A DNA stretch of 37,907 nt from a bacterium (lineage in GTDB: Bacteria > CG2-30-53-67). The stretch's first letter is position 1. Every line of letters starts with the position of its first letter. Made by a program: the position numbers and the translations under genes. Of the stretch, positions 1 through 37,907 are shown one piece after another. The stretch is from assembly GCA_919901565.1 (NCBI GenBank), contig CAKKPE010000014.1, positions 1-37,907 of the forward strand, written 5' to 3'. Below the pieces are notes generated by a model. It made no database searches, was not told the DNA's origin, and worked only from the letters and a program-made list of their open reading frames with translations.

Positions 1-72
1 GAAGGGTAACATGTTGATTTACCAATATTTTGATTTTTCAACTGCGGAAGATGGGCTAACCGAAATGCTTTA

Positions 73-172
73 CCCCTCACCCTTACCCCACAAGGGGCGA
101 GGAAACTACCAGTGGGCCTCCCCTCCCTTGATGGCATATGGCCCGGGGCCAACAGCTCATAGAGAAGATTTT
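73..172. repeat. dispersed palindromic repeats upstream of ettA
   Basis: The 292 bases before ettA hold no convincing gene. Positions 73-102 are a CCCTCACCC...AAGGGG-type repeat that recurs near 6973, 7015, 26660 and 26710. Positions 131-172 resemble the 'GGCCAACGGCCCATAGAGG' repeat seen at 33470-33513 and 34721-34757. The apparent reading frame through here is built from these repeats. Confidence 0.6.
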
Positions 173-292
173 ATGAAACCTGTCTATTCTGTTTCGAGAC
201 GATTAACAAGTCAAAATGTATTGCATCCCGCCCTGTTTTTCTATATGGTATCCTGACACAAATCACTACTATCAGAGAGGACGTGAAACACA

Positions 293-1975
293 ATGGGCCA
301 GGAACCGAACAAAGTCATATACTCCATGGTCGGGGTAAGCAAATATTACGACAAGAAACCGGTGATCAAGGATATCTACCTTTCCTATTTCTACGGCGCA
401 AAGATCGGCGTCCTGGGGCTGAACGGGTCCGGAAAGAGTTCTCTCCTGCGGATTCTTGCGGGCGTGGACAAGGAGTTCAACGGCGAGACCGTGCTCTCGC
501 CCGGGCATACGGTCGGCTTTCTCGAACAGGAACCCAAACTGGACGAGACAAAAACCGTGCGGGAGATTGTGGAGCAGGGGGTCAAGGAAATCGTTGACCT
601 GATCCGTGAATACAACGGGATCAACGAGAAGTTTGCCGAGCCCATGTCGGACGACGAGATGAACAAACTCATCGAGCTTCAGGGTGAGGTGCAGGAGAAG
701 CTCGATACGCTGGGAGCGTGGGATCTGGACTCAAGGCTGGAAATGGCCATGGATGCCCTGCGCTGTCCGCCCGGAGACACGTCCGTCAAGATCCTCTCCG
801 GCGGAGAACGCCGCCGCGTGGCGCTATGCCGGCTCCTCCTGCAGAATCCGGACATCCTGTTGCTCGACGAACCTACCAACCATCTGGACGCAGAGTCCGT
901 GGCATGGCTGGAGCACCATCTTAAGAACTACGCGGGGACCATTATCGCCGTGACCCATGACCGTTATTTCCTGGACAATGTGGCCGGGTGGATCCTGGAG
1001 TTGGACCGCGGACAGGGTATTCCGTGGCACGGAAACTATTCCTCCTGGCTGGAGCAGAAACGGGAAAAGCTCAAGCGCGAGGAAAAGAGCGAAAGCGAAC
1101 GGCAGAAGACCCTGCAGCGTGAACTGGAGTGGATCCGGATGTCGCCGAAAGGACGTCATGCCAAATCAAAGGCGCGCATCAATTCCTATGAATCCCTGCT
1201 GACCCAGGACGGCGAAAAACGGGCAAAGGACCTGGAGATCTATATCCCGCCGGGGCCCCGTCTGGGAAAGGTCGTCATCGAGGCCGATAACGTGGGAAAA
1301 ACCTACGACGAGAGGATCCTGATCGAAGGGCTCTCTTTCTCACTTCCGCCCGGTGGTATCGTGGGAATCATCGGGCCGAACGGGGCGGGAAAGACCACCC
1401 TGTTCCGGATGATCACCGGTCAGGAAAAGCCCGATACCGGCACGTTCAAAATCGGGGAGACGGTCAAACTGGCCTATGTGGACCAGAGCCGGGACGTGCT
1501 CGATCCGGAGAAGACCATCTGGGAGGTGATTTCAGGCGGTGAAGAAACCCTCCAGCTCGGCAAGAGGCAGGCCAATTCACGCGCCTATGTGGCGCGGTTC
1601 AATTTCTCCGGCACCGACCAGCAGAAAAAAGTCGGCACGCTCTCCGGAGGCGAGAGGAACCGGGTCCACCTGGCACGCATCCTGAAACAAGAAGCCAATG
1701 TGCTCCTTCTTGACGAGCCGACCAATGACCTGGATGTGAACACCATGCGCGCCTTGGAGGAGGCGCTGGAGAATTTTGCAGGATGTGCCGTGGTCATCAG
1801 CCACGACCGGTGGTTCCTGGACCGGATCGCCACCCATATCCTCGCCTTCGAGGGTGAGAGCCGGGCCGTCTGGTTCGACGGAAACTATTCCGAGTATGAA
1901 GCGGACAAAAGGGCCCGTCTCGGCGCCGCTGCAGACCAGCCGCACCGGATCAAATACCGGCAGCTGACGAGGTGA
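293..1975 (+). CDS. ettA: energy-dependent translational throttle protein EttA (ABC-F ATPase)
   Basis: This is an ABC-F family ATPase of 560 residues that binds the ribosomal E site and gates entry into elongation according to ATP/ADP level; that role is known for the family, not shown here. Two ABC domains are visible. The first has a Walker A (GLNGSGKSS) near residue 43, the signature LSGGERRR and Walker B LLLDEPTNHLD. The second has GPNGAGKTT near 363, LSGGERNR and LLLDEPTNDLD. A charged linker lies between them. There are no membrane segments, as expected for a cytosolic factor. The N-terminus (MGQEPNKVIYSM) aligns with the usual EttA start; the purine-rich stretch upstream is somewhat far from the ATG. 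The gene is convergent with the LOG-like gene, 8 bases away. Other ABC-F paralogues such as Uup are less likely given length and linker. Confidence 0.93.
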   Translation: MGQEPNKVIYSMVGVSKYYDKKPVIKDIYLSYFYGAKIGVLGLNGSGKSSLLRILAGVDKEFNGETVLSPGHTVGFLEQEPKLDETKTVREIVEQGVKEIVDLIREYNGINEKFAEPMSDDEMNKLIELQGEVQEKLDTLGAWDLDSRLEMAMDALRCPPGDTSVKILSGGERRRVALCRLLLQNPDILLLDEPTNHLDAESVAWLEHHLKNYAGTIIAVTHDRYFLDNVAGWILELDRGQGIPWHGNYSSWLEQKREKLKREEKSESERQKTLQRELEWIRMSPKGRHAKSKARINSYESLLTQDGEKRAKDLEIYIPPGPRLGKVVIEADNVGKTYDERILIEGLSFSLPPGGIVGIIGPNGAGKTTLFRMITGQEKPDTGTFKIGETVKLAYVDQSRDVLDPEKTIWEVISGGEETLQLGKRQANSRAYVARFNFSGTDQQKKVGTLSGGERNRVHLARILKQEANVLLLDEPTNDLDVNTMRALEEALENFAGCAVVISHDRWFLDRIATHILAFEGESRAVWFDGNYSEYEADKRARLGAAADQPHRIKYRQLTR

Positions 1976-1983
1976 GGGTTAGA

Positions 1984-3015
1984 TCATCCGTTATTGATGA
2001 CGTCGATAAGGTTTCGAAGACGGCCGAAGTCCTGCCTGCTGAAATCAACAACAAGCCTCGGCAGATGGGCGATCTCGGGCTCGTCGGACTCTGCCGGAAG
2101 AGGGCCCGAAAGAGTGAGACTGCCCCGGGGTAACAGGATATCGGGAAAACGTTCATTGAGTTCCATGACCCGCTGCGGGTCAATGGCAGAAGTCAGACGA
2201 ATCACCAGCTTCTCTCCAACAAACCTCATGCTGTGATAGCGCCGGTAGAAATGATCGATCTTTGCCAGCGCATCATCCGCCGACTCGACCCGTTCGAAGA
2301 GATCAAAGTCCGTGTCGCTGATATAACCGTGGTCCAGAAGCTCTTTCTTGAAGAACTTGAGCCACTGCGACCAGTAGGAGCCGCCCGGCTCATCCACCAG
2401 GATGAGCGGCAGGGGATCCCGCTTCCCGGTCTGCAGGAGCGTGAGGGTCTCCATAGCCTCATCGAGCGTGCCGAACCCGCCCGGGAAGAGCACAATGGCA
2501 TTCGCTTCCTTGATGAAGGCCACCTTCCGGTTGAAGAAATATTTGTACATGATATGACGGGGGTTCCCTTCAAGCACGGGATTGGGCTTCTGCTCAAAAG
2601 GGAGCCGGATGTTGACGCCGAAGGAGTTTTCCGGGCCCGCGCCCTCATTCACGGCCTGCATGATCCCGGGACCGCCGCCTGTAATCACCATGTACCCGCC
2701 CTGGACAAGCCTTTTGCCGAAGAGGCGGGCCATCTGGTACGTGGGCTCTTCAGGCCTGGTCCTGGCTGAACCGAAAACGGTTATTTTTTTCACATGCCTG
2801 TAAGGGCTGAAGACCTTGACGGTAAAACGCATCTCCTTAAGGGTGGCATTCATGAACTTCAGATCGGCCCTGTTCACACCCTCCTGCCCGGCCTTCAGTG
2901 CCGCCAGGATCATTTCCCGGACGATTTCCGGGTGATAGACACCCCCGATTTTTTTGATCAACTGTTCGATGGCCTCATCTGCAGGGCCGTTGGTTTTGGT
3001 AAAGTGAAGTTCCAT
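1984..3015 (-). CDS. LOG family / TIGR00730 Rossmann-fold nucleotide hydrolase
   Basis: A 343-residue protein with the two hallmark motifs of the lysine decarboxylase-like LOG family: GGGPGIMQAVNEGA in the middle and PGGFGTLDEAMETLT about 55 residues later. Family members are nucleoside 5'-monophosphate phosphoribohydrolases (cytokinin-activating in plants, nucleotide salvage or PpnN-like in bacteria); the substrate here is unknown. The protein has about 85 extra N-terminal and about 80 extra C-terminal residues around the Rossmann core, as in the longer bacterial forms. I chose the ATG at 3015 because GGAGG lies 11 bases upstream; a TTG six codons earlier would overlap that ribosome binding site. 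The gene is convergent with ettA and divergent from the HNH gene. Confidence 0.85.
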   Translation of the reverse strand: MELHFTKTNGPADEAIEQLIKKIGGVYHPEIVREMILAALKAGQEGVNRADLKFMNATLKEMRFTVKVFSPYRHVKKITVFGSARTRPEEPTYQMARLFGKRLVQGGYMVITGGGPGIMQAVNEGAGPENSFGVNIRLPFEQKPNPVLEGNPRHIMYKYFFNRKVAFIKEANAIVLFPGGFGTLDEAMETLTLLQTGKRDPLPLILVDEPGGSYWSQWLKFFKKELLDHGYISDTDFDLFERVESADDALAKIDHFYRRYHSMRFVGEKLVIRLTSAIDPQRVMELNERFPDILLPRGSLTLSGPLPAESDEPEIAHLPRLVVDFSRQDFGRLRNLIDVINNG

Positions 3016-3137
3016 GTAATGATATTCCTCCAATAATTTCTTATTCCGAGTGTATCTGAATACTAATCATTTTGCCATGGAATAAGCAAGTTTAAAACAT
3101 ATTGCATCTTTCCCGATTTTTTTGTATCCTATCCGGC

Positions 3138-3479
3138 ATGGGCATAAGAAAGAGCAATTACAGCGTCCGCAAGAAACTGCGGCCCGTGAAAAAAGAGAGC
3201 GGGAAATCCGTTGAGGAGATCGTCCGGGAGCTTAAAAAGATCCGGTCTGATAGTGAAGGCTACAGGGACAGTTCGCTCAGGATTCACGGACTGATCTGTG
3301 CAAAATGCGCAAGGGAGTTTGAGAACAAGGACCGGCATCTCCTGACCGTCCATCACAAAGACGGGAACCACATGAATAATCCGCCGGACGGGTCCAACTG
3401 GGAAAACCTGTGCATCTACTGTCATGATGACGAACACAGCCGGGGGCGGCTTGGCAGTTACTTGAGTGACAAAGAATAA
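3138..3479 (+). CDS. YajD-like HNH nuclease
   Basis: A small HNH endonuclease-fold protein of 113 residues. The C-terminal half carries the zinc-ribbon/HNH pattern: CAKC, then TVHHKDGNHMNNPPDG, then ENLCIYCHDDEH. This closely follows the pattern of E. coli YajD (CGRC..., TVHHIDHDHTNNPEDGSNWE, LCLYCHDHEH). The N-terminal 50 residues are basic (KSNYSVRKKLRPVKKE). Its cellular target is unknown. I prefer the ATG at 3138; a TTG in frame at 3102 would add 12 unlikely residues, and neither has a strong ribosome binding site. It lies 15 bases before the lipoprotein gene, so the two may be co-transcribed. Confidence 0.82.
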   Translation: MGIRKSNYSVRKKLRPVKKESGKSVEEIVRELKKIRSDSEGYRDSSLRIHGLICAKCAREFENKDRHLLTVHHKDGNHMNNPPDGSNWENLCIYCHDDEHSRGRLGSYLSDKE

Positions 3480-3494
3480 AGAAAGGGACTATCC

Positions 3495-3827
3495 ATGAAA
3501 AGAAATAGGATTGCTTTTACACTTCTGGCCGTTTTGTTCCTGGCCATAACAGCCGCCGGGTGCATGACCATCGGCCACGAATTTCGTGTCGATGCCGTAT
3601 CCAGGATACGCATCGGCGAGACCACCCGCCTGCAGATCGGCGATATCTTCGGCCCGCCATGGCGTACGGGACTGGAAGACGGGAAAACAACATGGACCTA
3701 TGCCCATTACCGTTACTCCATGCTCGGAGGGTCTATGACCAGGGACCTGGTCATACGCTTCGATGACAAGGGCGTGGTGACCTCCTACACCTTCAACTCA
3801 TCCTATCCCGAAGACCAGAGGCGATAG
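3495..3827 (+). CDS. small outer-membrane lipoprotein, SmpA/BamE-like
   Basis: A 110-residue predicted lipoprotein. The N-terminus has basic residues (MKRNR), a hydrophobic stretch and a lipobox ending AAGC at residue 23, so the mature protein should start at that Cys. The mature part (IRIGETTRLQIGDIFGPPWRT...TTWTYAHYRY...DLVIRFDDKGVV) has the small alpha-beta pattern of SmpA/OmlA/BamE-type domains, where a short helix is followed by a WxYxxY strand and a 'F.. G V V' strand. A good ribosome binding site (AAAGGGA) sits 6 bases before the ATG. The 3' end overlaps the convergent DUF523 gene by 25 bases. The specific function is unknown. Confidence 0.78.
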   Translation: MKRNRIAFTLLAVLFLAITAAGCMTIGHEFRVDAVSRIRIGETTRLQIGDIFGPPWRTGLEDGKTTWTYAHYRYSMLGGSMTRDLVIRFDDKGVVTSYTFNSSYPEDQRR

Positions 3828-4309
3828 GTAAAGTTCTCCCGCGTAACAGGGTCCTGGAGGCCATCTTCATCCTCTACGGGCAGGGAGGGGAAATGTCCCA
3901 TGAATGCCCGTGCAAACAGGCCGGCCCCGGTATGTTTGACCGTTCCGGACGCAGACTCTATGCTCACATCCCGCATCCCGCAGCTCGGTGATCTGCTTTT
4001 GAAGATGAAACCGCGAAGTCCATCCTCTTCAAGTGCCGGAAGTTTTGCCCTGGCCCATTGCAGCATCCGGTTTGTGTGGTCAATCCCGGTCGCCATGGTC
4101 ATCAGGCGGGGCAAATCAGGGTCTCCAACCAGGTGCATCGGCTCCCTGGGCACAGAAAGCCCGCACTCCGCCTCCGGGCATACAGGGACCCAATCAGCAA
4201 ACCCTCCCAGGGTCTCTTTCAAACAGGGATTCAGCCGGTGCCCGCCGTCATAACGGACCTTCTCACCCAGGAGACAGGCGCTTATCCCTATCCTGATCAG
4301 CTTTTCCAT
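3803..4309 (-). CDS. DUF523 family protein (YbbK-like)
   Basis: A 168-residue protein of the DUF523 family. Diagnostic motifs are ISACLLGEKVRYDGGH at the N-terminus, CPEAECGL with PREPMHL in the middle, and FKSRSPSCG near residue 103. The conserved cysteines suggest a metal site or a redox/sulfur role; the family's function is not established, although related domains are sometimes fused to DUF1722. It is cytosolic by appearance, with no signal peptide. The gene is 73 bases downstream of the cobyrinate synthase gene on the same strand, so co-transcription is possible. The last codons overlap the lipoprotein gene on the other strand. Confidence 0.85.
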   Translation of the reverse strand: MEKLIRIGISACLLGEKVRYDGGHRLNPCLKETLGGFADWVPVCPEAECGLSVPREPMHLVGDPDLPRLMTMATGIDHTNRMLQWARAKLPALEEDGLRGFIFKSRSPSCGMRDVSIESASGTVKHTGAGLFARAFMGHFPSLPVEDEDGLQDPVTRENFTYRLWSSG

Positions 4310-4382
4310 GAGTCATTCAGCCTTGATCTGGACGATGGTCCGGTGAAAACAGTGAGCAGATGAGGGCGCTTCAGAATCCGCT

Positions 4383-5765
4383 TCACCGGCTCATCCTGAA
4401 GTTGATACCCCGCACAAAGGAGACAAAGCGCCCGGCCCACTCCGGAGCGCCCGCATGGTGGAGATGGGCATAGGAGGCCAGGACATTTTTGTAGAGGATG
4501 CCGTCATGTTTACCATCTATCCCCTGTCCGCGGGCCATTCGGTAGGCAAAATCCGCCTTGCCCGGATTGGCCACCCGTGAATGATGAAACTCATGGGCCC
4601 GGATATCGGTCTCGGCCGGAGACCAGGGCCCTTTCCCCGTATGCTTCAGGATCACATAGCCGTGGCCCATGGGACGGGCCAGCATCTCGATGTCACAGGG
4701 AAGCGCACCCACCATGGACCGTGTCCGGCCGTTAAAGGAGATGGAACGAGACAGGTACATCAGTCCTCCGCATTCGGCATAGACCGGCATCCCCTGTTCA
4801 ATAGCGGAGCGGATCTCCGAGCGGAGAGATGCATTTTTTTCCAGTGCTTCCATGAAGATCTCAGGGAACCCGCCGCCGATATAGAGCCCGTTGACCTCAG
4901 GCAGGTGCGAGTCTCTCAGGGTATTGAACGGGACCATTTCGGCCCCGACCATGCCCAGGGCCTGCAGGTTCTCCGGGTAATAAAAGGTAAAGGCGGGATC
5001 CGAGGCCAGGCCGAGCCTTACATCCGGGGCCGGGAAGCGGATAACGGGTTCCTTCCCTGCCCGGATCACCGGGGCTGAACCAGCTATCTCCAGAATCCGG
5101 TTGAGGTCCAGGTGTTGCTTCACGGCATGAGCGATCCTATCTATCACCGGGTTCAGTGCGGTGTCTTCTTTGAGCGGTGTGAGTCCCAGGTGGCGCTCTT
5201 CAATAAGAAGCTCTTCGCTGTCCGGAATGGCCCCCACTACCTCAATGCCGCAATAATAACTCAGGGCGTCCCTGAGTTTCTTCTCATGCCTCGCCCCGCG
5301 GACCCGGTTCAGGATCACCGCTGCGATATGGGTCTCAGGCTCGAACTTCTGGTGCCCGAGGATCAGCGGTGCCACTCCCCGGGCCATGCGCAGGGCATTG
5401 ACCACAAGGATCGCAGGGGCCTTGAGCAGCCTCGAAAGGGCGGCGGTGCTGTCCGTACCCTTGAGATCGAGCCCGTCGTAAAAGCCCATGTTACCTTCGA
5501 TCACGGAGAGGTCCGATCCCCGTCCAGCCTCGCCAAACGTATCAAGGATCTTCTGCTCCCCCATCATGAAGAAATCGAGGTTCCGGCACTCCCGGCCCGA
5601 TGCCGCGGTCAGCCACATGGGATCGATAAAATCCGGCCCCTTCTTGAAAGGCTGGACCGAAACCCCCATCGCCATGAATGCCGCACAGAGCCCTATGCTG
5701 ATGGTCGACTTCCCGGAACTCCTGTGTGGGGCGGAGATAACGATACGGGGCCTTGCCTCTTCCAT
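4383..5765 (-). CDS. cbiA: cobyrinate a,c-diamide synthase
   Basis: A 460-residue enzyme of the CbiA/CobB family, which uses ATP and glutamine to amidate the a and c side chains of cobyrinate (or hydrogenobyrinate) in corrin synthesis. The N-terminal half is a dethiobiotin-synthetase-like P-loop domain (SAPHRSSGKST, residues 12-22) with the DGLDLKGTDST segment. The C-terminal third is a class I glutamine amidotransferase with nucleophile Cys in YAECGGLMYLS. An H-X-F-H-H motif near the C-terminus completes the amidotransferase part. I chose the ATG at 5765, which has GGAG five bases upstream, rather than the TTG at 5786. No other corrin genes and no cobalamin riboswitch are visible nearby, so this is an isolated pathway gene. 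A related enzyme, CfbB of F430 synthesis, cannot be excluded by sequence reading alone. Confidence 0.88.
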   Translation of the reverse strand: MEEARPRIVISAPHRSSGKSTISIGLCAAFMAMGVSVQPFKKGPDFIDPMWLTAASGRECRNLDFFMMGEQKILDTFGEAGRGSDLSVIEGNMGFYDGLDLKGTDSTAALSRLLKAPAILVVNALRMARGVAPLILGHQKFEPETHIAAVILNRVRGARHEKKLRDALSYYCGIEVVGAIPDSEELLIEERHLGLTPLKEDTALNPVIDRIAHAVKQHLDLNRILEIAGSAPVIRAGKEPVIRFPAPDVRLGLASDPAFTFYYPENLQALGMVGAEMVPFNTLRDSHLPEVNGLYIGGGFPEIFMEALEKNASLRSEIRSAIEQGMPVYAECGGLMYLSRSISFNGRTRSMVGALPCDIEMLARPMGHGYVILKHTGKGPWSPAETDIRAHEFHHSRVANPGKADFAYRMARGQGIDGKHDGILYKNVLASYAHLHHAGAPEWAGRFVSFVRGINFRMSR

Positions 5766-5896
5766 GAAGACTCCAAAAATCCTCAATCTTTTTGATTTAC
5801 TGAGACATGGTACATTCCCAAAGGCGTAAAAATCAAGCTAATAAAAATCTCTTGACCAACGAACATTCTATATTGGATAATGAAATTAACCTTGCA

Positions 5897-6070
5897 ATGG
5901 ATTTTATAATGAAATGCGTTGTCAGATACAAACCTATTCTCTGGAAGACCAATCCTGAAGACGCTGCCGAACTCAAGGCCGCCTTCCTGAACGGGGACGG
6001 CCTCTGCCCTGCCTGTAAACGCGATGGGCTTTCCGTGCCCATCGAAGAACGGTTCGGAGAAACCCCTTGA
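5897..6070 (+). CDS. possible small Cys-containing ORF, unknown
   Basis: A weak candidate of 57 codons. It contains a CPAC pair and a gene-like composition (NPEDAAELKAAF...GLCPACKRDG). There is no clear ribosome binding site. After its TGA at 6068 the same frame stays open for 19 more codons (EGDGTYAVC...) to a TAA at 6130, which also looks protein-like. It may be a gene remnant, a gene broken by a nonsense change, or chance. I do not recognise the family. The rest of the 5766-6159 interval shows nothing I can name. Confidence 0.25.
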   Translation: MDFIMKCVVRYKPILWKTNPEDAAELKAAFLNGDGLCPACKRDGLSVPIEERFGETP

Positions 6071-6159
6071 GAAGGCGATGGAACCTACGCCGTGTGCGCA
6101 GGACTCAAACATGCCTCCCCGCTTGATTAAGCCGCACTGGAATCCAAAGGCGGGGCGGA

Positions 6160-6348
6160 TCATTTACTGTGGTAAAAGGAGTTGTTGATCTCAACCGTTT
6201 GAAAGTGACCGGCGGAGAAGGTGAGCCACGCTCTTTGTCTGAGTTCAGGCGGATAAAAAACCCCGTCTCCCCAATGGCCGTAGTTCCAGCCCGAAGTCCC
6301 GATGAAGATATTCCCTGAAGTTCCGTCCGACCGCCTCTTCGTTGTCAT
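6160..6348 (-). pseudogene. N-terminal fragment of a DUF72 (YecE-like) protein
   Basis: About 50 codons match the start of DUF72/YecE proteins: IFIGTSGWNYGHW, then FYPPELRQRAWL, then FQTVEINNSFY. Intact members are around 240-300 residues, so over three quarters is missing; a stop follows FYHSK directly. Upstream, the frame runs into a dispersed repeat (6338-6391) that encodes IPRPLRSIGMTT, a typical repeat-derived peptide. Both ends therefore look cut. It is not expected to make a working protein. Confidence 0.75.
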
Positions 6349-6391
6349 TCCGATGGAGCGGAGCGGTCGAGGAATCTTTGCCTCTGACATG
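6338..6391. repeat. dispersed repeat between two gene fragments
   Basis: A stretch reading GTCATTCCGATGGAGCGGAG followed by CGGTCGAGGAATCTTTGCC, of the type found in many copies between genes of environmental Gram-negative bacteria. It sits exactly between a truncated DUF72 gene and a truncated oxidase-family gene that point away from each other, so it may mark a recombination junction. Confidence 0.5.
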
Positions 6392-6392
6392 A

Positions 6393-6959
6393 GGAATACA
6401 CCATCTTTTAAGCAACCACCAGCTCAAACTGGAACGGCTTATCAATACCGACAGTCTTGCTGACAAGGAGTGGATAGAAGAACATCAGAAGATCGCCTAC
6501 AAGTATTTTGTTATTGCGACGCTCCTTTTCGGTCTTCAGGTGGTTTTCGGCCTTATTTTGGGTGCAAAGTATGTATGGGATGTTGATCCTTTAATCCATA
6601 TCCTCCCCTTTAATACATCAATAGCGATACACGTAAACCTCCTCATTGTATGGCTCCTCTTCGGCTTCATGGGAGGGACCTACTACCTTGTTCCTGAAGA
6701 GACCGAAACAGAGATATACAGTACAGGGCTCGCTAAACTGCAACTCTACCTCTTTGCAGCCCTCGGCGTCACCGCCGTCATCGGATACATGGCGGGCTGG
6801 TCATGGGGTATGCCATTCCTTGAACAACCTACCATCCTTAAAATGGGCATCGTGGTGGTTGCGCTGATATTCCTATTCAATATTATGATCCTCATGGTAT
6901 TGGCACTGGCTGTTGCAGGGATCGTACAGGTATATAGTGTCGTGTCACGTGTAAAATGA
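6393..6959 (+). pseudogene. N-terminal fragment of a NorB-like haem-copper oxidase subunit
   Basis: The open frame begins right after a stop at 6390 and lacks an ATG before the conserved part (about 6405 onward: LKLERLIN...DKEWIEEHQKIAYKYF). A GTG at 6540 is internal to the similarity. The segment IAIHVNLLIVWLLFGFMGG followed by TYYLVPEE is characteristic of nitric oxide reductase NorB/qNOR-type subunits, where that His is a low-spin haem ligand. About four membrane helices are present, and the frame stops at 6959. Full-length members have 12 or more helices and further His ligands that are absent here. It is therefore a truncated remnant with a lost 5' start and lost catalytic core. Confidence 0.75.
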
Positions 6960-6972
6960 CGTATCCCATTTT

Positions 6973-7052
6973 CCCCCTCACCTCCATCCCCAAGGGGAGA
7001 GGAAGTTCAAACATCCCTTCTCCCCTATGGGGAGAAGGTTAGGATGAGGGGG
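6973..7052. repeat. facing pair of CCCTCAC...GGGGAGAGG-type palindromic repeats
   Basis: Two related units face each other: 6973-7002 and 7015-7052 (CCTTCTCCCCTATGGGGAGA then AGGTTAGGATGAGGGGG). Together they can fold into a long imperfect hairpin. The second unit is almost identical to 26660-26696. They lie downstream of the NorB-like fragment and of the sensor kinase gene, so they could act as a bidirectional terminator. Confidence 0.65.
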
Positions 7053-7195
7053 TGACACCAAAAGACACTGCAATGTTGACGCGACCCTATGCCCCTTGAC
7101 CCCAAGAAGCCAGGCAAAGACAAAGAACAGCGGGGCACGCGAAGCGTAACCCTTCTCTTTTCACCGCTCTTTTGGAGATGATCCAGATTGAAAGA

Positions 7196-9004
7196 TCATG
7201 CCTGATGCAGCGGAATTTCGATGGTAAATTCTGTCTGGCCTGATTCGGTATCCAACTCCATCTTCCCGTGGTTGGCCTGGATGAAGCGATAAATGATATT
7301 CAAGCCACGGCCCTTGACCTCCCCCCTTCTGACCTGTTCGACCTTCTCCTGCGGTATCTCTCCGGTATTCCGGACCTTCAGACAGACCATACCTCCCTCC
7401 CGATAAGCCTTCACAGAAAGGATGCCGCCTTTACCGGGTATGGCCTGGACGGCATTGTTCAGAAGATTATCGAGAACCCGTTCAAGACCGAATTGAGAGC
7501 AGTAAACCGGTAAATCCGGTTCGATCTCCGTCGCCATAACGTCTATGTCCTTGCGCCTCATCTCGTGAATGCCCTCCTGAGCTATTTCTATCCGCTCCTG
7601 AACGATCCTGCTAAGGTCCAGGATCTCTTCCCTTCCCGCCACACTCATGGTAAAAACCATATCCTGAAGGCGATTCGTCTCCCTGACTATGATATCGAGA
7701 TAGGACGTGAGCTTTTCCCTGACCTCTTCGATAGTCTCCGATTCGATCAGTTTCCTGGCGCGTGCGGCAAAACCCGATATGGCAATGGCCGGCCCCTTGA
7801 AGTCATGCAGGACATCGTCCAGAAGTTCCAGCCTGGACGCCTTCATGATTTCCCTGCCGAAGAAGGTCAGAAGCTCAATCTCCTCATTCGTAAAATACTG
7901 GCGCTGGTCCGTGGCATAAAACATCATCAGGTACCGGATCACACCATCGGCCTTGAGCGGAACAAGGAGAATCGAGTGGATGTGATGCCGCTCAACAAAC
8001 TCTCTCATGCCATGGCTGGTCAGACGGCTCTTCTGCGGATCCTTGATCAGCAGGTAGAACGGATCAATCCGCTCATAAGGATAGTCGCCGTTTGCTTCCG
8101 TACCATGGATCACGCTCTCAAAATAAGGATGATGGCTGACCGTAAAGCTGTAGCCTGGATCGTGGTAAGTCCGGTCCAGGGGATAGCCAGCCTCCATGCG
8201 GATAAACTGCTGGTCGCTGGAAACCGTAAACAGGGCACAAATCTGTATGGATAAATATTCGCCCAGTTCCGGGATCAGCAGAACAAAAAGATCCTTGAGT
8301 TTAATCCCCTCCCGGTTGCTTAATTTAACGAAAATCTTGTTGACGATTTTCTCCTTCCTGTCATTCAGTTTCTGCAGGTCCAGGATCTTCTTCTTGGCCA
8401 GGACGTAGCTGACGCGCCTGGCAAGCAGTTCTGCATGAATGACCTCCAGTGGCTCAAAGTACCGGTTATCCTGCTTGTAGTAGATCTGTAGAGAACCCAG
8501 GACGTCATTCTCAGAACCCATAAATCTCGGGATCCGGAGCGGTACGGCAATAAGGGAGTTAAGACCACGACTCTTTACAATTTCCTTTTTCTGATAATCG
8601 GCGCTCTTGAGGATGCTCGGGACCATGATGCTTCGGTTCTGTTCAACGACCTTGCCGGAGATGGATTCCTTGAACGGGATGGAGGAAACCCGTTCATCTT
8701 CAGAAAACCGGTAGGAGCCGAAACTGGTCATCCTCATACTTTCGGGGTCGAAGAGCCGGATCGAAGCCGCATCGGCCTGAAGATCCTTAACGATCCTCTC
8801 CGCAGCGATCTCCAATATCTTTTTCTGTTCCAGGTTGGGATCGATCCCCATGACCTCTTCAATCTCATGGATAACTCCGGAGAGAAAACCGACCAGGTAT
8901 TCATCCTCTATGGATCGGACCAGCTCTTTGCGCTCATCATCCTTGAGCTTAAGATTCCGGAATACCGGGTGGTTCGAAAGGAACTGGAAGAGTTCTTTTT
9001 TCAT
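7196..9004 (-). CDS. soluble GAF-GAF sensor histidine kinase
   Basis: A 602-residue cytosolic sensor kinase. After a helical N-terminus there are two GAF-like domains (about 60-205 and 230-390, the latter with LLVPLKADGVIRYLMMFYA). The dimerisation/phospho-acceptor helix has His400 in LHDFKGPAIAISGF. The ATPase part has an N box NLLNNAVQA (513-521) and a G2 motif GRGLNI (565-570). The G1 box reads RNTGEIP, with Asn where most kinases have the adenine-binding Asp. There are no transmembrane segments, so the signal is likely internal. It overlaps the upstream kinase gene by four bases (ATGA), so the two are translationally coupled. No response regulator is encoded nearby. Confidence 0.88.
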   Translation of the reverse strand: MKKELFQFLSNHPVFRNLKLKDDERKELVRSIEDEYLVGFLSGVIHEIEEVMGIDPNLEQKKILEIAAERIVKDLQADAASIRLFDPESMRMTSFGSYRFSEDERVSSIPFKESISGKVVEQNRSIMVPSILKSADYQKKEIVKSRGLNSLIAVPLRIPRFMGSENDVLGSLQIYYKQDNRYFEPLEVIHAELLARRVSYVLAKKKILDLQKLNDRKEKIVNKIFVKLSNREGIKLKDLFVLLIPELGEYLSIQICALFTVSSDQQFIRMEAGYPLDRTYHDPGYSFTVSHHPYFESVIHGTEANGDYPYERIDPFYLLIKDPQKSRLTSHGMREFVERHHIHSILLVPLKADGVIRYLMMFYATDQRQYFTNEEIELLTFFGREIMKASRLELLDDVLHDFKGPAIAISGFAARARKLIESETIEEVREKLTSYLDIIVRETNRLQDMVFTMSVAGREEILDLSRIVQERIEIAQEGIHEMRRKDIDVMATEIEPDLPVYCSQFGLERVLDNLLNNAVQAIPGKGGILSVKAYREGGMVCLKVRNTGEIPQEKVEQVRRGEVKGRGLNIIYRFIQANHGKMELDTESGQTEFTIEIPLHQA

Positions 9005-10308
9005 GCCGTACGTTCACCCATTTCTTCTGCCGGTTCTTCCTTTTTCGCAAGGACCGGAATAAGTATACGGAAGGTACTACCCTTCCCAAGTTCGCTTTCC
9101 ACTTCAATCTTACCATGGTGTTCTTCCACGATCCTGCGGCTGACTGAAAGGCCGAGGCCTGTCCCCTCTTCGGCGTCCTTGGTCGTGAAGAAGGGGTTGA
9201 AGATCCGGTCCAGGTTTTCTTCGGGTATCCCGGCACCCGTGTCTTGAATCTCGATGCATAGCATTTTCTCCCCGTCACGAATATTTGAGCCGACCCTGAG
9301 GGTCAGCACCCCGCCGGACGTCATGGCCTGCACCGCGTTCAGGATGATATTCACAAAGACCTGCTGGAGCTGTTCTTCGTCTCCTACTATTTCAAGAAGG
9401 TTTTCCGCATATTCCCTGACCAACCGGATCTTTTTTTCCTGTATATCGTCATTGGACAGTTCAAGACTCTTTTCGAGGACCGGCCTGACCAAAATCATTT
9501 TAGGGGCCCGCGCAGGGCCTTTGGAAAATACCAGAAGGTCGCGAAGTATTTTTTCCAGCCGTTCAACCTCATCGACGATGATCCTGGAATATTTTTTCTC
9601 CGGAGAGTTCGGGGCCATCCTGCTGTTGCATCGTCTTGCAAATCCCCCGATGCTCACCAGGGGATTCCTGATTTCATGGGCCACGTCCGAGGTCATTCTT
9701 CCCAGCGCAGCCAGCTTGGCCGTCTCGATCAGCTTTTTCTGCGCCTTTTCGAGGTTCATAAGTGATTCGTTTATCTGCCGGTTCAGATGGCCGATCCTCT
9801 CCCTGTCTTGTTTCATCTTGCCCGTGAGAAGCCCTGCCAGGACGGACAGTATGAAAAGAAAGCTGATCCTGAGCGCGAAATCGGTCCAGTGTATGGGGAA
9901 TCCGCTGTCCACGTAGCTTATAAAATAGATCAGGCTCGATGCAATCGACACAAGCAGCCCGACCCTGAGCCCATAGTAAAAGGAATGGAGGGCCACCAGA
10001 ATATAAAATCCGATGAAAAAACTGCTCGCAGCGCCCCCCGTCAGGATCAGCAGGAGGAAAATAAAGAGCAGGTCAAAGATCAGTCCCACAAAATAGAAGA
10101 CACGGATCCGTTCAAGATTAAAGAAGATGGTGACATAGAGCGCTGCCGTGTAAAAAGAGAAGAACAGGAAGACCAGAATGGCCTTTGCCTTATTGTCATC
10201 GGTAAGGGGTGCAAAGTAGGTCCATCCGATGCCGCCGAATAAGACCAGAATACGCAGGATCAGAAAGGCCCGGTCCGTGGCCTCGAACTGAGTTTCAGAC
10301 TGCTCCAT
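9001..10308 (-). CDS. membrane sensor histidine kinase (NtrB-like catalytic core)
   Basis: A 435-residue kinase with about six N-terminal membrane helices (roughly residues 15-190), a short coiled coil (NRQINESLMNLEKAQKKLIE) and a classical kinase core. The H box is DVAHEIRNPLVSIGGFA, the N box NIILNAVQAM, G1 IQDTGAGIPEENLDRIFNPF, F box FFTTK, and G2 GTGLGLSV. The core resembles NtrB/ZraS-type kinases. I chose the ATG at 10308 (AAGGA six bases upstream). In-frame starts at 10377 and a TTG at 10434 run into a dispersed repeat and seem unlikely. It is first in a two-gene unit with the GAF kinase. The partner regulator is not in the window. Confidence 0.87.
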   Translation of the reverse strand: MEQSETQFEATDRAFLILRILVLFGGIGWTYFAPLTDDNKAKAILVFLFFSFYTAALYVTIFFNLERIRVFYFVGLIFDLLFIFLLLILTGGAASSFFIGFYILVALHSFYYGLRVGLLVSIASSLIYFISYVDSGFPIHWTDFALRISFLFILSVLAGLLTGKMKQDRERIGHLNRQINESLMNLEKAQKKLIETAKLAALGRMTSDVAHEIRNPLVSIGGFARRCNSRMAPNSPEKKYSRIIVDEVERLEKILRDLLVFSKGPARAPKMILVRPVLEKSLELSNDDIQEKKIRLVREYAENLLEIVGDEEQLQQVFVNIILNAVQAMTSGGVLTLRVGSNIRDGEKMLCIEIQDTGAGIPEENLDRIFNPFFTTKDAEEGTGLGLSVSRRIVEEHHGKIEVESELGKGSTFRILIPVLAKKEEPAEEMGERTA

Positions 10309-10633
10309 GGGAAATCCTTGTTCCTGGGTATCCTGCATCGTCTGCACCCTGCCCTGCACGTTTTCAACAATATACATTAAAACCGATTTTGTGCATAGAA
10401 AAAAAACTTTTGCCACGAAGACACTAAGGCACAAAAGTATCTTTTATGCAGGGCGAGAGAAGGCGGAATAAGCTTGTCATGCCGGACTTGATCCGGCATC
10501 CAGTCCTTAAGAGTGGGTGGAAACATAAGGGTTTCAGGGGTCAAGTGAAGTGCTCAAACACGACGAGGAACTGGCAAAAATGCAATGCTTAGAACCGCCA
10601 GGAGACGGGCCAAAAACGCAGTGATCATCCCCC
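10309..10633. other. repeat-bearing intergenic region upstream of the kinase genes
   Basis: No gene is supported here. It contains one half of an inverted dispersed pair (10411-10432, similar to the reverse complement of 12583-12604 at 20 of 22 positions) and a perfect palindrome at 10479-10499. The promoter of the kinase genes should lie here, but I cannot assign it with confidence. Confidence 0.5.
10479..10499. repeat. perfect palindrome ATGCCGGA-N5-TCCGGCAT
   Basis: Eight-base perfect arms flank a five-base loop. This 'TGCCGGACTTGATCCGGCAT' element is a widespread short repeat between genes in proteobacteria-like genomes. It is located between the kinase gene promoter region and the PIN toxin gene. 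Confidence 0.6.
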
Positions 10634-11047
10634 TCACTTTTGAAGGATTCCCAATAGCTCTTGAGGAGACACAATCTTGATTCCTATTCGAGGAAAATCC
10701 TTCTTGTTCCGTGTGACGATGAATTCACATCCGGCATGGATCGCTGAGAAGTACTGAATGAGATCTTCGTAGTCGCGGCTTTTTTTTGTTCTGGCCTGAC
10801 GAAGGATCTCCTTTGTGAGCGGCACGACCTCGAAATCCGAGAGCAGTTGATCCACAAACGCTCCGGCAACCGACGGATCCTGCAATCTCCTGACTATGTA
10901 ATAAAGGTTATTGACGGAAATTGCCGAAATATGGCCCTCGATAAGCTGTTCCCTTATGAAGGTCCAGATCTTAGATGCATCCAAATAGTGCGGCTCCCGC
11001 TTGACCAGCACATCGAGCAGGATATTCGTGTCAATCAGAACCTTCAT
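10634..11047 (-). CDS. PIN domain toxin (VapC-like ribonuclease)
   Basis: A 137-residue PIN domain protein, probably the Mg-dependent RNase toxin of a type II toxin-antitoxin pair. Acidic residues fit the family: Asp6 in MKVLIDTNILLDVL, the acidic central segment, and the C-terminal RDYEDLIQYFSAIHAG...FIVTRNKKDF motif. The start overlaps the stop of the antitoxin gene by four bases (ATGA), the typical coupled arrangement. It is last in a two-gene unit. The RNA target is unknown. Confidence 0.85.
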   Translation of the reverse strand: MKVLIDTNILLDVLVKREPHYLDASKIWTFIREQLIEGHISAISVNNLYYIVRRLQDPSVAGAFVDQLLSDFEVVPLTKEILRQARTKKSRDYEDLIQYFSAIHAGCEFIVTRNKKDFPRIGIKIVSPQELLGILQK

Positions 11048-11289
11048 AATCTTCTCAATCTCTCATCCAGACTCTCTTCTCGAAGCTCTTTGTAGGCCTT
11101 TTTCGACTTGAGAACTCCAATCCACTTCATGACGGCAGCATCAATATGGATATCAGAAGGCGTCCGAGCTTTCTGCCGGAAGAATTCCTGCACAAGCGCT
11201 GAAATGGACTTCCCAGAAAGTTTTGCGGTCTTCTTTGCAAGCTCTCCGGTCTTTTCATCAATATACAAGGTCAACTTTGTTTTCGACAT
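11044..11289 (-). CDS. DUF6364-like / ribbon-helix-helix antitoxin
   Basis: An 81-residue protein. The N-terminus MSKTKLTLYIDEKTGELAKK followed by SGKSISALVQEFF is the typical RHH-like DNA-binding start of antitoxins paired with PIN toxins. The C-terminal half (VLKSKKAYKELREESLDERL) is charged and likely wraps the toxin. I chose the ATG at 11289 because GGAGG lies seven bases upstream; a GTG at 11337 would add 16 residues that include the likely -10 box. It overlaps the PIN toxin gene by four bases. Autoregulation through its own promoter (11320-11347) is expected from the family. Confidence 0.82.
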   Translation of the reverse strand: MSKTKLTLYIDEKTGELAKKTAKLSGKSISALVQEFFRQKARTPSDIHIDAAVMKWIGVLKSKKAYKELREESLDERLRRL

Positions 11290-11319
11290 GAACCATCCTC
11301 CACGTACATTTACAGCAAA

Positions 11320-11347
11320 AGCATACGGATTGCTCACCTTTTGTCAA
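11320..11347 (-). promoter_or_regulatory. sigma-70-like promoter of the PIN toxin-antitoxin unit
   Basis: On the minus strand a perfect TTGACA (11347-11342) is followed after 16 bases by TATGCT (11325-11320). It lies about 30 bases before the antitoxin ATG at 11289. Proposed from position and match only. Confidence 0.5.
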
Positions 11348-11520
11348 GATGTTTCTTCGCCCGCGTACCTCGTGCACATACCGTCAGGGTACACGGACAA
11401 TTCCTCAGACGGGACTTCAACCCGTTAGATGTACAGTCGTTACTGCATACTCGCTGTCCCTATTTATGCTTAACCTCCATGTGTCTACCGCAAACAAGAT
11501 CCATTTGTCATTTATAAAGA

Positions 11521-11610
11521 TTCGACCCTCCTCACTTTCTTCGACCCTCCTCACTTTCCCTTCGACCCTTCGACCCTCCTCACTTTCCCTTCGACCCTCC
11601 TCACTTTCCC
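11521..11610. repeat. 21-bp tandem repeat, about four copies
   Basis: Four units of TTCGACCCTCCTCACTTTC(CC) occur at 11521-11539, 11540-11560, 11569-11589 and 11590-11610, with an extra partial unit TTCGACCC at 11561-11568. Read on the minus strand the 21-base unit encodes GKVRRVE. The block runs into the 3' part of a small antitoxin-like gene. There are no unique spacers, so it is not a CRISPR array. Confidence 0.85.
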
Positions 11611-11736
11611 AGCAAATGCTTTTTCCCATCTTCTCTCGGATATGATTTCATCAATCAACCATTGGGCCAAAGCATTTTGCTCCAATGCCGACAACTTTGA
11701 CGCCTCTTCAAAGGCTTTCTCAAGAAGCTGTGTCAT
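11551..11736 (-). pseudogene. antitoxin-like gene truncated by tandem repeat
   Basis: The first 42 residues (MTQLLEKAFEEASKLSALEQ then NALAQWLIDEIISERRWEKAFA) look like a helical antitoxin of the family often paired with RelE/ParE-like toxins, whose members are about 70-80 residues. From AFA onward the reading frame is made of the 21-base tandem repeat (GKVRRVEGKVRRVEG), and it stops at 11551. A good ribosome binding site (GGAGG, six bases before ATG) shows the 5' end is intact. No toxin gene follows. It is probably a remnant whose 3' half was replaced by repeat expansion, although a short product could still be made. Confidence 0.6.
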
Positions 11737-11993
11737 AAGTAACCTCCACTTCTTTATATACTCCTATTGTTTCGTATCTTTCTTACCAGTTCTCAACGAT
11801 CAAAGTCAACTGTGATTTTTTTGACGTAGATTTCATGACTCAAAAGGTACACACTTATTTTATGATCAAGCTCATTTAATGGGGCGCTGACCCTATTTTA
11901 TACCCAATTTCATCGTATGTCCCCCCCCAGTTTTGTTGGCCAATCGGGCGTGGTGCGTGGGGTCATCTCACTGAAAGTTATACAGAAAATAAA

Positions 11994-12197
11994 TTATTCC
12001 GGAGTAAATGAATCACAAGCAAAACAAATTTTGTCGATGTCTGCTTTATCTGGGTAATTGTAATTTAAATAAAGGGGTGCTCCTGTTTTTGTTTCAGGAA
12101 TATCTTGAGTTGCCAATTTCATTATTTCATCGTTAATATGAGGACATTTTTTGTAGCTAAAATATTTACATTTGTCATGTTTTTTTTCGTGGGCCAT
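11994..12197 (-). CDS. small cysteine-rich protein, unknown
   Basis: A 67-residue protein with a strong ribosome binding site (AAGGAG eight bases before ATG). Four cysteines are spaced C-x7-C near the N-terminus (KCKYFSYKKCPHI) and C-x2-C near the C-terminus (ICFACDSF), together with histidines, which suggests a zinc- or iron-binding fold. It has no signal peptide. I do not recognise the family. A strong palindrome lies about 50 bases upstream. The 257 bases downstream toward 11737 hold nothing I can name. Confidence 0.65.
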   Translation of the reverse strand: MAHEKKHDKCKYFSYKKCPHINDEIMKLATQDIPETKTGAPLYLNYNYPDKADIDKICFACDSFTPE

Positions 12198-12247
12198 TTG
12201 CGGTTCTCCTTTTTCGTTGTTTATTTGATTGTATGTACAACATATAG

Positions 12248-12286
12248 CGTTTTATCCGTAGCGCCGAAAGCATTTCGGATAAAACG
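12248..12286. repeat. nested palindrome upstream of the small Cys-rich gene
   Basis: Outer arms CGTTTTATCCG (12248-12258) and CGGATAAAACG (12276-12286) pair perfectly over 11 bases. An alternative inner hairpin CCGAAA-GCA-TTTCGG uses part of the right arm, so two mutually exclusive folds are possible. It lies about 50 bases before the start of the small Cys-rich gene, so it could be an operator or an RNA structure. Confidence 0.6.
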
Positions 12287-12419
12287 TGTTGGACTGAACC
12301 GATCAGCTTCCAATCATACTTTTATCAAGATCTATGGGGATTGTAAATATAATTCTTTCGATGAGGATGCCGTCAGAGGGGATAAGATCTAGAGCTTTTT
12401 CTTGCATTTAAGTATTTCA

Positions 12420-12450
12420 CCCCGTTAGAGATCTCGTCTCTCTAAGGGGG
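12420..12450. repeat. CCCCGTTAGAGA-type hairpin
   Basis: Left arm CCCCGTTAGAGA (12420-12431) and right arm TCTCTAAGGGGG (12439-12450) pair with one mismatch around a seven-base loop. It is the same family as the hairpins at 30229-30337 and 32427-32471. Confidence 0.6.
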
Positions 12451-12612
12451 TTCACTTGGCCCCTTGACCCCTTGAATCCTCGAACCCTTCTTACCCACTA
12501 TATGGCCGATGGCTCGTATAGGAAAAGAAACTTTTTTATTAGTCGGACAGGAAAGATTTGTATGAAGATGGGGAAGTTCTTCGTGCCTTCGTGTCTTGGT
12601 GGCAAATATTTT

Positions 12613-13098
12613 TTACGACTTGGGAGACGTTTCTTTGAAGCCCCGCAGATAATTAACCAGGTTCCAGCGCTCCTGAGGGGTGATCCTTCTCTGGAAGGAG
12701 GGCATGGTCCCGAAGCCGGAGGTGATTCGGATAAAGATCTCCGCATCGTTCATCTGCTGTATCCTTTGTTCATGGAGATTGGCCGGCTGAGGCAGAAACT
12801 TTTTGCCTACAGGACCGTCTCCAAACCCCTGTTTCCCATGACACATGGCACAGTTGATTTCAAAGAGGGTCTTTCCCCTCTGCACCGATGCCTCGCTTGC
12901 CGGTACAGGATTGATCAGCGTCTCACCGGGAACAAAAACTTCTTTCCCCTGAACGGGCACGGATTCATCCGGCGATGAGAGCCTGGGCCCCTCCTGTGCC
13001 TTGAAGGATGGCTGATCTTCCATGTCGTGGCACCCCACGATGCCGAGCAGGAATGCCGTCATGAGCAGAAACCGGATATAGAGAATGGAGCGCCTCAT
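12613..13098 (-). CDS. monohaem cytochrome c lipoprotein, ActE-like
   Basis: A 161-residue lipoprotein cytochrome c. The N-terminus (MRRSILYIRFLLMTAFLL) leads to a lipobox with Cys at about residue 23 (GIVGC), followed by HDMEDQPSFK, which resembles the 'DM.DQP' start of ActE subunits. One haem site CAMCH lies near residue 82, and TMPSF may supply the Met ligand. The C-terminal pattern ITPQERWNLVNYLRGF is typical of ActE and of cytochromes in alternative complex III. It would be anchored on the periplasmic side and pass electrons to a terminal acceptor. I chose the ATG at 13098 (GGAGG seven bases upstream). It is the last gene of the respiratory cluster, 164 bases after the nine-haem gene, far from the other act genes. 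Confidence 0.83.
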   Translation of the reverse strand: MRRSILYIRFLLMTAFLLGIVGCHDMEDQPSFKAQEGPRLSSPDESVPVQGKEVFVPGETLINPVPASEASVQRGKTLFEINCAMCHGKQGFGDGPVGKKFLPQPANLHEQRIQQMNDAEIFIRITSGFGTMPSFQRRITPQERWNLVNYLRGFKETSPKS

Positions 13099-13262
13099 CA
13101 CTCGTCCTCCCCATACGGACCTTCGGCAGTCCGTATCCTGCAATCAAATAGTGACAGCGGGGCTGTTGAAAAACTTTGGGACAAGGAAAAGACCGTTGAT
13201 GAAGAAAAATCAAAATGTGTAGCTCTAACCCTCCATGCTCCGTTCTGACCCTTCATGCTCCC

Positions 13263-15560
13263 TTAATTCCTTGCAGGCGATGGCGATGCATCATTCTTCT
13301 GAAGCGACCGAAGATATGAAACGGTGTCCAAAATTTCTTGCGGGCTCATCGGTTCCCTGCGGAGGGCGGCGTTCTTCCCGCGAGCCAGCATGATCGTGTT
13401 GCCTCGCCCTATGGCGAGCGTTGCAGCCAGGTAGCCGTCCGATACGGTGGAAAGAAATTCCGGATTGCCTATGGCCAGAGTCAACCCCTTCACACCGCCC
13501 TGGCCATGACATGCAGTGCAGTCGCGTCTGAAGAGTTCGGCTCCTTTGACGGGGTTGCCGCCGCGCAGGGGGCGGTAGTCGGAAGGAGGAACAGGCAAGG
13601 GATCCTTGCTCCATGATTTCAAATAGGCGACAACGTCGCCCACATCGTCCGACGGCATCTCCGGCGGACCCGCAGGATGACCTTCCGGCGCTTTGGAATC
13701 GGCGGCCCATTCTCTGCACCGCTCCAGGCTGAGCGCCATAAATTCAGGTGACCCGCTTTGCAGAAGAACTGTGTTGTGAAGCGCAGTCGCCCAAGCACCC
13801 TCCCCATGTTTTCCGTGACAGCTCGCACAATGATCGGCATAGACCTTCGCTCCCCGCAGCTCATCTCCAAGAGCCGGAGCAGCCGTCTTCGTTGCTCCGC
13901 CGACTCCGGACTCTTTACGCCATTTTCGGAAGTAAGCAAGAAGTCCCGCCAAATCCTCGTCAGGAAGATCCGCCCATGCAGGCATGGCAGCCTGCGGACG
14001 GCCATTTACCATCGATTCATATAGGAAACGGTCATCGGCGATACGCAGGAATGTGGCGCTGTTGAGGCGCGGACCTATTCCGCCCTGCCCGGAGTCGCCG
14101 TGGCAGATTGCGCAATGTCTCGCATAGGCGCTTACCCCACGTTTTGCGTCACCTTGAATGGCGGCAATACGGCTGTATGGGCGCGGCTTGGGCCTCATGC
14201 TCTCAATGTAGTTGAGTAGAGCCTCGATACTCGGCCGGTCCAGTGACTCTTTCCAACTCGGCATTTCTCTGTCCGCACGTCCATTCTGTACCGCTTCTCG
14301 AATTTGTTCCGGCTGTGCAATTCGCAGGAAATCGGGATTGAGTATACCGGGGATTGATAAACCTATCGAAGTGAATGCCTTTCCCTCCCCTTTACTTCCA
14401 TGGCATGCTGAACAATATCTCATGAAAAGAGCTTCACCATCCGGCTCAGCAAACATGGCCATGGAACGGGTATCCTGAGGAATGTAGCTGTCGGTCAATT
14501 CAGGCTCTGCACGCAGGGAAAGAACATACGTAGTCAACGCATGGGCAGCCTCTTCAGACATTTCCATAAGCGGCATCTTACTGCCCGGCGACACCCGTAC
14601 CGGATCGAGAAAGTGCTCATACAGCCAGTTGGGCACAGAATGTTCACCTTTGATCCCTTTGAACGAGAACATATGCTCAACTTTTTGACCTTCGTTGGTC
14701 AAGTCCGGTCCCAGTGCTCCGCCGGCGCCTTTAATCTTGTGACATCCTCCGCAGCCGTACTGATCATACAGCAATCGGCCAAGAGCCAGATTAGGGGCTC
14801 CATGACGAGTCAGCAGGAACTTCTGCAGGGTCTCCATCTCTTGACTCTCAAGTTCACCCAAAGCAGGTCTCTTCGAATCGTAATTGCGGCCATAGTCAGG
14901 ATGTCCGTGCCACCACTTCATACCTATAAGACTAAGACCCCGTGTGGTGAGATCGGGACCATTCCCTCCGCCCATACCGTCCACCCGGTGGCAATCGACA
15001 CACCCGGCATCACTGAATGCCTTACGCCCTCTTTGAACCAGATCGGCATCGGCATACTGCAGATCTTTATGGCAGCGGCCGCACTCGGCTGTATAGTACT
15101 CTCGATGAAGCAGAGGATAATCCCAGAAGTGTCCCTCGAACTTGGCATCCTCATAGACCAGGGAGCGTCCCTGCCCGCGGTGGCATACCGTACAACCAAA
15201 CTTCTCCGGGGGATGGATCGACAGAAGTTCGCCCGGATGTGTGCGAAATGGCTGTTCCTGATCCGCCATTGCCGGGTTATCGACTCCGGGGTGGCACGTG
15301 ATACAACGGTCCACCTTCTTCAGTTCAGGCAGGACGTTTTGAATAATCCTGACTTCAAACTGCCCTGCTATCATCTTGCCCTTCTCATCCACAGCTTTTT
15401 CTTTCAGTATCTTGGCATATTCTTGGCGGATCGACCGCCACTGCGGAAATATATTCTCCTGCAAGATGGCGATAATCAGCAGCATCAGTGTAGGAAAGCT
15501 GATAATAAGCAACGCCCACTTGATCTTCCGATCCATGTTTTCGATATCGATTCGCGGCAT
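13263..15560 (-). CDS. membrane-anchored nine-haem cytochrome c (chimeric)
   Basis: A 765-residue protein with one N-terminal membrane anchor (about residues 14-34) and nine CXXCH sites, at residues 86, 123, 160, 187, 270, 383, 483, 578 and 681. The first three sites are closely packed, as in small multihaem proteins. The remaining six sit in successive monohaem cytochrome c-like modules (GxGxxGPxL after the haem, MP or PM motifs as possible Met ligands). It looks like a fusion of a triheme head with a chain of class I cytochrome domains facing the periplasm. It follows the cytochrome b gene by 98 bases and probably replaces cytochrome c1 as electron exit of the Rieske/cytochrome b complex. 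GAGG six bases before ATG supports the start. Confidence 0.88.
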   Translation of the reverse strand: MPRIDIENMDRKIKWALLIISFPTLMLLIIAILQENIFPQWRSIRQEYAKILKEKAVDEKGKMIAGQFEVRIIQNVLPELKKVDRCITCHPGVDNPAMADQEQPFRTHPGELLSIHPPEKFGCTVCHRGQGRSLVYEDAKFEGHFWDYPLLHREYYTAECGRCHKDLQYADADLVQRGRKAFSDAGCVDCHRVDGMGGGNGPDLTTRGLSLIGMKWWHGHPDYGRNYDSKRPALGELESQEMETLQKFLLTRHGAPNLALGRLLYDQYGCGGCHKIKGAGGALGPDLTNEGQKVEHMFSFKGIKGEHSVPNWLYEHFLDPVRVSPGSKMPLMEMSEEAAHALTTYVLSLRAEPELTDSYIPQDTRSMAMFAEPDGEALFMRYCSACHGSKGEGKAFTSIGLSIPGILNPDFLRIAQPEQIREAVQNGRADREMPSWKESLDRPSIEALLNYIESMRPKPRPYSRIAAIQGDAKRGVSAYARHCAICHGDSGQGGIGPRLNSATFLRIADDRFLYESMVNGRPQAAMPAWADLPDEDLAGLLAYFRKWRKESGVGGATKTAAPALGDELRGAKVYADHCASCHGKHGEGAWATALHNTVLLQSGSPEFMALSLERCREWAADSKAPEGHPAGPPEMPSDDVGDVVAYLKSWSKDPLPVPPSDYRPLRGGNPVKGAELFRRDCTACHGQGGVKGLTLAIGNPEFLSTVSDGYLAATLAIGRGNTIMLARGKNAALRREPMSPQEILDTVSYLRSLQKNDASPSPARN

Positions 15561-15658
15561 CTGTTACCTCATGGCAATTATTTGAAAGTCCGACAACTCA
15601 CTCTTACTTGATGGAAGGGTGAGTAAGTCGGGGGGTGGAGAAATCCGTATTTTTATGC

Positions 15659-17209
15659 TCAATGGGCCGGCCAATCATGTGTGCTCCAGTAAAATCCCCA
15701 ATTCGGACCCCGCAGAAATGTTCCGACGTAGGTCAAGATGGTAAAGCCTATCAGGAAGCACGAGAATAAGGCAAGGGCTCCCATACGGGATGAACCTGTT
15801 TTGCGCATCACGATAATAGACCAGGCCGCATAAATTGCAGCCAGTATGCTGCCGGGATTGAAGGCAATGATAAACAGTTGGTTGATATGCGGAAACCATT
15901 CACGCAGCCACCCGAAATTTACAGGGATAGCAACTGTAAGAACCGCAGCGACCGCAGCAAAGGCCATTGACCATAGGGTGATCCGTTTCCCCTCCGAACC
16001 GCTGAACCAGACACCGGCCGGCTCGTTTTCCCGATCGAGAAAAGGAACCAAGGCTAAGCCGATAAGGGCTATCCCCGGGACCACGGTCCCCCCAACGAAG
16101 GCTGAATAGGAGAGGAGTTCCTGTACACCCAGGAAGTACCAGGGAGCCTTGGCCGGGTTCTCAGGCAATAAAGGATTAGCCGGTCCTTTTAAGGGAGCGT
16201 CGGAGATCATTGCCAGGGCTAGACAGATCAGCATGTTGATCATAAAAATCAGGAGTTCCGCGCGCAAAAGATACGGCCAGGAAGAGACTGTCTCATCGGG
16301 ATTCAGTCCGGTATGCGAGGTCTTTCCCTTGATCACAGCCATCAGGCCATAGGTCTTGCTCGGCGCCTTTTCCGGCGGGACCGGCTCCGGAGACATGGTC
16401 CCAACACCCTTGCCCGCGGCGACCGGCGTCCCCTCGGGACGCCCAAGCCCGCCATCCTTGCGAATCCGCCAGATATGGACGCCTATGGCCATGCTGATCA
16501 GGATCGGAAAGAGCATCACATGGAGCATATAGAATCGTATCAAGGCGTCTTGACCCACTTCGCTTGATCCCAGAAAGAGCTCCTTCGGAAAATTGCCGAG
16601 CTTATGAAACACTTGCGGCAGCCCCAGGGCGTGAATCAGTTCGTTCGCAGAACCGAGGATATTGGCAACGATCAATAGAGCCCAGTAGCCGAGCTGATCC
16701 CACGGCAGGAAGTATCCTGTCAATGAAAGCGCCAGTGTCAGCACAAAGAGGACTATTCCGAGCAGCCAATTGAACTCCCTCGGCGACTTGTACGAGGAGG
16801 TATAGAAGACCCTCGCCATATGAAGAAAAACGAAAAGGACCATCATGTGCGCCGCCCACCGGTGAGCGTTTCGGATCAGGCGTCCGGCCGGTACGACATA
16901 GTGCAGGTCCTTGATGGAATCATAAGCGAGGTCGAGCGACGGGACGTAGTAGACCATCAACAGGATGCCGGTTATCGTCAAAATGATAAATTGCGATATG
17001 AGCGATACTCCAAGCCCCCATGTCGCTGTCAGACGAAGAGAATTGGGATGTACCCGCGTTGAATGGATATGAAGAAAGAAATTGCTGAAGACCGCCTGAG
17101 AACGGGTTCGATCCGAGGTCGGCGCCCCGTGCCGGATGAATGAATTATAAAAATTCAGGGGCATCGCCTTAATATTTCCCCAAAAACTGTTGTTTTCCGA
17201 AGAAGGCAT
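15659..17209 (-). CDS. cytochrome b of a bc-type quinol oxidoreductase
   Basis: A 516-residue cytochrome b containing both the cytochrome b6-like and subunit IV-like parts in one chain. Counting from this ATG, haem ligands are His116 and His130 in helix B (AHRWAAHMM...FLHMARVFY) and His230 and His245 in helix D (MLHVML...GVHIWR). The helix D pair is separated by 14 residues, the b6-type spacing. The quinol-site PEWY motif is replaced by APWY (KAPWYFLGVQEL). The C-terminus carries extra helices and ends RGPNWGFYWSTHDWPAH, seen in non-proteobacterial bc complexes. A GTG two codons upstream is an alternative start. It lies 18 bases after the Rieske gene and is clearly its partner. Confidence 0.93.
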   Translation of the reverse strand: MPSSENNSFWGNIKAMPLNFYNSFIRHGAPTSDRTRSQAVFSNFFLHIHSTRVHPNSLRLTATWGLGVSLISQFIILTITGILLMVYYVPSLDLAYDSIKDLHYVVPAGRLIRNAHRWAAHMMVLFVFLHMARVFYTSSYKSPREFNWLLGIVLFVLTLALSLTGYFLPWDQLGYWALLIVANILGSANELIHALGLPQVFHKLGNFPKELFLGSSEVGQDALIRFYMLHVMLFPILISMAIGVHIWRIRKDGGLGRPEGTPVAAGKGVGTMSPEPVPPEKAPSKTYGLMAVIKGKTSHTGLNPDETVSSWPYLLRAELLIFMINMLICLALAMISDAPLKGPANPLLPENPAKAPWYFLGVQELLSYSAFVGGTVVPGIALIGLALVPFLDRENEPAGVWFSGSEGKRITLWSMAFAAVAAVLTVAIPVNFGWLREWFPHINQLFIIAFNPGSILAAIYAAWSIIVMRKTGSSRMGALALFSCFLIGFTILTYVGTFLRGPNWGFYWSTHDWPAH

Positions 17210-17227
17210 GATCACGTCTCTCTTTCT

Positions 17228-17695
17228 CTATACCCGATAAAATTCGGCTTGTTTGGTCTCTCTCGCGTTGTCCACTAAGATTGTTCCATCAGGCGCCTGT
17301 GAAACGGCCAGCCACTTCAGTGACCGGGGTGCAGGTCCGCCGATCACATTGCCGATTCTGTCAAACTTCGACCCGTGGCAGGGGCACGTAAATCCTTCTC
17401 CCGTATCCCGTACGATGCAGCCCAAGTGTGTGCATACCAGCGAAAGCGCCCCTATCCCCTCATTGGTGGCCACTATCCGCACCTTCCGATCCGGAATGTC
17501 CTTGGTTGTTCCAGGCGGGAAATCCGTCGGTTTCCCCACGCGGAAGATACTGGACGCCTCAGGCGATACACGCGGTCTTGGCAGGCGGAGCATCCCGATC
17601 GTAGAGATGAGGATTGCAAGAAATGCCGACCATAACCCCGCCAACCCCAGAAAATCGCGGCGAGTCACTGCCTCTTTTTCTAATCTACCTGCCAT
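17228..17695 (-). CDS. Rieske [2Fe-2S] protein
   Basis: A 155-residue Rieske protein. A TAT-like signal anchor (TRRDFLGLAG then a hydrophobic helix to about residue 36) should place the cluster domain in the periplasm. Cluster motifs are CTHLGC (88-93) and CPCHGS (104-109), giving the two Cys and two His ligands. It takes the first electron from quinol at the cytochrome b site. I chose the ATG at 17695, which has AGGAG eight bases upstream; the longer frame to 17770 lies inside the preceding gene. The start overlaps the flavoprotein gene by 16 bases, so the two proteins are probably made in a coupled way. Confidence 0.93.
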   Translation of the reverse strand: MAGRLEKEAVTRRDFLGLAGLWSAFLAILISTIGMLRLPRPRVSPEASSIFRVGKPTDFPPGTTKDIPDRKVRIVATNEGIGALSLVCTHLGCIVRDTGEGFTCPCHGSKFDRIGNVIGGPAPRSLKWLAVSQAPDGTILVDNARETKQAEFYRV

Positions 17696-19599
17696 TTCAA
17701 TTTCTCCTCGAGGATAAAACGTTCCATGGTTATCGCGCCGGTGGGACAGCGTTCGGCACAAAGACTGCATCGAATGCAGACCGTTTCATCCTTTATGATT
17801 GCCGAGGCCGACTCTGACGGAAAGCCGTCCAGTTGGCCCGACAAAACCTCACCCAATTCTTTTTCTCCCGTTATCTGATCCAACGGTACGATCCGGAGGC
17901 AGTCTTCAGGACAGACATCCACACAGCCTCCGCACAAAATACACCGCTCACCGTCAAAGATCGTGTTGACGCTGCAATCCAGGCAGCGGCTCGCCTCACA
18001 CCGTGCCTCCTCGTCAGCAAAATTCTTCTCCACGGGGCGGTTCTGTCCGGCAAGACGATCCTTCACGGGCGTGGTAGGGAGTACATGGCGCCGTCTCTTT
18101 TCATACCCAGGCTCCCGCTTGTATGCGGCAAGAGGGAAATGGAGTTCCACGTCTTTTGCCACGATCTTGCGTCCTGTAAATTTTTCATATACGGAACGTG
18201 CAACAGACTTGCCCGAGGCTATTGCATGGATCATCAATTTGGTGCCATATGCCAGGTCCCCTGCCACGAAAACATCAGGCACGGAAGTCGTTCCGGTCAC
18301 GGGATCGCAAGCGATAAAACCGCGCCCGGTTAGTTTCAGACCATCCCGTTCGGCATCAATAAATGAGATGTCTACGGTCTGGCCGATGGAGATAAGGACA
18401 TTATCGCAGGGGATTTCAGTAACATCGTTTTCGTCAAAGAGAGGACTGAAGCGCCGCTGTTCATCAAAGACTCGAATGCAGCGATGGAACCTTACTCCCA
18501 CAACACGCCCGTCTTCAACCTGAATCTCCTTGGGCCCAATGCTGTTGTGGCGGATGACCCCCTCCTCGTCTCCCTCGATAATCTCGACGTCGTCGGCCGG
18601 CATTTCCTCAAGGGATTCGAGCGAACATAGGTGTACCTCGCTGACTCCCATTGACCGCTTCGCAGTACGTGCGGCATCGAGCGAGATCTGGCGCAGAACC
18701 GTTCGGCCTACATCATACGCAACATTTCCACCCCCAATGACGACCACGCGTCCTCCGAGTTGAAGTGGATTGCCGATCGAGATATCCCTCAGGAATTCAA
18801 CGCCTCCGATAACACCCTCAGCATTGCTCCCCGGAATCGGAAGTTTGCTCGACCGCTTGGCGCCGACGGCGACGATCACCGCATCGTGCCGCTCCCTTAA
18901 CTCAGGAAACGAAACGTCGCGGCCCACGCAGCAGTTCGGGACCCCTTTCACGCCCATGGCAGTAATCACTTCAATCTCGGCTTGAATCAGATCACGGGGG
19001 AGGCGATATTCGGGAATACCCACGGTGAGCATGCCGCCCAGCTTAGCTTCCATCTCGTAGATCGTAACCGAAAACCCGAGCAAAGCCAGGTCGTGGGCTG
19101 CGGCAAGCCCCGCAGGCCCGCAGCCGATAATGCCGATACTTTCCCCTTTTACGCGGGGGATCTCTTCATTGGTCAATGACTGCAGAAAAGGGAGGAGTTC
19201 TTCCTTCCGCTGACACTGTCGCGGAGCATATCGCTGCGAGGCCTCTTTGAGAAATTCTATCAGACTCTTTCCGCCGTCATCTCTCGCCTCCGGTCCGAAG
19301 CGTTCGCAGACAAACCGCTTCAACGGACGTATGGAGATCGGTTCGTCGAATTCACTCCGCCGGCAGGACCGCTCACACGGCGCTCCGCATACCCGTCCGC
19401 AGATCGACGCAAGGGGATTGGGCCCTCGGGCAATGAGGTAGGCCATTTCATCGTTGCCTTCGGCAATGGCCCGCACGTACCCCCGTGCGTCCGTGTGCAC
19501 GGGACAGGCCTCCTGGCACTTGATCTGCTCACGCCAGTACGCATGATCCGGCACCCGGACGTTCCAAGACTCCTTGCCCTTTTCATGTTCCCGGCTCAC
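17680..19599 (-). CDS. GltD-like FAD/NAD(P) iron-sulfur oxidoreductase
   Basis: A 639-residue flavoprotein of the glutamate-synthase small-subunit type. An N-terminal Fer4_20-like region has CQEACP and ICGRVCGAPCERSCRR cysteines for two 4Fe-4S clusters. A FAD site (GIIGCGPAGLAAA) lies near residue 156, and an NAD(P) site (VVIGGGNVAYD) near 286. A second FAD segment is FVAGDLAYG. The C-terminus adds CEASRCLDC and two ferredoxin-type motifs (CILCGGCVDVCPEDC and CIRCSLCAERCP). No signal peptide is visible, so it should face the cytoplasm. I chose GTG at 19599 (AAGGA six bases upstream); a TTG at 19614 is the alternative. Lying between a cytochrome c and the Rieske gene, it could link NAD(P)H or ferredoxin to the quinone complex; that is inference. 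Confidence 0.88.
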   Translation of the reverse strand: MSREHEKGKESWNVRVPDHAYWREQIKCQEACPVHTDARGYVRAIAEGNDEMAYLIARGPNPLASICGRVCGAPCERSCRRSEFDEPISIRPLKRFVCERFGPEARDDGGKSLIEFLKEASQRYAPRQCQRKEELLPFLQSLTNEEIPRVKGESIGIIGCGPAGLAAAHDLALLGFSVTIYEMEAKLGGMLTVGIPEYRLPRDLIQAEIEVITAMGVKGVPNCCVGRDVSFPELRERHDAVIVAVGAKRSSKLPIPGSNAEGVIGGVEFLRDISIGNPLQLGGRVVVIGGGNVAYDVGRTVLRQISLDAARTAKRSMGVSEVHLCSLESLEEMPADDVEIIEGDEEGVIRHNSIGPKEIQVEDGRVVGVRFHRCIRVFDEQRRFSPLFDENDVTEIPCDNVLISIGQTVDISFIDAERDGLKLTGRGFIACDPVTGTTSVPDVFVAGDLAYGTKLMIHAIASGKSVARSVYEKFTGRKIVAKDVELHFPLAAYKREPGYEKRRRHVLPTTPVKDRLAGQNRPVEKNFADEEARCEASRCLDCSVNTIFDGERCILCGGCVDVCPEDCLRIVPLDQITGEKELGEVLSGQLDGFPSESASAIIKDETVCIRCSLCAERCPTGAITMERFILEEKLKWQVD

Positions 19600-19657
19600 C
19601 CTGCTTCCTTTCAAAAGACGGCGCCACGCCGCTCATATTCGGTTGTATGCCGGGGAT

Positions 19658-19972
19658 CTATTTGCACTTCAAACTGCTGTAATGGGCCGCCAGATTTTCG
19701 ATATCCGCGTCGGTCAGCGGCTTGGCCATGGGGCTCATCACCGGATCCGAGCGGGTCCCATCCCGGAATGCCTTGAGCTGTTTAATGATGTAGTCCTTTT
19801 TCTGTGCCGCCAGGTTCGGCCACATGGGGTTACTGCTGATTCCATCGGGGCCGTGACATGCGGCGCAGATGGCTGCGGCTTTCTCCTTGCCGATGTCGGT
19901 GTCTTTGGACTGAGCCGATCCGTACACGCCCAACAGGGCAACGACCATTAATAATTTAGTCAAATGTTTCAT
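19658..19972 (-). CDS. small periplasmic cytochrome c (class I, c553-like)
   Basis: A 104-residue monohaem cytochrome c. It has a cleavable-looking signal peptide (MKHLTKLLMVVALLGVYGSA), a CAACH haem site near residue 36, and MSPMAKPLTDADIENLAAHY, where a Met can be the distal ligand. The shape fits a soluble class I cytochrome that shuttles electrons in the periplasm. It is the first gene of the second respiratory unit, with a strong promoter about 110 bases upstream. Confidence 0.88.
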   Translation of the reverse strand: MKHLTKLLMVVALLGVYGSAQSKDTDIGKEKAAAICAACHGPDGISSNPMWPNLAAQKKDYIIKQLKAFRDGTRSDPVMSPMAKPLTDADIENLAAHYSSLKCK

Positions 19973-20083
19973 AGTTTCCTCTCCTGCTGCATAGTGTTTT
20001 TAAAATGCCCTAAGGCCTTGGACCAGGGCGACTTATCTCTGACCTCCACTTGTCACCCACGACCCCCAGGGTAACCGGGGAAA

Positions 20084-20112
20084 ATATTATATCGCGCATT
20101 TCCTTGTGTCAA
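20084..20112 (-). promoter_or_regulatory. sigma-70-like promoter of the Rieske/cytochrome unit
   Basis: On the minus strand a perfect TTGACA (20112-20107) is followed at 17 bases by TAATAT (20089-20084), or at 15 bases by a perfect TATAAT (20091-20086). This shows the flavoprotein/Rieske/cytochrome genes can be transcribed independently of the act genes. The leader to the ATG at 19972 is about 100 bases and contains a hairpin (GCCCT 20007-20011 with AGGGC 20025-20029). Confidence 0.65.
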
Positions 20113-20118
20113 GGAAAT
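20098..20118. promoter_or_regulatory. perfect palindrome over the -35 box (putative operator)
   Basis: ATTTCCTTG (20098-20106) and CAAGGAAAT (20110-20118) are exact nine-base inverted arms around TGT. The palindrome covers the -35 element of the promoter above, so a dimeric regulator bound here would block or control transcription. The regulator is unknown. Confidence 0.55.
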
Positions 20119-20153
20119 ATTCACTTCGTAATAATTTTTGATATGGTTATGCG

Positions 20154-20675
20154 TCATGGTTGCCCTTCATTCCGAATCTTCACCGCTCCCGCACCTTGAA
20201 GGATCTCTACCGCCTTGTTCTGCTGAGCCCCGTCCTGACAGCTCACAGAGATCCCGATCAACCCTTGGGAAATTCCCGGATCGTACACTTTATTCTTGAA
20301 GCCGGGCAGTCCCATCTCCAGGAACATCCCTCCGATGGTTCCAAGAATAGCGAAGAGCATCATAAACTCAAAGGTGATGATCCCCACTGGAAAGAGCGAG
20401 ATGATCGGTTTATCGCCGGTATGCAGGGGGTATAACCAGGCCGTACCCGCAGCCAGCAAGAACCCGAAACCCGCTCCCATCATCCCGCCCGCCAGGGAGA
20501 TCCAGCGTAAAAAAGAGCGGCCTTCATCCTTCACGATGACTCCGTCGGGATAGGGCCCTGAGGAGATAGACGTGATCTCTTTCTCAGAGAAGCCTCCCTG
20601 GACGAGTGCTTCAGCCGCGGCCGCTGCTGTTTCTAAATCTTTATAGAGTCCCAGTATTTCCACACGATTACTCAT
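20154..20675 (-). CDS. actD: ActD-like membrane subunit (DUF3341)
   Basis: A 173-residue DUF3341 protein. An N-terminal cytoplasmic alpha-beta domain (residues 1-50, EILGLYKDLETAAAAAEALV) is followed by two membrane helices (about 57-82 and 93-118) and a C-terminal domain (GLIGISVSC...AVEILQGAGAVKI). This is the layout of ActD, a structural subunit of alternative complex III. Its start overlaps the end of actC by eight bases. It is the last gene of the first respiratory unit. Confidence 0.88.
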   Translation of the reverse strand: MSNRVEILGLYKDLETAAAAAEALVQGGFSEKEITSISSGPYPDGVIVKDEGRSFLRWISLAGGMMGAGFGFLLAAGTAWLYPLHTGDKPIISLFPVGIITFEFMMLFAILGTIGGMFLEMGLPGFKNKVYDPGISQGLIGISVSCQDGAQQNKAVEILQGAGAVKIRNEGQP

Positions 20676-22044
20676 CTGTGATAATGGTCTTCAATTTGGC
20701 CCGCCCCAGACGTGCCTCCGACTTGAAATGCTCGCCTTCCAGCATATCGTTGATGGAGACAATGGGGAAAAACTTGGCAAAGAGAGTATAAAGAAGTGCA
20801 AACCCGGCAAAGGCCGCAACCATAATCGAGACCTCCACCCAGGTCGGACGGTAATCTCCCCAGATAAAGGGGACGTTTCTGTGGGACAGGATCGGAACAA
20901 TGATCAGGAATCTTTCAATGAACATCCCCACATTCACGAACAGAGAAATGAGCAGCATGGCCGGAACGGACCTCCGTATCCTTTTAAAACAGAGCGCAGG
21001 AATCGTGATAAAGGAGTTCCCCAATACCATCAAACCGAGTAGAAAACAGTATTTCTCTCCGGTAAAGATGAAGACCTCCCACTCGATGGGCTTGTGTCCA
21101 TACCAGGTGGTCAGGATCTCGGCGAAATAGAAGTAGGACCAGAGCAGGGAGACGGTGAGGAGGATCTTCCCCATGTTGTCAAAATGGATTGGCCGGAGAT
21201 ATGCCTCCAGGTGAAAGGCCTTGCGTATTATCACCATGAGCGTGATCACGGCGGCCACGCCGGAGAAGATAGCCCCGATCACGAAATAGGGAGCAAAGAT
21301 GGTGCTGTGCCAGCCGGGGACCAGTGTCATGGCAAAATCCCATGAAACGATAGAGTGAACCGAGACGGCCACCGGGATAATCAGGACCGCCATGAGGGTA
21401 GAGGCCCTGGCGAATACGCGCCACTCGTGGGCCGTCCCGCGCCATCCCATGGCAAGCATCGAATAGAGTTTCTTTCTCCAGCCCGAAGACCGGTCCCGGA
21501 CGATGGCGAGATCCGGAAGCATCCCCAAGTAGAGAAAGAGAGAACTTCCGATGATATAGACGGTAATGGCCATGATATCCCAGAGGAGCGGCGAGCGGAA
21601 GTTCGGCCAGAGGCCCCGCTGGTTCGGAATGGGGAGAAAGTAGAGGAGCTTCCATGGGCGGCCCAGATGGATCAGGGGGAAGGTTCCGGCCACCATGATC
21701 GCAAAGACCGTCATGGCCTCGGCCCCGCGCAGGATGGGCCTTCGCCATTCGGCCTTGGTAAGACGCAGGATTGCGGAGACCATAGTCCCTGAATGGGAAA
21801 GGCCCACCCAGAAGACAAAGCTGACGATGTAGAAGCCCCACATCACGGGCAGGTTGATTCCGGCCACTCCCAAGCCCATGCGGATCTGGTATCCCCAGGC
21901 AATGGCCCCCCAGATCACCACGAGGCCCAGGAACCCCGAAAGAAGAAACCACTTCCAGGTGGGCGGGTTCATGGATGAGGTCAAATCCTGCTGCACGGCC
22001 TCAACCTTTTCCGGGGTCAGATCTTCTTCATCGGACATGCTCAT
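20668..22044 (-). CDS. actC: ActC / NrfD-family quinone-interacting membrane subunit
   Basis: A 458-residue integral membrane protein of the NrfD/PsrC family with about ten helices. The region GINLPVMWGFYIVSFVFWVG then LSHSGTMVSAILRL is typical of ActC, where the periplasmic-side quinol site lies next to the iron-sulfur subunit. It also contains EWRRPILRGAEAMTVFAIMV and HLGRPWKLLYFLP, conserved in the family. The gene overlaps actB2 upstream by 17 bases and actD downstream by eight bases, so the three are tightly coupled. Usual ACIII loci also encode a second NrfD protein, ActF; none is present here. Confidence 0.92.
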   Translation of the reverse strand: MSMSDEEDLTPEKVEAVQQDLTSSMNPPTWKWFLLSGFLGLVVIWGAIAWGYQIRMGLGVAGINLPVMWGFYIVSFVFWVGLSHSGTMVSAILRLTKAEWRRPILRGAEAMTVFAIMVAGTFPLIHLGRPWKLLYFLPIPNQRGLWPNFRSPLLWDIMAITVYIIGSSLFLYLGMLPDLAIVRDRSSGWRKKLYSMLAMGWRGTAHEWRVFARASTLMAVLIIPVAVSVHSIVSWDFAMTLVPGWHSTIFAPYFVIGAIFSGVAAVITLMVIIRKAFHLEAYLRPIHFDNMGKILLTVSLLWSYFYFAEILTTWYGHKPIEWEVFIFTGEKYCFLLGLMVLGNSFITIPALCFKRIRRSVPAMLLISLFVNVGMFIERFLIIVPILSHRNVPFIWGDYRPTWVEVSIMVAAFAGFALLYTLFAKFFPIVSINDMLEGEHFKSEARLGRAKLKTIITDE

Positions 22045-22765
22045 GCCCCCCTCCCTTGAGGTAAATCACCGAGGGATCGGTCCCCAGATCCTCGATCAGC
22101 CTGAACCGCCTGGGACTTTTAGAAAATCGAAAGACCCGGCTCTTGGGATCGGCAAGATTCCCGAAGATAATGGCATCAGGCGGGCAGGTCTGTGCGCAGG
22201 CCGGCTGGATCTCTCCGTCTCTCACCGCCCTTCCATCAAGTCTGGCGGTTTCCTTTGCCCTTCGTATACGCTGAATACAGAACGTGCACTTCTCCATGAC
22301 CCCTTTGGTGCGGACGGTGACGTCGGGGCTCAGTTGCTGGTCCAGCGGCTCCGGGAATGAAGGCTCAAAAAAGTTGAAGACCCGGACCGAATAAGGGCAA
22401 TTGTTGGCGCAGTAGCGGGTCCCCACGCACCGGTTGTAGACCTGGGCGTTGAGCCCTTCGGCATTATGGTAGCTGGCATAGACCGGACAGACCGGCTCGC
22501 ACGGGGCGTTGTTGCACTGCTGGCAGAGGACCGGAATGAACCTCGCCCGGACATGCGGGTACTCCCCCTCCCAGTAGCGTTCGATCCGGATCCAGTGCAT
22601 GGCGCGCCCGTATCCGCTCAACTCCTTACCCACGAAAGGAACATTGTTTTCCGCATGACAGGCCACCACGCAGGCCCCGCACCCGGTGCACCGGTCCAGG
22701 TCAATGACCATGCCCCATTTGTATTTCACTGCACGCTCTTTTTTGTCTGTGTCTTTCATACTCAT
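22028..22765 (-). CDS. ActB2-like four-cluster ferredoxin subunit
   Basis: A 245-residue iron-sulfur protein of the NrfC/PsrB/DmsB type. Cysteine groups are CTGCGACVVAC, CQQCNNAPCEPVC, CVGTRYCANNC and CTFC...CAQTC, enough for four cubane clusters forming a wire. It lacks its own signal peptide, so it may be exported together with the TAT-bearing ActB1. In many alternative complex III systems this domain is the C-terminal part of a single ActB; here it is a separate gene. It lies 50 bases after actB1 and overlaps actC. Confidence 0.9.
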   Translation of the reverse strand: MSMKDTDKKERAVKYKWGMVIDLDRCTGCGACVVACHAENNVPFVGKELSGYGRAMHWIRIERYWEGEYPHVRARFIPVLCQQCNNAPCEPVCPVYASYHNAEGLNAQVYNRCVGTRYCANNCPYSVRVFNFFEPSFPEPLDQQLSPDVTVRTKGVMEKCTFCIQRIRRAKETARLDGRAVRDGEIQPACAQTCPPDAIIFGNLADPKSRVFRFSKSPRRFRLIEDLGTDPSVIYLKGGGHEHVR

Positions 22766-22815
22766 GAAGAATCAAAGATCAAAGATAAAAAATCAAAATC
22801 TTTAATTTCTACGGT

Positions 22816-25023
22816 TCAGATCTCCAGAAGCTCTCCCCGATAACTCCCTTCAGGATGCCCCATGACCGTGAGATCTCCTTTGTCGGAAATCCGGGTCAGA
22901 CGCACCCGGGTCGCGCCCCAGGCCGGAAGCACGTGCTCCTTGTCCATAACCGGCGCAAGGAGCCCGAGAGGATTTACACCGACTTTATCAGCATACCGGC
23001 CCATCCCATGATGCCCCTGTCCCATGGGTATGGCCACCGTATCCGGACGAATCGCCGGAAAGATCACGGCCGGCACCTGTACCGATCCCTGCGTTGACTC
23101 CACCATGACCAGATCTCCATGCTTGATGCCGAGAGACTCGGCAGTCTTGGGATTGATCTCCACCCAGGCGCCCCATACGGCTGTGGTCATGGGATCGGGC
23201 ATCTCCTGCAGCCAGGGTAAGTGAGCATTGCGTCCATCGTATATGACCGGCGAGGCAAAAAGAGCAAGATGGAAAGGGTATGCTTCTTTGTTACCCTCGA
23301 AATAAGGCTCCCGAACAGGAACCGGACTGACGCCCTTCTTTTGCGGTACGTCCAATACCGCCTCTTCTTGCTCAAAGAGTCCGCCCCTTTGCAGTATCTC
23401 CACCCAATTTTTTTCAGATGCCGTATCCGATGATCCATCGATCAATCTCTGAACCCTCTGTTTCAGCATATCGAGATAGTTTTTATAAGGGAGGACCTTC
23501 TCACCTTCTCCATCAAGACCCCGCGCTGCAGCCAGAAGCACGTCCCCAAAAGATCGGGTATCGTAGAGAGGGTTAACCACCGGCTGGAGAATCCCTGTGA
23601 CCTGGGAGTGTGCACCGACCCATGGGACCACATCCCCCCAACTCTCCAGATCCGTATGGTCAGGCAGAATCAGGTCCGCATGCATGGCCGTATCATCCAT
23701 GATGGAAGAGAAGCTGACCACAAAAGGAACTCTCTTGAAGGCCTCCTGGAACCGGATTGCAGAAGGGAGACCATGGACCGGATTGGTCCTGTAGACGAGT
23801 GCCAGATGGAACTCGTCCCTTTCCAAGGCGTCAACCTTGGAAAGCAGGTTCGCAAAACTGCTTGTGCTCCCTTGACCGACCGGAGGAGAGCAAAAAAGGA
23901 GCCCCCCCGGCTGCCCCACATTTCCAACCAGGAGATTCAGAAACTGAATGGCCTGCACCGCATCTTGGCCATTGGATTGGAAGACCACTGAATCTCCAAC
24001 CAGGGCCAGGGAAGGCTGTATGGTGGCAAAATCACGGGCTATGGAAGTGATCTCTTCTGGAGCAAGACCCGTCCTCTCCGCCACGGAATGTAGGTCGTAG
24101 TCCGAAAGTTTCTTCATCCATACTTCAGGGTTTCCCTCAACATTTTTTACCATCTCCCGGCTGTATAGACCTTGCTCAAGAATCAGCCGGGCCATACCCA
24201 GCGCCAGCACTCCTTCCTGCCCGACATTCACCGGCAGCCAACGGTCTGCGGACGCTGCGGTCATGGACATGCGCGCCCCCACATAAGTAAAGGCCCCGCG
24301 AATGGTCGGCCGGGACTGGCGCATCTTCCCGAAGGCATTCCCGTATCGGACCGGAGAGAGATAGGTCTCAAGAAAATCGGCCCCGAAACTCAAAAGATAC
24401 TGTGTCTTTTCCAGGTCGTAATCCGGAACGTCTCCGCGGCCGCAAACAGCCACATTGGCCTGTTCATAAGATTCCGTATTGAGCATTTCATAGGCAAGAT
24501 GATGCGGGGAGCCATACACGCTCATAAATGACCAGACAAGCTCCGACAGCGTCCCCTGAAGACGGGGGGTCATGAAGAGAAGGCGATCCGCATGCCCCTG
24601 TTTCTTCAGGTCGTTCAATTGTTCGAGCAAGAGACTCAGCCCCTCGTCCCAGGAAATGGGTGTAAACTCTCCGGACCCTTTTGCACCAACACGCTTCATG
24701 GGCTGACGAACCCTGTCGGGGTGATAGAGGTCCTGAAGGGCGGCCTGCCCCCGGGCACAGATCTTGCCCTTGTTCACCGGGTGTAAGGGATTGCCTTCAA
24801 TCTTTTTGGCCCTGCCCTCTGCCACACGAACAAGAATTCCGCATCCGGCCGGACACTGTCGGCAGGCACTGGCGAAATAGTTAGCCACACCGGGGATGGA
24901 TCCGTCATCCGGCGGGATCAGGAAGGGGATCAGCTTCTCGGTCCCTTTTCCGCATGAAGACAGCATGGTCCCGGCGGCGGTCAATCCGGTCAACTGCAGA
25001 AACTTTCTCCGTTTGATTCCCAT
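22816..25023 (-). CDS. ActB1-like molybdopterin-family catalytic subunit, TAT-exported
   Basis: A 735-residue protein of the molybdopterin oxidoreductase (CISM) superfamily. The N-terminus GIKRRKFLQLTG is a twin-arginine signal, followed by LSSC, which resembles a lipobox. A cluster-binding pattern CRQCPAGC...GKICARGQ remains near residues 54-88. The central region (YLLSFGADFLETYLSPVRYG) and C-terminal beta-barrel (WVEINPKTAESLGIKHGDLV) match ActB/PsrA-like folds. I cannot identify a Mo-ligating Ser/Cys/Asp, and in studied ACIII the domain carries no molybdenum, so whether it is catalytic is open. ATG at 25023 is chosen, though AAGGAGG is only 2-3 bases away; TTG at 25035 is the alternative. 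Confidence 0.88.
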   Translation of the reverse strand: MGIKRRKFLQLTGLTAAGTMLSSCGKGTEKLIPFLIPPDDGSIPGVANYFASACRQCPAGCGILVRVAEGRAKKIEGNPLHPVNKGKICARGQAALQDLYHPDRVRQPMKRVGAKGSGEFTPISWDEGLSLLLEQLNDLKKQGHADRLLFMTPRLQGTLSELVWSFMSVYGSPHHLAYEMLNTESYEQANVAVCGRGDVPDYDLEKTQYLLSFGADFLETYLSPVRYGNAFGKMRQSRPTIRGAFTYVGARMSMTAASADRWLPVNVGQEGVLALGMARLILEQGLYSREMVKNVEGNPEVWMKKLSDYDLHSVAERTGLAPEEITSIARDFATIQPSLALVGDSVVFQSNGQDAVQAIQFLNLLVGNVGQPGGLLFCSPPVGQGSTSSFANLLSKVDALERDEFHLALVYRTNPVHGLPSAIRFQEAFKRVPFVVSFSSIMDDTAMHADLILPDHTDLESWGDVVPWVGAHSQVTGILQPVVNPLYDTRSFGDVLLAAARGLDGEGEKVLPYKNYLDMLKQRVQRLIDGSSDTASEKNWVEILQRGGLFEQEEAVLDVPQKKGVSPVPVREPYFEGNKEAYPFHLALFASPVIYDGRNAHLPWLQEMPDPMTTAVWGAWVEINPKTAESLGIKHGDLVMVESTQGSVQVPAVIFPAIRPDTVAIPMGQGHHGMGRYADKVGVNPLGLLAPVMDKEHVLPAWGATRVRLTRISDKGDLTVMGHPEGSYRGELLEI

Positions 25024-25068
25024 AGCCTCCTTCAATTTAAAATCTCAAATCTCAAATTTGAAATCTCT

Positions 25069-25584
25069 TTATATATGGCACGTCCAGCAATCAATACTCA
25101 CCTTGTTCGTGCGGTGGCACCCCAGGCACCACCCCATCTTGAGGCTTGAAACCCTTCGGATCCGGTCCATGGTGGCCACGTCCCCGTGGCAGAAGGTACA
25201 AGCCACACCTGCATGGACGTGCATCTTGTGCTGGAAATAGACATAATCCGGAAGATCATGCACCTTGACCCATGGGACAGGCTCTTTTTTCTTCCAGTAC
25301 TCCATAAGTTTCTTGACCTCGGGATTGTCTCTGGCAATGATGATGTGATAATTCTTGCAGGTCTCCAGGTCCGGTACCCCGGCAGACTTTGAGACCTGGG
25401 CGTACCGATGGCAGTAGAGGCAATGGATCTCATTTTCCCCGGCATGGACCTTGTGGCTGAAGGCAATGGGCTGAACCGGGGACGGGTCCCCTGTGTCCAA
25501 GGGGATAAAATAGATACCGATAAGAGCTGCGGCAGCCGCCCCAACGAGAAGGACCAGGATGATCACAATCAGGAGCGTTCTCAT
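25069..25584 (-). CDS. actA: ActA-like multihaem cytochrome c with one degenerate haem site
   Basis: A 171-residue membrane-anchored cytochrome (anchor residues 4-27) with haem motifs CLYCH (55), CTFCH (129), CLGCH (153) and CWTCH (166). A fifth motif reads CKNYH (76-80): Tyr79 (TAT at 25350-25348, minus strand) stands where Cys is expected. ActA of studied alternative complex III is pentahaem, so this copy has lost one covalent attachment Cys, or carries a sequencing error. The layout (HKVH early, then CxxCH clusters) fits ActA and cytochrome c3-like families. It is the first gene of the act unit. Confidence 0.88.
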   Translation of the reverse strand: MRTLLIVIILVLLVGAAAAALIGIYFIPLDTGDPSPVQPIAFSHKVHAGENEIHCLYCHRYAQVSKSAGVPDLETCKNYHIIIARDNPEVKKLMEYWKKKEPVPWVKVHDLPDYVYFQHKMHVHAGVACTFCHGDVATMDRIRRVSSLKMGWCLGCHRTNKVSIDCWTCHI

Positions 25585-25625
25585 TCAATCTCCACTACTG
25601 GAAATATAAACAGCGTTGATACGTT

Positions 25626-25655
25626 CTTATACCAACCCCTTCGTTCTCTTGTCAA
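25626..25655 (-). promoter_or_regulatory. sigma-70-like promoter of the act unit
   Basis: On the minus strand TTGACA (25655-25650) is followed by TATAAG (25631-25626) at 18 bases or GTATAA at 17. It lies about 40 bases before the actA ATG and is the likely start of the actA-actD transcript. Confidence 0.6.
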
Positions 25656-25684
25656 GCAGCACATCTAAAAAAAAGGATCTTCAT

Positions 25685-25705
25685 GGAATCAAGCGGCTTG
25701 ATTCC
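25685..25705 (-). terminator. hairpin after korB
   Basis: GGAATCAAG (25685-25693) and CTTGATTCC (25697-25705) form a perfect nine-base stem with a three-base loop, directly after the korB stop. A run of eight T on the minus strand (25674-25667) follows ten bases later, further than in a standard intrinsic terminator. It separates the kor genes from the act promoter. Confidence 0.55.
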
Positions 25706-25707
25706 AA

Positions 25708-26559
25708 TTACCCATACTCTTCCATGATCTTTTCCAACCTTATTCTATCCACGTCCCTGCCGACCAGAGGGCCCCGATCCAGAACCGGAAATTTTGATTC
25801 GTAGGGTGCCCTGCTGTTGCGGTAGATAATGCCTACTGGGATCTTCTCACCCCATTTCATGGCAGTTGTCATGGCCGTGTCCCAGTTCTCAGGATCGTAC
25901 CCTTCTGGCAATTCATAGCATCTCTTCTTGTACCAGGCAAAGGTATTGACCTTGTTAAACGAGACGCAGGGTTGCAGAACATCGATGATCGAAAGGCCCC
26001 GGTGCTCGATCCCCTTCTGAATAATGCCCGTGAGGTGTTCGGCCATACCAGAAAAACTCCTGGCCACAAAACCGGCATGCATGGCCACGGCTACAGCCAC
26101 GGGATTGAACGGTTCATACTTCACCCCTTCAGGCTGGGCCTTGGTCACAAAACCTTGATCCGACGTGGGGCTTGCCTGTCCCTTGGTCAGTCCGTAGACC
26201 TGGTTGTTGTGCACCAGAACGGTGATATCCACGTTGCGCCGGATCGCCGACAGGAAATGGTTCCCCCCTTCCCCGTAGGTGCACCCGTCCCCGCTCTCGG
26301 CGATCACGGTCAGCCCCGGGTTGGCGAGCTTGGCGCCTGTGGCTACGGGAAGATGTCTCCCGTGCAGGCCGTTGAAGACATTGGCGTTCAGGTAATGGGG
26401 CGCCTTGGCGGCCTGTCCGATTCCGGACACAAAGAGAACCTGGTGAGGTTCGATCCCGCTTGCGGCCAGGGCCTGTTTGACAGCCTTGAGGATAGAGAAA
26501 TTTCCGCATCCCGGGCACCAGGCCGTTTCATAATCTCCATAATCGTGCTGTGTCACCAT
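25708..26559 (-). CDS. korB: 2-oxoacid:ferredoxin oxidoreductase beta subunit
   Basis: A 283-residue TPP-binding beta subunit. CPGCG at residues 15-19 provides cluster cysteines as in KorB/PorB, and GDGCTYGEGGNHFLSAIRRN with NNQVYGLTKGQ is the TPP/Mg site. The enzyme oxidatively decarboxylates a 2-oxoacid to the acyl-CoA with reduction of ferredoxin. The KGQASPTS motif favours a KorB (2-oxoglutarate) assignment over pyruvate, but the substrate is not certain. It follows korA after a 360-base repeat-filled gap, unusual because these genes are usually adjacent. Confidence 0.9.
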   Translation of the reverse strand: MVTQHDYGDYETAWCPGCGNFSILKAVKQALAASGIEPHQVLFVSGIGQAAKAPHYLNANVFNGLHGRHLPVATGAKLANPGLTVIAESGDGCTYGEGGNHFLSAIRRNVDITVLVHNNQVYGLTKGQASPTSDQGFVTKAQPEGVKYEPFNPVAVAVAMHAGFVARSFSGMAEHLTGIIQKGIEHRGLSIIDVLQPCVSFNKVNTFAWYKKRCYELPEGYDPENWDTAMTTAMKWGEKIPVGIIYRNSRAPYESKFPVLDRGPLVGRDVDRIRLEKIMEEYG

Positions 26560-26919
26560 AGGGCTTTACTCTCTAATAGATTCTCATACAGAGCGACAGA
26601 AGTGTTTGTCATTGTCCGGCTTGGAGGCTCTGTCTTAATCCTGATCTCTTCCTTATGTTCCTTCTCCCCTGCGGGGAGAAGGTTAGGATGAGGGGGCTCT
26701 TTCCGGTCAACCCCTCACCCTTGCCCTCTCCCCATTCATGGTGAGAGGGAATTTATTGATTGCCCTATACCTTGTCCACAAAAGAACTGAATCTCCATAA
26801 TTGTGACACAGTCTATTGGCCGGACAATCCACCCTTCGACAGGCTCAGGGTGACAGTTGTCATGGTGAGCTTGTCGAACCATGGATTCATCGATCGGGGA
26901 ATGACATGATGTCGTTGAC
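26560..26919. repeat. repeat cluster between korA and korB
   Basis: This gap holds no gene. It contains a CCTTCTCCCCTGCGGGGAGA-type unit (26660-26696) almost identical to 7015-7052, a facing CCCCTCACCC unit (26710-26750), and a CCCTTCGACAGGCTCAGGGT-type unit with its inverted partner (26831-26883). The cluster splits two genes that are normally transcribed together. Confidence 0.7.
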
Positions 26920-28593
26920 TTATGACGATCTGTTTATTGCCCTTAGAATCCACTCCGGTGTCATGGGGAGTCCGTCATACCGGAGTATCTTCCTTTTGAT
27001 TTCGAATCCGGTCTCCCGGCGGATCAACCGGGCAAGTTGACCCGTGGCGTTCCCCTCTACACAGACCACTTCCCGAGCCTCCTGTAAATGCCAGATGAAC
27101 TGGTCCGGCACCATGGGCCAGACCTGCTGGAAATGGAGTACCGCTGTTCGTCTTGTTTTCTGCGTCAGTCTGGATGCCGCCTCTTTCACTGAACCTTTTG
27201 CTGATCCCCAGGATACAAGAAGAAGATCCGGCCTTTCCTCTCCTTCGAACAGCGGCGGGATGACCTCGCTCATGATCCCCGTAATTTTTTTCAGACGTTT
27301 TTGCATCATCCGTTTCCGAATGGAGAGGTCTTCGGTGAGATGCCCATCTTCGGTATGTTCATCGCTGTCCGCCACCACGAGATGCCTGCTCTTTCCGGGG
27401 AGAATTCTGGGGGATACCCCGCTCTCTGTGAAGGCGTACCGGCGGTATGGTCCCTCTACGGATTCAGGGTCTGCTCCGGCATGGACCTGAGTCAGGGTTC
27501 CAATATCAAACGGGACGACAGCCCTGTAGGAATCTGCAAGGAACTGGTCCGTGAGGATCATGACCGGCCCCTGGTAACGTTCCGCCAGTTCGAAGGCCTT
27601 TCGTGTCAGGTGGAAGGACTCCTCCACGGTACCGGGGGCGAATACCGCCCTTGGGAATTCACCGTGCCCGGCGTGCAGCACCAGTTCCAGGTCGGCCTGC
27701 TCGGTCCGGGTGGGAAGTCCGGTGGCCGGTCCGGGACGCTGCCCGACCACGATCACAACAGGCGTTTCGGTCATGGCCGCGAGACTGACGCCCTCCACCA
27801 TCAGGGCGAACCCGCCGCCCGACGTGGCGGCCATGCTCGGCGCTCCGGCAAAAGAAGCCCCGATAGCCATGTTGATGACGGCGATCTCATCCTCTCCCTG
27901 CTCCACAATCAGGCCCATGTCCTGGGCCCGCGCAGCGAGATTCAGGGGTATCGAAGTCGAGGGGGTCATGGGATAGAAGGCGCAGAATCGGACACCGGCT
28001 GAAAGGGCGCCCAAGGCAACGGCATCATTCACATTCATCATCAATCTCGCAGGGGGATTAGGGATCATGGGGAGTTGCGGGAAAGAGACGGTCCGGCTTG
28101 AACACCAGCGGAATGCGGAATTCAGGACACGCCGGTTCTCCTCTGCAAGCTTGGTATCCTTTTTCCCGAAGAGATCGTCCAGCAAACGGGCGATCAGCTC
28201 TTCCTCAAGCCCCAGAAGGAATCCTGCGATCCCCAGGGCTGAAACATTGGAATACCGGGACTGGCAAAGGTCTTTGTAGGGGACCTTGAGACAGAGATTG
28301 TCCGGAATATTAAATTCCTGATCCGCAATCATGAGGCCTTGAGGTGAAAGTTCATCCTTATGAAGACGGACCGTTTCCCGATCCATGGCGATCAGGAGGT
28401 CCACGGATTCCTGCGGGGCCTGGATCTCCCCGGTACTCACACGGATGGCAAAGGTGTTGTGACCGCCCCGGATCCTGGACTGATAGCTCTGGGTCACAAC
28501 AATGAAATAGCCGCTCCGCACAAGACTCCTGGCGAGCAGCTCTCCGATGGTCACCAGGCCCTGTCCCGCTTCCCCGCCGATGAGGATATTCAG
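26920..28593 (-). CDS. korA: 2-oxoacid:ferredoxin oxidoreductase gamma-alpha fusion subunit
   Basis: The first part (about 180 residues) is the gamma domain and the rest is the alpha domain with YPMTPSTSIPLNLA and SGGGFALMVEGVSLAAMTETP, typical of KorA. The conserved start of the gamma domain, NILIGGEAGQG, lies upstream of the first normal start codon, a GTG at 28554 that falls right after it. In frame upstream there is no ATG, GTG or TTG close by, only CTG codons at 28593 and 28599. I therefore extend to CTG 28593; a start at 28554 would lose the conserved loop. It sits 13 bases after the ferritin-like gene stop, so translation may be coupled. Confidence 0.82.
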   Translation of the reverse strand: MNILIGGEAGQGLVTIGELLARSLVRSGYFIVVTQSYQSRIRGGHNTFAIRVSTGEIQAPQESVDLLIAMDRETVRLHKDELSPQGLMIADQEFNIPDNLCLKVPYKDLCQSRYSNVSALGIAGFLLGLEEELIARLLDDLFGKKDTKLAEENRRVLNSAFRWCSSRTVSFPQLPMIPNPPARLMMNVNDAVALGALSAGVRFCAFYPMTPSTSIPLNLAARAQDMGLIVEQGEDEIAVINMAIGASFAGAPSMAATSGGGFALMVEGVSLAAMTETPVVIVVGQRPGPATGLPTRTEQADLELVLHAGHGEFPRAVFAPGTVEESFHLTRKAFELAERYQGPVMILTDQFLADSYRAVVPFDIGTLTQVHAGADPESVEGPYRRYAFTESGVSPRILPGKSRHLVVADSDEHTEDGHLTEDLSIRKRMMQKRLKKITGIMSEVIPPLFEGEERPDLLLVSWGSAKGSVKEAASRLTQKTRRTAVLHFQQVWPMVPDQFIWHLQEAREVVCVEGNATGQLARLIRRETGFEIKRKILRYDGLPMTPEWILRAINRSS

Positions 28594-28606
28594 TATCAGA
28601 GACGTC

Positions 28607-29044
28607 TTACGCGTAGGGATACATCCCCTTTTTGATATTATTGAACTCGGAAAGAAGTTTGTCGTGCTTCCTCTCGTCGGTCAGCAGGTAGTTCAGAAGA
28701 TATTCCTGAACGATCATCTTTTTCCCCTTGAGCGAGCCCAGTGCGTCTTCCACGTGTTCGACCATCTTCTTTTCGATCTGGAGATGCTTCTCGATCATCT
28801 CCCACACCTCTCCCATCTCCTCAGGGGTCAGCGAAAGCGCCTGCTTCTCCATGCTGTCAACGATCATCTGCTGTACCCGATGGTGCATCCTGGAATCGTT
28901 CTGGATGATCTCCATGACGAGCTGAACGATCGGATTCGTGCTCTTTTTTATAACGCTGCCTGTAGACTCAACCGACGCCTCCTCCACCTTCTGCCAGTTC
29001 TTCATGGTCTTGAGAATCTTCTCCTGCAATTCTTTGGTCGACAT
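28607..29044 (-). CDS. ferritin-like four-helix protein, unknown
   Basis: A 145-residue helical protein. Glu/His spacing in MEIIQNDSRMHHRVQQMI, IEKHLQIEKKMVEHVEDAL and LTDERKHDKLLSEF resembles the paired E...ExxH motifs of ferritin-like di-iron proteins. The ligand set is not a perfect match to a named family, so the function is open; iron or peroxide handling is plausible beside rubrerythrin. I chose the ATG at 29044, with GGAGG eight bases upstream; the ATG at 29050 has only two bases of spacing. It is 63 bases after rubrerythrin and just before korA. Confidence 0.65.
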   Translation of the reverse strand: MSTKELQEKILKTMKNWQKVEEASVESTGSVIKKSTNPIVQLVMEIIQNDSRMHHRVQQMIVDSMEKQALSLTPEEMGEVWEMIEKHLQIEKKMVEHVEDALGSLKGKKMIVQEYLLNYLLTDERKHDKLLSEFNNIKKGMYPYA

Positions 29045-29107
29045 CTTCATGGCCTCCTATACAGAGCGATATAACTTTGCATACCTTTATTGTTTACTTT
29101 TCTGATC

Positions 29108-29683
29108 TTACCAGTTCTCACCCAGGACCTCAAAGTGCGCCTGCGGATGAGCGCACGCCGGACAGGAGTCCGGGGCCTCCTCCCCCTCATGGAGATAGCC
29201 GCAGTTACGGCACCGCCAGGTTACCTTCTTGTCCTTCTTGAAGACCTTGCCCGCCTTGACATTGGCAAGGAGGTCGTTGTAGCGTTTCTCATGCTGTTTT
29301 TCTGCAACAGAGATCATCTCAAAAGCCTTGGCGATCTCCTCGAAGCCCTCCTCACGGGCAATCTTGGCAAACCCCGGGTACATCTCGGTCCATTCCCCGT
29401 GTTCACCGGCGGCTGATGCCTTGAGGTTTTCCGCTGTGGTCCCGATCTTTCCGGCCGGGAAAGACCACCGGACCTCCGCCTCACCTCCCTCAAGGAACTT
29501 GAAGTATCTCTTGGCATGTTCCCGTTCCTGGTTGGCCGTTTCCTCAAAGATGTCCGCGATCTGCTCGAACCCTTCCTTTCTGGCCTGGCCGGCGAAATAC
29601 GTATACCGGTTCCTGGCCTGTGATTCCCCTGCAAAAGCCGTAAGCACATTCTTTTCAGTCTTCGAACCTTTCATTTTCATCAT
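29108..29683 (-). CDS. rbr: rubrerythrin
   Basis: A 191-residue rubrerythrin, a cytosolic peroxidase that reduces hydrogen peroxide at a di-iron site. The N-terminal ferritin-like domain has AGESQARNRY, EETANQEREHAKRY, and AEKQHEKRY, giving the two ExxH-type pairs. The C-terminal rubredoxin domain has CRNCGYLHEG and CPACAHPQAHF for the Fe(Cys)4 site. AAGGAG lies five bases before the ATG at 29683. The gene sits with a ferritin-like gene and oxygen-sensitive Kor enzyme genes, a sensible setting for oxidative protection. Confidence 0.95.
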   Translation of the reverse strand: MMKMKGSKTEKNVLTAFAGESQARNRYTYFAGQARKEGFEQIADIFEETANQEREHAKRYFKFLEGGEAEVRWSFPAGKIGTTAENLKASAAGEHGEWTEMYPGFAKIAREEGFEEIAKAFEMISVAEKQHEKRYNDLLANVKAGKVFKKDKKVTWRCRNCGYLHEGEEAPDSCPACAHPQAHFEVLGENW

Positions 29684-29758
29684 CTATACTCCTTTCTGCA
29701 TGTATAAAGACAATCCACAAAAAAATCTCCCTGTCCCTGAATAAATTTAAACTTAAAA

Positions 29759-30172
29759 TCAAAAAGAGTCAATGGCCTTTCTCTGCTTTTTCTTTTCGGC
29801 CTGAATCTTCTTTTCATTCAGGACCTTCTCTTTGGCCCTCTTGGACCTTTTCCGTTTCTGCCGGCGAATCTTTTCGATCTCCTGAATCCTTTGGCTCTTC
29901 TTCTTCAGGACCATCTCTTCATATTTGTCAGCCAGGATCCTGCGTGCAAAGAAACGGTTCATGGACTGCGACCGCTCCTGCTGGCATTTGACCTCGATGC
30001 CTGTAGGCAGATGCTTCAGGTAGACGCAGGTCGAGGTCTTGTTGACATTCTGCCCTCCCTTTCCCTGCGAGCGGATGAATTTTTCCAGGATGTCTTTTTC
30101 AAGGATCCCCAGGCCTTCCATCCGCTGCCTCAGGGCATCCTGTTTGTCCGTACTGACCGCTGTTCCGCTCAT
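29759..30172 (-). CDS. GGQ-domain peptide chain release factor-like protein (ArfB-type)
   Basis: A 137-residue protein with the peptidyl-tRNA hydrolase motif GKGGQNVNKTSTCV near residue 38, followed by a very Lys/Arg-rich C-terminal tail of about 55 residues (KKKSQRIQEIEKIRRQKRKR). It lacks the stop-codon recognition domains of RF1/RF2. The layout matches ribosome-rescue factors of the ArfB/YaeJ or mtRF-R (C12orf65) type, where the basic tail enters the empty mRNA channel. I chose the ATG at 30172; the frame extends to 30193 without a better start. Confidence 0.85.
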   Translation of the reverse strand: MSGTAVSTDKQDALRQRMEGLGILEKDILEKFIRSQGKGGQNVNKTSTCVYLKHLPTGIEVKCQQERSQSMNRFFARRILADKYEEMVLKKKSQRIQEIEKIRRQKRKRSKRAKEKVLNEKKIQAEKKKQRKAIDSF

Positions 30173-30228
30173 CACTAAAAACCCTCTCCGCATTCATCCT
30201 GCAAACGATTGTGTTAGTCCCGCTGCTT

Positions 30229-30337
30229 GCCCCGTTAGAGAAAGTCGCTGACTCCTGCCTTCGGTATGGGATTTCCCATTAGGACAGTGGTATAATGCCA
30301 CCGTCTATAATCGTTAGAGGTTGTCCTCTAACGGGGC
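30229..30337. repeat. MITE-like element with 12-base perfect terminal inverted repeats
   Basis: GCCCCGTTAGAG (30229-30240) and its exact reverse complement CTCTAACGGGGC (30326-30337) bound a 109-base segment without coding capacity. The right end also folds as CGTTAGAGG-TTGT-CCTCTAACG (30312-30333), a nine-base perfect stem that could terminate transcription. The right terminus overlaps the last codons of the transaldolase gene and supplies its TAG stop. Confidence 0.6.
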
Positions 30338-31443
30338 TTGCTGCTGGAAGCTTCTATCCTGCGCCCCTTCTCTTCCAGTGAGGCCAGGAGTTGATCATAA
30401 GATTTCGTAAATGCATTCAATCCTTCCACCTGCAATCTTTCCGTGATCCCATCCAGATCGATACCCAGCCTCCGCAGTTCATGGACCTGCTTCTCTGCCT
30501 TCTCCGCACCTTTATTTAGCGTGTCCTTTGCCCGTCCGTGGTCCCTGAAGGCATCCAGTGTAGCAGGGGGGACCGTGTTGACTGTGTCCGGCCCTATCAG
30601 TTCTTCCACATAATAGACATCGGAATAGGCTGGATTCTTGGTCCCGGTACTTCCCCAGAGGACCCGCTGCAGCCGTGCGCCGTTCTGCTGCAAGACCGAA
30701 AAGAGCTCTTCGGAGAAAACCTCATGGAAACGCTGGTACGCCATTTTGGCATTCGCAATGGCGATCTTCCCCCTCAGGGCCAGGGCATCGGGAGTACCCA
30801 TATCTTCCAGGACCCGGTCCACTGCGGTATCCACCCGGCTCACAAAGAAGGATGCCACGGAAGCCACCTGGTTCGGATCCGCACATCGCTCCAGGCCGCT
30901 GATGTAGGCATTGGACACGGCATCGTAATGGGCCAGGGAGAACATCAAGGTCGCGTTGATATTGATTCCTTCGGAGATGAGGGCTTCCATGGCAGGAATC
31001 CCTTCCTGCGTGGCCGGGATTTTAACCATGAGATTGGGACGGCCAACGACCTGCCGGAGCCGCCGGACCTCATCGATGGTTGCATCTGTGTCCCGGGCCA
31101 GGTGCGGAGAAACCTCCATGCTCACGTATCCGTCCACACCCCCTGTTTCTTCGTACACGGAACTGAGGATATCGCATGCCATCCGGATATCCTCGACGGC
31201 AAGGCGTTCAAATAGACTCTTCGCGTCGGCACGGGGCTCTTCGGCCAACAGCCGCATCAGGGCCTCATCATAGTCTGTGCTCCCGGTGATGGCCTTCTCG
31301 AAGATGGTCGGATTGCTGGTCACCCCCGTGATCCCATCCTCCTCTATCAGCTTCTTCAGTCCACCGTTCACAAGCATATCCCGTCGAATATAATCCAGCC
31401 ATATGGACTGACCATACTTCTGTATCTCTCTTATTCGGTTCAT
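30328..31443 (-). CDS. tal: transaldolase
   Basis: A 371-residue transaldolase of the pentose phosphate pathway, moving a dihydroxyacetone unit between sugar phosphates. The Schiff-base Lys is in NLMVKIPATQEG, with GVTSNPTIFEKAI and SLAHYDAV...SRVDTAVD also typical. The length fits the longer TalC/TalB-like class found in many non-enteric bacteria. AAGGAGG is well placed before the ATG at 31443. The last codons (Lys-Pro-Arg-stop) are contributed by the terminal repeat at 30326-30337, so the original C-terminus may have been slightly different. Confidence 0.93.
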   Translation of the reverse strand: MNRIREIQKYGQSIWLDYIRRDMLVNGGLKKLIEEDGITGVTSNPTIFEKAITGSTDYDEALMRLLAEEPRADAKSLFERLAVEDIRMACDILSSVYEETGGVDGYVSMEVSPHLARDTDATIDEVRRLRQVVGRPNLMVKIPATQEGIPAMEALISEGININATLMFSLAHYDAVSNAYISGLERCADPNQVASVASFFVSRVDTAVDRVLEDMGTPDALALRGKIAIANAKMAYQRFHEVFSEELFSVLQQNGARLQRVLWGSTGTKNPAYSDVYYVEELIGPDTVNTVPPATLDAFRDHGRAKDTLNKGAEKAEKQVHELRRLGIDLDGITERLQVEGLNAFTKSYDQLLASLEEKGRRIEASSSKPR

Positions 31444-31782
31444 GGGTCTCCCTCCTTATAAAATTGAGAAAATGGCTCTTGGCGTAATTGAGCAGGTCAA
31501 TTTCACTCTCCTCTTCCCCTCTTTGGAAAAGAGGGGTTAGGGGAGATTTTCTGAATGCTGTTTATCGTGAAATCCCCCCTGGGCCCCCTTTTACAAAGGG
31601 GAGGTTATTGACAGCAGTTGGCCTGCCGGCTGCGAAAGAAGCATGTTACCAACGAATTTGTCGCACACCCTTCAAGCCCGGCAGACTTGACACCTTTCCG
31701 CTCTCCTGTTATATATCTTAATAACTTGCTATACTCTATCTGAAATAAAGCATTTTATCAACCTATTGAAAAAGGAGAAGAT
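31444..31782. other. divergent intergenic region with repeats and the sodB promoter
   Basis: This gap between transaldolase and sodB has no gene. Repeat units occupy about 31505-31552 (CCCCTCTTTGGAAAAGAGGG palindrome) and 31569-31608 (TCCCCCCTGGGCCCCCTTTT then ACAAAGGGGAGG). The sodB promoter candidates follow. Confidence 0.6.
31687..31735 (+). promoter_or_regulatory. sigma-70-like promoter(s) of sodB
   Basis: TTGACA at 31687-31692 is followed after 17 bases by TATATA (31710-31715). A second good -10, TATACT, lies at 31730-31735. They are 50-70 bases before the sodB ATG. Confidence 0.55.
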
Positions 31783-32376
31783 ATGCCCATCACATTACCC
31801 GGTCTCCCATATGAAAAGAATGCCCTGGAGCCGCACATCAGCGCCAACACCCTGGAATTCCATTACGGCAAGCATCACAATGCCTACGTGGTCAACACCA
31901 ACAAACTGATTGAGGGGACTGACCTTGCAAACAAAGATCTTGAGGAAATCATCAAAAAGACATCAGGGGATGCATCCAAGGCCGGCATCTTCAATAATGC
32001 GGCCCAGGTCTGGAACCATTCCTTTTACTGGAAGTGCATGAAACCCGGAGGCGGCGGCAAACCCACCGGATCCATTGCCAAGAAGATCGATGCCGCCTTC
32101 GGGAGCTATGAGAAATTCGTCGAGGAATTCAAGAATGCCGGCGCCACGCAGTTCGGAAGCGGATGGGCCTGGCTGGTGCTCAAAGACAACAAATTACAGG
32201 TCATGAAGACCGCCAATGCCGACACCCCGATCGCGCACGGCATCAAACCGCTTCTTACCGTGGATGTCTGGGAGCATGCCTATTACCTGGACTATCAGAA
32301 CCGGAGGCCCGATTACCTGAGCACCTTCGTGGACAAGCTGATCAACTGGGATTTTGTGAATTCCTGCCTGGGCTGA
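31783..32376 (+). CDS. sodB: superoxide dismutase [Fe]
   Basis: A 197-residue Fe/Mn-family superoxide dismutase. Metal ligands are His27 ([11 protein letters not shown]), the His in NHSFYW, and the Asp and His in [11 protein letters not shown]. The N-terminal-domain Gln in NNAAQVWNH, which hydrogen-bonds the metal-bound water, is the usual mark of the iron form. There is no signal peptide, so it acts in the cytoplasm. AAAGGAG lies six bases before the ATG. It is followed by a strong hairpin (32427-32471). Confidence 0.95.
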
Positions 32377-32426
32377 TTCACAACTGTATTGGTAGTGTCC
32401 TATATCTCTCGAACCCCCTCATCTTT

Positions 32427-32471
32427 ACCCCGTTAGAAGTCTAAAGGCATATAAAAAACTTCTAACGGGGT
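32427..32471. terminator. 14-base perfect inverted repeat downstream of sodB
   Basis: ACCCCGTTAGAAGT (32427-32440) pairs exactly with ACTTCTAACGGGGT (32458-32471) around 17 bases. It belongs to the same CCCCGTTAGA family as 12420-12450 and 30229-30337. It may end the sodB transcript, although only a short T tract follows. Confidence 0.55.
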
Positions 32472-32648
32472 TTATCCTCTCCTCATTCAAAAGGAGAGAG
32501 GGGATAGTGAGCAGACTATAAGGCGTTGTACGGCTATTCGTCCATTTTGTCAATACCCAAAATATTTGGACTGCTTCAAAAAACACCTCCCCTTGTTCCA
32601 ATGCCATCCTGATAAAACGGTTCCACGAAATCATCTTGGAAAATAGAC

Positions 32649-32685
32649 TTGACATATGTAATAAAATATATATATTAGATATATA
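32649..32685 (+). promoter_or_regulatory. vapBC promoter with AT palindrome
   Basis: TTGACA (32649-32654) and TATATT (32671-32676) are 16 bases apart. The -10 overlaps TATATAT-TAG-ATATATA (32669-32685), a perfect seven-base palindrome that is a likely binding site for the VapB-VapC complex, by analogy with the family's autoregulation. Confidence 0.55.
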
Positions 32686-32708
32686 TACTTGGCCAGAGGA
32701 GATGTAAA

Positions 32709-32903
32709 ATGAAAACAACATTAGACATACCAAATGACCTTATACGTGAGGCAATGAAGCTCTCAAAAAGCAATACAAAGAGACAGGCAGTCATCATGGC
32801 ATTGCAGGAGTTCATCCGCAGGAAAACCATTGAAGAAGCAATTGCCATGCAGGGAAAGCTCGAGTTCATGGCCGACTGGGAGAAGTTAAGACATGAAAGA
32901 TAA
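32709..32903 (+). CDS. vapB: VapB-type antitoxin
   Basis: A 64-residue antitoxin. MKTTLDIPNDLIREAMKLSK matches the ribbon-helix-helix start of VapB proteins that repress their own promoter, and the C-terminal part (AMQGKLEFMADWEKLRHER) should occupy the toxin active site. GAGGAG lies seven bases before ATG. It overlaps vapC by 11 bases. Confidence 0.88.
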   Translation: MKTTLDIPNDLIREAMKLSKSNTKRQAVIMALQEFIRRKTIEEAIAMQGKLEFMADWEKLRHER

Positions 32904-33288
32904 GGTCCTGGTTGACACCTCCGTGTGGATTGAATTTTTCCGAGGGGGAAATGACCCGGTGTCGGCTTCCCTGAAGCCATTGCTCGTTAGCAACAGCACC
33001 GCTGTGTCAGGAATTGTTGTGACCGAGCTCTACAGAGGAGCCAAGGGCGAAAGGGAGCTCAGATTTCTCATGAAGTTTCTGGATGCCGTCGATTATATCA
33101 AGACCGATGAAGAGGTCTACAACAAGGCAGGAAGCATGGGTTACAATCTATCCAAACAAGGTATTCACATCGGTACCGTAGACTTGATTATTGCTCAAAC
33201 AGCACTTGAGCATCGCATGTCTCTTTATTCCCTGGATCGCCACTTCGAAAGAATCGCTGAGCACTATCCGCTCAAGCTGTTCCAATAG
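32893..33288 (+). CDS. vapC: VapC-type PIN ribonuclease toxin
   Basis: A 131-residue PIN domain RNase. Active-site acids fit the family: Asp8 in VLVDTSVWIEFF, Glu in VVTELYRGA, and Asp in GTVDLIIAQTALEH with a last Asp in LDRHF. It is translated from a start overlapping vapB, the usual type II arrangement. The target RNA is unknown. Confidence 0.9.
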   Translation: MKDKVLVDTSVWIEFFRGGNDPVSASLKPLLVSNSTAVSGIVVTELYRGAKGERELRFLMKFLDAVDYIKTDEEVYNKAGSMGYNLSKQGIHIGTVDLIIAQTALEHRMSLYSLDRHFERIAEHYPLKLFQ

Positions 33289-33605
33289 ACGAGCCCGGAA
33301 CCCATTTGCCCTGTTTGAGACTAATCCCGCCCCCAAGGGGCGGTGAATGCGCTCGCTATGCATTTTCAATCATTCAGCACAGGGAGGCCCCTTCGACTGC
33401 GCTCAGGGCAGGCGCCGGGAGGCATTTCATTTTCCCCTCTTTTGTTTTGTAAGGACGGGAATGGGCCTATGGCTCGTTGCCTATTGGCCCGTGGGCCAAC
33501 GGCCCATAGAGGAGGTAGATCCCCCTTGGCTCTACCCCGCCTATCCTCCCTTTACAAAGGGGAGGCGAAGGGTGGATCAGCTTCTCAAAGGGGCGAGGGG
33601 AGATT
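33289..33605. repeat. repeat cluster between vapC and hepT
   Basis: No gene is supported. The stretch holds a CCCTTCGACTGCGCTCAGGG unit (about 33388-33410), a copy of the ATGGGCC...GGCCCAT repeat with an extra 15-base insert (33461-33513), and a TTTACAAAGGGGAGG unit (about 33550-33567). Reading frames here are repeat-derived. Confidence 0.65.
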
Positions 33606-34037
33606 TCATTGCTCTTCATTTTTTTTGAAATATCCAAGAATCTCGGCCTGAAACAGGTCAAAATCCTTCAACCGGTTTCGTAGGATCGGAATGACAACTG
33701 CCGGATCAACCTTGTCATACTCATGAACCAGTACGTTTCGAAACTTACACATATTGACAAGATTCTCACAAAGAACTTCACTGATGATGTTATTTTCTTT
33801 CAGAATCCTGAATCCTTCTGAATAGGTATTGGGGATCCTGAAATTCCTGTCAGCAATAATATGGTTTACCATGTCCACACATACCTCAATGGCCATCTGC
33901 AGAGTTCTTTCAACAATACGCTGTATCTTCCAATCGGATTGATAATCATCCAGGCTGATCGAAGCGTACTCCTTTACCTGGTTGATGTAAGTCTTCAAGT
34001 CCGCCATTTTTCTCAGAATCATATTTTTATCAACCAA
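33606..34037 (-). CDS. hepT: HepT-like toxin (DUF86/HEPN)
   Basis: A 143-residue HEPN-fold protein. The RNase motif RNVLVHEY (R-x4-H-x-Y) lies near residue 109 and includes the Tyr that the partner nucleotidyltransferase modifies with AMP in studied systems. I chose TTG at 34037 because AGGAGG is seven bases upstream; it overlaps the end of mntA by eight bases. An ATG at 34022 and a TTG at 34070 are alternatives. Toxin and antitoxin are thus coupled. Confidence 0.85.
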   Translation of the reverse strand: MVDKNMILRKMADLKTYINQVKEYASISLDDYQSDWKIQRIVERTLQMAIEVCVDMVNHIIADRNFRIPNTYSEGFRILKENNIISEVLCENLVNMCKFRNVLVHEYDKVDPAVVIPILRNRLKDFDLFQAEILGYFKKNEEQ

Positions 34038-34452
34038 TACCAAACCTCCTGGTAAGTATCTTTTCCTCAAGGATACGGAAATCAGAAAACTTGCGCAGAG
34101 ATAAAGACTCGAAGTCGTGGCGTAAAAAATTATTCCGGCAAAAAAGATTTTTTTTCTTCATTAAAATTCTTCCAACAAGGGATATCGGTGCCGTGTTTAA
34201 AACCACGAGATCTACTTCATCAGTGCCCAGACAATCATTCACTTTTCCCAAGAGGTCCAGTTTTAAATCCAAGAAATCAGACCCTTCTTTAAAATAGACA
34301 GCAATATCAATATCCGAAAGAGGCCGGGGAAATCCTCTTGCTGCGCTGCCGAAAAGATATGCAAATTCAATCCTACCGAACTCTTTAAACAGTTCCGGCA
34401 GTTTTTCTATCCTTTTAAAGTTTTCTACAGGTATGGGCTTATTTCGAATCAT
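34030..34452 (-). CDS. mntA: MntA-like nucleotidyltransferase antitoxin
   Basis: A 140-residue minimal nucleotidyltransferase. The active site is FGSAARGFPRPLSDIDIAV, with a third acid in DEVDLVVL. Family members AMPylate the HepT toxin on its RX4HXY tyrosine and so neutralise it. It is the upstream gene of the pair, consistent with a type VII toxin-antitoxin module. No signal peptide is present. Confidence 0.87.
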   Translation of the reverse strand: MIRNKPIPVENFKRIEKLPELFKEFGRIEFAYLFGSAARGFPRPLSDIDIAVYFKEGSDFLDLKLDLLGKVNDCLGTDEVDLVVLNTAPISLVGRILMKKKNLFCRNNFLRHDFESLSLRKFSDFRILEEKILTRRFGIG

Positions 34453-34811
34453 TATCTATATCTCAGATCTTTGTTCATTTTAAAAGTTCAATATCTCAAA
34501 TGTTACATTATGCAAATATGTGTGTCAATTCAAATAATTCCGGCAAGTAAAATATTTGGCATGGAAAAAATAACCGGGAGGGAACTCTGAGTATACAAGA
34601 CCCATTAGCATCAGAATGGATTTTTACCAGCAGGCACCGGCCAAGCCGTTACACCCTATACTGAGAGTGGCACGGTTATTAGGGAGGAATTTCATCTTCC
34701 CCTCCTTTGTAAGGATGGGAATGGGCCTATGGCTCGTTGAGCCAACGGCCCATAGAGGAAATTTTACAATCCATGTCCATTCTATTTCGATACTTTAATC
34801 ACGGTGTGCAA
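34453..34811. other. intergenic region with a palindromic repeat
   Basis: No gene is supported. The repeat at 34691-34765 is a near copy of the one at 33428-33518. Its core ATGGGCC-ta-TGGCT-cgttg-AGCCA-ac-GGCCCAT (34721-34753) is a strong imperfect hairpin. The remaining bases show nothing I can name. Confidence 0.6.
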
Positions 34812-35204
34812 TCAGAAATTCCGGACGTTGGTATTATCAATGGTCCAGGCTGGGCCAGTATCCCTGCCGCCGATACTTGTCGCCGTGGCCGTAAAGGTCT
34901 GCGCCGGTGCCGCACCCACTGCCACAGAATATGTATATAAGGAGCCTGTATCCGGCTGGAATCCTGGAAGGCCGGCCGTAATGGCCGCCGTATTGGCGAA
35001 AGCACCTGCATAGAAATTATTTTCCGCGTAGAACTGCTCTTCCAAAAGCCTCAATGCCTGAAGATCGGTCCAGGCCACGCTCCGTTCCGCCCTGAGCCGG
35101 TACCCGATATACCCTGGTATGGCGATGGCGCCCAGAATCCCGATGATGGCCACGACAACCATCAGCTCAATAAGAGTATAACCCAAGTTATTCTTGAGTC
35201 GCAT
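34812..35204 (-). CDS. type IV pilin-like protein (PilE-like)
   Basis: A 130-residue pilin-like protein. A short basic leader (MRLKNNLG) ends at the prepilin peptidase site before YTLIELMVVVAIIGILGAI, with the conserved Glu5. Processing and N-methylation by PilD are expected. The globular part has SVAWTDLQALRLLEEQFYAE and a Gly/Thr-rich C-terminus, as in minor or PilE-type pilins, without a Cys pair. GGAGG lies five bases before the ATG at 35204. It is last of three pilin genes in the same direction. Confidence 0.88.
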   Translation of the reverse strand: MRLKNNLGYTLIELMVVVAIIGILGAIAIPGYIGYRLRAERSVAWTDLQALRLLEEQFYAENNFYAGAFANTAAITAGLPGFQPDTGSLYTYSVAVGAAPAQTFTATATSIGGRDTGPAWTIDNTNVRNF

Positions 35205-35291
35205 TGTTTCCTCCAATATTTTTTGTGACTTTTTTTAAAGCTCATTTTATCCCGCACCATCACAGTTGCCGGCAATGAGATCGCCTATGAC

Positions 35292-35873
35292 TTATTCTCC
35301 GCTGGCTGTTCCTTGAAAAACGGGTTGGACATATTGGTCTGTCGCGACGATCCTCACACTATCAACAATACCCGACGCCCCAGCCTGATCCTGCAAAGCA
35401 ATTTGACCTGCTTGAGCTGCAGCAGAAACGGTCCATAAAGGGAGAATACCGAGACCGTTGAGACCGGAGAAAGGCGAAGTCTCTGGTCCATTCACTCCCG
35501 TTCCGCTGGTCCTGCCTTGAAAGTATGTTAATGCAACACCATTCTGGGAAAGCAGAAAATTAGTGTCATCCGATCCATCATTTCGGACTTCTCCGTCATA
35601 GTTTGTGTCCACTTCAATCATCAGCCCCCTACGTCCAGGATCGATAACACCCCAGCGTGCAGAGGTAATCCAACCGACGAGTTCATATTGAGAGGCCGCG
35701 GCGGCCCGCTCCAATGCGCCTCTCCTGGACTTGTCTTGAAAACCAATATATCCCGGAATAGCGATGGAAGCCAGCACACCAATAATCGCCACAACGACCA
35801 TCAACTCAATCAAAGTAAACCCCAGACTCTTTTCCCGGAACTGATCAGGCCGTTTTGTTGTTGCTCGAATCAT
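35292..35873 (-). CDS. type IV pilin-like protein, paralogue of the next upstream pilin
   Basis: A 193-residue pilin. The leader is long (about 17 residues) and ends G before FTLIELMVVVAIIGVLASIA. The mature part has YIGFQDKSRRGALERAAAAS and an acidic EVDTNYDGEVRNDGSDDTNF segment, and TSPFSGLNGLGILPLW, all matched in the pilin encoded upstream, so the two arose by duplication. I chose the ATG at 35873 with GGTGA five bases upstream; a GTG at 35882 is the alternative. Confidence 0.86.
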   Translation of the reverse strand: MIRATTKRPDQFREKSLGFTLIELMVVVAIIGVLASIAIPGYIGFQDKSRRGALERAAAASQYELVGWITSARWGVIDPGRRGLMIEVDTNYDGEVRNDGSDDTNFLLSQNGVALTYFQGRTSGTGVNGPETSPFSGLNGLGILPLWTVSAAAQAGQIALQDQAGASGIVDSVRIVATDQYVQPVFQGTASGE

Positions 35874-35953
35874 CTCAGTCACCGTGAAATGCTCAAGTAA
35901 GCCGCATATCGTTAGTGTGCACTATCCTCGGGAAACAAGTCAAGAAACAATAG

Positions 35954-35980
35954 GGGCCGAAGCCATGGCGGCTTCGGCCC
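35954..35980 (-). terminator. strong hairpin between pilin genes
   Basis: GGGCCGAAGCC (35954-35964) and GGCTTCGGCCC (35970-35980) pair perfectly over 11 bases. On the minus strand it follows the first pilin stop by 25 bases and is followed by a T-containing stretch. It could end or attenuate transcription, making the first pilin the most expressed. Confidence 0.7.
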
Positions 35981-36005
35981 TCTAAAATTGAAACGATGCA
36001 GTACA

Positions 36006-36566
36006 TTAGTCAGAACTTGCAACTCCGCTCGTGATCACATTATTGTACTGGTCCGCTGCGTTGAGGCTGGTGGAAACGACGAGACCGCCCGCTCCGGCCG
36101 TATCCAGCAAACATATCTGCCCAGCAACAGGGCCCGCTGCGTTGTTCCAGAGCATAATTGAGCCAAGGCCATTGATACCCGAAAATGGGGAGGCTTCAGC
36201 CCCATTTATGCCGGTAACAGCGCTTCTCGCAGCAACATATGTCGCAGCAACCCCTGCTCCTGAAAGAGCGAAATTGGTCATGTCCGTACCGTTAATGACC
36301 TCGCCGCTATAGTCGGTATCAATCTCAACAAGAGCGCCTTTGCCCGTCGCAGCGCCTGCAACCCCACCCGTTCTGGCCGACGTAATCCACCCGGCAAGTT
36401 CATATTTTGCTGCTTCGGTGGCCCTTTCCATGGCCCCCCGGCGTGCCTTGTTCTGGAAGCCGATGTAGCCCGGGATGGCCACGGCAGCCAGAATCCCGAT
36501 GATCGCAACGACGATCATCAGTTCGATCAGTGTAAAACCCTTGTTTTTACTTGTGAATGTCATCAT
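36006..36566 (-). CDS. major type IV pilin-like protein
   Basis: A 186-residue pilin. A short leader (MMTFTSKNKG) is cut before FTLIELMIVVAIIGILAAVA, giving a mature N-terminus with Glu5. The mature domain carries YIGFQNKARRGAMERATEAA, VEIDTDYSGEVINGTDMTNF, and ASPFSGINGLGSIMLWN. AAGGAG is seven to ten bases before tandem ATG codons at 36566 and 36563. It is the first gene after the sigma-54 promoter and has its own terminator-like hairpin, which suggests it is the main pilus subunit. It is longer than the short PilA-N pilins of Geobacter. Confidence 0.88.
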   Translation of the reverse strand: MMTFTSKNKGFTLIELMIVVAIIGILAAVAIPGYIGFQNKARRGAMERATEAAKYELAGWITSARTGGVAGAATGKGALVEIDTDYSGEVINGTDMTNFALSGAGVAATYVAARSAVTGINGAEASPFSGINGLGSIMLWNNAAGPVAGQICLLDTAGAGGLVVSTSLNAADQYNNVITSGVASSD

Positions 36567-36666
36567 GTGTCAGTCTCCTTAAATGGATTAATAAAATTTA
36601 GCTCGAAAACTTCTTTTTAACTCACCTCCTTACCCTAAGATTTTTTCCGATTCTGAAAGGGATACA

Positions 36667-36682
36667 TGCAATCATCGTGCCA
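36667..36682 (-). promoter_or_regulatory. sigma-54 promoter of the pilin genes
   Basis: The minus strand reads TGGCACGATGATTGCA (36682-36667), an exact match to the sigma-54 consensus TGGCAC-N5-TTGCA. Transcription would begin near 36655, about 90 bases before the pilin ATG. RpoN control of pilin genes is well known in other bacteria (Pseudomonas, Geobacter). A PilR-type activator is not encoded in this window. Confidence 0.75.
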
Positions 36683-37010
36683 GATCTTCGGGTTGATGCC
36701 GGATAGAAAATAACTTCTTGATATCAAATAGAATAATCTTGGAAAAGCCGGCGACTCAGTGCCTCCTCCGCTGCATGGGATACGGTCCTTTTGGGCCATA
36801 CCGAGCCTCTTCTACCGGGGTCATTCAGGAATGTTCTTTGATTGCTGATAGTTGGAGCAATGACAAGATATGTAACCCAACAAACAATAACTGTCAATAC
36901 GTATATGTAAGCCTGGGATCAGTTCTGATTCCATAGAGAGAGGCCCAGCCATAATTATACAAACTTCGCAGAGCCTGCCCCACACTTGATCCTAAGAATG
37001 AGAGATCCTT
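36683..37010. other. intergenic region upstream of the pilin promoter
   Basis: I see no convincing gene or repeat here. An activator site for the sigma-54 promoter would be expected in this interval, but I cannot point to one. Confidence 0.4.
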
Positions 37011-37907
37011 TTACTCACCTTCGAGCCTGCGCTCCCCGATCCGCATGGGAAGATAAAGAAAAAGCATGTTCAGGAGCAGGGCCGCTGCAAAAAAAAGCCC
37101 GATGATCACCTTGGCGCTGGGAAGGAGGGTTCCTTTTGAGACCTCGCCCAGGAAAATCCCGATCGTGGGAATGGCCTCCAAAGCGATGGTGCCGAAGATC
37201 AGAAGCAGGGCGAAAAGCATATAAGCGGTCCCGCGAAGGCCGGTTGAAACCTGGGAGAGGTTCTCCGCCTCAAAGTCAGGGTGTATCGCACCCATGCCCA
37301 CGGAAAGACCGGTGATGGATGCGGCAAGGACTGCGCCGGTAACCGTACTCAGGATGACCATCCAGACCTTGACGTGGAGAAAGAATGTGGAAACCCCCAT
37401 CAGAACCAGGGTCAGGAAGAACAGGGGAATGAAACCGATCATGAACTTGTTCCACAGGAACGTCCGGATGCTGATCGGAGCGGTCCGGAGCAGCCAGAAG
37501 GCCCTTCCTTCCATGCTCACAAAAGGATACAGGAACCGTACGGCAATAGCGGCCATCACTATCCCCACGAGCCCGATATTGAGAAAAGCGACCATATATT
37601 TGATGCTCAATCCCACGAGTGTCCCCCACTCCAGCGGCAGGGCCTTGATGCTGAAAAGATAGATGACCATCAGGGTGACAAGTAACGGGATCTGAGACCA
37701 CTGCCCTTCGTCCCGGATGAAAAGGAGGATATCCTTTTCGAAGAGCGCACGGCGGACCCCGCTGATCACTTTGTGAATCATGAAACAGAGGCCCCGGCAG
37801 ATCCCATGGACTGAGAACCATCTCACATGCTTAACCGACGTTTCGGTGAAGGTGAAGAAAGCCTTGTTTCCTTCCTGCGCCTTGAGCCACCCCGCTGCAT
37901 AGAGGGC
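37011..37907 (-). CDS. ABC-2 type exporter permease, 5' end outside the window
   Basis: The C-terminal part of an integral membrane protein; the frame stays open to the window edge (37907), so the start is not seen. About six membrane helices are visible. The segment YPFVSMEGRAFWLLRTAPIS between helices is typical of the large ABC-2-like permeases of the PF16949 kind that pair with a separate ATPase. The usual ATPase gene would lie beyond the edge. The exported substrate is unknown. Confidence 0.75.
   Translation of the reverse strand, partial: ALYAAGWLKAQEGNKAFFTFTETSVKHVRWFSVHGICRGLCFMIHKVISGVRRALFEKDILLFIRDEGQWSQIPLLVTLMVIYLFSIKALPLEWGTLVGLSIKYMVAFLNIGLVGIVMAAIAVRFLYPFVSMEGRAFWLLRTAPISIRTFLWNKFMIGFIPLFFLTLVLMGVSTFFLHVKVWMVILSTVTGAVLAASITGLSVGMGAIHPDFEAENLSQVSTGLRGTAYMLFALLLIFGTIALEAIPTIGIFLGEVSKGTLLPSAKVIIGLFFAAALLLNMLFLYLPMRIGERRLEGE

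Follow-up and report, generated by a model that had tools for sequence, protein, structure and literature searches.

The window, i.e. the whole stretch of 37,907 nucleotides analysed here, carries on its minus strand a run of genes for electron-transfer proteins. In the direction of transcription, it begins with a small exported mono-haem cytochrome c (19658–19972), a candidate soluble electron carrier encoded 58 nt upstream of the gene of an NAD(P)-linked FAD/iron-sulfur flavoprotein (17680–19599; 639 aa, with a GTG start at 19599 and a TAG stop ending at 17680). A Rieske [2Fe-2S] protein follows (17228–17695; 155 aa, ATG at 17695), then a cytochrome b in which b6 and subunit IV are fused in one chain (15659–17209; starting at ATG 17209 or GTG 17215) and, finally, a cytochrome c (13263–15560) that is anchored in the membrane, contains nine CXXCH motifs and replaces cytochrome c1/f in this set.

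The preliminary description of this DNA had noticed that the last 16 bases of the flavoprotein gene are also the start of the Rieske gene. The sequence bears an exact 16-nt overlap on the minus strand (17680–17695; ATGGCAGGTAGATTAG), with a ribosome site, GAGGAG, just upstream of the Rieske start. An overlap of exactly -16 nt is found at 10 loci, the window among them (L009-L011, L013-L016, L020 and L061); among the other flavoprotein/Rieske loci, 16 have overlaps of -4 to -31 nt and 21, mostly more distant, have a gap. The overlap thus exceeds chance, and translational coupling of the two genes through it is plausible. The fixed ratio of the two proteins that had also been suggested does not follow from a gene overlap.

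The flavoprotein contains the Pfam domains Fer4_20, Pyr_redox_2 and two Fer4, and has neither a signal peptide nor a transmembrane helix. The earlier reading of a GltD-like protein with FAD and NAD(P) sites and cysteines for about four iron-sulfur clusters agrees with these domains and with 16 cysteines conserved among its relatives linked to Rieske/cytochrome b (R/b) genes (positions 28, 32, 67, 71, 75, 79, 539, 542, 553, 556, 559, 563, 608, 611, 614 and 618), 15 of them present in 66/66 sequences and C67 in 59/66. They would be enough for four [4Fe-4S] clusters; in the Kuenenia flavoprotein, the FAD-proximal cluster was modelled with three cysteines (Hauser et al. 2025; PMC12954380). An AlphaFold2 model (pLDDT 84.6) had NfnABC as its closest fold, in agreement with the best sequence match in the PDB, and NfnABC is likewise the match reported for the Kuenenia protein (PMC12954380). 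The second Rossmann strand of the window flavoprotein ends in SLES, where NADP-type GltD and Nfn proteins have YRR; at this position, 55 of the 66 R/b-linked flavoproteins have E and 6 have RR. Thioredoxin reductase, with HRR, uses NADPH, whereas AhpF, with an acidic residue, uses NADH. By this comparison, the window flavoprotein probably prefers NAD(H) over NADP(H). The SLES-type motif also occurs in some unlinked homologs and is, therefore, not diagnostic of the complex. We also rejected Arg504/515 as a complex-specific mark, as most unlinked homologs keep these residues too.

The domain resemblance to GltD raised the question of whether the protein could be an ordinary glutamate synthase small subunit lying here by chance. 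Both share the Fer4_20 and Pyr_redox_2 domains, but the window protein differs in its extra C-terminal ferredoxin domain with additional clusters, its NAD-type motif, its own phylogenetic branch and the lack of an adjoining GltB gene. The GltD/gltA models scored far below their cut-offs (208 vs 472, 173 vs 448 and 160 vs 483 bits). In a careful phylogenetic tree of 39 rows, complemented by a larger quick tree, the R/b-linked flavoproteins formed one group with moderate support (84/81); together with a planctomycete paralog clade, this group was split at 100/99 from GltD and from those paralogs of the window's own genome that were included. The window protein belonged to a 23-row clade (99/98) with anammox proteins of the flavoprotein-Rieske-cytochrome b order. 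Glu_synthase (GltB-type) matches exist on other contigs of the genome (C58, C35 and C50) and none on the contig of the window; the one on C58 adjoins a different GltD-like gene, of 776 aa. Consequently, what had been proposed as grounds for abandoning the idea of a respiratory role, namely a grouping with GltD and a GltB partner elsewhere, was not what we found: the protein is off the GltD branch and the GltB-type gene has another GltD-like neighbor. The window flavoprotein is neither needed as a subunit of glutamate synthase nor a close relative of one, and we rejected this identity as highly improbable.

The Rieske protein bears a Tat anchor (TRRDFLG) and the cluster motifs CTHLGC and CPCHGSKF. 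Given the Tat anchor and the lack of an export signal in the flavoprotein, these established sorting signals would place the Rieske center outside and the flavoprotein in the cytoplasm. The best PDB match of the Rieske protein was Kuste4569 (9rk4; 6e-19), and it retains the Ser and has a Phe, the same Ser/Phe pair as Kustd1480. The measured potentials of these two anammox proteins are +303 mV (Kuste4569) and +335 mV (Kustd1480) (PMC12954380).

The cytochrome b has the four histidines of haems b, a Qo motif APWY, a further histidine in the motif SNFFLH, and a WRIRK motif. In anammox bacteria, a new haem was proposed between two such histidines (His43 of Kuste4571, His62 of Kustd1481), with its propionates near Arg247 or Arg266/Lys267 (PMC12954380). 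The spacings His43-Arg247 and His62-Arg266 are both of 204 residues, and the same 204 residues separate the first His of W/F-L-H from the second Arg of WRIRK in the anammox loci L121 and L122, which fixes the alignment columns. These columns are conserved in the window protein as His45, Arg248 and Lys249 (numbered from base 17203). We considered the histidine as a mark of flavoprotein-bearing complexes but rejected it, since cytochromes b with no flavoprotein beside them can have it too (e.g. own-genome contig C84, G011 and G029; with short flanks at some loci, the number of such unlinked cytochromes b is an upper bound), and three flavoprotein-linked ones lack it. It belongs rather to a wider ExtP-like class. 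The cysteine that binds haem cN in b6f is Gly63 in the window; it is absent in 44 of the 48 flavoprotein-linked cytochromes b from non-anammox genomes and present in all 17 cytochromes b sampled from anammox genomes. The window complex thus appears to be a variant of the anammox-type R/b complex and not a straight member.

A homolog scan with the flavoprotein alone retrieved 28 loci. The order flavoprotein-Rieske-cytochrome b was found in all of the best 17 of these 28 (the named relatives L009-L025), which come from several phyla (record titles: Hydrogenedentota, Latescibacterota, Wallbacteria, Binatota, Myxococcota, Deltaproteobacteria, Planctomycetota and others). Holophagaceae loci whose flanks are long enough show the flavoprotein gene ~2.3 kb past the Rieske-b-c genes. 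In L010, L014, L020 and L022 the multihaem cytochrome c gene is followed by that of a NapA-like molybdenum enzyme with a Tat signal. The genome of the window itself has a second flavoprotein-Rieske-cytochrome b set on contig C81 (L041:10107-19985 and L042:16-2169), with an overlap of -8 nt, followed by genes for a Tat-exported DMSO-reductase-type-II alpha subunit (selenate/ethylbenzene dehydrogenase-like), a gamma subunit and a chaperone. A third Rieske/b6/subunit IV set, on contig C84 (L181:4454-8801), is accompanied by NrfD-like and ExtM-like multihaem c genes and has no adjacent flavoprotein. A partial RpoB of the host reaches only 48–62% in its matches to the named genomes compared. Between some phyla, the flavoproteins are more alike (67–69%) than the part of RpoB compared (59–62%), so that transfer between lineages is possible. 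This gene set, which seems to join an NADH-handling flavoprotein to a respiratory Rieske/cytochrome b complex, is common to many distantly related uncultured bacteria. In the freely readable literature we found no description of a flavoprotein-bearing R/b complex outside anammox bacteria, so its novelty is provisional. The available excerpts of a paper on Nitrospina describe a Rieske/b6/octahaem c operon common to Nitrospina, Kuenenia and Methylomirabilis, and in these excerpts we found no discussion of a flavoprotein in that shared operon.

A link with the Rieske/b flavoproteins of anammox planctomycetes had been pointed out in the preliminary description, and literature, synteny, phylogeny and sequence similarity all bear it out. 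Putative NAD(P) oxidoreductases occur in Kustd1480-1485 and Kuste4569-4574, for which a bifurcation yielding NAD(P)H was proposed (PMC12954380). Quinol bifurcation in anammox bacteria had been proposed by Kartal et al. and is supported by the high Rieske potentials of Hauser et al. 2025, although the mechanism of NAD(P)+ reduction is itself a proposal, for which those authors name the potential of haem cN and quinone reduction at the inner side as difficulties (PMC12954380). The window's cytochrome b is devoid of the ligand of this haem, which favors the bifurcation reading. Calling genomes anammox by a match to the hydrazine synthase alpha family, we found the flavoprotein family inside R/b clusters in five genomes with full-length matches, in three arrangements: the Kuste4569-like Rieske-flavoprotein-b, the Kustd1480-like Rieske-b-flavoprotein and, as in the window, flavoprotein-Rieske-b. 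The genome of the window had no match to hydrazine synthase alpha.

The genes, their conserved synteny, the phylogeny, the cofactor motifs, the Tat/no-signal topology and the loss of the haem cN cysteine were observed directly, and we infer assembly into one complex, the electron path, its direction and the NAD specificity. That the flavoprotein is a subunit or dedicated partner of the Rieske/cytochrome b complex is very likely; in our proposal it would be the cytoplasmic NAD-binding subunit. Menaquinol (the quinone suggested by the menaquinone gene MqnA found in the genome) would be oxidized on the outer (P) face of cytochrome b. A high-potential Rieske center would take one electron and hand it to the nine-haem cytochrome c, from which it would reach an acceptor outside; the second electron would pass from haem bP to haem bN, the four iron-sulfur clusters, FAD and NAD+, possibly by way of an inter-monomer haem, bound by the SNFFLH histidine, between haem bN and the clusters. 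Two turnovers would produce one NADH. This is our leading model. For the mechanism as a whole, direction included, i.e. menaquinol bifurcation to NADH in a homolog of the anammox complexes R/b-2 and R/b-3, we see about equal chances of its being right or wrong. We found no biochemical demonstration in the literature of NAD+ reduction by any member of the family.

The Tat-exported molybdenum enzymes beside the sister clusters could accept the high-potential electron, the one on C81 being a candidate. A bd oxidase is present in the genome. As for a heme-copper oxidase, we rejected it as acceptor: the only PF00115 match in this 97%-complete genome is a fragment in the window itself (6396–6959, plus strand), an open frame of 188 aa that corresponds to the N-terminal third of a COX1/NorB-family protein and is probably a remnant. 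NADH turnover is independent of the R/b complex, since four Complex I 51-kDa-type (NuoF-like) matches were found in the genome as well. One of them is fused to a GltD-like protein: this 1040-aa protein on contig C31 (L043:7736-10858), with a NuoF-type FMN domain and a Fer4_20/Pyr_redox GltD-like part, resembles a flavin-bifurcating transhydrogenase. Upstream of the R/b set, a Qrc/alternative complex III-like cluster (20154–25584, minus strand) encodes QrcA-, QrcB-, QrcC-, NrfD- and ActD-like proteins; the cluster is a mixture of alternative complex III and Qrc menaquinone reductase types, with all its Qrc hits below the NCBIfam cut-offs, and we regard it as a neighbor. Elsewhere on the minus strand, the window carries a HepT-like and nucleotidyltransferase pair, likely a HepT/MNT toxin-antitoxin system (33606–34452), and three consecutive genes with type IV pilin N-methylation motifs (34812–36566).

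Other readings of the same genes have to be weighed against menaquinol bifurcation. The complex might run in reverse, the flavoprotein oxidizing NADH and feeding cytochrome b from inside, either to reduce quinone or to confurcate with other donors. Flavoproteins with this fold can work in both directions, the NAD-type motif would suit such a function, and the bd oxidase and the Qrc/alternative complex III-like genes would offer outlets for quinol; nevertheless, this direction would be wasteful beside complex-I-type genes, as was argued for Kuenenia (PMC12954380), and inner-side quinone reduction becomes less b6f-like when haem cN is missing, which makes the reverse run unlikely in our opinion. 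The flavoprotein could also be soluble, an NAD(P) oxidoreductase merely co-transcribed with the Rieske and cytochrome b genes and never bound to their products. The three gene orders indicate that adjacency can be rearranged, but the flavoprotein remains in the cluster across phyla and through these rearrangements. In addition, all Kuste4569-4574 subunits were reported to co-migrate (PMC12954380), and we regard a purely soluble enzyme as improbable.

A slightly lower probability still is given to a link of the complex, through the flavoprotein, to ferredoxin or to the upstream 2-oxoacid:ferredoxin oxidoreductase, in which NAD would be a partner or an allosteric ligand. The C-terminal 2x[4Fe-4S] domain and the PorAB-type genes at 25708–28554 speak for it. 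However, the clusters of NfnABC-type homologs are an internal wire, and the homolog scan showed no PorA/PorB homologs beside the sister clusters.

If menaquinol bifurcation is indeed the function, many uncultured bacteria could form NADH from menaquinol by electron splitting, without reverse complex I, and quinone-based bifurcation would reach beyond proton pumping. A question raised by hard-to-grow anammox bacteria would then shift to a wider family that includes simpler, haem cN-free versions. New here are the loss of the haem cN cysteine, the NAD-type instead of NADP-type motif, and the Tat-exported molybdoenzymes beside sister clusters. Put more generally, quinol-bifurcating NAD+ reductases might be a respiratory device used across several bacterial phyla and no speciality of anammox bacteria, of which the window branch, as a dedicated form, would have lost haem cN (a competing inner electron sink), become NAD-specific and been coupled to an adjacent oxidant reductase; we advance this broader idea only tentatively.

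Several known systems resemble the window set in part. With canonical b6f/bc1 complexes it shares the Rieske motifs, the four haem-b histidines and the Qo-type motif APWY, but it adds an NAD-linked flavoprotein, has a multihaem cytochrome c in the place of c1/f and an extra histidine near the N terminus of cytochrome b and, compared with b6f, misses the haem cN cysteine. NfnABC/StnABC (9bov, 9bp5 and 8oh5) are the best match in sequence and fold over the Fer4_20, FAD/NAD and C-terminal Fe-S parts; they differ in being soluble and in carrying out flavin-based bifurcation with other subunits, with no Rieske/b partnership. The anammox R/b-3 (Kuste4569-4574) and R/b-2 (Kustd1480-1485) differ from the window set, which has the flavoprotein-Rieske-b order (though this also occurs in some anammox genomes), fused b6 and subunit IV, no haem cN cysteine, a nine-haem cytochrome c, no HAO-like gene recognized beside it and no hydrazine synthase alpha in its genome. 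Nevertheless, they are alike in the combination of a Rieske protein, a b6-type cytochrome b, a GltD-like oxidoreductase and a multihaem cytochrome c, as well as in the flavoprotein family itself, the positions of the extra-haem His/Arg/Lys residues, and NfnABC as the best PDB match.
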